A DNA stretch of 64,000 nucleotides from Zanthoxylum bungeanum. Its lineage: Eukaryota > Streptophyta > Magnoliopsida > Sapindales > Rutaceae. Position numbers and translations under genes: made by a program. Of the stretch, positions 1 to 64,000 are shown piece by piece (the stretch's first letter is position 1; every line of letters starts with the position of its first letter). Where the stretch lies: the NCBI GenBank assembly GCA_019454045.1, contig SKCR01038874.1:1-64000 (forward strand), written 5' to 3'. The notes below the pieces were generated by a model that was not told where the DNA came from, did not search any database, and saw only the letters and a program-made list of their open reading frames with translations.

Positions 1-239
1 TTAAGGTCACAGAAAACCTTATGAAGAAGGGCATATTGAACACAGATAAATTATAGCGGCAATAATTCTTAAAGTTGCCAAATAAATACAAAAATCTTCA
101 TCACTATAATTGCTAAAACTAAGACGATAACCAGACAATGTGATCATGCATTTTAAGGATAGTTATCTCTATGTCAAAATCATATAATTTAATACCTTAA
201 AAGGATGTTTAAATAACATAACTATACTTTTATAAGAAC

Positions 240-3200
240 CATACTTGTATCCGGAACTTGTATGGACAAGAATTATGCGTGACTTGTTCTCAATAATTGG
301 CCTCAACTGCCTTCTTTCTGCCTCTAATAAGAGGTGACGATGGAACTGATCCTGAATCATACACAAGAAAAGAACACTAAATTTATGAACAAAAAGGTTC
401 TTAATTTATATTCAATTTTATCATTGTTGAGTAATAGATTATCATTATCATTAAAAAGTAACAAGTAGTACTTAAAAAGAAATTCAGGCTTCTTAGAACT
501 ACATGCAATCTTAAAACTCAAAAAATAAAAACACACACATTAATCACAGACCTTTGTGAAACCAGGACTTGCAATCACAGCACAACGAACCACATTGAAA
601 TCAACATGTTTCAGGAAAGCCTAAGACATTAGAAAATTGTTAAGTGGCACAAAAATCCTGTTCTGGCATTTAAATACAACAGGCAAAGATATTAAGGAGT
701 GGGATATTAATATTCAAATGATGCTTACCTGTAGAACATTCTCAAAGAACTTATTCAAAGCCTGGCAGAAGACAATTGGTTAAAACATAAATTAGTAAGG
801 TCAAAGAAAAACATATTGTCACAGTCCATCGTTATTTATCTCCATAAAAACTCGTACCGACTCATAACCTGCAATTGCAGGACCATGCTTGCGAGGAATT
901 GAAGTTTCTATTCGTGAACGAGTGATTGTCATACTGTTTTTATTTGCCAAGTGAACAAGAGGAGATTAAGCTCTCAAATAGATCAGTGCATAGACCAAGA
1001 AAAGAGGAAAATTTCAGAACAGAAAATACTACACATGGGATGTGATGTTATTATAAATGCATCTCTCAATATGTACAAGTTATAAGACTCTTCTATAAAT
1101 TAACATTGACAAAAAACTCAGTCAATTTTCATTTCTATCTCTTGGGCCACAAATACAAAGCCATCAGATTACAGTATGGGCTAAATCATATTATCTATAA
1201 TTAGTATATTCCTAATTCTAAAAAAATCAATATAAGTAGATCAATTATTCAGATTGGTGTAATAAAGATTTAAGTGAATGAAGGAAGTAGAGGATGAAGA
1301 AAAAAAGATAGATGAACCAAAGTATGGTAACAAACTGAAAAAAATGTCAAAGTGATACAGTAGAAATAGTTGATTTTTACACCAAAAGATTTCAAAAGAA
1401 TATGGTCCCGTTCATGGATTGGACACCCTGGAAAAATTTTCTAATAAGCTAAAAGGTCGTATTTAATCCCATATCTAGTATTTCTCAGTCAACTCTTACT
1501 CCAAACATATAACTTTCAAAACTAAGATGCACACATATCCTCCAAAACTTGAGATCATGCTACTCCCTACATATGAATATTTGAATCAATCAAGAAATTG
1601 CTTTTAATGCTAGCCTTTGAGATGTAAAGTTCAAAAGGGGACTGTCAAGGGTTAGTAAGGTTTTTAGCAATAATTGTCTAGCAATTTTGTGTACTGATTA
1701 ACATTGTTTTAGGAATTTCATTATGCATCATCAGATAGGAGTTGTGTGTTTCGCTCTAGTTGGATTTATTTGTATGTTATAGTCCGGTTTACTTACATTC
1801 CAAGTCCACTTCTCAAAACAACATAGATTTCCCTATTAAAATTAAAGCATGACCAAATTTTAATTACAGCAATCACCTTATAGCACATACATGGAAATTT
1901 AACAATGACATGTCCCAACGGTTATACTTACATACCTTCTACCAACAAGGAGGATATGTGCTAAACCTTCTTGCATTAAAACAACAGCAAGATCTGCACT
2001 GGCAGTTGGATCTGGAATTCAAGGAACAAAGAGTATGGTATTAAATGAAAAAACTACGATAACAAAACTCAAAACATATTCAAACTAACCATATCAATTA
2101 ATAGAAGACTATAGGATAAGGACCAATATAATGTTTCCATGGTCAAATTCCACATTATTGCAACATAATATTTTGGTTGGCTCAAACCAGCAAAGGACTT
2201 TTTATGGGTCAAGCTACTGTGACTTTTAAATTTCAATAAAAATGGGGCAAGAACTTCCAACCTTCCTTTTATTTAAATCTAATTCACAATTAAAAAAAAA
2301 AAAACTCTCCTTTAGTCCCTACAATTTGAGCTAATTACCCAGTTAGCCCCTTTGAATTTTAGGTTATATTGGACATAAATACTATTGTAACTTTGAAAAG
2401 TTGGATACAACAAATATGGAAATAACGACGTGAGTGTTTTGGGTAATTATTGAAAATGCAAGGACTGACTAGGTAATTAGCTCCAACTGTAGGGACTAAA
2501 GGAGCATTTACCTAATAGAAAATGTTTATTTTATTAACTTTCACTTTCAGTTACTTTTTTTATCTCAAGTCCCATCCCTTAACTCTGTAAATCCAGATAA
2601 AAAGACAGCTGCAAGTAGATAAAAATTACAGTCCCAAACCAATGCAGAACATTTCACAGTACATCAATTTATGTCCTGCGTTCCAAATTAATTCACATAA
2701 TGATAATTTTTTTATTCATTTATTTGATTGGAAACGAGAAAATGTATCCAAGAAAGAAAAGTAAAAAAAAAAAAAAAGAACCAGACATCTACGGGTTAAA
2801 AAGAAATAGTCCTTCTGGGAGGAATGAAACACTACACAACTTTTCCTGTCAAAATCTGAAACTGACAACAGTAGACAGCCTGTAAGGAAGAACCCATACC
2901 CCTATAACAAAAATGTTCTAGAGGCCCAGAATTATTCATAATCCCTTCTCAGCCCAGCAGAGTTTTAAAAAAATTGATGATAAACATCTTGAAATTCCTT
3001 TTAAACAGATGCACAGAGATGCAAACAAAATTTAAATGCTTTTAATTTGGAATCTTCAAGATAGTTCAGAGATTCAGAAAGCATACCAGCTGCCTGATGA
3101 AGTGTATCTAAGGCCAATGAGTCCCAGAGATCCTAAAATGAAAGATAAAATAAATGCCATAACCAAATAAAATTGAGGAAAAAAATACCACCATAAGAGC

Positions 3201-4925
3201 CCAAAACACAGTGTTTTAAAACCCGGACCGGTCCATTGACCCGGGATGGCGAGAGGGTCACGGGTCAGAGGTCGGACCGGGATTCAACCAGGAATCGATC
3301 CAGAGTCAATAATTAACTATATTTTTTTAATTATTTTTTACAAAATATAGAAAAAAAAATCTAAATTAATAATAAAAAATTAAAAAAAGGCCCAAAAACC
3401 CGATGAACCCAGACCGGGTCACCGGTTTAGCGGTTGAATTAACCGGTTCGACAAGGTTTTGTTTTTGGGGTCACCTAGACCGGACCGGACCTTGGACCAG
3501 GTCCCGGTTCAACCGGTCCAGTACATGTTTCACATCACTGCCAAAACATGCAATGTCAAATAGTAGAAGTGATAAAAGTAAGTCATGAGTCATAGTTTTT
3601 AACAAGAACTCTCCATGGGGAAGGTAGGATTTCATCCCTCTACTAATTTCATTTCTCTTCAAAGTTACATGTCTATGTAACAGACGTTCAGTTAATGCCA
3701 CCCATGACAAAAAAATGTTTCCCTGCAACCACAAAGCCCTCCACATATTGGTATTCATTAACTGCTAACTAAATGCTGGTTCCCAAATCGATTAAAGCAT
3801 CATTGCCGGCTCATCCCCTCACCTCAGCAGCACAGTCACAAACCTCATATGTTTTTATTCATTAACCACAAATTAAAAGTGGGTTTCCTGAAGCAATTAA
3901 AGATCATTGCTGGCTGGTTAATAAATTACCAACTATTTTCATGTAAATATACTGGATGATAAATATTCAACACCTTTGCAAGTGATATGACATCAAAAGG
4001 AAAAGGTAACTTAAACTTATCCCTAGATTCAGCAAGTTAACAGAATATGCCTAAAAAAATGTGTGCATAAGTTTCCAGCAAAAGGAGAAAAAAATTCCAG
4101 ATACCCACAATTCAACAAGGGCACTGTACCTTTCTCAACACAAATGCTCGATGCAGGTCAAGTTCCAAGGTATGGAAAGCTCCAATCTGCAACAATAAAG
4201 AAGTGTGAGATGCAGGACTACCATACATTTATAAAATCGTAACTCAATCAGATACATCTCTTACTTTAACATGTTCATTTTCAAGAATATTTTTTCCACG
4301 TATACGCAATACAGACCCTTCTTTATCATAATCCACAGCCTGAGAAACAAAAGAATTTCGTGAATATTTGAAATTCGTAAATATTTCCAGCTCAAGTTAC
4401 ATTCATGTGCGAACCTTGAAACAATCATGGTGCACTTGAGAGCACATTTAACAATCTTCAAGTGAGTTAAAATAATCAAAATCAATTTTTTTTTTAATGT
4501 TTGGTTAAAATATACGAAAAATATATAAAAGTTACCTCAACTTTGATTTCCAACTTAAGCTTGACACGCTCTGCATCTCTTGCACCAGACGCCATCTGTC
4601 TTAGAACTTTCCTATAATGAAACACACAAAAGGAAGAATTAAATTTATGCAATCAAAATAGCAAAAACAAATAAAGAGGGGAGGATTTGAGAGAGCTACC
4701 TAACAGTGACGGCCATGACAGAATCTCCCGGAGCAATGAGATTGTAAGCAAACCAAAGATCATCGGAATCAACCGGCTCCATCTGACAATAAATAAAAAA
4801 ATTTAGAAAAAAAATGAATTCGCAATTAGATTTGATAGCGTGAAAAAAGAATGAAATTGAAAATTGAATTGTACCTTGACACTACCAGGCCCGTTGGGTA
4901 ATAAGTTTCTGCGTAAGACCTTCAT
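240..4925 (-). CDS. PEL1: Protein PELOTA homologue (Dom34), 5' eleven exons; gene continues past left edge
   Basis: Pelota/Dom34 works with Hbs1 in the cytoplasm to split stalled ribosomes (no-go and non-stop decay). I read eleven exons on the minus strand with AG/GT borders: 4875-4925, 4700-4782, 4536-4611, 4265-4339, 4130-4186, 3087-3132, 1936-2011, 858-933, 729-761, 552-620 and 240-351. Together they give 754 nt, about 251 of the roughly 378 residues usual in plants. Diagnostic peptides are [17 protein letters not shown] (start), [47 protein letters not shown] and [20 protein letters not shown]. Phases agree across all junctions and no stop is seen, so the visible part looks functional. 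The start is the family's conserved N-terminus. The last exon's donor (GTTCTT) is weak, so that border is least certain. The 3' exons lie outside the window. Introns carry two small transposons (2307-2504, 3209-3540). Recognition is from remembered family similarity, not a search. Confidence 0.93.
2307..2504. mobile_element. Small inverted-repeat element (MITE-like) in a PELOTA intron
   Basis: A 37-bp terminal inverted repeat starts CTCCTTTAGTCCCTACA at 2307-2343 and returns as TGTAGGGACTAAAGGAG at 2468-2504, with only a few mismatches. The 198-bp unit has no coding capacity and sits in the long intron between the exons at 1936-2011 and 3087-3132. No clear target duplication is seen next to the repeats, so the class is open. 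Confidence 0.75.
3209..3540. mobile_element. hAT-type MITE with perfect 8-bp target duplication, in a PELOTA intron
   Basis: The 332-bp element begins CAGTG and ends CACTG and is flanked on both sides by CCAAAACA (3201-3208 and 3541-3548), the 8-bp target duplication expected of hAT elements. Both ends are rich in ACCGG/CCGGT motifs and can fold on each other, with an AT-rich centre. There is no ORF. It lies in the intron between exons 4130-4186 and 3087-3132, about 75 bp upstream of the latter exon in transcript order, outside the splice signals. Confidence 0.85.
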
Positions 4926-4980
4926 GATTTACTTTGTGTGTATTAGCTAGCTCTCTTTCTAATTGCGAGACAATGAATCA

Positions 4981-4996
4981 GTAATATTTATTTATG
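4981..4996 (-). promoter_or_regulatory. TATA-like element upstream of PELOTA start
   Basis: On the minus strand the sequence CATAAATAAATATTAC lies about 55-70 bp before the PELOTA ATG. It is the only TATA-like run close to the start. The region is AT-rich, so a chance match is possible, and the transcription start is not known. Confidence 0.3.
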
Positions 4997-5722
4997 GCTA
5001 CCTCTCATGCTTAAGCAAGCATTCCTAACTTGTTCAGGTTTTCTTAATCAAATATGAATTTTTAATGTTTAGGGTTTGTGATTTGGTGTTTATTCTATTT
5101 TTAATTAAATTATAATTTAACAAAGAACAAAGAAAGGTCAAAATCAAATACGAATTGGGCTGGGCCGGCGTGGCTCAATGGATATGGTTTGGGTTATGAT
5201 CAATATCACGTCAATTAGCCTAATTGAAACTTTAGGCTATGTCAGGATTTAGTGAAATATAATTTAAAATATTTAAAATTTATTATTTGAATTAATGGAA
5301 GGAGATGGATGGGAGTGCCGAGTGGGAGGGGATGTAAGGGAATGTAATAAAAAAGAATATTAAGTCATTGAAAATGAGTCGCCTAAATTGGGGTTGGGAT
5401 AAAATGTAACTTTTAAAAAAATAACATTACCTATGAACACAAATTTATCCTCAAAAATAATATTAGAATAATTATCATTTTTTACTTTTATAATCTAAAA
5501 ATGACATAATTATCTTTAAAATCTATATAATTATATCTCATTTCATTACTATTTATTTATCCAATAATATTTTGGAACATTAAGTTGTAAACCACTCATT
5601 TTTTCCCAAACAAGATTATGATATGTTATTATCAATTTCATTCCATTCCATTAGGTTACATTATATTATAAACCACTCTCTTCCATAAATCCAAAAATTT
5701 TAAAAACAAATCAGTTAGACAC
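4997..5722. other. Intergenic, AT-rich, no gene seen
   Basis: No ORF, RNA gene or clear repeat boundary could be supported between the PELOTA 5' end and the first small element. Parts around 5330-5680 look like degenerate inverted-repeat material (GGAATGTAATA on one side, a CATTCCATT run on the other), but the arms are too poor to define. Confidence 0.5.
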
Positions 5723-5986
5723 TAGAGGTGTCAATACAGTCATGACACAAACACTTGTTTACGAAATGATTATATGTTTATAATTTATTTATTAATTGTG
5801 TAATCATGTTAATTGGATAATTATGTCACTAATCAAATAATTGTGTCAAAGATGATACTGACCCGTTTATTAATGTAAATTGATCCGTTGTATATTCGTA
5901 TTTGATAATTTTGACATGATTATTCAACGGGTCATATTCATATTTTCTTAAATTTGACACAATAATTTTATAAATTGCCACCTCTA
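5723..5986. mobile_element. Small hAT-like MITE (TIR TAGAGGTG)
   Basis: The 264-bp AT-rich segment starts TAGAGGTGTCAAT and ends ATTGCCACCTCTA, which are inverted repeats with one mismatch. The interior has repeated TTAATTGTGTAATCATG-like runs and no ORF. Flanking 8-mers match only partly, so the target duplication is weak. A similar GAGGTG terminus starts the neighbouring element at 6081. Confidence 0.55.
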
Positions 5987-6415
5987 GTTGAAACAGAATT
6001 AAGCCGGATCCGAGTTATCAACTGAGATTAATTATAGAATTTCGACCAATTTGCTATTAATTTAAAAAAATAGTTCAATAGAGGTGATAAAATGGGTCAA
6101 CGAGTCGTGTTCATATAGTGTCAGATTTGTGTTATGTCGAATTTAGGCTCATCCAAACACGACTCATTGAATAATCGTGAAAAATAAAAAATAAAAAAAC
6201 TTAAGTCGACACGAAGATAAATGGGTGACCCACTAACCCGTTAAATATCAATTTAAATCGATTTATATGAATATCACCCGCTTGACATAAAATTACACAT
6301 ATACAATGTATATCCCTCCTAAAATGATAACAAAAAAATTAAATATTTAATAACATCAAAATCTATGTAACGAAAGCTTAAACAAAAAAGTCACATATTA
6401 CTAGGCCTGGGCACT

Positions 6416-6628
6416 ATCGGATTCGGATCGGATCGGATCGGACCGAATCTGAATCCGATCCGATCCGATAAACATGAATGAAATAAATCCGTTAAGGTTC
6501 GAATCTGTTATCAAACTCGAACCGATCCGATAACTATCGAATCGGATCGGACAATCCGATCCGATTCGATAGTTATCGGATCGGACAAATCCGAATTTGA
6601 TAAGGGATCCGAATTTGATAAGGGATCC
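6416..6628. repeat. Left subterminal CGGATC array with a perfect 30-bp palindrome
   Basis: The array holds many copies of CGGATC in both orientations. Within it, 6522-6551 and 6555-6584 are perfect inverted copies of each other (30 bp, 3-nt spacer). The 18-bp unit AATTTGATAAGGGATCCG is present twice in tandem near 6594-6629. Subterminal repeats of this kind are known transposase binding sites in hAT elements, so that role is inferred here. Confidence 0.8.
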
Positions 6629-7536
6629 GAATTCGAATCAACAATAAACATTAAACACATATCAAATTAACTACTACCACATCAGTTCTGGTTAATCAAG
6701 AAAAATACTCTTACTCCTACCCATTAAATCTCCCAATTTACCCTTCTCAAAACCCAAATCATAGAACACCCGAATTCATAAACATTTTCCTCATTAAAAC
6801 AAGTACTTTTGAAAGGCATCTCGAAGAAAAGAAACCAGACAAGTTTCACAAATCTCATATCGATTGAAGCTTCCTCGGATAGTCTGCATTCATAAACAAG
6901 GTCTCATTCTAATCCTTCATGCCACTACCTTCTCCATTCTCAGCCATCAGCTTTTCTTTTTCTTGTTCCTCTGTGGAAATGACAATTGAACTCAGTTACA
7001 CAAATTTCACATGAACCATCATCAATCATGGAGCTATAATGTGTAGTTTTTTCACATGATCAAATTATTTACACCATATCTCACGAAAATTGGGCACCGG
7101 AATAAAGCAAGCATCTGTTGTGCCAGAAGATATGGTAAGTTACACAACAAAAGACAGCCTCCACATTCTCCTCAACAGTCAACACAAGTAACCAAATCAA
7201 AATCAACAAAATGCGTTTTCAAATCATCAAACAATGCACCAGCCTCTCTATCCCAATCGCCATTCCAATTTCCCTGCCAACACATGAGGAAAATCCAAAC
7301 ACACGCCAACCCAGAAGCAACTAGCAAGCATAAATGAGTGAAAAAATAACAAGTGCAAATGACTAGTTGAAACTTGAGAGAGATAGAGAGACTTACAAAA
7401 TTTGACTCAAACTCCACTGCCACTGCCAGCAACATGACCCAGTGATTGTGATTCAAATTGTAATTTACGATATTCTTCAAAGAAAAGACAAAAAAAAAAC
7501 TTATTATAAGTTTGCATTTTATGGTATTTAGTATTC

Positions 7537-9579
7537 ACAATAAAAATTAACAAAACAAAATAATAAATTTTTTTTACATTCCTCAAGTTTTTCGTAGTAC
7601 TCGGTCTCCAATAGCATGGCTTCCACTTCATTTGTTTTGTCAATTGTAAGCTTATTCTGTATCCAATTTTGAGTACAAATTAGAGCATCTACCATAACAA
7701 GAGTTAATGAGCTTCGAAAACTATCAAGAACACGACCGCCCGTACTAAATGCCGATTCAGATGCCACTATCGATACTGGCATTGCAAAAATATCACGAGC
7801 AATCCTAGCCAAAATCAGATACTTACCATTTTTTGTTTTCCACCACATCAAAACACTAAAGCTAGGGTCACGACTAATCTCATAGGGTTCCATCAAATAC
7901 ATATCAACCTCAGTATTTTCCTCTTGATGAATGAGATGACTAGTCTGAAAAACCTGAAACAGATCATCAGGTTGCACACTTGTACGGTTGTTTTTGTGTC
8001 ATTCCACCACTAGACTCATTTCCACCAACACTAGTTACACCACCAACCCTTGATCCATCACCATCAACAAACAACCCATTTGTGCCATACCATTAATTAT
8101 ACATATCGTATGGCCATCTCATGCAAAAGAGGATGTTCATTTCGGGCCAGGTTTTTCAAGCTAGTATGAATCTTGCAAATCTCATTGTAGGTGAAACAAG
8201 AGGTGAAGGTAGACGAGGCACTGAACATATTCGTTGCATCATAAAAAATCTCCAAAAAATCGGCAAAGTATTGAGCTTTCTCCCAATCTATATCTGTAGG
8301 GGCCCAATCCTTTTGCTCCCATTTTCATCATCTCTAAAATATGGAGCATAGTGACCATCATCATCAATCATTCGATCAAAGGCCTTCTGGAAGTCAAATG
8401 CAGCATTCAACATTAAGTATGTGGAATTCCACCTAGTAGGAACATCTAAGATGACACTTCCCTTGCTTTCTATCCTCTCACGTGTTACCACCGATTTAAA
8501 TGATTCAAATCTTGATGGAGAAGATCTCACATACTTAACAGCATTGCGAATTGCTATAATGCTGTCATCCAATTCTTTCAGACCATCAGACACAACTAAG
8601 TTTAATATGTGAGCACAACACCGCATATGCACATACTCTCCATTAAGCACCAATGCATCTCCCCTCTATGTCCTCATTTTCCTCACCAACTGTTGGATGG
8701 CAACATTATTGGCACTGGCATTATCCACGGTTATAGTAAAAATTCTCTCAATACCCCAGTTCTGTGAACAACACTCTATTAATCTTCCAATAGTGTCCCC
8801 TTTGTGATTGTTAATTGGACAAAAGCTAAGGATTCGCTGATGCAACTGCCAATCAATGTCTATGAAATGTCCAGTGAGAACAATGTAACTAATGTTTTGA
8901 ATTGACGTCCATATGTCGGTGGTCAAACTAACTCTCTGATGACCCACCGCTAAAAGACTATTCAACATAACTTTTTCAACAGCATACAACTGTAGGATAT
9001 CTCTAGTTATAGTCCTACGAGATGGGAAATCAAAAAGAGGGACGACAACACTACAGAAATGTCGAAAACCCTCTTTCTCTATAAAGCTAAATGGTAGCTC
9101 GTCAACAATAATCATCTTCACAGCTGCTTTCCGCACGCTGCTTGATTAAAATGACCGTCTCTCACTGTGAGATTTCCACTTGTGCCTCCCTCTTCACCAA
9201 CCCCAACCAAAACACCTTGTTCTTCACAATAAGCCAAGTACGATTTGCAAGTCTCCATATGCCTCTTCAAGTTGGTTGTGGACCGATCATTTGCACTACA
9301 AGCATAAGTTTTCTGACAATATGTACATACAGCCCTATCCAGATTATCTTCACTCATGCGGAAAACTTTCCACACTTCAGATCTTCTAGTTCTTGCTTTA
9401 GTGGCTACTGATGTGATTGATGGCGATGAATCAGGTTTTTTTGACAATGGCGGTCTATCAGAGTTTGATAGGAATTTTCCTTTTCCCTTCCGTTTTCTTA
9501 ATTCTGTTAATTGTACATAAAAAGAATCTGATTCTGACCTTGACCCACTACTGTTGGGTGAGCTTCCAAACCCACTCAT
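7537..9579 (-). pseudogene. hAT transposase (BED zinc finger, hATC domain), disrupted
   Basis: Read from ATG at 9579. The N-terminal part (9118-9579) has a BED-type zinc finger with CTYCQ followed by LKRHMETC. A frameshift near 9130 leads to the catalytic region (8666-9136) with SLTTDIWTS and ITVDNASANN, which carry the two conserved aspartates. An in-frame TAG at about 8666 precedes a segment with RCCAHILNLVV and DVPTRWNST (8288-8650). A further break lies near 8288-7980. The C-terminal dimerisation region follows with ARIARDIFAMP and VASESAFSTGGRVLDSFRSS (7528-7977). Motif order and spacing match RICESLEEPER/DAYSLEEPER-type transposases, normally about 650-700 residues. At least two frame changes and one stop make this copy inactive. 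Confidence 0.88.
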
Positions 9580-10782
9580 CTACAATGAAGAGCAACAACA
9601 AAACAAAGAAAAGAAACAAATAAGAGTGATGTTCAAATAATTTTGTTCGTCTGGGAAGAACTTGGAATCTATAGTCACAAAAGAATATGCCAAATAGAAC
9701 ATATTGTGTATTGTTAGACATATACGAATGATGTTCAAATACCAACTCTTCAACATAATCTCAAACTAGGGTGCCATAGGTAGTAGAAGGAATCTCTTTT
9801 GACAAGCACTAAAAAAGAATAAGGTGGGTTGTTGAAAATTAACTGTTGCATGCTAATACCATACTAAAACTTGTATTAGTTTTTGTGTATCTTGCCACTT
9901 AATGAATAGACTAAAACAGTTAAACAACATAACTATATCTTCATTCATAATAATAGTTTGTGCTAACATAAATGACCTTAAATTTACAACAAAACATTAA
10001 CATATCTTCCAATAATCAACAGACAGCAAAACTATATTACTGGGAAAATATATATACACTTTGAAGGATTTCAGAAAAGTGTGATGTGGTGTGTATCATC
10101 AGGCATCCTAGAACAGAATGACCTGTGTAATGCCATCAAGTCCTTTCCCTCTTTTATCAAATCAACCTTCCTATTGCATCAATAAAGAACCAAGAACTAA
10201 CAAGAAAGTTCAAGTCGGCAAGTCCAACAACCACTCAAATTGGAAATCCAGAAATCCAGGGAAAGTAATAATTCAGAACACAATCAAATCAAAATCAAAA
10301 TGGCAATATATACATAATACATGGCACATGCAATGTTGCAAACCATCAAAATCAAACCTTGAATGGCTGCATGAGTCGAAGACGAAGACTCGAAGAGTGT
10401 CGAGTGAACTGATTCACTCAAACAGACAAACACTGCTGGAGAGAAGACTGATTCACGGTGGTCGATGGTGGTTACTGGTTTGGTTTATCTGATCGGTGAA
10501 CATCGATGGACGAAACTTGAGTGCTGGTGGTGTTTGACGAAAACAAAGATGAAGATGAAGAGTGGTTACCGAAGACGAAGAGTGCTGGTGGCGGTGTTGA
10601 CGAAGACAAAGATGAAGAGTGGTGTATTGGTGTTTGAAGTTTGACGAAGACGAATCGAAGATGAAGAGTGGTGTTTGAAGTTTGATTGATGAATGAAAAG
10701 TTGAAAATGAAAACCTAAAACAAGTTAGGTTTTTCACGCCCAAAACGACGTCGTTTTGGGGCTTTTAACAAAAAAAAAATAA

Positions 10783-10945
10783 CGGATCGAATCGGATCGG
10801 ATCGGATTTTATCCGATCCGATTCGAAATCCGACGAATCCAGTAGTCGCGATTCGATCGGATCCGAAAGCCTGATCCGATCCGATTCGATCTAGTTTATT
10901 CAGATCGGATCGGATTGGATCAGGTCCGATCCGATCCAATGCCCA
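10783..10945. repeat. Right subterminal CGGATC array of the hAT element
   Basis: This is a dense run of GGATCGGATCGG and its complement, matching the motif of the left subterminal zone in both orientations. It probably binds the transposase (inference from other hAT elements). Confidence 0.75.
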
Positions 10946-11636
10946 CTCCTACATATTACTATAAGAATCCATTGTTTTAAAATTCAATCAAAGTTTACTA
11001 AAAATAATACATTACCAAAGTTTCAATTTGCCAAAATTTCAACAAAATAGGACATCATATAAATGTCCATCTCTTACAAAATAGAGAAAATCATGTCTAA
11101 TATTCGAGTGTTATTACAATAACCTATGCAATATTTAAAAATAAATAAATAAGTACATATAATTGTATTATTAATGGGTTGATGGATCAATGATTTGAAA
11201 CTCAAACCTAACACGATTATTAACCGAGTTGATACGGACGGACTAATTTAATGAAATTGAAAATTTGATCACTCATACTTTTTTATTCATGTTAAGTTCG
11301 TGTCAAGTTTATGGTATTGTTTCATTTTGTCAGATTTACCGTTCAATAATCTTCTCTATGATTTTTTCCTCTCTTTTTGGCTTCTTCGAAACGAGAGAAC
11401 TTTATCATTAGTGGAAGTAGTCTCTTTGAAATTCTACCCAATGTCTTTTAGGATTATTTTATGATCCTCTTTTCCTCTGTAAAATCTTTACTAGAGGTCT
11501 TTGGTTTTTTGTTTTTTTGAGCTGCCAGTCTTGGTGGAAGAGTGGAGGTTTGTGGTTGTTTACGGTTCTGGGTGAGTGTAAGGGGATCGGTATTTATTGA
11601 ATATTTTTGGATTGCCGAGGTTTTTAGTATTTTGGT

Positions 11637-12272
11637 GTGGTTTTAGTAGATGGATCTGAGGATTTAGTTAATTTATGCCAGTCTCTGGCTATAAACGACA
11701 CTAAGGAGGGAACAATTGTTCTAAATCAAAATCTGAGAGACGAGGGCAAAGCCATGATGGATTCTTGTTTAATTGGTAAGGTTCTATCTCGAAGACTAGT
11801 TAACATAGAGGCTTTTCGATTAACAATGCAACAAGCATGGAAGATCTTACATGGAGTTAGGATTGGAAGTTTGGGGATAAATAAATTCCTATTCCATTTC
11901 CATACGGAGGGGGACAGAAAGAGAGTTCTAATGATGGGACCCTGTTATTTTGAAAATTCACTTCTGGTACTTTCCAAGTTTTCTGGTAAGGGAGAAGTTT
12001 TAGAACAACACTTAAATACCTCTGATTTTTTGGTCCAATTACACAATGTGCCGATGGGGTGCATGAATGTTAATGCCGCCAATTTTCTAGGTGAACAAAT
12101 GGGCAAAGTTATAGAAATTGATACCAGTTCGGATGAGGGTTGTGTGGGAAAGTACATTCGGCTAAGAGTGTCGATTGACGTTTCCAAGCCTTTGAGAAGA
12201 TGCATAATTGTACAGGAAGAAGAAGGAAAACCGGTGAGAGTTTTAAAAGAACAACTTGATGTTGGAGGTTAG
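11637..12272 (+). pseudogene. DUF4283-type ORF1 fragment (LINE-like), C-terminus lost
   Basis: The 211-codon open frame contains motifs typical of the DUF4283 domain in plant LINE ORF1 and gag-like proteins: MMGPCYFENSLLVLSKF, FLVQLHNVPMGCMN, GKVIEIDTSSDEGCVGKYIR and VSIDVSKPLRR. In the family a CCHC zinc knuckle (CxxCxxxGH) comes directly after this. Here the frame runs into unrelated sequence and stops. The 290 bp before it (11349-11636) may be the element's 5' leader but shows no further signal. It is a truncated retroelement gene, not a host gene. The ORF is free of stops, which suggests fairly recent decay or chance. Confidence 0.75.
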
Positions 12273-12551
12273 GGCGTACGAGTCCCTAAAAACACTTGAG
12301 AGTTTTAAAGGAGCTCTAAGGGTTGGGAGATTGTGGTCCCACCTTAGGATCCAAGAGGTGTTAGATTATGCAGCAACCTTGGAACAGACGATGAGATTTG
12401 TATTGCTAGAAAAAGATAGTCTATGGAGGTGTTACTCGGGAAAAGAAAGAACAAATGAAGGATAATCGTCTAGATAATGAAAGTTGGAGAGGGCCGAGTT
12501 CGAGGCAACAAAATTTGAGGCCTATGGCTTAGAGGAACCTCACACAAGAAA

Positions 12552-12914
12552 ATGGGACCACCAATTAAGTTCGCCCAAGTAATCGGGGGAACGATGTACA
12601 TGGCCCTCAACAGGCCATTGTCTCAGATTGCGCAAGAAATACTAGATAAGGGGATGTTGACAGAACCCTACCCATTGAGGTTCCTAATTGATAGAAAGGA
12701 CAACATGGCCTATTGCTCCCACCATAATACAAGAGGCCATGAGACTGAGGGGTGCATAGACCTACAAGAACAGGTCGATGACCTGATTAGAAATGACTAT
12801 CTTAAAGACTGCATAGATCTTGAGGCCATGAGGGTGAGGCATCGACTTGTGTTTACAATTGTGGGAGGAAGAACACTGGCGGGAGACTCAAATAGGGCCA
12901 TGAAGAATTATTGA
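12552..12914 (+). pseudogene. Tat-type gag C-terminal region with zinc-knuckle-like motif
   Basis: The 120-codon frame has YCSHHNTRGHETEGCIDL followed by QVDDLIRNDYLKD, matching the YCxFHxxxGHxTxxCxxL motif that ends the gag of plant Tat elements. It is followed by TIVGGRTLAGDSNRAMKNY, which fits the linker to protease (GGDSNRARK in relatives). The N-terminal capsid part is missing. A short frame at 12256-12465 (VLDYAATLEQTMRF) may be another gag piece. Confidence 0.7.
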
Positions 12915-13020
12915 CGAGTCAACGGCCCCAAGATAATGAGTACAGTGAGGGCCCTGAGGATACAAAAATCATGACCAGTGCTGATAATGTTCACCAATGA
13001 GGACGTTTAGGGAGTGAGTT

Positions 13021-13470
13021 ACCCTCAAATGACACACTTATTATTACGACCAATATAGGCGGCTCGGATGTGGACAAGATATTAATGGATCCTGGGAGCG
13101 TGGTGGACATTATATAGAAGGAGTTCGTGAACGGGTTGGGTGTGGAATTCACCACATTGACAAAATATGTTACCCCATTAAATTTGGGAGATCGATAGTT
13201 GCTCCGCTTGGTCGGGTGCAGCTTACAATGGCCATTGAGACAAGCCAAATACCCGGATAATAATGATAGATTTCACTGTGGTAGATTGCATGAGCAGTTA
13301 CCAGGTGATCTTAAGTAGGCTCTTTATGATGAAGTCAATGGCAGCAATGTTGAGCTACTAATTGAAGCTGAAATTCCCGACTAGTGATGGGGTTGGGATT
13401 ATTTGTGGAAGCCTGAAAATGGCAAGGATCTGCTTTGCAACGACTTTAAATGAAACTTTATGCATCACCG
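13021..13470 (+). pseudogene. Tat retrotransposon aspartic protease, degenerate
   Basis: The frame DTLIITTNIGGSDVDKILMD runs into PGSVVDII, which fits the family's LVDNGSSADIL active-site region with Asp retained and its following residue changed. Further on, a second frame gives TVVDCMSSYQVILSR and LKFPTSDGVGIICG, matching conserved downstream blocks. Several stops and a frame change mean it cannot make active protease. Confidence 0.7.
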
Positions 13471-13639
13471 AAGTTATAAGGTAGAAAAGAAAAGAAAGAG
13501 ATTAAGAGTCAACAGAAGTAGAAACCACAGACCCCTAACCCGAGAAGAGTACCTAGCGGAGGGAGAATATAGAAGAGCTAGAATCAGTGGTGCTCACTGA
13601 CTTAGGTAGATTGCTGAGGGTGGGGGTCGGGTTAGAACA

Positions 13640-15050
13640 AAGTCTGAAAGATGAGCTTGACTAACTCCGTAAGGAATATGTAGATGTATTCGCTTGGAGC
13701 TATAAGGATATACCCACATTTGATCATCGGGTCATAACTCTTCGCCTATCCATTGATTAGGCTCATAAGACAATGAAATATAAAATAAGGGCTTTTAACC
13801 AAGAACGGTATGAGGCCATTCACGCAGAGGTGGATAAATTACTACAGGCTGGGTTCATCAGAGAAGTGAAGTACCATGAGTGGGTACCCAATGTCGTCTT
13901 AGTAAAAAAGTAAAATGACAAGTGAAGAATGTGTGTGGAGTTATTCAACCTGAATAAAGCTTGCCCAAAGAATAGCTTCTCACTTCCCAAAGTCGACTAG
14001 TTGGTGGACTTAACAGCCTGTCATGGGCTCCTCAGCTTCATGGATGTGTTCTCACGTTATAATCGGATCATGATTTTCCTCGAGGACAAGAAGAAGACAG
14101 CCTTCATTACTGATCAGATGTTGTATTACTATAAGATTATACCCTTTGGGTTGAAGAATGTAGGTGCAACATACCAGAGGCTGGTGAACCGGGTATTCAA
14201 GCCTCTCATCGGTAAAAATATCTAGGTCTATGTGGATGACATAATAACGATGTCAGTGTTGCCTAGAGATCATTTGAGAGACCTTAGGGAAACGTTTGAA
14301 CTCATGAGGAACTATGAGATGAAGTTGAACCCGAAGAAGTGTGATTTTAGTGTCTCATTGGGAAAGTTCTTAGGATACATGGTTAGTACAAGAGGCATTG
14401 AAACCAACCTTAGAAGATCAAGGCAGTGTTAGATTTGGAGTCCCTAAAAACAGTTAAAGAAATTTCGAGTTTGACGGGTCGGGTCGCAACGCTTAACAGA
14501 TTCATTTCCAAAGTAACCGATAAATATCATATTTTCTTCCAGCTCAAAAAGAAAGCAAAAAATGAGATAAAATGGATTGGCAAGTGTGAGTGAGCATTCC
14601 AATGGCTCAAGAAATACTTAACTCGACCTCCACCTCTAGCTAAACTAATTTCGGGTGAGAAACTATTTATGTACTTAATAGTTTCATCGCATGCTATTAG
14701 CTCAGTACTAATAAAGGAAGTGGATAGCGTCCAGAAGCCAGTATATTATTCTAGTAAGGCATTGTTAGATGTAAAAACTAGATACACATCCCACGAGTTG
14801 ATGGCCTAATCACTAGTAACGACGGCCATAAAATTATTCCTTTACTTCTAAGCACACCCTATCAGGGTATACACTAATCACATTTTTAGGAAAATTATAC
14901 ACAGACTAGAAACCTATGGTCGTCTTGTGAAATGGTCGATAGAGCTAATTGAATATGATATTTGCTATCTTTCTCGGGTCACTATCAAGGGGCAAGCCTT
15001 AGTCATTTTTGTGGCAGAGTTCACAAGACCACAGATGTTGGTGGTTGATG
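13640..15050 (+). pseudogene. Tat retrotransposon reverse transcriptase and RNase H, degenerate
   Basis: RT blocks in order: KLLQAGFIREVKY, WVPNVVLVKK, LNKACPKNSFSLP, FMDVFSRYNRIMI, TAFITDQMLYYYKIIPFGLK, GATYQRLVNRVF and the catalytic YVDDII at about 14229. Downstream NPKKCDFSVSLGKFLGYMVS ends the RT. The RNase H part follows with KPVYYSSKALLD, TRYTSHELMA and RVYTNHIFRKI, in which YTN replaces the usual YTD, then GRLVKWSIELIEYDI. At least seven stops interrupt the frame. Confidence 0.88.
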
Positions 15051-15060
15051 GAGATGAGAA

Positions 15061-15560
15061 ATGAGAATTGTATGTGGACGGGTCAGTCAGTTTTCAAGAG
15101 TGTGGGTTGGTATTATTCTCAGCAATGGACGCGGTGAGGAGCTGAGATTTACCCTAAGATTTGCTTTTGTGGCTACCAACAATAAGCCCAAGTATGAGGC
15201 GATCTTGGCCGGGTTAAGGCTATGTGACGCGGTCGAGGTTAGAGATATTGTAGTAAATAGTGATTCGTAGTTGGCTATCCAAAAAGTGAATGAGGGATTT
15301 CAGACTAGGGATCCCAACATGATAACTTATATCATGGAGGTGAAGAAATTACTTGAAGGGATGTGGAATGTGACCTTCGAGTAAATTGATCGGGAGTATA
15401 ATAAATAAGCAGATTCATTGTCACAATTGGCACCCTCGATCAAATCCATGATACCACGAGATATTCCCCTGTAATTCCTCGAGCCGAAGAGTGTGAGTGA
15501 AGATATGATGGAAGTGGAAGTAAAAGTCAAGCCATCTTGGATGGACTCGATCAAGATATT
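15061..15560 (+). pseudogene. Second (archaeal-type) RNase H domain of a Tat element
   Basis: The segment starts LYVDGSVSFQ in one frame and continues in another as VGIILSNGRGEELRFTLR, ATNNKPKYEAILAGLRL and VVNSDSxLAIQKVNEGFQTRD, then ADSLSQLAPS. Relatives read ATNNEAEYEALLAGLRLA and SDSQLVVNQV. An extra RNase H between the first RNase H and integrase is diagnostic of the Tat group. Stops at the SDS motif and later break it. Confidence 0.8.
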
Positions 15561-15629
15561 CCTGGAATCTGGAGAGTTGTTTGGGGACTGGATATAAGCT
15601 AGAAATGTGAAGTATCTAAATGTCCATTT

Positions 15630-16760
15630 TTACCCCATGGACAAATTTTTGTAATTGAGAGGATGTCGTATCTGAGGTGTCTTGGGTCTGAGGACGTTAA
15701 TTATGTCATAAGGGAGATCCATGAAGACATTTACGAGAGTCACGGGGGAGGAATATCCATCGTGTATAAGGTGCTCAGACAATGATACTATTGGCCCACA
15801 ATGCATCAAAATGGACTGGATGTGACTCTTGCCTATGATGGATGTCAAAGGAATGCAAACATGCATAGGCATCCACCCGGGTAGTTGATAAATTTGTCTA
15901 GCCCTAGGCCATTTGTCCAATGGGGATTGGATCTCATGGTCCACTGTTTATAGAAAATGGACAAGTAAAATATGCTATTGTAGCCATTGATTACTTCACA
16001 AATGGGTGGAGGCTGAGCTGTTGCCACCATCACAGAGAAGAATGCCACCGGTTTTGTGAGGTAAAATATTATATGTTGGTTCCCCTGGGCTATTATAACA
16101 GATAATGGGAAGCAATTTGATAGTACGAGCTTTGAGAAACTCTCTGAAGGCCTTCATATTGCCCTAAGATTTGCATCACCTGCTAACCCCAAGTCCAATG
16201 GGCAAGTTGAGGTAGCCAACAAGATTTTAAAGAACAATTTGCAGGTGCGGCTCGGGTCATGCTAAGGTTTATGGTTTGAAGATTTGCCGGAGGTCCCATG
16301 GGCATAACATAGAATGTACAAAGATTCCACAGAAGAGACCCCGTATTCACTGACTTATGGGTACGAGAAGATGATCATTATAGAGATCGGGATGGTGGCC
16401 CATTACGTCCAATATTTTGAGGAAAAGTTGAATGAAGACCTTGTCATACATCATTTGGACTTGGTGGAAGAACAACGAGAGAGGTCGCGCTCTAGGTAGC
16501 AGCCTACTTGTAGAGGATGGCCCATTTCTAAAATAAGAGAGTTCAGGTAAAAATATTTCATCTCGGGGACTTAGTCTTAAAACACATTGAATATAAAGAA
16601 GCCAGAAGAATGCATTTTTGGGGCAAAATGGAAAGGACTCTACCGAGTGACCGAGGTCATCAGGCCTGGTGCATATTCTTCGGAGTAGCTGGATGACACA
16701 AGGCTAAATAAGCCATGGAATACAAAGATGCTGAAGAAATATTATCAATAGAGCCTCTCT
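15630..16760 (+). pseudogene. Tat retrotransposon integrase and C-terminal region, degenerate
   Basis: The zinc-binding region reads IHEDIYESHGGG, YYWPTMHQNGL and DGCQRNANMH. The core shows WGLDLMVH, then in another frame AIDYFTNGWR, ITDNGKQFDSTSFEKLS and NPKSNGQVEVANKILKNN, so Asp and Glu positions of the DDE triad are recognisable. The end fits a Gypsy C-terminus (HLGDLVLKHIEY, then WKGLYRVTEVIRPGAYS across a frame change). Multiple frame changes and stops inactivate it. Confidence 0.85.
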
Positions 16761-16912
16761 AGAAACTCCATAAGATAGGCGGTAGATCCCTGAAATACAA
16801 GTAAAACTTTCATATTTTAAATAAATTGCTCTTACCTTTATATACTTGATGTTTATTTAAATGGGAAAGACTTGCTAGTTATTTTTGGGAAGTACTTATT
16901 CTGATCACAAAA

Positions 16913-18960
<2,048 letters not shown>

Positions 18961-20059
18961 TTTGGCCACAGTTTTTAGCAAAGTGCCCGATAATGTCAGT
19001 TCAAGTCGGCCATATATAAATTAAGCAGATCGGGCTTGATAAATTTTTACCTTCAGTAAGATGGGCCTTGTTACAAATAAATTTGCATAAGTACCTACTA
19101 ATTCTGACTCGGGTCGACCACAAGTATGGGATGAGGCCTCAAGGGTTTTATAATGATTTTCTATTGGACGAGTCATTTTTCCCTCATGGTATTGAGGTTG
19201 TCAGATTATAGTGTGGAAGTGGTCGGGTAGACAAAGTGGTCACTTTGATTAGGTTATTATTAAAACCCTTCTATGGTTGGGATGGTTTTGAGATACTGGA
19301 CCCATTGATTGGTTTGGGTCGTTAAGTATGGGAAGACTTAAAAATTTGACTAAGTATTGAAAGACGCCTCAAGGCATCGAGCTAAGATAATTAGCCTCAT
19401 CAGGGCATCACATCTGTTGCATTGGTCGGACGGACTACTTATCGTGTCAGGACAATTGTCTGAAGTGGATCGGTTGATTGATGTGCTAATGCATCACTCT
19501 TTGGTATGGAGGAATGATCCTCATTGGATTAGTTTATGAAGTTAATTCAGTTATATTACCGAGTTATTATTAAGCTTGTCACTACAAGTCTGGAAATTTT
19601 CCCAAGTACTGGGATATTGACGGTGTTAGATCGTGTCTTTGATTGGTGTGTGTATTAGAATAAGCAAAGTAAAGCAAGTACAAGATAAGAAATGCAGAAA
19701 AGTAAAAGTTTATTGATCAATTGTAAGGTCAATTATATCATTTTTGTCCCCCATCGGGATTCTCCACGGAGGGGGTGTTAATTATATGATTTGAAGGGTC
19801 AGGAATGTCTTCGGCCATAACAAGGCAGTTGTAGCAGCAGTAGTGGTGGAGGCACTAGGGTTAGGGACTGAAGAAGTTGTAGCAGTAGCAACAGAAGTAG
19901 AAGGGGCATGAACCTCATCAACAGAAGGAGTCAGAGTGGCCAGGGGGCTGGGTTAGGAACTAACTCAAACTCCTCGAGGGATTTCACTTTTTAGGCCTCC
20001 TCAAAATCTTTTCTCCCTTCAAAATCATTAGGACCCGATAGAGCACTCTCAGGTCCAGG
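18961..20059. other. Retroelement-derived spacer, no intact gene
   Basis: This stretch belongs to the 3' region of the Tat element. Short open frames occur but none resembles a known domain. The last part (about 19830-20059) reads on the minus strand as a low-complexity leucine-rich tail following the antisense ORF. Confidence 0.45.
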
Positions 20060-22050
20060 TCTGGATAAGTATCAGCAATAAGACCAAATGACTACTTCAG
20101 CCCTTCAATAAGAGTGTCGATCATCTTTGCCTCAGTACGGACGACGATATGGGCTTGTAAGTCGGATAGCTCAGTTTTGGTATTGGCCAACTCGGTCTTG
20201 GTATTGTTGTGCTCCACCTCGGCCAACGCTGTCATAGCTTGTAGCAGTTTCAGCTTTGAAGCCCGAGTAGTAGCCTCGACTCAGACATCGTCCCTTTCTC
20301 ATTTACTGATTTTGATGGCCCGACGGAGTGATTCGGTTTTGGCCTGGGCATCAGCCAATTTCTTATTCAGCTCTTGCTCATTTCAAGTCAGTTCACATTT
20401 GAGCCTTTGGGCTTGACCACCTCTGTAACCATGCTAGTGAACAGGTCCATGTTTGCGGCCGACAGATAGCCATCTACACAAGGCAAATGTTTGATCGGTT
20501 CAAGAAGTTGAGTAATAAACAAAAGAAAATGGGTTAGGGGTCATTACATTCTGCTGGAGGCGACCTACTTTTTTAATGACATCCTCTGGCGAAATGTTCT
20601 CATAGGTGATGGCATTATCCAGATTCATTTATTGGGACATGTAGTTGAAGGTCGGGATGAGGTGGCCCATATTTTCCCTCATGTTCTCGGGGAGATCTTC
20701 CATCCCCAAAGTATTAGGTGAAGTTTTTTGTGAGGCAAAGGCCATCGAGGTCTTCCAGTGGGATTTCTCGGTCTGTTTTTTTTGGAGAAGCTTCCTCCAA
20801 AATCAGCTTGGATGCCTCGCCCCCGACTTATGCGAGTGCCATTTTTGCTGCTTTGGGGGTGGTGGTGGAGTATTAATGATTTGAGTTGGTGTTGGTGTTT
20901 GCTGAATTTGTTGGGGTGGAATTGGAATGGTGAGTCTTGATCGGGTATCACTTGGCCCACCTCGGGTTTTGCGTTTTATCGGCCTTGCAACACAGAATGG
21001 GTTGACCCTCTTCTCAGACATTATTGCATCAGAAAGAAATGCAAAGTTAGAAGCAATAATGTATGATCGGGTGAGATAAAGAGAGAAAATAGAAAAAAAC
21101 AAAACAAAGATTGTCAGTCAGTTAATAACTACCGGGCTGTTTGCCTTCTGGTAGAGAGGTGCTCGACATGAGACTTGTATAAGTAAATAAGGAGCTATTA
21201 ACTATATCGCGGTAATGGCCCACATATCGGGTTGCCACTTATATCTTTGCTCGAACTTGATGTCGAACCTTTGGCGGGTCACCCCAACAAGCTACAAAGG
21301 TTGCAAGCTTGTTAGTAAACTAAGGTTGTATAATTCTAATTATAGAAATATGAGAAGATCAGGGTATACCTTCTGTTCTAAACACATTTGGGACAATGAT
21401 CTTCTCATCATCATATAGTTGCTCATGTCCCCACATGCCCCGACCTAAAACCATTTGCCTTGAATGTTTTTGTTAGTGGCATAGAGGTTGGTGATCATGT
21501 GTTTTCCCTTGGCATATATGGACAAGTAATACCAACTATTGTGCTCTTTAGGGTTGGCATTCAATCGGTAGAGCCTCTTCAACTATTGAACCGACGACCC
21601 GCCCATGCCGGCTCGTCTCCAGATTATATAGAGCCTGACAAACACTCTCCACTTGTTTAAGTTCAGTTGGCAATGGGCCAGATTTATAGCGGTCAACATC
21701 TTGGCGAAGTATACTTAAATGGGCATCCGCAGACCCATGTCAAAGAAAGTAGATCACATTGCAACCTGACCACCATTTGGTCCGCTTGTTCGGTCACCAT
21801 GCATGGGTTCGTACAATCCAATCCCCTCAGGGATGTTGAATCTCTCCTTCAGCTGGTCCAGCTTAGCCCGGGTCATTGAAGAGGGCATATCCATTTCTAA
21901 GAATTCGAAGTCCATAGGTGGAAGCGTTGGGTCGAGGCATGACTCTCTTATTTTAAAAGATTGGTTTTCCTTGTCTGAAGAAGTTGGATTGGTGTCGAGG
22001 TCAGTGAGCGTTGTTGGTCCCGAGTTTTGAAAGTTGATCAGATCAGAAGG
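20060..22050 (-). pseudogene. Antisense ORF (aORF) of the Tat-type element, degenerate
   Basis: Read on the minus strand, opposite to gag-pol. The N-terminal part gives LDPTLPPMDFEFLEMDMPSS, AKLDQLKERFNIPEGIGLYE, INLAHCQLNLNKWRVFV, LYRLNANPKEHNSWYYLSIY and GKHMITNLYATNKNIQGKWF. After 21102 it continues with MSEKRVNPFCVARPIKRKTR, a proline-rich stretch, and a C-terminal coiled coil (LADAQAKTESLRRAIK, ALAEVEHNNTKTELANTK, TELSDLQAHIVVRTE). Antisense ORFs with such a WKxxFFxV-type domain plus coiled coil are known downstream of integrase in Tat-group elements such as Grande. At least ten stops interrupt it. Its function is not established. Confidence 0.65.
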
Positions 22051-22170
22051 ACATGCAACAGATACCTCATGTGGGATGATAGCAAGATGAGTCGAGGATG
22101 AATGTCACGTCCATGTTTCCCAGCAGGCGACTGATAAAAGATAGCGTAGCCATCTCATTGAGCCTTATGA

Positions 22171-24258
22171 TATGAACTTACATACGTGTGATAATTTTTA
22201 CTGATTTGAACTTAATCTAAACGTAAAATCATACCTATATGATTTATTCTAGCTTACTTATAACCAGCGTGTTCAGATATCATGGATTTCCTTCAACATA
22301 TATCACGTGATTACTCATGACTCATATTTATCTAGCCTTTCGAGACTTGTACATGCTTCATACATGCATATATTATACATAGTTTGCTTACTATATATTA
22401 ATTCTAACCTGAATTATACTTAATTGTGTCTATTATCAAATTATATATTTAAAATATAATTGCCATATTCATAAATCAATAAACATAGCCTTCAACATAA
22501 ATCACCAAAACTTAAATTGCATCATTATTAGATTTTAGTCATTTAAACTATTACATGTATTCTATGTGAGAGCCCTATCATTTTCCCCTAATGATTGTAG
22601 AAACAATTGTCCATCGTCCTTCATATGCATGAGTGATATTCTTGCAAGACTAACACTTGAAATAATGAGTCGCGTGAAAAACTAAGTAACTAAATATTAA
22701 AATATAATGTAAATAAACCTGAATGAATACACACATACACAAACACACTTGTGTAAATGACAGATTTTTACATCAAACCTAGATTCTGAATTCTATGCCA
22801 CAAAATATTGGTGACTGTATTATGGTTCAAAACCTGAAATGTAACTGAAAACTGAAATATAATGATGCATAACTAATAACTATGAATAATATGTTGTGAT
22901 TCCAAAATCATAACTTAAATATCGTTATCGAAGATGAAGACTATAAACATGAATTGTGGGTATGTTTGAATATTACGTTATGAACTAAAAATATGTTTAT
23001 GAAAACTTATTTTTGAAACAAAATCTGTAATCATGGAAATCATAAAACATTATCCGTAAAAGTTGATTTTAAACTTGAAAATGAAATCTAAATTGAGAAA
23101 ACATAAATATTAACTTGAAATCACATGCCTAAGTAAGAAAACATAAAAGTGATATGAATATTGTACACATATATATGAAAAACTGTACTTCATAAAACCC
23201 ATAATCATGAATCAAAAACTCATATGCAGCGACCGAGATTGAGACGTCTCATATGCATTACCATATATACAGAGATTAGGCGGTTGCCCCTACGTACGTT
23301 TGCACATGTTTTAAAACATGAAAATCCACACCGGTATCATAACCTGGGGCGTGAAGCCTACTTAGTAGGACATGTCACTGCATAAATAGGGGAAACTGAA
23401 TACTGAACATACTGAGCCTATGGGGTGAGCAGTGCCCCACAAGGCAACGTGAGCGATCTCGAGCTCGCTAAACATGAGGGGATGACTTAATACTGATGGT
23501 TTGAAAATATTTTCTTTTCTTATCATATAAATCATTTTCTGAAAAAGAAAAACTTATTTTGTTATGCTAGGAAAAACATATACTAAGAACACATTTACTT
23601 AAAAATGTAACCATGTCATGCTACTTAGAAACACATTTAATGAAAACATGTAAATATGATACATGAACAGAAAACATGAACTGTAAACTTAAAAGTAAAA
23701 ACTTAAATTACATACGTGAGCATGAAAACATAATCATGAAAACTATAATGTAGTTTGACATCAAGGCATAATCTGAAAAATAGGTACCTGACTTGAAATC
23801 TAAAATATATGTAAGAACTGTTACATGCAAACATAAACTTAAATTTGTAAGTGAGTATATGAATTATTATCGTGAGAGACGTGACATGATATGAACAAGA
23901 AATCATGACCTATGGCTATATCATATATTGCAAGCATAAAAATATGACATGGATAGAATATAGGACATGAAATTCAAAATGGAAGCATAATGCAAATGCA
24001 TGACATGGTTGTTTAAATTAAACTACTTTACTGAAGCTGCAATTCAAGCTCACGACATGGCATGCTTAAGAAATGTTAAAGAAATGTTAATAATATGATT
24101 CTTACAATATATACAAGTGTGTGTGTGTATATCCATATCAAGAAAAATTTATACATATTTTTTTTCAAACCAATGTAGGAGCGAAGCGTGGTTTACTGTT
24201 ATGCCTATGACGTCGGCGACCACAATACTGTTAGGCTCGCAACCTGTAAAGAGTATGG
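22171..24258. other. AT-rich region without a recognisable gene
   Basis: No ORF above about 70 codons resembles a protein on either strand. Less AT-rich stretches at 23220-23500 and 24175-24258 look like LTR material of an unknown element, but no TG/CA borders, primer site or repeated partner could be found in the window. Confidence 0.5.
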
Positions 24259-26674
24259 AAATCTAAAGGCTTCCACCAATTTCTCCACCATTTGCTCCAC
24301 CAAACATGGCACCAAATTCTCCACCATCTCCACCAAACATGCAAGCATGTTTGGTGGAAGTTTGACAATTTTCATTTTTTCATTTTATTATTATTTTTTT
24401 ATTTTGAAAATGACTTAAATAATTACACATAACACACTTCCGAATATTTTATCAATATCGGTCATGGAAACTTCAGAATTCGAAATTATTATGAACTTCA
24501 AAGTTGTAGATCTTTGAGTCTTCTTTAATCTGGAACTTGAATCACCTCAATCCGATATCGGCGTAAAACGTTATGGCCAAAATACGACAATTGCACAAAG
24601 TTGGAATTTCTTAAATTGTACTTCGTTAAAACGCCATTTCAAGTTTCCAATCTCCAAAATCAAAATGTCAAGTTCAGTTTTTGCCCTTATTTGTTCCACA
24701 TTTCATCCTAAATGATTTCATCGAGTCCCATTTTATTTTATCTACAAAATAAACTAAAACACATCAAAACGTTCATCAAACCCGAGAAACTAAACAAAAT
24801 ATTAGGTAAAAGGGGCGGTAAATATTGATATATTTTCCGCTCATCACACCCCCAAACATAATATTTTGCTAGTCCTTGAACAAAACAACAAAATAAAATA
24901 CAATAAAAAATTAAAATTAAACTAAGCCACTTTCGTAGGGATCACAGTTGCATTTGGCGTATGCAACAAACTTTTAAACTCTTAGGTGTCCATAGTGGAC
25001 GAGTTGTAGTCTCGTGAGGGCTACAATGACGATACCCACAAACGTCAATCTAATGAACACAAAAGTAAAAAGACAAGAGAAAAGAGAATAAAAAAGTTAG
25101 TGACTAAACAAGTGAAACTTCTTATCCAAGTTAGTAATGGTTTTCTTTCTTTCTAAATTACCAAATAAGTAAATTCTCCGATTATTTTTACCATTTTTCA
25201 TATACACAACCAACAAAGTATTAATCAAATCATTGTGCCCACAATATTCATAAGTGTAGTTGAAAATAGAGTAATATTTTTATCCGAAAGTTATATAAGA
25301 ATTCACACCTTTTTAGCAATGTTTTTTTTTTTTTTTTTTTTTTGCATAAAATAAGGAAAGCAACATCTTCAATCCATGTAACGAGCTTTGGGCCAGTGAC
25401 TCCCAAACCAGTTGGTTTTAGGGCACTAGGTGTTAAAACACCCCTACAGACTTAATTACTCGGATTTCAGATGTTTCTTTTTTTATTTTTATAACATCTT
25501 TGACCCATTTAGCGAGCTTTGGGCTAGTGACTCCCAAGCCAGTTGGCTGTAGGGCACTAGGTGTTAAAACACCCCTACGGACTTAAAGACTTGGATCTCA
25601 GACGTTTTTTTTTATACATATTTTTTTTCTTTTTTTTTATTCCATTGCTTTTTAGATGCTTCCTCCAATCTAGAGCACTGAATATTACAAACTTTTCAAA
25701 TACATCTCATGGCTGTATGTTACCATGCATGTTGATAATACCCGTCAATTGAACATATGAAGATCCAATTTAGTCAGTATTATGGAGAATTCACAAATTA
25801 GATAATTCAAAAGGAAATAAACAAAAATTAACTTGTTACGAAATAGGTTGAGATACGTCTTAGGAGTGAAAATTTATTACATAGCTATCTCACACCAATT
25901 TCACATGATTAATCAAATTAAAAACACAAAAACAAAATATTTTTTTAATTTTTATAAAAAAAAATTTATTTTTTTTTGAATTTTTGACTAAAAAAAACAA
26001 CATAATAAAAATTTAAATAAATATACAAGACACTTTCCTTTAGGTTTTCATGGAGGAATTCCTCCAAAAAAAGCATGAAAATTTACAAAGTTTAGCTTGG
26101 TATTTATAGGCAAATCTAAAGGCTTCCATCAATTTTTCCACCAATTGCTCCACCAAACATGACACCAAATCCTCCACCAAACATACGAAGTTTGACAAAT
26201 TTCATTTTCATTTTTTTTTATTATTTTTTATTTTGAAAATGACTTAAATAATTACACATAACACACTTCCAAATGTTTTATCAATTTCGGTCATGGAAAC
26301 TTTAGAATTCGAAATTGTTATGAACTTTAAAATTGTAGATCTTTGAGTCTTATTTAATCTGGAACTTGAATCACCTCAATCCGATTTGGAGCAAAAAGTT
26401 ATGGCCAAAATATGACAATTGCACAAAGCTGGAATTTATGAAATTGTACTTCGTTAGAACGCCATTTCAAGTTTTCAATCTCCAAAATCAAAATGTCAAG
26501 TCCGGTTTTTGCCCTTATTTGTTCCACATTTCGTCCTAAATGATTCCATTGAGTCCTAATTTTATTTTATCTGCAAAATAAACTAAAACACATCAAAACG
26601 TTCATCTAACCCGAGAAACTAACCAAAATATTAGGTAAAAGGGCGGTAAATATTGATATATTTTCCGCTCATTA
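24259..26674 (-). mobile_element. Athila-type element, copy I, internally deleted to about 2.4 kb
   Basis: A U3-side LTR fragment (24259-24846) ends CCGCTCATCA and is followed at once by CACCCCCAAACATAATATTT, which on the minus strand is the purine tract GTTTGGGGGTG before TGATGAGCGG. The adjoining internal segment 24847-26024 matches 46682-47800 of the complete copy, including the tandem repeat pair. At 26025-26674 a second U3-side LTR fragment follows. So everything between the start of the 5' LTR and the last 1.2 kb of the internal region is gone. It has no coding capacity. Confidence 0.75.
25371..25612. repeat. Two-unit tandem repeat in the Athila 3' non-coding region (copy I)
   Basis: Units of about 131 bp contain CGAGCTTTGGGC, AGTGACTCCCAA, GGGCACTAGGTGTTAAAACA and CCCCTAC. 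The same pair recurs in copies II (28930-29165) and III (47230-47465). Confidence 0.8.
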
Positions 26675-27183
26675 ATGCTCATGAACACAATTACACACAT
26701 AGACTTAACCAATCAAAGAAAATCACAGACCCTCAATAAGCCCCAAATTCGGCCAAGAGAAATCCCACTTGACAAACCATGAGTTTTCAATCAAATATTT
26801 TTTTCCATTCATGTTCAATCATCATCAAAAGCATCAATAATTACTTAATAATACCTTATCTAATCAAATGGGTCAACTTAAGCTTGACTTTATACTAAGT
26901 TCGAAATGGAGTTATGGATTTAAGCATGAAACTTTGAAATATAAGAAAGATTAGGAAATAAAACTTACATGGTGGGTGCTTGCTTGAGAGAAAAAGTTAC
27001 CCTTCTTCGTGTTGGCATGAGTAATATCTTCTTCATCTTCTTTTCATTGTTGAAGAAAACGTGAAAGAAAGAATGAGATCCAAGAGAAAGATGAATAGTA
27101 AGCTGTTTATATCGTGGGGGCTGATATTTTGTAAATAAAATACAATTTTTAATTGAACACATGTCAAATGTTTTTAGACAAAT
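26675..27183. other. No gene seen
   Basis: AT-rich sequence between two retroelement copies. Short open frames have no recognisable similarity. It may be the flank into which the copies inserted. Confidence 0.4.
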
Positions 27184-28615
27184 TGACACAGCAAATGATT
27201 CTTTATTCTCAAGTATAAGAGTGTCGAAGTAATAAAATAACCCAGTAAATTTGGGGTCGATTCATAGAGAATAGATTTAGTAAAATAAAATAACAATTCG
27301 AGTAACAAAATAAAAAGGCTGAATTGATTGAAATGAAGGGTAATTTTTAAATTGAAATGCAACAATAAATTAAAATACTGAGGCTAGGGGATCCGCTATT
27401 GATATTTCAAATATAAAGAAATATTACTTTTAATAATATATAAATTATCATTATTACCTCGTTAATTTATTTCAGGATTTAATTATGCCAAAATATATAA
27501 AACCATCTAATAAGGTGGTGATACGGTTTGTCTATAACTAGTCCAAATAGGTACTCAATTATGCCAAAATATATAAAACCATCCATAAATATGGTGATAC
27601 AGTTTTTCGATAATTAGTCCATATTTAAATTACTCTCTCATATAATATGGGGTAAAATATTATATGTGTCAACCAAGATTATATTGTATACAGTGAATCA
27701 AAACACCAATAAATACTAGAGAAGATCAAATATTAGTTTCCACATTACAATTTATATATTATAACATAAGTAAGATTAATCTATATTCTCATATTAAGAG
27801 TTTCACCATTTACTCCAGCAGAATATAATTAGCTACTCATGCTTTGAATAAACACACACATAATTTTACTAAAGAAATAAAAAGAAATTATAACAGTGAA
27901 AGTTAAAACACATAAGAGGCAAGACCCTTCATAAAATCCCAAATAGAGAAATATATGGAGGAAGGAAACTAAGGAAATAAGATAGATGTGCACCTCTATT
28001 TATAGTAAGAGGCGCTCCCCTCATGTGTTGCAAATTGCATCACAAAGTCACAAGTTGGGTCCACTTCTTTTTAGTTGAAATTAATAATGGCTTCAAAGGT
28101 CTTTATTTTCTTTGAAACATTGTGCAAATTATATGGGTCATCCACCTTTTGTATCCATCACAATGTCACGAGCCTTGGTTCTATATTCTTTATTTTGATA
28201 ATAAAAAAAAATGCCAAAAATGAGGTGATCTGTAAATGTGAGAAATTTATTACACGTGGGTCCTTATTTGTCAGGAAATCTTAGATGATCTGATCGTGTC
28301 CAACACTTGCTGAAAACTATAAGCTCATTTTTTGCCAATATAAACATGCTGAATGTTTCTCAAATCTGATTTGTATCCAGCCGCCACGCCTTTGTTTGGG
28401 TTTCTGGGTCATGGAAATCAGATTTCATATTCGTTTTTCCTGTTGAGCTTCAAAGTAGTAATTTGCCAAAAGAAATAAAAATTATAATAAAAATATATGA
28501 AACAAAAATTTAATTATTATTTTACAGACATTCTAATTTAAGAGGATTAAAGAAACTATAAGTGTAAAATGATTATTTTTTCTTTTAATAAATGTACACT
28601 TTTTAGTATTCATCA
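27184..28615 (-). repeat. 3' LTR of Athila-type copy II
   Basis: The 1.4 kb segment begins TGACACAGC and ends GTATTCATCA. It is followed by CACCCCAGCC, on the minus strand a G-rich tract directly before TGATGAATAC. This position and layout match the LTRs of the other copies although the sequence differs. It contains a tandem pair of about 75 bp at 27481-27640 (ATGCCAAAATATATAAAACC twice). Confidence 0.68.
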
Positions 28616-28929
28616 CACCCCAGCCAGCTTATTATTATCCCTAGTAATTTAAGTGAAAACTGAAAGGAAAAATTCCTATCCAAGTTAGTAATTGTTTTAT
28701 TTATTTCTAAATTATCAAATAAGTAAGTTTTCCTGTACCTTTTACCCTTCTTCCATACTTACATAAGATAAAGTACTAATCAATTTATTATACCCACAAT
28801 ATTCATAGGTCTTTTGAAAAAAGAGTAATATTTTTGTCCTAAAGTTAAATCAGAATTTACATCTTTTTGGCAAAGACTGTTTATTTATATAAAAAATATT
28901 TTTTTTCTTTTTTTAATAATACATCTTCA

Positions 28930-29390
28930 ATCCTTGTAGCAAGCTTTAGGCCAGTGACTCCAAACTAGTTAGCTTTAGGGCATTATGTGTTAAGACACCT
29001 CTACAGAATTAATTGCTCAAATCTCAGATGTAAAAAAAAGTATCTGATTTCCTTAACCTTTCTCCTTAATCATGTAACGAGCTTTGAGCTAGTGACTTTC
29101 AGACCAGTTGGCCTTAAGGTAACTAAGTGTGAAAATACCTCTCGAACTTAATTGTTCGAGTTAGAGAGGCTACGAAATCGAACTTATTCACTTTTAAAAA
29201 AAACCAATTCAAGCTCTACCATTTTATGAGAACAATCATTACTTGCTGAGGCAAGATGTTCGGTTACTAAGTAAAAGTTTGATTATTATTATTATCATTT
29301 TTTTCAAACTAACTCATGCCTTACCATTTTACTCGAACAATCACTACTTGTTGAGGCAAGATGTCCGGTTACTAAGTAAAAACTTTGTTA
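28930..29390. repeat. Tandem repeats in the 3' non-coding region of copy II
   Basis: A degenerate pair of units (period about 138 bp) with AGCTTTAGGCCAGTGACTCC-type blocks lies at 28930-29165. It is followed by a second pair (29216-29275 and 29323-29385) sharing GAGGCAAGATGT and CGGTTACTAAGTAAAA. Confidence 0.7.
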
Positions 29391-30269
29391 GTTTTTTAAC
29401 TTAAAGAATAAAAATTCAACCGCTGTTAGCTGCTACCTCTAACAAACTAGAGAACTGAACATTATAAAATTTTCACGTACAACCCACAATTATATATAAC
29501 CGTGTCTGTTAATAATATCTGTTAAATGAGCATATGGAAATCAAACTTAATCAATATTATAGAGAATTCAAAAATTTGAATAATTCAAAAAGAAAAAAAC
29601 AAAAATAATTTGTTATGAAACACATTGAGATGCGTCTTAGGAGCGAAAATTCCTTACACTACCATCTCCAAACAACAATTCCACTTGATTAGTCAAAAAT
29701 TTATTGTTGGTATGTGTGTAGTATTTTTTGAATAAAACACAAAAATAATTTTTTTACACAAAAGAATAACAAGGCAAAAACAATATAATTTTTTTTAAAA
29801 AAAAAATAACAACACAAAAATAAAAATATTTTTTTTAAAAAGAAAATACAAAAATGAAAACTATCTAGTCAACTATCACATCCCCCAACCAAATTGAGAC
29901 ATTGTCCTAAATATCTGAATAAGGAGAAGTAGAGTTTAGAAGACATCACCTGGTTTGTGTGGAAAAGACAATTGAATCAACAACACTGATATTTAACAAA
30001 AAAAAGTTACAGATTAAGATTCAAGCCCACTCTACACTTCTTGCCATGATCCTTATTTGACTAGTCCAACTTGAAAAGAATTGGGTCGATTCTTGGTTCA
30101 TAGGCTAACAGTTGGTCAATTAATTCATCAGCATTTCATGCAGTAAAAACATAATCTTTTGCCGGTTTCAAAATGATTCCAAGTCTTTTAGCATCCTCAA
30201 TAAATATTAAAAGAAAATCGAAATATGATTTATATTAAGTAGTCCAATGGATTTTCGGTGAATGTTCAA

Positions 30270-31032
30270 TGTAACATCCCCAATCCGGAGATGCTACCAG
30301 CAGAGAATAGGCTGTACTATCTCTCTGAGCCTCTGACTTTCTAACTATGAACAACACTAGTACTATTTTCAAATATGATATCATGTAAGAGACCACTGCC
30401 CAAAACCTTAACATAGATCATAAAATATTACACATACAACTTAAACTCAACATCACTTATCTTACAATTCTATACATGAGCACTGATACACAACTTTATT
30501 ATAAAATTATCTTAAACTAGACTTTTTCTTGACTTGACTGAACTTTATCACTGCATTGACCTGGTGGACCGAACACCCTAGTGACTGCCATCAATATCCA
30601 TCCTCCCAAGCTCGTCCTTCGAGTAACCTTCAAAACAAAAGAACTGGGAGCGGGGGGTTAGATCGTTTGAATGATCTAAGTGAGTGGATAATTAAAACAA
30701 AAACTGAGGTGATTTTGTGAAAACTCTTGGTTCTAAAATCGAAACTGTCACCAGAAAACCATCTTTTTCTGAAAACTCTTTTCTTTTCTGAATACATCAC
30801 TTTTCTGGAAAAAGCTTTTCTTTATGCAAAACTCTGAGCATTTCGAAAGTACTAAATTTTCTTTCAAAAACTATTTAATAAGCTTTTCTGAATACATATC
30901 GTATCAGAATCTCGAAGAATTTTTCTATTATTCCCAAAGTCATTTCATGAGTATACATATACTTTAGCATAATTTATATTATGTGACACTCGTCCCACAG
31001 TGTAACAGTATTTGAGATTTCTAATCGTTACA
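30270..31032 (-). repeat. 3' LTR of the LARD-like element, internally deleted
   Basis: It matches both ends of the 2.6 kb partner LTR, but about 1.8 kb corresponding to roughly 35940-37770 is missing; the joint is near 30895. The outer 5-6 bp ends (TGTAAC, GTTACA) are intact. Confidence 0.82.
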
Positions 31033-34000
31033 AATTCCCCTCCCCTTAAATGGGATTCATCCTCGAATCCTTTCTGATACTAAGCTTGATACTACGACCT
31101 CTGGGAATTTCTTGTCTTGGTATACTCTATTCGATTCTTAAAGCTGAAAACTTAATTCTTTGAAGTCTTTTTTAGAACCATTCTCTCTCGTATAGAAACA
31201 TAGTTTGTATAATCCACACACTATCTATACAGAGATGTATTCCTTAACAGAATTTAATATCCAAAAAAAAAGTATCCATCTCTCATTCTCCCCATTGATG
31301 ACGTCATAGCAAGATGTAACCTCATCTCTTAAGGTCTGAACCCTTGTTCTTCTCGAACTGGTGTCCAAGTGGATTACTTCTTTCTATCTGACACTCTATG
31401 ATTGTCTTTTACTTATTTCCTTCTTTTCCATAAGGGCTTGGTACTTCTTTAAGACTTCTTGGATAACCACACATTCTATATTTGTTTCCATGAAAGTATA
31501 TTCAACTTGTAAAATCCCAAATAAACTTGTTGCATTCATGCTAATGTAGACCTATTCATTGCTGTTCTATATGAATTGTTTATTTTCATCTCTTATCTCT
31601 ATTGACTGGTTATTACTAACTCTTAGATTTCACTTGGGGCTTCTGCGATTCCTTACAGTTAACATATCATTATTATACTTTGTACCACAATCAATAACCT
31701 TTGCTTTCCTCGATTTTAAGTATACCTCAAGTTCTTCACTTTTTTTTATAGTATAACTCCCTTGATGGTCTTACTAAGTGTATCCTTATTTCTTTCTTAT
31801 CAAACGCCTTCCCATGTTAAAGGCTGATTATGTCTCATATCTTTAGGTTTCTTTACGTTCCACCATAATTCTAGAACAAAAATTTACAAAGATAATCATT
31901 GTTGCTAATAAAAATGATCATCCCAATACATTTACAGTTTTACTTGCTCAGCCCGAGCTTGTCATTTATTCTCTTAATTTGATTACTTAACTATCTATTT
32001 CTTTATTGATATCTTTCAATTACTTACGGGCTTCAACCTCTAGGTTCTACTGTCTTCATCTTTATATTCTTTGCTAATATACATATGATTATCCTTCATT
32101 TACACCGCCTTATTCCTTTAACCTTCTTGTACTTAAAATTTCTTTCTTCAGTTATTCCTATAGTCTCATCTTAGTTTCTTTGGGTATCTCTATATTATTC
32201 TTTCATAATTCCATTCCTAGACATATTTTCTCTTATTGCACAACATGAGAACTTATAAGTTAAACTTGCTACCTTCCATTTGTTTACTATCTGATAGAAT
32301 TCCAATCTTATTTTGATGCTTATAAGGCCTTCTATTCCGTAGTACTACTAAACTGAACTATGTAAAATTTATTTTTTATATTGTGTACCTTTGTCATTAT
32401 CTATTTAATATATTTTCTATTGTCGTTTTACTAAGACAGTCATATTTCCAAATATTTTACTTGTCTTATATATTCTTTTCTGCTTTTTTCTATACCTGGA
32501 ACTTGTGCGGTATATGTATCTGTTTACTGGTCCACAGGGTATCATCCTTGACATGTTTATAACTATGTCTAACACTGATCCTTTGGCAATTCCATTATTG
32601 CCTGACTAATACTTTCTCTCTTAATTGTCTCGTATATACCTTCTTTCTTCTAAATCTTTTACTCAGCACCATTTTCTTCTTCTACCCCGTTTTTGTACTA
32701 TATTATAAGATTTTATGTTTTGGTCATACTTTTCTGCATGTCCATTTGTTTCCGAGAATATTTTTGGGGTAAATACCGAGGTCCATCTTTACTGCTGTTG
32801 TCTATCAAGGGTTGGGAGGGTGTGGCTTGGTCCCAAAACCTTTTCGATTGTGCTAACCTCACTAACTACATGTACCATACTTGCACGTCCTACTCATCTA
32901 TAAGCCTGGGACTCTCATGTTTACTAGTGTCAGTTTCCCCACTAAGATACTTCTACTAGATACTATGTAAATTGTTTCCTGTTTCAATTTCACTCTTGAT
33001 TCACTTCCTAATTATCGATCATTCTACCTTTTATTATAAACCTTCTCTAGATTCATGCTCTCTAAAATACTCTACCATGTCGCCTCTTATTCCTTCCTGT
33101 TAGTTCCTAATGTTTAACCATAGAAAGGTTAGTAAATATTACCTTTATTGTGAACCTTTTCTAAAACCATACTCTCTAAAAGGTCCATCATGTTGCCTAT
33201 ATACTTTTTCCCATCAGTCTTGTTGTTTAACTACCTTAAGTCGTTACTTTTTCTCAGAGTCCTACTATACCCCCTCTTGTTATTTCTCCTTAAAAAGCTT
33301 ACTCTGCTACATAGATTTTTTTTTTTATCTCAGTTTCTTGAACTCCTTATATCTTTACTCTCCTGAAAACTCTATGAACTTCGATTGCTCAGGGCATCTC
33401 TATTAAATCTTTTGGTTCAGGTGCTACTTTCCATCTATTTCTTCCGTCTCAATACAATAAGACTCTTTGAGAGTTATCTACTATATTTCTGAGAGTTGCT
33501 TTCTCTGGTCTCTTCGTATTTTTGAGTCTTAACTCCCTTAAGGGTCTCCAATAGAATGATGACTTATAGATTTGGCTCGACTCACTGTGACCTCAAACTA
33601 TGCTATCTCATTCTTCTTATCTATGCTCCGTTGAACTCATTAGTTCGGCTGTTTGGTTGTCTAGCGGTTCATCTAATTTGTCAAATGCGCTTCTTCACTG
33701 GTTCTTCTCCTTACTGAGCTCTAAGTAGAAGGGTGAGTATATACATTCCATATGGAATATGTGAATACGCATCTCTGTTATTTACTATTGCCCCATTGGA
33801 AACTATATCGGTTATTCCATATCTCAGAGTTCTTTTAATATTTATCAATCAACCCAAAGTCTTCATTTACTTATTGTCCTCAAGTTACATTAACTATTCT
33901 TATTATATGATCTTCCGTACTACGAGTCGTATCCTTTTGAATTGTTCCCACATCCTATCTCTTGGTTGTAAGTCATATTAATAAGGCTAATGGTGGCTTA

Positions 34001-35298
34001 TTCTTATGGGCTACTTATTAGATTTTCGCTCTCTGTTCTTATGATAAGCTACAACTTTGCTATTCAATCTCACTGTCCATACTGGTACATTTATGTCTAT
34101 CTTTATTCTTACTAGTACTACAACTTGCCAATCATTGTCTAAGCCAAATTCCCTTCTTTAGCCTCGGCGGCCTTCTTGATTTTATCCTGGATAATCCATT
34201 TTCCATTGTCTTCTATTTTTATCTTAGGATAAACTCTCACTAGGCTTTATTACGATTATCTTTGCCTATGTAGAGAAGGGCAGCAACTAGCATCTTACGT
34301 TTCGGTGGACATAGATGTCCTCACTTTGGCATTATGTATCCTGGTGGAGTCTATTACTCATGTAAGATAGGTATGAGATAGACTCCGTCAGAACAACTTT
34401 CTTAGCTAAAATCACTAGGTGGCAAGGATTTTGGTAGGCGGGGCCTCATCTATATCAGTTCCTTTGGTTAAAGCAATTGATCATTTCTCTTTACAGCCTC
34501 CACTTTACTTACTTACAGGTCCAAATTTGGGTATCTAGGACTCTACATCTTTGGTGGCATCTTGTGTCTATTTTATCAACTAATCCCGATTCTTGTTACT
34601 TTTATCTTTCTGTCTATTCTTCGTGATTTAAGGGAAACTTGCTATCTCCAAGGGGTATTCGGAAGCTACTGGATTCATTTGGAAGAATTGTTTAAAGAGA
34701 AAAGAATTCTACGAAAAGAAAAGAAACTTACTTATGTTTACCGGACATTTTACTCTTGCTCAGGCTTATCCTTTTCCCTTTACTACTATAGGTTCTGATA
34801 CTTCCTTATTTATCTGTTTTTGTATCTTTATCTCTTATTGACTATGGTTGTTTGAACATTTACGTACAATTCTCTACATCTTCTTATAGCTTTCTTTTTC
34901 CACTCATTTGCGTAACTATTCTTAGAACTTTTACTATATGTTCTCTTGGTTATCTATGTATCCATATGTATTTTTTTTCTAGCTTTCTTTCTCTCTTCAT
35001 ACTTCATTGGGTAACAAAATATCCTTAGAATTTTACTATCTATCTTCATAATTTGCCTTGGACATTTCGAAATTGAACCGAGGTAACTACAGAAAGACTT
35101 CCAAAAAATAAAGTTACTTCATAAGAAAAGTTATTCGAATAGTTCGGAAATTCTTACTAACCTGTCTATAAGACTTTGAGGACGTACTCGAGGTTTGGAT
35201 ACTGGAGAGGTAGTGCCTCGTATACTAGTACCCCGGGCATACTACGTATACAAGACCCCAACACTTTACCCACTGCAGTCACTGACTCCATAGACCAT

Positions 35299-35310
35299 GC
35301 TCTGATACCA
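35299..35310 (-). other. Primer binding site (initiator tRNA-Met type)
   Basis: The minus strand reads TGGTATCAGAGC four bases after the LTR end. This is the standard plant retrotransposon primer site for initiator tRNA-Met and fixes the element's direction. Confidence 0.88.
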
Positions 35311-35314
35311 TCTT

Positions 35315-37905
35315 TGTAACATCCCCAATCTAGAAGATGCTACTGGAATGGAATAGGTCGTACGATCCCCCTGAGCCTATGACTTTTTAACTATGAACAA
35401 CACAAGTACTCTTTTCAAATATAATATCATGTAAGGTACCACTGCCCAAAATCGTAACATAGATAATAAAATGTTACACGTATAACTTAAACTCAACATC
35501 ACTTATCTTACAATTCTATACATGAGTACTGATACACAACTTTATTATACAATTATCTGAAACTAAGCTTTTTCTTTACTTGACGGAACTTTATCTCTGC
35601 CTTGACCTGGTGGACCGAACACCCTAGTGACTTCCATCAGTATCCATCCTCTTAAGCTCGTCCTCCGAGTAACCTATAAAATAAAAAGAACTATGAGTGA
35701 GGGGTTAGATCGTTTGAACGATCTAAGTGAGTGGACAATTAAAACAAAAACTGAGGTGCTTTTGTGAAAACTCTTGGTTCTAAAACCGAAATTGTCACAA
35801 AAAAATCATTTTTTTTAAAACACTATACTTTTCTGAATACATCACTTTTTCTGTAAAACCTTTCTGGAAAAGCTTTTCTGTCTACAAAAATTTGAGCTTT
35901 TTGAAAGTACTAAATTTTCTTTCTAAAAACTCTTTAATAGAACTTTCATCTCTGAAAACTGCATCTTTGAAAATCTTTTCTCTGAAAATTTATCAGTGAA
36001 ATCTGTATCTAAAAAACCTGACGCATCGGGGCATTACGTATCGTCGTCCCCTCATATGCCTAACTAGTGGTCTTGGGGCTTTACGTATCGCTGTCTCCTA
36101 AGTCATTGAACTAGAGCCAGAAGTACGGATCTATGCTACTACTTGACCCCGAACTAGGATCTAGGGGCATCTGTCATCCCTAGTCTTGAACTAGGATCTT
36201 GGGGCGTTACGTATCGCCGTCCCCTTAGTCCTCTACATATGCACATGTCTATCCGTCAATTCCATTTATGAATCAAGTTACATACTGAGGTGGGTTTTTC
36301 ACCCATGCCTCCAAGAATCATAAATCTCAACATTGAAAATCAATTTTATAAAATATCATCATTCGTAAAACAACTATAAATAAGCTTATCTTTCTGAAAC
36401 ATGCTATTTCTTAAAACAATTGAAATAAAATCTGGCTAACGCCCTAAGTGCTTGAAAGTAAGTCTAATATCAAAATGAATATATGAAAACATTTAGAGAA
36501 AGAGGTCCACTCACTGATTTGGAATATAGCTGCATTGTTACTCTGTCGAAGGAAACTACGGTTCCTATGATGATCTATAATTGATAAACTTAATTAGAAA
36601 ATGGACTGAGGAATACATTACGAAATTAGACTAAATTTATGTATTTAAGTACTCGCCAACATTTCAATGTGTATCATGCGTACATCATGATGTAATGTAT
36701 ATATACGAGCTGATACGAGACCCTTAGGGTGGCCTCTAACATGCTAGGGTGAAACTGAATTAAACTAAAACTAATTTGGGGAAAATTCTGACCAGGCGTC
36801 GCGACACTCACACATGCTGACAATCCAGTGAGCGTCCTCTGTTTACGCGTCGCGACGTAAGTCCCTGGGCATCGCGACGCTCACATTCCAGAAACGGATA
36901 TATGAGAATTTTCCAGTACCTGTCGTGACGCTGGCCCTTGGGCGTCGCAACACTAGCCTGTTTTCCAGGATTCTAAACTAGCTTCCCAAAGTCTATCTTA
37001 CCCCAAATGCATCACCAACACTTCTATGTCTAAACCATTACACAAACCATTACATTAAACTTCAACTTCACATATTCTATACCAAGTTATCATCCTCAAA
37101 TAATTCTTTAATATCATCATTCTTGTTTTTAGCTCAACCCTTAAGAATTTCAAAATTTGGACATTTAATTCTACAATCAATTTCTTTATTTAATAATCAC
37201 CAAAATGCAATCCCTAGCATGCCAATAGCCCTATTTTATCATCATACTCTTAGAATCTTACAATCCAAGTTTTGGGTCAAGTTTTCTTACCTTGATTTCT
37301 TCACACTCTTCAAGTTTCCAATGGTTGTTAATCTTCTTCTTTACTTGATGTAAGAGTATTGGCATTTGATTCCTCTTCTTTTCTTCATTTCATCTTCCTT
37401 ATTCTTTCCTTCTCATTCTTCTCCTCTATGACATTTCTCTTTTCTCCATATTCTCAGGGATGCTTGAATAGTAGTCATATTTATACTAGGCTTAATTGAC
37501 TAATAAGTAATGTTTTAAATTCTTAAGGAAAACCAGAATTTTGAAGAAGTATGTAGAATTCTCTATAGTCATCTCTGGCTACTATTCATTTAGATTTTTG
37601 ATCTATATTATTGACTTTCTTCTAGTTCGAATTTGAAAATATATTCAATGCCGAAGTTGTAGGTATCGATATCATCTTTCTGACGATATAAAATTCATAA
37701 GAACCGGAGTTCGTATGAGAAAGTTATGGTCCAAATATCATAGGTTTTACGGAGTGGAACATCGTACTATCTCGTATCGGAATCTCGAAGAATATTCCGA
37801 TTGTTCCCAAAGTCATTTCATGAGCATAAATGTATTTAAGCATCATTTATATTATGTGACACTCGTCCCACATTGTAACAGTAATTGAGATTTTCGGTCG
37901 TTACA
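35315..37905 (-). repeat. 5' LTR of the LARD-like element (2.6 kb)
   Basis: TG...CA bordered on the minus strand. It contains three degenerate copies of GGGGCNTTACGTATCG followed by a TCNCCT block (about 36019, 36073 and 36195) and a cluster of palindromic CGTCGCGACG-type motifs at 36795-36955. A related fragment in opposite orientation lies at 41061-42263. Confidence 0.85.
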
Positions 37906-38340
37906 TTCATATTTTCCCATGACGCAACTGTGAATACTTCTTCCAACGTGCCCAGCCCACATGGTAAAGAAATAAAAACATCAGTATGATTAATTATTTT
38001 GGTAATACCTGAGATAATCTATTCTTCTCCATTTGATTTTTTGATAAGGTTTCTGTCTACCAAAGTTTTTGGGATGATTCCTAAAACTTGACTACCTTAT
38101 TCTTGCACGGCCTTTGAAACACATCCTATCAATCCAAGATTGCCACTGCCATATACTAGGTGCATGTTTCTTTTCGTCATAAATTTACCCAATTCTTTTA
38201 CGGCCTCAAACAAATTTGGTTTAGTTACACATTTAGATCCATAAAATACACAGATATTAATGACTCGTCGTCTATAAGTTTTCTCCATTTTTGCACACTC
38301 TCTTATTTGGATGTATCAAAGAGAGAAATGACGAGTTGTA

Positions 38341-38351
38341 TTTATATATCC
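38341..38351 (-). promoter_or_regulatory. TATA box upstream of the LOG pseudogene
   Basis: GATATATAAA lies about 55-60 bp before the LOG ATG at 38288 on the minus strand. The intact copy has TATAAATT at the matching distance, and the 45 bp between TATA and ATG align around CGTCATT. Confidence 0.6.
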
Positions 38352-38652
38352 TAAAAAAATGAGTAATAAAAACTCTAGTATCTATAAAATGACAATTGTC
38401 AAACGGATAGTAAAATAGATAATGAAAGTAAAAAAGGTTAGATACTGTCAGAAAAATTAAAGAAAATCAAAACAGTGAATTGAATTAAATTGAAACAATA
38501 AATTAAAGTAAATGAAATCAAAACAATAAATTGAAACAATATGTACCGATAGTTGTGATTGTGGCTCACATCTTCCACTTGTTTTAGTACAGTAATGGCT
38601 TGAACACTCTCTATTGGTCGTTGATATGCTTCTCATCCAATTTTCTTATAAA

Positions 38653-39068
38653 TTAGCAAACACTCTCTAGGTAATCTAGTGCATCTTCGAGAATTTTTTC
38701 CCTAAACTCACCATTACACATCATTTCCACTACTTGTTTACTTTGGGGTTTTAAACCCTCGTAGAAGTAGGAAACCAGCTTCCATGTTTCAAACTTGTGA
38801 TGTGGGCAAACATTCAATATTTCTTTAAATCTCTCCCAACATTGGTAAAGTTTTTCCCCCGACTGTTGTGTGAAAGTTGTGATTCTTCTTTTCAAGGAGT
38901 TTGTCCAGTGATGGGGAAATAATTTTTTCAGAAATATCTCTTCCAAATCATCCATGTTATGATGGATCATTATATAAGGTTCTGCAACCAATTTTAACTT
39001 TATCCTTGAAAGAAAAAGAAAAAAACTTGAGTCGAATTATATTTGAAATTTTGGTATGTGCAAGTATT
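38653..39068 (-). pseudogene. Athila-type gag fragment (copy II)
   Basis: The minus strand carries capsid-type motifs: FSFSFKDKVK, then after a frame change FLKKLFPHHWTNSLKRRITT, YQCWERFKEILNVCPHH, YFYEGLKPQSKQVVEMMCNG and DALDYLES. Plant Athila gag proteins have the same order (SLKDKAK, FLxKFFP, QCWERFKDLLNxCPHH, FYxGL, NGxF). The open part ends in a stop immediately before sequence homologous to the LOG upstream region of copy III. The N-terminal gag is cut off at 39070 by the next element. Confidence 0.82.
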
Positions 39069-39070
39069 AC

Positions 39071-41041
39071 TGTTGGGGTCAAATCAGGGAGGCGCAGCGG
39101 AAGAAGCGCTGTTCGGGCGAAATCGTAGTTTAAAATTTTAAACTTACGAATAAATTATTCAATATCAAATATTAATAATTCATTCATATTTCACCTAAAA
39201 TAATTTATTCGATATCATATAACGACATAAATAAATAGAAACATCGCGAAACTTTACGAAAATATTTTTCCGCAAAATAACATAAAATACGTTTCCGGCC
39301 GAACCGACCGACCAATGCTCATGGAGACTGCCCATGTCAGCCCCAAAAATATTTGGACAGTTCGTTGGCTGCCTGAACAGTGCCCAGTTCACTGTTTGGG
39401 CAGCTGTTACCCGGTAACGCCGTTTTTCACCGTTTTCGCGTATTTTCACTCCGAAATAATTTCCAATAAATAATTTTCTTGGGCAATTAAAATAAAATAA
39501 TTTATTCTAATTACTCAATAAATAAAAACTGAATTTTTTATATGAAAAATCAGATTTATCATTAATTGCTATGAGACCCCAAAATTTTACAATTTAATCA
39601 TTTTGGTCCTTAAATATTTAAATACATATTTAATTGATTCCAAATCAATCCCAAAAAATTTATACATGTCTAATACATGAAAACAGAAATTGCAACATAA
39701 TCCAGAAACGTTTCTAGAATTACCGAAACAGCCCAGTATGTTTCATTAATTATAATTTGGCCCAATTTGTTCAAAACACATCAAGTTCAAATCCAATCAA
39801 TCCCAAATTTGACTTACATCAAATATACATAAAATTATATCATATATATGAAAAGACCCAAAATTTGAATGGGTTAAGAACCCTAATTTCACAAATTACT
39901 CAAATTGGACAATTTACATTAAATTGACAAAATTCAATACTTTAATCATTCAATTACCACACCAATCAAGTCTCACCATCATGAAATTAATCAAGAACAA
40001 TTCTAGGTTAATTATGAATGGCTAATCAACTTTAGAATGACAACTTTAATTTTCTAATTAATTTATTAAGCTTAATTACAATAATAAGCAAATAAATTAA
40101 TCATACATGCTAAACACCTTCAAATAAGTTCCAACACATTAATTCACATAATTAAACATTAGAGAAAATTCTAAGCTACACAAGTTGTAGCATAGAATCA
40201 TAGAAACAATTTCTTAGTTGAAGAAAATTGGAAATAACTTACAAAACTCCAAGTTTCCAAGCTTTTCTCCATTTGTTCTTTACTTTTTCCTCACAATTTT
40301 TAACTTAGTGAATTTTGAAAACCTTGTGTTATCTGGTAGAAATGAAAAAAAAATACTTATATATTTTCTTTGTTATTGCCGTGACTAATAAAGAAAAAAC
40401 AATAAGTATTTTGCAATGTGTTTCATTTTAATTGGAACATGTTTACTTAATAAAAAGATAACATTTATCCTATATAAAGTAAACAAACAAGTGTCACCAA
40501 TTATAACTTGCCATTTCCAAAAATAAATCATGTAAAAGATATTTGCTTATTTAATTAATTTAATTACTTAACATTTAAATAATTAAATACAAATATCATA
40601 ATATATGTATTATATTTACATTAAATATTCAAATACATATATATAAATGATATATGTCAAATATCATAATTTGATATTTTATTAATGTGTATTTAATAAA
40701 ATCAAGTATTAAATATAAATACAGATTAATTCGGAAATGACCGTTAGGTCCCGATTGCATGTATTTTTCGTTTAACCATTAAACGAGTTATAATAATCAG
40801 TATTATTCATAACAGTTTCCCTAGTGCTCTACGAGTATATTTCATTAGTGAGACTCTCTAGATTCAGGCATATCCGTCACAAAATCCAATTTTGTGTCCA
40901 TAATTCACCCACCCGTAAATTATGATGACCACAGATAAACTCGCTGAATCATACAGGTCGAGGTCACTGCATACGTATAATCCATCCGTCACATGTATCC
41001 TGTAACGATCAGTAGTTTTCACTACTGTATACAATGGTACT
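39071..41041. mobile_element. LTR-like insertion, class unknown
   Basis: The segment starts TGTTGGGGTC at a break in the gag sequence, and ATTAC occurs both just before it (39066-39070) and just after 41041 (41042-41046), a possible 5-bp duplication. The right end does not show a standard CA terminus, so the border is uncertain. The interior is AT-rich and non-coding. It may be a solo LTR, perhaps copia-type, but I see no decisive evidence. Confidence 0.4.
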
Positions 41042-41060
41042 ATTACATACGGGATGAAGG

Positions 41061-42263
41061 CACATAAAATAAATCATGTTGAGACTCAAATATACTCATG
41101 AAATGACTTTGGGGATAATCGGCAAATCCCTCGAAGTCCCGAGACGAGACTGTACAATATTCCCCTTTGAAAAGCCCATAGTATTTGGGGCGTAACTTTT
41201 TCATACAAACTTTGATTTCTATGAATTTTATATTGTCGGAAAGCTGAGATCGAGACCTACAACTTCCGCGTTGAATAGTTTTCCAAAATCTGACCAGAAA
41301 TAGGTAAAAAAAATACAAGTCAAAATTTTGGATGAATAGTGATTTCGGTGTCAAATGCAAAAATCTCAAATTTTCTACAAACTTCTACACTTTTCCCCAA
41401 CTTCCAAATATCATACAACCCCCCCATATATAAAAGGACTCACTATTCAATAATTCAAAAAAATTAAAATGAAATTAAAAGAAAAAAGAGAAGAAGACGT
41501 GAGGAGAGGAAGATAATGAGAGAAAGAGAGAAGAAGAAGAAGAAGAAGAAGAGAAGGAAAGAAAGAAAAGAGAGAAGGAAGAAGAAGATGAAGCAAATGA
41601 GAAAAGATGAGCATCAATGGAGGCTTAAAGTATGAAGAAAAATCAATAAAAAGAAGGTAAAAAAACTTGACCCAAATCTTGACTTGTTTAATTTTGGAAG
41701 AATAAAGGTAGATTATAGATGATGGCATGTTAGAGGTTGCATATTGATGGTTTATAAGTAAAGAAATGAGTTATGGAGTTAAGTGTTTGAGTTAGAAAAG
41801 TTTAAAGTTTGATTTAAGAATAATAGATTTGTGATTAATGAGTGAGTAGTTAATGATGATAACTTGGTAGTTTTGGTATGTGTGAAATTGATGTGATTTG
41901 TTGGATTGTGTATTGGAAGTGATATGGAAGTATTAAGGATGTTTTTGGGTGAGAAACGCATGAGGAAAGAAATGCAGAAACCTAGGAATCAGGTCTGCAT
42001 CACGATGGAGGAAGAGCTCGCGTCGCGACGCGTGCTGGAATTCACGGGAAGCTTCTAGATGATGCGCGTTGTGATGCGTAAGACCTTTGCGTCGCGACGC
42101 GAAGATAGAAATTCTGCCAAATTGATTTTAAATCATTCCAGTTCCACCCCAGCGTGTTCGATGCCGCCCTATGGGTCTCGTATCAGTCCGTAATTGCACA
42201 ATACATCATGATATAAGATAATACGCTTTGAAATGATATAAGTATTTGAATGGACGAATTTAG
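41061..42263 (+). repeat. LTR fragment of the LARD-like family, opposite orientation
   Basis: This is homologous to the reverse complement of 36670-37860: shared blocks include CTCATGAAATGACTTTGGG, TATGAATTTTATAT and GGTCTCGTATCAG. It has CGCGTCGCGACGCG at 42019-42032 and GCGTCGCGACGC at 42089-42100, and a (GAA)n tract near 41530-41555. The left end is cut by the segment ending about 41041; the right end is interrupted by LTR-A at 42264. Confidence 0.75.
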
Positions 42264-42799
42264 TGTTGGACAATTATGACCAATATCATCACTATTTGTA
42301 AAGGATATGATGTTTTTGTACAAATTAACTATGTGACAAAATAAATTGCTCTTTTATCATTTTGTAATTGGATTACTTGGATATATATAAATGATAAAAG
42401 TCCATATGATTAGTGCCAGATTAATAAGATATAAGACAATATTAATCCACGAAAGGTTTAATCATTAAATATCCCTAGTCGTAGTATTATCGAGACTGAA
42501 CATCGATAATGCGAAATAGGCTAGTATTACACTTGTGCGCGTTATGGAAGCTTAACGGCATAGTTCTCAATATTTAAGTATTGGATACTTATGCAAGTGT
42601 GATAGGAGGTTCTGTTAGCCATTCGATCGGGAACAGCTTCGCTCTTGATAGACCCCTCAGAATCCCATTGGTAGTATGACTATGTGTCTATGGGAATCCG
42701 AATCAGGGTAGGTGTATGTGGTCTTAACCTGAGACTTGCATCGCTAATACTTGTGACAATCAATATACTTTAGTTTTGGTCATCCGGAGCTTTAACAGG

Positions 42800-44858
42800 T
42801 GACCGGCGTAAACACACACGTATAACGCAAGCGCACGTATCGTTCAAGTAGTATAAAAATATCGATCCACGAGGACTTAATATCAAAACTATTAATTTTA
42901 TGAGGTCAAATGATTACTAGTATCTAACAGATTGTTTGATTGATTGATTTGAAATGGTGACGATTCTAAATTTAAAAGCAAGTAAATAAAATTGTCGAAA
43001 ATATGTTTTAAGAAAATTCAATATTAAAAACTATCTAGGGTTGTGATTTCTTCCAATATCATTTTAAAGATGAAGTGGTTATCTTAAAGTTGGGTAATAT
43101 ATTGATTTATTAACCTGGAACACTAAATTATGTGTAAGCCTCTGTCGATGGTCAGACACAAATACCCAGTTAAACCAATTGAACCATATGTCTATGTCAA
43201 CCAAATTATCTGGATTCATTACGTTTAAGTTCCAATTATGGCTACCCCCGCCCGACAGGTATATTCCTATCCTGTAAGGAAATCTATTAAAGGGTTATCT
43301 ATCCTCAAGGAAGATCGTGGGCTATTAAGTCTAAGGTCTTAAACCTAAAATCCCTATGTCTAGTTCATTTTAGATTTACCAGTTCAATTTTATTAATGGC
43401 CAGTTAATAAAAGCATTAGGATTAAGACTCAATAAATAAACCTTTATATTACCCAAACTATAATTTAACCTCTTATAAACCGGTGATATTGGATTTCATC
43501 ACAACCCCAGATAACTGGCTTAGTTACGACACATATTTACAGGTAGTAAAAACTTAAATAAAAGAAAGACATAAAGTAAAATACTAAAAATTAAATACTG
43601 AAAAGTAAATGCTGAAAGTAAATTGCTGGAAAAGTAAATTGCTGAAAAGTAAATTGCTGAAAAGTAAATAAAGTAAAATTACAATAAAAGAAAATGATGA
43701 GGTAAAAGATCCACTTTTATTATTTCTATTTTAGATATCTCCCTTAATAAATATATTAACTTTGCATGATAATACCAACCAGCCATATAGGCGGTATCCA
43801 GATTAAGTCAAATTAATAATTAATTACCAACCGACCAATCAGGCGGTATCCAGTTTAGTCAGGTTAAAACCAATTAAATAATTACCAACCGACCAATATG
43901 GCGGTATCCTCGTTAAGTCAGGTTTTAACTAGTTTATATATTATAATTAAGGGAGATTAATCTAAATATTAGTAATAAAAGTTTACCTTTTCCCCAGCAA
44001 AGGGGAGTTACCTCCTCATTACTGAAAAGTAAAAACTGAAAATTAAAGAAAGAAAAGTACTGTGCGTAAAAGTAAATTACGGAAAGTAAAAACTGAAAAG
44101 TAAAGAAAAGAAAGTGCGAAAGCGGAAATTAATTACTGAAAGCTGTAAATAAACAAACAAGATACAATCTTCTTAGTATTCTTAAGGAATTCCTTAGAAG
44201 AAAGTATGAATTTTACAAATGAAATGGCTTGGTATTTATAGGCAAAATTTTGCCTCCATCAAATCATCCATCAAATTCTCCACCAAATCCATTATTAATT
44301 CTCCACTAATTACTCCACCAAATCCATAATTGCTCCACTAATTGCTTATCTTGTTTGGTGTTGATTTGATAATTTTTATTAATTATTAATTAATTAATAT
44401 TTTGCTTTGAAAATGATTGATAATGACTTTTAATAATTACACTCCACACACTTCTGGATGGTTCATCAATTTCGGTCATGAAATCATCATAATTTGAAAA
44501 TATTTTCTCTTTCAAAGTTGTAGATCGTTGAGTCTTCTTTAATCTGGAACTTGAATCAGCTCAATCCGATATGGAGTAAAAAGTTATGCCCAAAATACGA
44601 CAGATGCGCAAAACTGGAATTTCCAAAACTGCACTTCGTCAAAAACGCCCTTTCAAGTTTCCAATCTCCAAAATTAATATATCAAGTCCAATAATTGCCC
44701 TTATTTGATCCACATTTCATCCTAAATGATTCATGAGACCCGATATTATTTTATCTGCAAAATAAACTAAAACACATCAAAACATTCATCAAACCCGAGA
44801 AACTAAACAAAATATTAAGTTAAAGGGCGGTAAATATTGATATATTTTCCGCTCATCA
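42800..44858 (-). mobile_element. Solo LTR of the Athila-type family, perfect 5-bp duplication
   Basis: TGACCGGCGTAAAC starts and CCGCTCATCA ends the 2059-bp unit. ACAGG flanks both sides (42795-42799 and 44859-44863). It matches the LTRs of the complete element at 44965-56196 but carries an extra stretch of about 300 bp (about 43690-44000) with three repeats of ACCAACC(A/G)(A/C)CC...GGCGGTATCC type. Solo LTRs arise by recombination between the two LTRs of one element. Confidence 0.93.
43787..43925. repeat. Three-unit tandem repeat within the solo LTR
   Basis: Units of about 55-60 bp each contain a TACCAACC block, GGCGGTATCC and then a TTAAGTCA or TTTAGTCA run. They are absent from the two LTRs of the complete element. 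Confidence 0.7.
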
Positions 44859-44964
44859 ACAGGTTCTTGTACGCTTTCTGTGTACCGAGAATTGTAGTGT
44901 ATGGGTGTGATGTCAAGATGGAAGTATCATTAAGTCATATGGAGATGATTATCACACAGGGATA

Positions 44965-46681
44965 TGACCGGCGTAAACACACACGTATAACGCAAGCGCA
45001 CGTATCGTTCAAGTAGTATAAAAATATCGATCCCACGAGACTTAATATCTAATCTATTAATTTTATGAGTCAAATGATTACTAGTATCTAACAGGTTGTT
45101 TGATTGATTTGAAATGGTGACGATTCTAAATTTAAAAACAAGTAAATAAAATTGTTCGAAAGTAGGTTTTAAGAAAATTCAATATTAAAAACTATCTAGG
45201 GTTGTGATTTCTTCCAATATCATTTTAAAGATGAAGTGGTTATCTTAAAGTTGGGTAATATATTGATTTATTAACCGGAACACTAAATTATGTGTAAGCC
45301 TCTGTCGATGGTCAGACACAAATACCCAGTTTAACCCAATTGAACCATATGTCTATGTCAACCAAATTATCTGGATTCATTAAGTTTAAGTTCCAATTAT
45401 GGCTACCCCCACCCGACAGGTATATGTCTATCCTGTAAGGAAATTTATTAAAGGGTTATCTATCCTCAAGGAAGATCGTGGGCTATTAAGTCTAAGGCTG
45501 AAACCTAAAATTCATTTGTCAAGTTTATTTTAGATTTACCAGATCAATCTTATTAATGGCCAATTAACAAGACGCATTAAGCTTAAGACTAAATAAGTAA
45601 ACCTTTAAATTACCCAAACTATAATTAACTCTTATAAATCGTGTGATATTGGATTTCATCACAACCCCAGATAACTGGCTTAGTTACGACACATATTTAC
45701 GGGTAGTAAAAACTTAAATAAAATAAAGACATAAAGTAAATGCTGAAAAGTAAATTGCTGAAAAGTAAATGACGGAAAGTAAATGCTGAAATTAAATACT
45801 GAAAATTAAATGCTGAAAAGTAAATGCTGAAAGTAAATTACTGAAAAGTAAAAGCTGAAAGTAAATTGCTGAAAAGTAAATTACTGAAAAGTAAAAACTG
45901 AAAATTAAAGAAAGAAAAGTACTGTGCGTAAAAGTAAATTGCGGAAAGTAGTAAAAACTGAAAGTTAAAGAAAAGAAAGTGTGAAAGCGGAAGGAAATTA
46001 ATTACTAAAAGCTATAAATAAACAAACAAGATACAATCTTCTTAGTATTCTTAAGGAATTCCTTAGAAGAAAGTATGAATTTTACAAATGAAATGACTTG
46101 GTATTTATAGGCAAAATTTTGCCTCCATCAAATCATCCACCAAATCATTATTAATTGCTCCACCAAATCCATTATTAATTGCTCCACTAATCTCTTATCA
46201 TGTTTGGTGATGATTTGATAATTTTTATTATTTATTTATTAATTTATTTTTTACTTTGAAAATGATTGAAAGTGACTTTAATAATTACACACAACACACT
46301 TTGGATGGTTCATCAATTTCGGCATGAAATCTTCAGAATTAGAAATTATTTTGTCTTTCAAAGCTGTAGATCTTTGAGTCTTCTTTAATTTGTAACTTGA
46401 ATCAGCTCAATCCGATATCAGAGTAAACTGTTATGCCCAAATTACGACAGATGCACAAAACTGGAATTTCCAAAACTGCACTTCGTTAAAACGCCCTTTC
46501 AAGTTTCCAATCTCCAAAATTAATATGTCAAGTCCAATTTTTGCCCTTATTTGACCCACATTTCGTCCTAAATGATTTCATTGTGTCCCAATATTATTTT
46601 ATCTGCAAAATAAACTAAAACACATCAAAACGTTAATATTAAGTAAAAGGGGCGGTAAATATTGATATTTTCCGCTCATCA
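44965..46681 (-). repeat. 3' LTR of Athila-type copy III
   Basis: It begins TGACCGGCG and ends CCGCTCATCA in plus orientation. It contains a minisatellite of AAAGTAAATGCTGA-like units at about 45735-45960. It is very similar to 54443-56196 apart from small insertions and deletions; a gap near 46630 drops the CATCAAACCCGAGAAAC stretch. Confidence 0.92.
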
Positions 46682-46702
46682 CACCTCAAACCTAACATTT
46701 TG
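46682..46702 (-). other. Polypurine tract before the 3' LTR
   Basis: The minus strand reads TTAGGTTTGAGGTG immediately before TGATGAGCGG. Copy I has GTTTGGGGGTG at the same place. It marks the start of plus-strand DNA synthesis in LTR elements. Confidence 0.7.
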
Positions 46703-47229
46703 CTAGTCCTCTAGCAAAACAATAAAATAAAATACAAGAAACAATTAAAATTAAACTAAGCCACTTTTTAGGGATCACAGTTGCATTTAGCATATGCAAC
46801 AAGCCTTTAAACCCCTAGGTGTCCCTAGTGGACGAATTATAGTCTCGTGAGGGCTTACAGCAACGATACCCAAAAACGTTTTACAAAAGTAAAAAGATAA
46901 TAAAACTAATGCACACAAAAGCAAAAGACAAGAGAAAAGAGAATAAAGAAGTTAGTGACTAATCAGGTGAAACTTCTACTCCAAGTCAATAGTTGTTTTG
47001 TTTCATTCTAAATTACCGAATAAGTAAATTCTCCGATTATTTTTACCATTCTCCATATACACAGTCGACAAAATATTAATCAACTCATTTTTTCCCACAA
47101 CAGTCACAAGTGTAGTTGAGAAGAGAATAATATTTTTTCCTGAAGTTTTATCAGAATTCACACCTTTTTGTAGTAATGGAATAATTTTTCTGATTTTTTT
47201 TTCCTATATTTTTTATTTATATACAATAC

Positions 47230-47465
47230 ATTCCATCTATGTAATGAGCTTTGGGCCGGTGGCTCCCAAACCAGTTGGCTTTAGGGCACCAGGTGTTAAG
47301 ACACCCCTACGGACTTAATTACTCAGACTTCAAATATATATATTTTTGCAGCATCTTTGATCCATGTAGCGAGCGTTGGGCCAGTGACTCCCAAACCAAT
47401 TGGCTTTAGGGCACTAGGTGTTAAAACACCCTTACAGACTTAATAACTCGGATCTCAGACGTTTT
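47230..47465. repeat. Two-unit tandem repeat in the Athila 3' non-coding region (copy III)
   Basis: Units of about 126 bp with GAGCTTTGGGCC, GTTGGCTTTAGGGCACNAGG and GTTAA(G/A)ACACCC. Homologous pairs occur in copies I and II. Confidence 0.8.
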
Positions 47466-47884
47466 TTTTTTACTCCATCACTTTTTGAGATGCTTCCTCC
47501 AATTAAACTAGAGCACCGAATATTACAAACATTTCAATTTTAGTTCATGTCTATATGTTTCTATGTATGTTGATAATATCTGCTAACTGAACATATGAAG
47601 ATCCATTTTAGTCAATTTTATGGAGAATTTACAAATTAAATAATTCAAAAGGAAATAAACAAAAATTAACTTGTTCCGATATAGGTTTGAGATACGTATC
47701 AGGAGTGGAAACTCCTTACTCAGCTATCTCTCACCAATTTCACCCTTTTTAGTCAAAATAAAAACACAAAAACACAAATTTTTTTTTAAATTTGAAATTT
47801 TTGAAATTTTTTTGTATTTTTCGAAAAATTTTGGACTAAAAATAAAAAGAACACACAAACTAAGAATAAGGTACTGATCAACTA

Positions 47885-47926
47885 ATTACCTCCCCCAAAC
47901 CTAAATGAGACATTGTCCCCAATGTC
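47885..47926 (-). other. Athila signature sequence downstream of LOG
   Basis: The minus strand reads GACATTGGGGACAATGTCTC followed by ATTTAGGTTTGGGGGAGG. This block is typical of the region between pol/env and the 3' LTR of Athila-type elements. A diverged version lies at about 29880-29920 in copy II, in the same position after LOG. Confidence 0.75.
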
Positions 47927-47986
47927 TTAAACATTAAAAGAAGAGTTAAGAAGGTCGTACCTGGTTAGCTGAAAATCTACAGGAAA

Positions 47987-48640
47987 TTAAAGGTTAAGAT
48001 CCAGATTAACACGACGCCTCTTACCACGATCGTCCTCGGACCAATTTATCTTTGAAAGGATAGGGTCAAATCGTGGTTCATAGGCTAAGAGTTGGTCAAT
48101 TAGATCCAGAGCAGTTCTGGCAGTAAAGAGGAGTTCTTTCAAAGGTTTTGACACGAACCCATTTCTCCGGGCATCATCAAGAAATACACAAAGAAAATCA
48201 TAAAATCCTTCAACGTTGTATAGTCTAAGTGGTTTCTGGTGTATGTTCAGGTTTGCCCAAGATAGCACAATAAAAATTTCCTCCAATGTACCCAAGCCAC
48301 TTGGCAAAGCAATAAAAGCATCATCACGGTTAATCATTTCTACCAGTCGTTCAGACATACCTGGCACGATCAGTTCCTCTCCGTTTGATGATCCAATAAG
48401 ATTTGCCTCTGTCAAGGGTTTTGGGATGATTCCCAAAATGTGACTGCCTCCCTCCTGTACGGCCTTTGAAACGATCCCCATAAGTCCAAGATTGCCTCCG
48501 TCATATATTAAGTGCATATTTCTTGCAGCTAAGACTCGACCCAATTCTTGTGCTGCTTCTACGTATTGTGGCTTAACACAAACACTACTACCGCAAAACA
48601 CACAGATGTTTTTAACTCGTCTTCTTGAAGTTGCTTCCAT
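47987..48640 (-). CDS. LOG: LOG-like cytokinin riboside 5'-monophosphate phosphoribohydrolase carried by a retrotransposon
   Basis: Known LOG enzymes cut cytokinin riboside monophosphate to free cytokinin and ribose phosphate in the cytosol. The 217-residue product (MEATSRRR start) has NICVFCGSSVCVK at 11-23, HLIYDGGNLGLMG at 43-55, HILGIIPKPL at 67-76, SERLVEM at 96-102 and LPSGLGTLEEIF at 112-123, then SWANLNIHQKPL. The family motif PGGxGTxxE reads PSGLGTLEE, so one glycine is serine, while the catalytic Arg (98) and Glu (121) are kept. Length fits the family (about 210-230). I chose this ATG because the diverged copy starts at the same point; an in-frame ATG lies 8 codons upstream. There are no introns, unlike host LOG genes, which points to capture from mRNA. 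The tail ends NLDLNL. It lies in sense with gag/pol, 47 bp after a Cys-rich ORF's TATA-bearing spacer. Activity is unproven. Confidence 0.88.
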   Translation of the reverse strand: MEATSRRRVKNICVFCGSSVCVKPQYVEAAQELGRVLAARNMHLIYDGGNLGLMGIVSKAVQEGGSHILGIIPKPLTEANLIGSSNGEELIVPGMSERLVEMINRDDAFIALPSGLGTLEEIFIVLSWANLNIHQKPLRLYNVEGFYDFLCVFLDDARRNGFVSKPLKELLFTARTALDLIDQLLAYEPRFDPILSKINWSEDDRGKRRRVNLDLNL

Positions 48641-48698
48641 TTTTTTTATGTATTTCTTTCTCAACTCTGGATGCCTTCAAAAGTGCAATGACGGGCTG

Positions 48699-48707
48699 AA
48701 TTTATAG
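48699..48707 (-). promoter_or_regulatory. TATA box upstream of the LOG-like ORF
   Basis: CTATAAATT lies about 60 bp before the ATG at 48640. A TATA box at nearly the same distance is present before the diverged LOG copy at 38288. Conservation between two subfamilies suggests the captured gene has, or had, its own promoter. Confidence 0.6.
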
Positions 48708-48894
48708 TACCTGAAAAGGGTGAGTAAAAATAGCACAAGTATCATCCAGAGGACGATTAGTAGCGAAATAATATCGTGATAGTAAAAAAGGTCTAGATCC
48801 GTTCGGAGAAAATAAAAGAAAAAAAAAATCACAATTATTAAGAAAAGACAAAGAGATATAATATTTACAAGAAAAGTAACGGCTTGATTGACGT

Positions 48895-49278
48895 CTATGC
48901 GTCAGGGACAAGCTTTCCATCCAATTTTATTATAAATTGGCAAACATGGTCTTTTTGAGTCAGATTCCCGAGACTTAACAGTTGTCTTTCTTTTTGGAAT
49001 TGTGTATGTAATTTGTGAATGGCTATGTGAACATATCCACTGGGATGCGTCTCAAGAGTTGAAGATATATCATCTAAAGACTCCTTACTCAAGCCATCTC
49101 TAATGAATTTAATTTTGTCTTCACGATTATCAGACACCATTCCTAAAGAACGACAACGAGTATTGCAATTCCAGCGTGCACATTTGTAAAAAACACTCAT
49201 TTGTTTAACTCTACGTTTATTTGTGTAGGCATTGCATTTTTGCATATCAGCCCGATGATGAGTCTCGTATGGAGACAC
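48895..49278 (-). CDS. Unrecognised Cys-rich ORF upstream of LOG
   Basis: A 127-codon uninterrupted frame. Probable core from MSVFYKCARWNCNTRC, then SLGMVSDNREDKIKFIRDGL, SKESLDDISSTLETHPSGYV, HIAIHKLHTQFQKERQLLSL and VCQFIIKLDGKLVPDA. No signal peptide or membrane segment is evident, and the composition looks like a real coding sequence rather than chance. I do not recognise the family. The last block (VCQFIIKLDGK) is also present, in damaged form, next to the gag fragment of copy II (about 38610-38655), so it belongs to the module that travels with LOG. Confidence 0.45.
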   Translation of the reverse strand: MSPYETHHRADMQKCNAYTNKRRVKQMSVFYKCARWNCNTRCRSLGMVSDNREDKIKFIRDGLSKESLDDISSTLETHPSGYVHIAIHKLHTQFQKERQLLSLGNLTQKDHVCQFIIKLDGKLVPDA

Positions 49279-49290
49279 TACCTCTTTAGT

Positions 49291-51186
49291 TGTGAAAGCC
49301 GCGAGAAACGGACGTTGGAAGGGTAAAGTGGGAAATTATCATTTTGTCAGATTTAACTCGCTTGTTTCGCTTCGAGTTCGCTTGTTGGACCTCTGTTTTA
49401 AAACACACCAAACCCATTAAATCACATCCAAAAATAATTAAAACATTTAAAACACATCTCACAAATTAAATAATTAAAACATTTAAAACACATCTCACAA
49501 ATTAAATAATTAAAACAAAATTAAATTAAATTAAAACACATTTCACAAAATAAATAATTAAAATAAAATTAAATTAAATTAAAACACATTTCACAAATTA
49601 AATCACATTCCTAAATTAAATTAAATCCCTTTCCTAAAATACATAAATCATATTCCTAATTTAATTAAATCACCTACCAATTTAAATAAATCATATCCTT
49701 AACTAAAAAGAATAAATCAAATCACTTCCCTTAATTAAAGATTTCCCCTATCATATTTTATTAAAAGAATATCTCACAAATCCTATTTCTTCCCTAACAA
49801 GGTAAAACCCATCCCCTTGCCTATAAAAATAACCCCTCTCCACACATTCAAAACCCTGGCTGGCTGGCTAATCCTCACGAAAATACAAAGAAAATAAACC
49901 TTGCTTCAAGCCCCAAGCAAATCGAAATCTGCCAAGCCCCTTTCACAGCCACAAGATCACACTCCACGCCACATAGCCCCTAGACCATCTGACCTCACGC
50001 AAATTGCCACAGTTTGCCCGCACGTTGCACCCTCCATCACGCTGCTTCAAGCCCTCAATTCCACACGCCACCTGCCCTCACAAGCGCCCAGCTCATAACC
50101 ACTAAAACAAACACACGAACCCTTCACGCTAAAGCCTCACAAAGACACTTGCCCTTTGATCGCACGAGCCCTTGCCTCACAAAGCCACCAGCCCTTTCGC
50201 CCACTACTTTCTGCCTTCCAATTCCCCCCTCGCCTCACGCTAATCACGTCTTCACACACACTGCAGCCTCACGCCCAATTCGGTCCCAAAACCAGCCCAG
50301 TTCAGCTAAAAAATAGTCCCCAGAAACTGCACAAAATAGTAACAAAAACAGCCCAAAACAGTCCCCAAATCTGCCCTAAACAGTGACTAGAAGATACCCC
50401 TCAAATAGCAGCCAAATAGAGTGAAAACAACAGCCCAAACAGCGAGGAAAAACATCGGATCAGTGAACCAGAAAAGTTACGGAACATCAACCCTTCCGAC
50501 GGCCGTGTAACGCGCTTTCGAGAGACGACAAAAGAGGTTAGACCTGAGGGCACCTTTTTACTTATCTTTTATTTTTGTTTTATTTATTTTGATATATAAT
50601 TGCATGAGAGTCGTTTGAAGCATGATGTGATTGTTGGATGAGCGGGATATGTGTTCCCTTTTGTGGTATATCGGATGGAAACCCGGACGTAAATTCCATT
50701 GCCGATTCCGAATGGACGGTAATATGGTCTGCACTCGGGATACAATGCCACGTACCACTTAAGATACATGTATCTCGTCTCATCCAAATTTGTATTTGAG
50801 CATGCTTAGTCTTTAGGTTATTTGTTTATTATTTAAAGCATGGTTTAATTTAGTTTGTTATTTATTTGTTAAAGCATGTTTAGGTTGTTCTTTACGCATG
50901 TTCTTAGTTTATGATGCGTTTGGGTAATAATTTATACATGTTGATTTTATGGTTCAATATGTTTGTTGTGTTACATTGCGTGGAATTATTTGGATGAAAG
51001 CATGTTAGATCTAAGTACCCTTGAGCATGAATGTTGAATAGATTCGGTTAGTTTATTGCACAAATTATATCATCACAAGTGACATAAGTAAGAGACCATT
51101 CCGAACCCAACGGTTTGAGGTCTTCCCTTTCGAGGGGTGAGTGCGGCCTTAAACCTTTGTCCCGGTTCACACCGGGTGGCGACTCC
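49291..51186 (+). mobile_element. Tat-type LTR with primer site, inserted in copy III
   Basis: It starts TGTGAAAGCC and ends about 51171 (GGTTCACA). Five bases on comes TGGCGACTCC (51177-51186), the tRNA-Arg-type primer site used by Ogre/Tat elements. A TATA box CTATAAAAATAA lies at 49821-49832 on the plus strand, followed by a C-rich leader (49850-50400) in which short proline-rich frames are open by chance. Tandem AT-rich repeats with AAAACACATCTCACAAATT occur at 49440-49600. The far border (about 51240) is unclear and no target duplication was found, so how it arrived is open. Confidence 0.6.
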
Positions 51187-51315
51187 ATGTTATTTCGTAC
51201 TCCCAACTAGGCCGTGAGCCTAAAACAGCGTCGTCAACATTCTGTTGTCTACAATTTGCATAGGTGCTTCTTCCAAAACCAGACAGATGTGAAATAAAAA
51301 AGTCAGAAGACTCAC

Positions 51316-51511
51316 CTGCCAATCAGACTCGTGCTTCAATTACCCAACGAATGTCATTAGGAACACCATAGATTGTTAGTAGTCTCATCCGTTCCAAGCG
51401 AGCTTTGTAGACTTTCATCAGAGAGTTTTGAGGGAGAGACAGAAATTGCTTGTGAAGATTTGCGAGAACTTCTTCCATCCTGAAATGTCTTAATCTGCAA
51501 AAACTAAACAC
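51316..51511 (-). CDS. Unrecognised ORF segment ending at a splice-donor-like site
   Basis: From 51511 the frame reads MFSFCRLRHFRMEEVLANLH, then FLSLPQNSLMKVYKARLERM and YGVPNDIRWVIEARVDWQ. Directly after the last glutamine comes GTGAGT (CAG|GTGAGT), a consensus 5' splice site. It lies between the pol remnant and the Tat-type LTR segment. I do not recognise the protein. It could be an exon of a captured gene or part of an env-region transcript. The LHKQF block weakly resembles LHTQF of the ORF at 48895-49278. Confidence 0.4.
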
Positions 51512-51589
51512 ACAAAATTTAAATCACACCAAATCACAATATATACAAAAATTGCATGGGTTGTCTCCCTGCAAGCGCTAAGTTTAGAG

Positions 51590-51985
51590 TCGTCAGCCAG
51601 ACTTGACTTATTGAACGTTAAGCTAGATCTGAAAGTGTAGCACTTTCTTTTTGTCGCTCAAATGATTCTCCCCAGTAGTGTTTGACACGCTTGTTTTTAA
51701 CCTTGAAAGTTTTGTTGGAGTCAGGATCATGTATCTCAACGGCTCTATCTGGTAAAACCTTGGAGATCACAAATGGACCTGACCACCGTGATTTTGGCTT
51801 CTATAGGAAGAATTTCACCCTTGATTTGTTTAACAGTACCTTCTGCCCTGGTTCCAGTTGTATGCGCACTAACTTCTCATCATGTCTTTTCTTGCCCTTT
51901 TCTTTGTACAATTTGGCATCCTCAAAAGGCTGATTGTGAAATTCCTCCAATTCGTTGAGCTGGTGGAATTTTTCTCTTCTGTTGC
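51590..51985 (-). pseudogene. Athila integrase C-terminal region remnant
   Basis: Read on the minus strand: QLNELEEFHNQPFEDAKLYK, RIQLEPGQKVLLNKSRVKFF, a stop, then KSRWSGPFVISKVLPDRAVE and DSNKTFKVKNKRVKHYWG. Relatives have LDELEE, YKEKTKRWHD, GQKVLLFNSRLKLFPGKL and KSRWSGPF. Shortly after lies GCGCTTGCAGGGAGACAACC (about 51560-51585), close to the sequence found after pol in many Athila elements. Confidence 0.85.
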
Positions 51986-51989
51986 TTGT

Positions 51990-52843
51990 AGTGCAAGAAT
52001 AGGCTTCTTCAGTACGCAGTGTGCTTTATCTTCAGGCTCCACATGCAATTGACATGTTTTAAGTTTGTCAGTAGAACTTTGCATTGCATTGGAGTTCTGA
52101 ATGGTACTGTGTATCACATCAAGTCTGAAAACATTCCTCATTCTTTTCATCTTCTGGGAAATTCATGGCCTTGAAAACATTGAATGTTACTTCTTGGTCT
52201 TGTACCCTCATGGTTAATTCTCCTTTTTGTACATCAATAATGGTTCGACCTGTAGCCAAGAATGGTCTTCGAGAATGATCGGCACGTCTTCGTCTTCCTC
52301 CATATCAAGGACATAAAATCTGCTGGGAAAATGAATTTGTCAACCTTGACCAGCACATCCTCAACTACGCCTCTTGGAAATACGAGCGTTCTATTAGCAA
52401 GTTGTAGAGAGACTGAAGTGGGCATTGTTTCTCCAATCTGCAGTTTCCTGAAAATAGAAAAAGGCATCAAGTTAACACTTGCACCTAAATCACATAAAGC
52501 CTTACCAAAGTTATGTTCTCCTATGATGGCATGGAATGTGTGAAACTGCCAGGATCTTTCAACTTCAGGGGAAGTTTCCTCTGAATGATGGCATTGCATT
52601 CTTCTGTTAATGCTATTGTCTCGTAATCTCCCAATCTCCGCTTTCGTGAAAGAATGTATTTGATGAATTTGGCATAGCTAGGCATTTGTTCCAACGCTTC
52701 TGCAAATGGAATGTTGATATGTAGCTTTTTGAAGATTCCAGGAACCGAGAAAACTGCTTGTCCAATTTGTTCTTCTGAAGACGTTGAGGAAAATGTGGAG
52801 TTGGAATGATCTGTTCTTTTTCCTTTGCTTCTTTTTCCTCCAT
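51990..52843 (-). pseudogene. Athila-type protease and linker to RT (copy III)
   Basis: ALCDLGASVNLMPFSIFRKL (DLGA active-site motif) is followed by VSLQLANRTLVFPRGVVEDV and KFIFPADF. Past a frame change the RPFLATGRTIIDVQKGEL-type and VFKA-type blocks of Athila are visible, then CQLHVEPED. At about 51985 this passes directly into integrase C-terminal sequence. RT, RNase H and the integrase core are missing at this joint. Confidence 0.85.
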
Positions 52844-52869
52844 CTGTTGCTTTGTTTCTTTTAGAACTT

Positions 52870-54336
52870 CCTCAGCAGCTGTTTTGGCTCCAACATCTTT
52901 GTTGATTTCAGTACCGCTTTTTAATATGATGGCATGACATTGCTCCTCCCCATGTTCCTTAGATTTGGCTCTGTGTTGTTAGGAAGGGTACCTGGCGGTC
53001 TGTAACTCTGAGCATTTGCCAGTTGTCCAATTTGATTCTCCAGTGCTTTAATAGAAGCAGATTGACTTTGAATTAATGCTGATGAGATTGAAACATAGCA
53101 TCATATCTTGCTGATTGAGATTGAACATAGTATCATATATTGCTGCTTGAGAGTCGTGTTTGTTTCTATCTTTTTCAAGTGGGTCACACTTCTGTTATTC
53201 CTGGTTCATTTGCCTGCTCCTGGCTTTTGTTCTGTTGCTGGAATTCAGATGGTGGATAGTTCTGCTGTTGGCCTGAATTGTTGCTCCATGAAAAATTGGG
53301 ATGATTCCTCCACCATGGGTTGTAGATGTTGGAATATGGATTGTTCCCCTGTTTGTTGAAATTGTTGACATAATTCACCGTCTCTTCAAGTTGGTTCGAA
53401 TCTGGTGCTCCTCCATATGGTGAACTTGTGGATCCAGTGGTAAAAGTCTCCATGAATTTGCATATCTGATCTAGCTTGGCGTTGACTGCTGTATTGGCTC
53501 CACTTTCATAAATTCATGCAATTCAATGGATCATGCTCATTTCTGTTGGCCACAAGGAATTGTTGTTGGCCATTTCTTCGATTAGGTCCCAGGCTTGATC
53601 TTCTCCTTTTGCCATCAAGGCTCCTCCAACAGCAGCATCGATTGTGGTTCTCATTATTCCAGAAAGCCCATTATAGAATGTTTGGACTTGAAGCTATTTT
53701 GGAATCTCATGGTGAGGACATTTCCGGAGCAAATCTTTGTACTTTTCCCAAGATTCGCAGAGGGATTCTGAATCTTGTTGTACAAAGGATGTGATGTCAT
53801 TCCTCAGCTTTCCAGTTCTAGCTGGTGGAAAGTACTTTGCAAGAAATTTGGTTGCTAAAGTGTTCCAAGTTATGATGGAACCTGCTAGTAGTGAATGTAG
53901 CCAAACTTTAGCTCTGTCTTTCAGGGAATATGGAAAAACTCGCAGTCTCATTGCTTCTTCTGATGCTCTGTTGTAGTTGAAAGTACGCAAACTTCCAGGA
54001 AGTTACTGATGTAGGCATTAGGATCTTCAGTTGCATTCCCCCCGAACTGAACTGATTGCTGAATCATCTGAATGCATGTTTTGATATCACAAGCATTGCT
54101 AGTAAGGGTGGAAGTAAAATACAGGAAATGAGTCTGTCAACCACCGGAATGGTTCTGTCTCGAATGGGAATTGGTGGTGCAACCTCCAAAGGTTCAAGTT
54201 CCATGTTGACTAAAGCTTCTTGGCCTTCTCGTCTTTCCCTTCTCAACTGTCTGATGGTTCTTTCAATTTCTGGGTCAAGCGGTCGGAGTTCAAAGCTTCT
54301 GGTTCGTCTCATGTAGTTTCTGAGAAGCTGAAACAC
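52870..54336 (-). pseudogene. Athila-type gag (copy III), frame-broken
   Basis: The start near 54336 gives RSFELRPLDPEIERTIRQLR. A frame change leads to VFPYSLKDRAKVWLHSL, FLAKYFPPARTGKLRNDITS, ESLCESWEKYKDLLRKCPHH and, after a stop, LQVQTFYNGL, then GTTIDAAVGGAL-like and QAWDLIEEMANNN. The C-terminal part (53184-53453) is Asn/Gln-rich (NPYSNIYNPWWRNHPNFSW), as usual in Athila gag before the protease. Several frame changes and stops exist. Sequence differs clearly from the gag fragment of copy II. Confidence 0.85.
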
Positions 54337-54420
54337 AAGAAAATAGTAATAATAAGTAAAAAGAAATTAGATACAAGTAAAGTATCTAACCCCACAACTA
54401 ATAGTGAAAGATAAATAAGT

Positions 54421-54440
54421 CCCGGCAACGGCGTCAAAAA
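54421..54440 (-). other. Primer binding site (tRNA-Asp type)
   Basis: The minus strand directly after the 5' LTR reads TTTTTGACGCCGTTGCCGGG. This matches the TGGCGCCGTTGCCGGGG primer region typical of Athila-lineage elements, with one change, and fixes direction and lineage. Confidence 0.85.
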
Positions 54441-54442
54441 CT

Positions 54443-56196
54443 TGACCGGCGTAAACACACACATATAACGCAAGCGCACGTATCGTTCAAGTAGTATAAA
54501 AATATCGATCCATGAGGACTTAATATCTAATCTATTAATTTTATGAAGTCAAATGATTACTAGTATCTAACAGGTTGTTTGATTGATTTGAAATGGTGAC
54601 GATTCTAAATTTAAAAACAAGTAAATAAAATTGTTCGAAAGTAGGTTTTAAGAAAATTCAATATTAAAAACTATCTAGGGTTGTGATTTCTTCCAATATC
54701 ATTTTAAAGATGAAGTGGTTATCTTAAAGTTGGGTAATATATTGATTTATTAACCTGGAACACTAAATTATGTGTAAGCCTCTGTCGATGGTCAGACACA
54801 AATACCCACTTTAACCCAATTGAACCATATGTCTATGTCAACCAAATTATCTGGATTCATTAAGTTTAAGTTCCAATTATGGCTACCCCCGCCCGACAGG
54901 TATATGTCTATCCTGTAAGGAAATCTATTAAAGGGTTATCTATCCTCAAGGAAGATCGTGGGCTATTAAGTCTAAGGCTGAAACCTAAAATTCATTTGTC
55001 AAGTTTATTTTAGATTTACCAGATCAATCTTATTAATGGCCAATTAACAAGACGCATTAAGCTTAAGACTAAATAAGTAAACCTTTAAATTACCCAAATT
55101 ATAATTTAACCCCTTATAAATCGGTGCTATTGGATTTCATCACAACCCCAGATAACTGGCTTAGTTACGACACATATTTACGGGTAGTAAAAACTTAAAT
55201 AAAATAAAAGACAAAGTAAATGCTGAAAAGTAAATTGCTGAAAAGTAAATGCTGAAATTAAATACTGAAAATTAAATGCTGAAAAGTAAATGCTGAAAAG
55301 TAAATTACTGAAAAGTAAAAGCTGAAAGTAAATTGCTGAAAAGTAAATGCTGAAAAGTAAATTACTGAAAAGTAAAAACTGAAAATTAAAGAAAGAAAAG
55401 TACTGTGCGTAAAAGTAAATTGCGGAAAGTAAAAACTGAAAAGTAAAGAAAAGAAAGTGCGAAAGCGGAAATTAATTACTAAAAGCTATAAATAAACAAA
55501 CAAGATACAATCTTCTTAGTATTCTTAAGGAATTCCTTAGAAGAAAGTATGAATTTTACAAATGAAATGGCTTGGTATTTATTGGCAAAATTTTACCTCC
55601 ATCAAATCATCCACCAAATCAATTATTAATTGCTCCACTAATTACTCCACCAAATCCATTATTAATTGCTCCATTAATCTCTTATCATGTTTGGTGATGA
55701 TTTGATAATTTTAATTATTTATTTATTAATTTATTTTTTGCTTTGAAAATGATTGAAAGTGACTTTAATAATTACACACAACACACTTTTGGATGGTTCA
55801 TCAATTTCGGGCATGAAATCTTCAGAATTAGAAATTATTTTGTCTTTCAAAGCTGTAGATCTTTGAGTCTTCTTTAATCTGAAACTTGAATCAGCTCAAT
55901 CCGATATCGGAGTAAACTGTTATGCCCAAATTACGACAGATACACAAAACTAGAATTTCCAAAACTGCACTTCGTTAAAACGCCCTTTCAAGTTTCCAAT
56001 CTCCAAAATTAATATGTCAAGTCCAATTTTTGCCCTTATTTGACCCACATTTCGTCCTAAATGATTTCATTGTGTCCCAATATTATTTTATCTGCAAAAT
56101 AAACTAAAACACATCAAAACGTTCATCAAACCCGAGAAACTAAACAAAATATTAAGTAAAAGGGGCGGTAAATATTGATATATTTTCCGCTCATCA
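54443..56196 (-). repeat. 5' LTR of Athila-type copy III
   Basis: TGACCGGCG to CTCATCA, 1754 bp. The minus-strand 5' end is TGATGAGCGGAAAATATATC, a form common in plant Athila LTRs. It carries the same AAAGTAAATGCTGA minisatellite at about 55210-55460. Confidence 0.92.
55210..55460. repeat. Minisatellite in the 5' LTR of copy III
   Basis: Repeated units of about 14-16 bp of the form AAAGTAAATGCTGA or AAAGTAAATTGCTGA. The same array, with different unit numbers, is at about 45735-45960 in the 3' LTR and 43600-43680 plus 44030-44120 in the solo LTR. Confidence 0.85.
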
Positions 56197-57455
56197 GGAT
56201 GCAAAACTAGTACTCGTAAATGTTGCAGCTATCAGGATAGTATGACTAGGTCATGATTATCCGATTACAGAGATTAGTTGCTAGTGATCCGATATATGCT
56301 TCATATGGGGCAGACACAATTCCAGCCCTAGGCCTAGCATGTGACATCCGATACTGGATCGTATTACGCAATACATTATATACTACGCCTGATACAGATT
56401 ATATTTTCCTCGTTTAATATTTCTGGAGAATTGGGTAGACACAGTGCTTTGCTAGAAGCCAACCATGTCTTGTAAATCTGTAAGAACGTGGTACCAGGTA
56501 CACACATATTCGGATAGTCCGATGACCAGATTTACTGCCAACATATCCAGGGATCTCTTGGGTCGCTTCCCAAAGATCACTGATGACATTTGACTCGAAC
56601 AGAATTAATCTTGGATTAATTATGAGAGAGAAAATTAATCTGGGATTAATTACAGCGAGAATTTATCTTGGATTAAATTCGTTTAGAAGAGAGAACGCGA
56701 TTAATTTGGAATTAATCGACAAAGTAAATTTAATAGTTAAATTATATTTTACTATTTAATTTATTTAATTGGGCTAAAATAATATATCAGATATATAATT
56801 GAAATTAGATTTCAATACAAAATTAAAATTGGATTTTAATTCAAGCGAACAAATTAATTTGGATTAATTTGTAAGCGACTTTCATAATAATTTTGCTAGG
56901 CATTATTATTTAAATTAAATTGGATTTAATTACGTCACAACGGAAAATTCGTTTAATCGGATTAAATGAACCCGGGCCCAAAGTGTGTTGTATAAGCCAA
57001 CTAAATTTGGAATTTAAAGTGGTGGGACCCACTTTACTTATATCAAATATTTGACATTTGATGGAGGTAGTTGGGCTTTAAATTAAATGAATCCATTTAC
57101 TTTTCACCTACCTTGTTTTTGGAAAACAATTTGTTAAACTTTGTTTTGGAAACCAAAAGACAACACAACACAAAACTCTCTCATTCTTTTCTCTCTACAT
57201 GGCCAAAACTTCTTATTCTTATTGGAGGAAAATTTTGTTTCATTTTGTTCAAGCTAGCACTTAAAGGGGTCATAGAAAGGTGATAGGGAAACTCACCATT
57301 GAGTTTGGAATTCACTTTAAAGGCTTAGAGCTTCTACATCCATGGAATTTTTGAAATCCTAAAACCGATCAATGTAAGTTATTCTGCAAACTTTCTTGAT
57401 TAATTCACACTAGAATCATGTTTAGGATCCTTGGAATGTCTTAGAGACACTAACA

Positions 57456-58526
57456 ATGGTATCATTAGCCACCTAAACTTGATTTTAATTTCTAGGGTTT
57501 ATGGACTTTAATTTGGGGATTTTGCTTGGAGTATGTATTTTCCTAAATTGATTGTTTGGTTGTGTTTAGATGATGATGAATTGGATTTGTGCATCTTTGG
57601 ATTTGAGAAAAATTGATTAGATTAATTTTCCCCAAAAATCCAACATGGCTGAATTTAACCCTATGAAGAACTCATGGTGATTTTTGAAATTTGACAATTG
57701 GATATGTTAATTGGCATGAATTTGAATGTTAATTGTTGATTTAATTGGATTAAAATCAAAATTAGATGTTAATTTCATGTTGTTGCCGTGAGTTAAACAT
57801 GTTGGATGAGTTGATTTTGCTTCAATTTGTGTTGGACATGAATTGGATAATTGAGCATGATTAATTGGATTAATTAGTGTTTTGGAAACATTAGATTAAT
57901 TGATTAATTGTGTTAATTACACTTTAATTGAAATTAATGTGATATTTGGAATATTATGTTAATATAAATTAGTCTTTAAAATTGGATTGGACTTTGTTAT
58001 ATTTGGGCTAATGGGCTTGGTTGGGCCAAGTTTGGTTTTGGACAATTGGGTTTGATCCAATTGGGCCTAAAACCATTTCCATAAAGTCCAAATATGACTA
58101 TTGGGCCTTTAATAATTTAATTGGGCCTAAATTGATTTTGGTAGAGGGTGATTCCTAATTGGGCCTTGGCATTTTGGGTTTGATCCATAATGGCCAAAGC
58201 CCATGTCTAAAGAATTAATTGAAAGCCCATTGGACTTTAATTAAATAGTATTGGATGCTAATGGGCCTTGAGACCCATTTAGATTGGATTTGGAATCCAA
58301 GTCTAAAAGGCACTATTATAAGTGTAATTATTTAATTTGGAATTAAATATGAATTAGTATTGATACAATTTAAAATTGGATTTAAAATTGTAGTTCGATA
58401 TAATTCAAGAATACTTATGTTGAGTATTTATTCTTAAATGAGTTGGACTCGCGCAAATCAAATCGTTGTATGAACATTGGATGGTCATTAATCAAAGATA
58501 AATTAATTGGATTAGATTGATTGAAT
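57456..58526 (+). other. Internal (leader) segment between LTR-A and LTR-B
   Basis: It starts with the primer site TGGTATCATTAGCC at 57457 and is AT-rich and non-coding, with many TTGGGCC/GGGCTTGG motifs at 57990-58280. It is homologous to 60609-61590 after LTR-B up to GGATTAGATTGATTGA, where LTR-B begins abruptly with no purine tract. So most of the internal region of this element is deleted, or two elements share LTR-B. Confidence 0.7.
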
Positions 58527-60608
58527 TGTTAGACAATTATGACCCATAGCGTCACTATTTGTACAGATCATGGTGTTGTTGTACAAATTAACTATGTGAC
58601 AAAGGAGATTGCACTCTTATCATTTGTGATTAGATCACCAAGATGTATAAATGATGGAAGGTCCCTATGATTTGTTCCTGGATTGAGATGATATAAGACA
58701 ATATCAATCCAACGAAGGATAAATCATTAAATATCCCTAGTCAGAGTATTATCGAGATTGGACATCGATAATGCCTAAAAGACTAGTATTACACTTGTGC
58801 GCGTTGTGAGGGCATAACACATAGTTCTCATATATTTGGGTATATGATACTCATGCAAGTGTAATAGGAGGTGGTGTTTTACCGATGGTACGGGAAACAG
58901 CTTCGCTCTGGATAGACCCCTTCGGAATTTCATTGGTAGTATAACTATGTGTCTATGGAAGTCCGAATTTAGGGTAGGTGTATTTGGTCTTAACCTGAGA
59001 CTTGCACCGCTAATACTTGCGACAATCAATATGCTTTGGTTTTGATCGTCCAGGGCTTTACCAGTTCTGTGTATGCCTCTTCTTGGTATATTGAGAATCG
59101 TAGTGTATTGGGTGTGATGTCGAGATGGAAGTATCACTTCAGTTATAGTGGAGATGATGATCACGTATGATACGGAATTTGTTCTCTTATATGCTGCAGC
59201 TATCGGGATATTATGACTAGATCATGTATATCAAATTATAGAGACTAGTTACTAGAGATCCGATATGTGCTTCGTATGGGGCAGACACAATTCCAGCCCC
59301 AGGCCTAGCACGTGACCATCTGATACTGGATCGACATACACAATACTACGTATACTACGCCTGATATAGATCGTTTATTCCTGTAAGCATGTTTCTGGAG
59401 AATTGGGTAGGCATGGCGCTTTGCTAGAAGCCAACCTTGTCTTGTAAATCGGTACAAACGTAGTACAAGGTACTTACGTGTTCGGATAGTCCGACGACCG
59501 TATTTACTGCCAACATATCTGGGGATCTCATGGGTCGCTTCCCGAAGATTCACCGATGATGTATGACTCGCACTTTATTAATCTGAGATTAATTAGATGA
59601 GAGAGAAAATTAATCTGGGATTAATTACGGAGATATTTTATCTGGGATAAAATATTAATTAAAGAGAGAGAATGATTAATTTGGAATTAATCGATAAATT
59701 AATATATTCGATATATTAAACGAAATTGGATTTCGACGCGGAATTAAAATCGGATTTTAATTCGGTCGAATGAATTAATTTAGAATTAATTCGTTAGCGA
59801 CGTGAATAGTAATTATGCTATGCATGATTATTTAATTAAATTAGATTTAATTACGACGCACGGAAAATTCGTTAATTTGGAATTAACGAACCCGAGCCCG
59901 GGAGTGTTTTCGAGCGCATTCGCATTTCGAATTCGAGTGCGGCACGCAAATCACATCAAGCGTAAAATTGCTAGTCGCATCTAGCGTCACATCGCACATC
60001 ATTCAAATGATGGATGTCTTGTCACTTTGACTGATTGACAACCAGTCACTATTCATGAGTGATGTGACTTGATGGAAGTGGTTGGAAAGCATCTTTTGCT
60101 TTTTGGCTCCAAAATTTTGGTTGACCTTTTTGAAAGGCAAATACCAAATTTTGGCATATGATATTATTAGGTTTTGGAAACCTAATACAAGTGATATATC
60201 TCTCTCTCTCTTCTCTTTGAACTTTCAGCAAAGAGCCTAGTTTATTCTCTCTCATTTTTTCTTCACTAAAACCGTGAATAACAAGAATGAAGATGGAAGA
60301 TTTGTGGCAAATCTTGCCATTGCTAGCACACAAAGAGGCATACAAGGTGATAAGGAAACCATTTCGTGAGCTTGGAATCCATTTTGGAAGCTTGGAGCTT
60401 AAAGACTTCAATGGAGGACCATGACGATTTTGAGGAGCAAAATAGTGAGTTTGCCGTGAGCCTTGGAGCTTCTCAAAGGGCATAAAAGGTTTTGTTCTTC
60501 GTAGCATCCAATCCGTTCATTGTGAGTATGATTCCACCATTCTCCTTTGCATATTCACACGTGTTTTATGCTTATAAATGATCCTTGGGAGTTAATAGAA
60601 ACCCAACA
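58527..60608 (+). repeat. LTR-B, partner of LTR-A
   Basis: It begins TGTTAGACAATTATGACCC and ends GAAACCCAACA, followed by TGGTATCTTGAGCC (60610-), a tRNA-Met-type primer site. It aligns along its length with the three pieces of LTR-A. At 59575-59780 it holds repeated imperfect palindromes such as TTAATCTGGGATTAA and ATTAATTTGGAATTAAT. It has no insertions, so it serves as the empty-site reference for those in LTR-A. Confidence 0.85.
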
Positions 60609-63600
60609 ATGGTATCTTGAGCCATTTGAGCATGAAACATGATTATGGTAAAATTTGGGTAAAATGATTTGAGCATGTTTTGATGAAATTGATTGTTGAC
60701 ATATGCTTGGATGATGATAACATGGTGTTATGCATGATGAATTTGATGAATATTGAGTTGGATCAATTTTTCCCTAATGACTTAGCTTGGCCGAATGCCA
60801 TCCTTGCCCTAATGTCTTGGAATTTTTTGATTTTGATCATTGGATGAGTTGAAATAATATTGGGAAAGTTGATTTAATGTTTAATTGGATTTAATTGGAT
60901 TGAATTAAAATTGGACATAAAATTAACCCCATTGCCGAGACTTGAAGAGCATGAAATGGGTTTGATTTTTGATAAATTGTGTTGGACATGTTTTGTTGTT
61001 AATGAGCATGATTAATTAGGCTATTGATGTTTTAGAAATGTTAATTGGGCAATTAATTATGTAATACACTTTGTGTAATTAAATTGTGAAATTGAAATTT
61101 TGTATTTTAATTATTTGGGCTTGAATGTTGATTGGGCTTGAATGTTGTTATTGGGCTTATTGGGCTTGGTTGTACCAAGATGGGTTTAGGCTAAATTGGT
61201 TGGATCCAATTGGGCCCAAAACCGCTTCCATAAAGCCCAAATGCGACTAATGGGCCTTAAGAAATTAATTAAAAGCCCATTGGACTTTAATTAAATTAAC
61301 GTTGGACGTTAATCGGGCTTTGAGACCCGTAACGATTAAATTTGGAATTTAAGTCGTAAAAGTTCATTAATAAAGTGTAGTATTAATTTGAAATTAAATA
61401 GCGAATTAATATTAAATACAAATTGAATTGGATTTATTATGTAGTTTAATTTAATTCGAGAATTCGTACTTTGAGTACTTATTCGCAAAACGAGTTTGAC
61501 TCGCGCAAAATCAAATCGTTGTTTGAACATTGGATGGTCATTAATATTCAGATTAATTAATTGGATTAGATTGATTGATAACATGCTTGTGTGAATACAT
61601 GATTGCGATGTATGAATAATGTATATCAGATGGATATTAGATGGGTGAGGCAATTTTAGAAATTGTTGTAATAAATTTGGAATTTATTAATTGGACCTGC
61701 GTGTCCAGCCTTATTACCTCTTACTCTTTGTATTCTCTTCTCACCTATTCCCCTCAATGTAAATAGGTTTCTTTAGAAGTGTAGTGTAACAGGTAGAAGC
61801 AAATACTTGTGCTAGCGGGAGAGAGGAAAAGAGAGAGAAATTGATCTAGGATCAATGTTTAAGTATCCATCCGATATTATTATTATTTATTTATACGCGC
61901 TTTATTATGTGTTTAGAATGCATGTTAAGGGTGTATGATGATGAGACCTTAACAAAGATAATAAATGGTTGCCAATTTGCACGCGAAAAACCCTCACAAA
62001 ATATTAAGCGTTTTTCCTTCCATTGAGTGTTCTTACTCAAGATCTAAGACTGGCATTGGCTTGTTGGCCAAAGTCAAGGCCTTTGTCCGTCGAGGATGTG
62101 TTGGATCATGAAGGCTTTGTTCCATATTGGTGTCTTGTCCAAGTTGTGGTTTGTTAGCCAAAGTCAAGACCACTTCTTGTCCATCGATATGATTACGAAG
62201 CTTTCCATGGTCAATGGGTTCCGCTTAACTGGGATCACTAAGTTTGTTGTGCCAAAGCCAAGGCTTAGTTGATTCAGAGGAAAAAGGTTAGGCAATATAT
62301 TGGATATATTGGCATATATAAGATATATGTTTCGGACTTGGATGTCCCCCTACTGGATCTAGGAATTGGATGGATCCAATTGATCTTAGAGATCTACCTA
62401 GTTAATATCATACAATTTGTTGGCCAAAGTCAGCAAGATCTGTGTGTATACAGGGATCCTAGCCCACTAGGAAACACGGTTTCCCGAGTACTCGACAGAG
62501 GGTTAGAGGCTCGCCGAAAAATAGTGGGAGGCAAGAATTGAATTTGCAATATTCGTTTAATTACTTGCCATACGCGCTCAAACAAATATCATTCGTCAAA
62601 TAAATTAAATGTTAGTTGACTAATATTTAAATCGTTGTTTTAATTAACAGTAGGACTGTATTCAAACTAATTAATTATAGTTGATTAAATAGTTGGACTA
62701 TAATAATCATTATAATAAATAGTACCACATCGTTGATTAAATAGTTGGACTATTAGAATCAAGATAAAATTTGAAAGATTGACATTTAAAACATAATCCT
62801 AGGGAAAATGTATTTAAATGGTTTAATTTTCAAATTGGGAATAAATTTCAGGATAGTCTTGGAAATAATAATAAGTTACTTTATTTGATAAAATAACATA
62901 TTATGCCTAAGCCCGGAGTTAAGCAAATAGTAGAGCATGATCTTTGGAAGATTCATGTAATGATAACTTATGTGCTTAATCCATTAAGCTTGTCGCAGTA
63001 GACTCCTTAATTTCTTAATCAGAACTAAGGATTAGATCCTTAAAGTATGATAATGAAATTGAAGGATCTTCAAAGATCTATTTTTATATCTTAGAAGTAC
63101 AAATTGCAATACTAAACTCTTGGAGAGTTAATGGCTATTCTCAAGGAGACAAAAGTCAAAGTTTGCAATAAGGCAAGTAGCGCAAGGCGCACCTTACTTC
63201 GATATTTTAGAAGGCCTAGGCTAGGCCAAAGGCTTCTGGAGTGTGGAAAAGGGCAAAGGCAAAATCATTATAATCTTCTAGGAAGATAAAAGGACATATC
63301 TCAAAATGTCTGCCTAATTGTGCCAAACAGGATCACGGAAACGTGACTGCCGTATGGACAAGATAGACATGGAGGAATTGAAGACGGTGCAAGGCTCCGA
63401 CTTCAAATATGTTTTTGTCATAATATGTTCAATACTAGTATTAAAATTGGATTTTAAATACATAGTGTGATACATAAATATGCATTGATGTTAGAATCTG
63501 CTATGAGCAGGATACTGACTCCAGTTGAGATTAATCTGCGAATCAGAAACGGGACTAAAGTCACTGTTTTAACCGCAGAAACCTAAATTTAGGAACTACC

Positions 63601-64000
63601 TTCAGGTATGTACCTAAATTTGGAAACTGTTATAATGTAACTAGTTTGACTATAAACATTATCTCTATATCAATGTTTAACCCGCTGCGGGTGAACCTTT
63701 ATATTCTAGAACACTAAAGTGTTTTATTATATAAAGATGATATTGAGATAAACACATTAGATGTGAATAACATCATTTATATTTTGAATATAAATAAATC
63801 TCAAACGTATAACGTGACAAACAAATAGCTCAAACTGATTTGATCAGAAGAAACATATTGTGGCATTGTTGTCTGGGACACAATTAAACAAAACTCGTAT
63901 ATCCATATTTTTGAAGAGTGGGTACTCGGACTGATTTGATTCCATTCAAATAAAGTCTATGAATCTAGTTTATTGGGCAAAGTGCCTATACCACTATTTA
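60609..64000 (+). other. Non-coding internal region of the LTR-A/B family element
   Basis: After the primer site the first kilobase matches 57456-58526. From about 61590 the sequence is unique in the window. It has no gag or pol similarity and only short frames up to the right edge. A recurring TTGGCCAAAGTCAAGGC-type motif occurs at about 62065, 62150, 62250 and 62420. An element with 2 kb LTRs and more than 3 kb of non-coding interior fits a large retrotransposon derivative, though coding parts could lie beyond the edge. Confidence 0.6.
62060..62440 (+). repeat. Dispersed GGCCAAAGTCAAGGC motif cluster
   Basis: Four versions occur: GTTGGCCAAAGTCAAGGCCT, GTTAGCCAAAGTCAAGACCA, TGTGCCAAAGCCAAGGCTTA and GTTGGCCAAAGTCAGCAAGA, spaced about 85, 100 and 170 bp. 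Their role is unknown. Confidence 0.65.

Follow-up and report, generated by a model that had tools for sequence, protein, structure and literature searches.

LOG domains are said to have been noted in gypsy elements by Steinbauerova et al. in 2011, in line with a later report on Citrus and Populus. In that report, a YgdH/LOG domain is given for Ty3/gypsy consensus sequences of Citrus sinensis and C. clementina and, under a laxer filter, for a gypsy consensus of Populus trichocarpa (PMC9289625). The same report describes, for gypsy elements of Phalaenopsis, an extra ORF for an AlkB-type m6A demethylase that was tested in vitro. Among the matches listed in our literature search, this was the only paper with LOG in gypsy elements, and because it reports the Citrus and Populus cases, a LOG gene in such an element is of a known kind.

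Here we describe a LOG-like ORF in a 64,000-nucleotide stretch of Zanthoxylum bungeanum DNA (the window). The host belongs to the same plant family as Citrus. A preliminary description of the locus had presented the ORF as an intact gene, captured from an mRNA and carried by a retrotransposon, which might act as a mobile cytokinin gene.

A LOG-like ORF within an LTR retrotransposon

The ORF list gave 217 codons, uninterrupted from an ATG, on the minus strand. The product matched Pfam PF03641 (3.7e-31), and its nearest solved structures were AtLOG3 (2a33; 4.5e-56) and AtLOG8 (1ydh; 6.1e-46). An AlphaFold2 model made from an input of 42 sequences had a pLDDT of 86.4, and Foldseek placed 1ydh and 2a33 on top, with TM-scores of 0.92 and 0.93 by target length. 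The Pfam, AlphaFold2, and Foldseek results all give the ORF the fold of the LOG enzyme family, which bears out the identity assigned to it earlier and rules out a chance ORF. The features of the window to which the text refers are as follows.

48640..47987, minus strand: LOG-like ORF, 217 aa, ATG start, C-terminal KRRRVNLDLNL
54443..56196, minus strand: 5' LTR with ends TGATGAGCGG...GCCGGTCA, a direct repeat of 46681-44965
44965..46681, minus strand: 3' LTR, from direct-repeat comparison
56197..56201, minus strand: left copy of the target-site duplication, CATCC, read by eye
44960..44964, minus strand: right copy of the target-site duplication, TATCC (4/5), read by eye and from LTR comparison
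54420..54436, minus strand: primer binding site, tRNA-Asp-like, read by eye
53184..54336, minus strand: gag region with a broken frame, from ORF pieces and Pfam
52234..52599, minus strand: protease-like piece (DLGAS), read by eye and alignable with the matching region in other copies
51620..51931, minus strand: putative integrase C-terminal remnant, read by eye
51265..51478, minus strand: 5' part of ORF182 (end approximate), read by eye, with the break point inferred from copy comparison
49230..51264, minus strand: later insertion of ~2.0 kb splitting ORF182 (borders approximate), from copy comparison
48895..49229, minus strand: 3' part of ORF182, from the ORF list and comparison with whole forms elsewhere
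46682..47986, minus strand: noncoding stretch from LOG to the 3' LTR, common to the family, from copy comparison
37869..38291, minus strand: older LOG copy, N-terminal part, 58% identical, with stops, from protein comparison
30010..30231, minus strand: C-terminal part of an older LOG copy, 55% identical, from protein comparison

Of the term intact, only the open frame stood. Four glycines that hardly vary across the family alignment (positions 21, 47, 114, and 139) are replaced in the window LOG, and nearly all of the 31 own-genome copies compared differ from the window there. One of the replaced glycines sits in PGGxGT: the window reads PSGLGTLEE where the family has PGGxGTxxE, a motif that is mostly canonical in the relatives, while the catalytic Arg and Glu are retained. 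Because near-invariant glycines are lost, the product of this copy, judged from its sequence, is probably weak or dead, which would make it a poor candidate for altering growth at its landing site.

Two LTRs with TG..CA ends, a target-site duplication, and a primer binding site identify the surrounding sequence as an LTR retrotransposon. The 5-base target-site duplication is perfect (5/5) in three other copies (C49108, C29600, and C48130). The primer site agrees at 15 of 17 positions with the end of tRNA-Asp. Retrotrans_gag (PF03732) matched 53697-53990 (1.8e-18). The LTRs, primer site, and gag all lie on the minus strand, and LOG is in sense within the element, as the preliminary description had it; its protease is seen by eye through DLGAS, presumably the protease motif, and had no match in the Pfam scan. 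The statement that gag, protease, and integrase are broken holds for the gag frame, but comparison with other copies shows that RT/RNase H, upstream of the integrase remnant, is missing and not merely broken. Copy C29600 has an RT ORF, with RVT_1 and RNase H by Pfam, between its protease and integrase pieces, and extra ORFs near pol are present in the copies compared. Athila elements (OTA clade) are characterized by an extra ORF region near pol and no archaeal RNase H (PMC6317226). The insertion that splits ORF182 is absent at that site in six type I copies, which have a window-like layout without RT; pieces of it occur elsewhere in the genome in other contexts. The LTR pair has 25 mismatches in 1,693 aligned bases, a divergence of 0.0149. 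At the rate of 3.92e-9 per site per year given for Z. bungeanum in PMC8417289, the element inserted about 1.9 (about 2) million years ago.

The window holds further related sequence. The piece at 30010..30231 probably belongs to the same older LOG copy as that at 37869..38291; the older copy, in two pieces and with stops, has the orientation of the window LOG and can be aligned over nearly its whole length. An LTR-like pair (30270-30880/35315-35939) separates its two pieces. A third LTR of the window element's family (42800-44858), seemingly a solo LTR, stops ~106 bases short of that element's own 3' LTR. Rfam snoR71 (RF00097) matched 53704-53810 and 38792-38899 (plus strand), antisense in gag-like sequence of both LOG-bearing elements, and this Rfam family may in part describe retrotransposon DNA.

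The LOG-bearing family in the host genome

The host genome searched comprises 51,709 contigs totaling 3.956 Gb. A matK-like stretch, presumably a plastid insert in nuclear DNA, was closest among named proteins to Zanthoxylum calcicola (86% over 72% of the query), followed by named matches from Rutaceae and other Sapindales, which points to a Rutaceae host, probably Zanthoxylum. One 20-base word from the end of LOG had 21,335 exact matches in this genome, and its reversed control had 0. The word is present in 25 of the 32 copies chosen by a noncoding query and 31 of the 34 chosen by LOG (both sets are defined below), and scaling the matches by this presence gives roughly 23,000 to 27,000 LOG ends in the genome. 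With the LOG protein as a query, there were 70,242 first-look candidates; 150 were scored, nearly all of them full-length with 89 to 93% identity, and 4 contained a stop (146 had none).

Direct repeats (LTRs) flanked LOG on both sides in all 10 copies examined over 20 kb each, in support of the earlier view that the element carries LOG, and showing that its family does. LOG is read from the coding strand and follows pol and ORF182, with the 3' LTR beyond it. Judged by similarity to the pieces of the window element, there are three layouts. Six of the 10 copies have the window-like order gag, protease, integrase end, ORF182, and LOG, without RT, and three are short forms that keep LOG, with gag and protease undetectable. 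The third layout, found in a single stretch, has gag and protease together with an RT ORF (RVT_1 and RNase H), ORF182, and two LOG copies in tandem, one of which is frameshifted. The short form L021 (C49108) has a 274-aa ORF (6508-7329, minus strand) ahead of LOG, in the region in which gag and protease are undetectable; the Pfam scan gave no match for this ORF. We saw LOG inside elements in the host genome; for Populus and Citrus, this context is taken from PMC9289625.

Several LTR pairs differed by gap openings more often than by mismatches (C49108, 15 and 4; C38453, 17 and 4). This suggests that the assembly carries indel errors, and frameshift counts were therefore distrusted.

Pocket, catalytic residues, and tail of the LOG clade

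In a tree of 52 proteins, a retroelement-type clade of 42 rows, 4 of them from the own genome, splits with full support from 10 canonical LOGs. Relatives of the window LOG in this clade are named from Populus and Paulownia, and many relatives at 47 to 85% identity are open over 217 aa. LOG is thus found family-wide and within an older clade, which does not fit a recent single capture by the window element.

For CgLOG, PMC4979012 proposes a prenyl pocket made up of Met96, His97, Lys100, Glu125, and Trp129, all of which AtLOG3, OsLOG, and CpLOG share. Lys100 has a further part in holding adenine, and catalysis is attributed, again as a proposal, to Arg99 and Glu122. In place of this cytokinin-specific Met, His, Lys, Glu, Trp, the window has Met95, Ser96, Leu99, Ile124, and Trp128 (M,S,L,I,W); it retains Arg98 and Glu121. 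Neither the pocket Lys nor the pocket Glu (positions 99 and 124) survives in 39 of the 42 clade rows, the window and the own-genome rows (4) among them; all 30 canonical proteins aligned have both. The catalytic Arg98 or Glu121 is altered in 5 of the 42 rows, and enzyme action may therefore be lost in some members. The clade has kept the fold and, for the most part, the catalytic Arg and Glu and has lost pocket residues that would hold the cytokinin side chain.

An LxLxL motif, which we take to be an EAR-type co-repressor motif, was found within 14 residues of the C terminus in 88 of 100 relatives (those of at least 205 aa among the best 120 of 396 matches) and in 0 of 120 proteins nearest to AtLOG3 (the best 120 of 7,998 matches, mostly named LOG1, LOG3, or LOG4-like). 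The window tail, NLDLNL, fits this motif and follows a basic run, and in the noncoding-chosen set, the tail codons hold the best-kept 20-base words of LOG. With both the active pocket and the tail changed, the clade product probably no longer makes cytokinin. The three exceptions to the double pocket loss, P0016, P0027, and P0031, branch first in the clade. P0031 combines the host pocket with an LxLxL tail, and P0027 combines it with a basic tail without LxLxL, which suggests that the LxLxL tail was gained before the pocket residues were lost.

Selection on LOG

At first, the counts seemed to favor a LOG that is specially preserved: 146 of the 150 scored matches were without stops, 32 of 34 copies picked by LOG score were open in full register, and these 32 had a mean dN of 0.017 and dS of 0.135 (ratio of 0.13). 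In this LOG-chosen set, variants in five or more copies numbered N 6 and S 20 and private ones N 34 and S 40 (19 codon positions showing more than two different bases were left out). Since choice by LOG score biases this set, we drew a second sample with a 600-base noncoding query, which gave 5,093 first-look candidates, of which 40 were scored. The sample comprises 32 of the 39 places besides the window (one of the 7 left out was a contig end). Three of its copies had no LOG, 12 of the 29 LOG bearers had an in-register stop, and 4 of the 32 copies were open over the full length, a count that may be lowered by assembly indel errors; another, L084, was open and aligned from base 10 only. Special preservation was dropped, because the copies that spoke for it had been chosen by LOG score and only 4 of 32 were open in the noncoding-chosen sample. 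The contrast drawn earlier between an open LOG and broken surroundings loses its force for the same reason.

Variants were counted in 23 rows, 22 noncoding-chosen copies and the window, after setting aside the 3 copies without LOG in the stretch, 3 under 60% covered, and 4 further copies; codon positions showing more than two different bases, 43 in all, were left out. In these rows, dN/dS for LOG was 0.33. Private variants (N 80, S 38, and stop 8) were not different from neutral (P = 0.18), whereas variants shared by two or more copies (N 38, S 43, and stop 1) departed from it (P = 5e-7); the neutral expectation was N/S 2.74 and ~6.8 stops, from the same spectrum without CpG context. Private and shared variants also differed from each other (P = 0.005). 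Shared variants are under purifying selection, and private ones are not. Source elements have therefore kept LOG, while single copies decay. Recurrent mutation can also produce shared variants, mimicking sharing.

In 12 LOG-chosen rows, there was no difference between private variants (N 18 and S 30) and shared ones (N 14 and S 24), as expected if choice by LOG score hides decayed copies, although this is not proof. The dN/dS of LOG in LOG-selected copies (0.16) was near those of gag (0.22), the protease region (0.19), and ORF182 (0.26), which span 0.19 to 0.30 on 7 to 10 rows.

ORF182, a NABP-like neighbor

ORF182 of copy L029 matched the nucleic-acid-binding protein (NABP) family Viral_NABP (PF05515) at 6.3e-7 and 30.0 bits, above the Pfam gathering score of 23, and the carlavirus family Carla_C4 (PF01623) at 2.2e-6 and 28 bits (cutoff of 20.9). 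Both families were found in 3 of the 5 ORF182 proteins scanned (E of 0.01). The cut piece in the window matched neither PF05515 nor PF01623, and the second protein that was missed looks frameshifted across the matched part. The genome search with Viral_NABP gave 19,137 first-look candidates, and all 150 places scored were above the cutoff; the same search of 14 control genomes found a match in none. In C19176, one such place ends 449 bases before a listed LOG. At C23952:418412-429796, seven Viral_NABP-type matches form a tandem array with a spacing of 1,815 to 1,876 bases. The viral contigs searched held no relatives of LOG or of ORF182. No NABP-like ORFs in retrotransposons were found in the literature searched, and the matches listed for viral p12 and cell proliferation included nothing relevant.

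Discussion

We judge it likely that a Ty3/gypsy family (putatively Athila/Tat-type) has LOG as a resident accessory gene put to a new use, and not as a mobile cytokinin gene. We see next to no chance that an ordinary intron-bearing host LOG gene lies here with LTRs as coincidental neighbors: the frame is intronless, LOG holds the same place relative to the LTR in the copies read, and these LTR-flanked copies, together with the 21,335 word matches, refute a host LOG locus at this site. None of the findings that would have told against the preliminary description appeared, as no normal host locus occupies the site, LOG is present in other family members, and the LTRs match. A working cytokinin enzyme, whose active cytokinin would favor dividing cells and hence transmission of the element, is also unlikely. 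It would agree with the LOG fold, PGGxGT, and catalytic Arg and Glu kept in most relatives listed, and iPRMP was a substrate of the plant LOGs that others have assayed (PMC11593424); against it stands the loss, in 39 of 42 clade rows, of the Lys and Glu of the adenine/prenyl pocket (PMC4979012). The same loss, in which the window shares, weakens the idea of a mobile cytokinin gene.

Few open copies among those chosen by noncoding sequence (4/32) and nearly neutral private changes are what one would expect of a functionless passenger, caught once and copied along with source elements. That LOG is such a passenger is nonetheless very unlikely, as the shared variants reject neutrality, the second LOG of the window is still alignable over nearly its whole length at 55 to 58% identity, and the many diverged relatives have stayed open.

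As a resident, repurposed accessory gene, LOG would have been taken from a host LOG mRNA. Early-branching relatives would have kept the host pocket, the LxLxL tail would then have appeared, and the two pocket residues would have been lost after it; the family, with LOG aboard, has grown to over 20,000 copies in this Rutaceae genome. The product may be nuclear by way of its basic tail and recruit a TOPLESS-type co-repressor through LxLxL, and/or it may hydrolyze some nucleotide that is not the cytokinin precursor. That the product enters the nucleus, binds a co-repressor, or acts as an enzyme is a prediction, and LxLxL is a short motif. Together with its nucleic-acid-binding partner, LOG would aid expression of the element or its escape from silencing. 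The window copy itself would be a decaying passenger ~2 million years old.

A more far-reaching reading, which we regard as rather unlikely, is that a gypsy lineage made of a host cytokinin enzyme either a nuclear adaptor for co-repressors or a hydrolase acting on another nucleotide signal, paired with a flexivirus-type NABP in a two-gene cassette that would blunt host silencing or defense. Such a lineage might date back to the divergence of the plants that its clade names. If this reading were true, viral suppressor genes would have their counterpart in a retroelement, one amplified over 20,000-fold within a single plant. Plant gypsy elements often carry extra ORFs, most of which lack an explanation; the one described here is recognizable as a host enzyme whose pocket is documented, its family is large enough to measure selection, and the order of branching points to what was altered and at which stage. 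The NABP-like ORF and the LxLxL tail make an anti-silencing accessory cassette a testable idea. Such copies should not be annotated as cytokinin (LOG) genes.

In the literature searched, and as far as the matches listed for LxLxL in transposons and LOG in Zanthoxylum show, the present findings are not in print; new are the copy number, the constraint on shared variants, the pocket loss, the LxLxL tail, and the NABP-like partner. The Citrus and Populus gypsy elements share with the window family a LOG-family domain inside a gypsy element; in PMC9289625 they are reported as presence in consensus sequences, while copy number, selection, pocket loss, LxLxL, and the NABP neighbor are described for the window family. 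ORF182 resembles the flexivirus Viral_NABP/Carla_C4 proteins in its Pfam match above the gathering score and in a basic run followed by a Cys cluster, and differs in being retrotransposon-encoded; its Cys spacing also looks different from the virus pattern. The AlkB ORF of Phalaenopsis is likewise a host-type enzyme fixed as an extra gypsy ORF and proposed to aid the element, but it is a different enzyme, and the activity of LOG here is a prediction. With the LONELY GUY phosphoribohydrolases (AtLOG3, 2a33; AtLOG8, 1ydh; CgLOG, 5its), the clade shares the fold and, in most members, the catalytic Arg/Glu and the phosphate loop; unlike them, it has lost the pocket Lys and Glu, carries a basic LxLxL tail, and is intronless and mobile.
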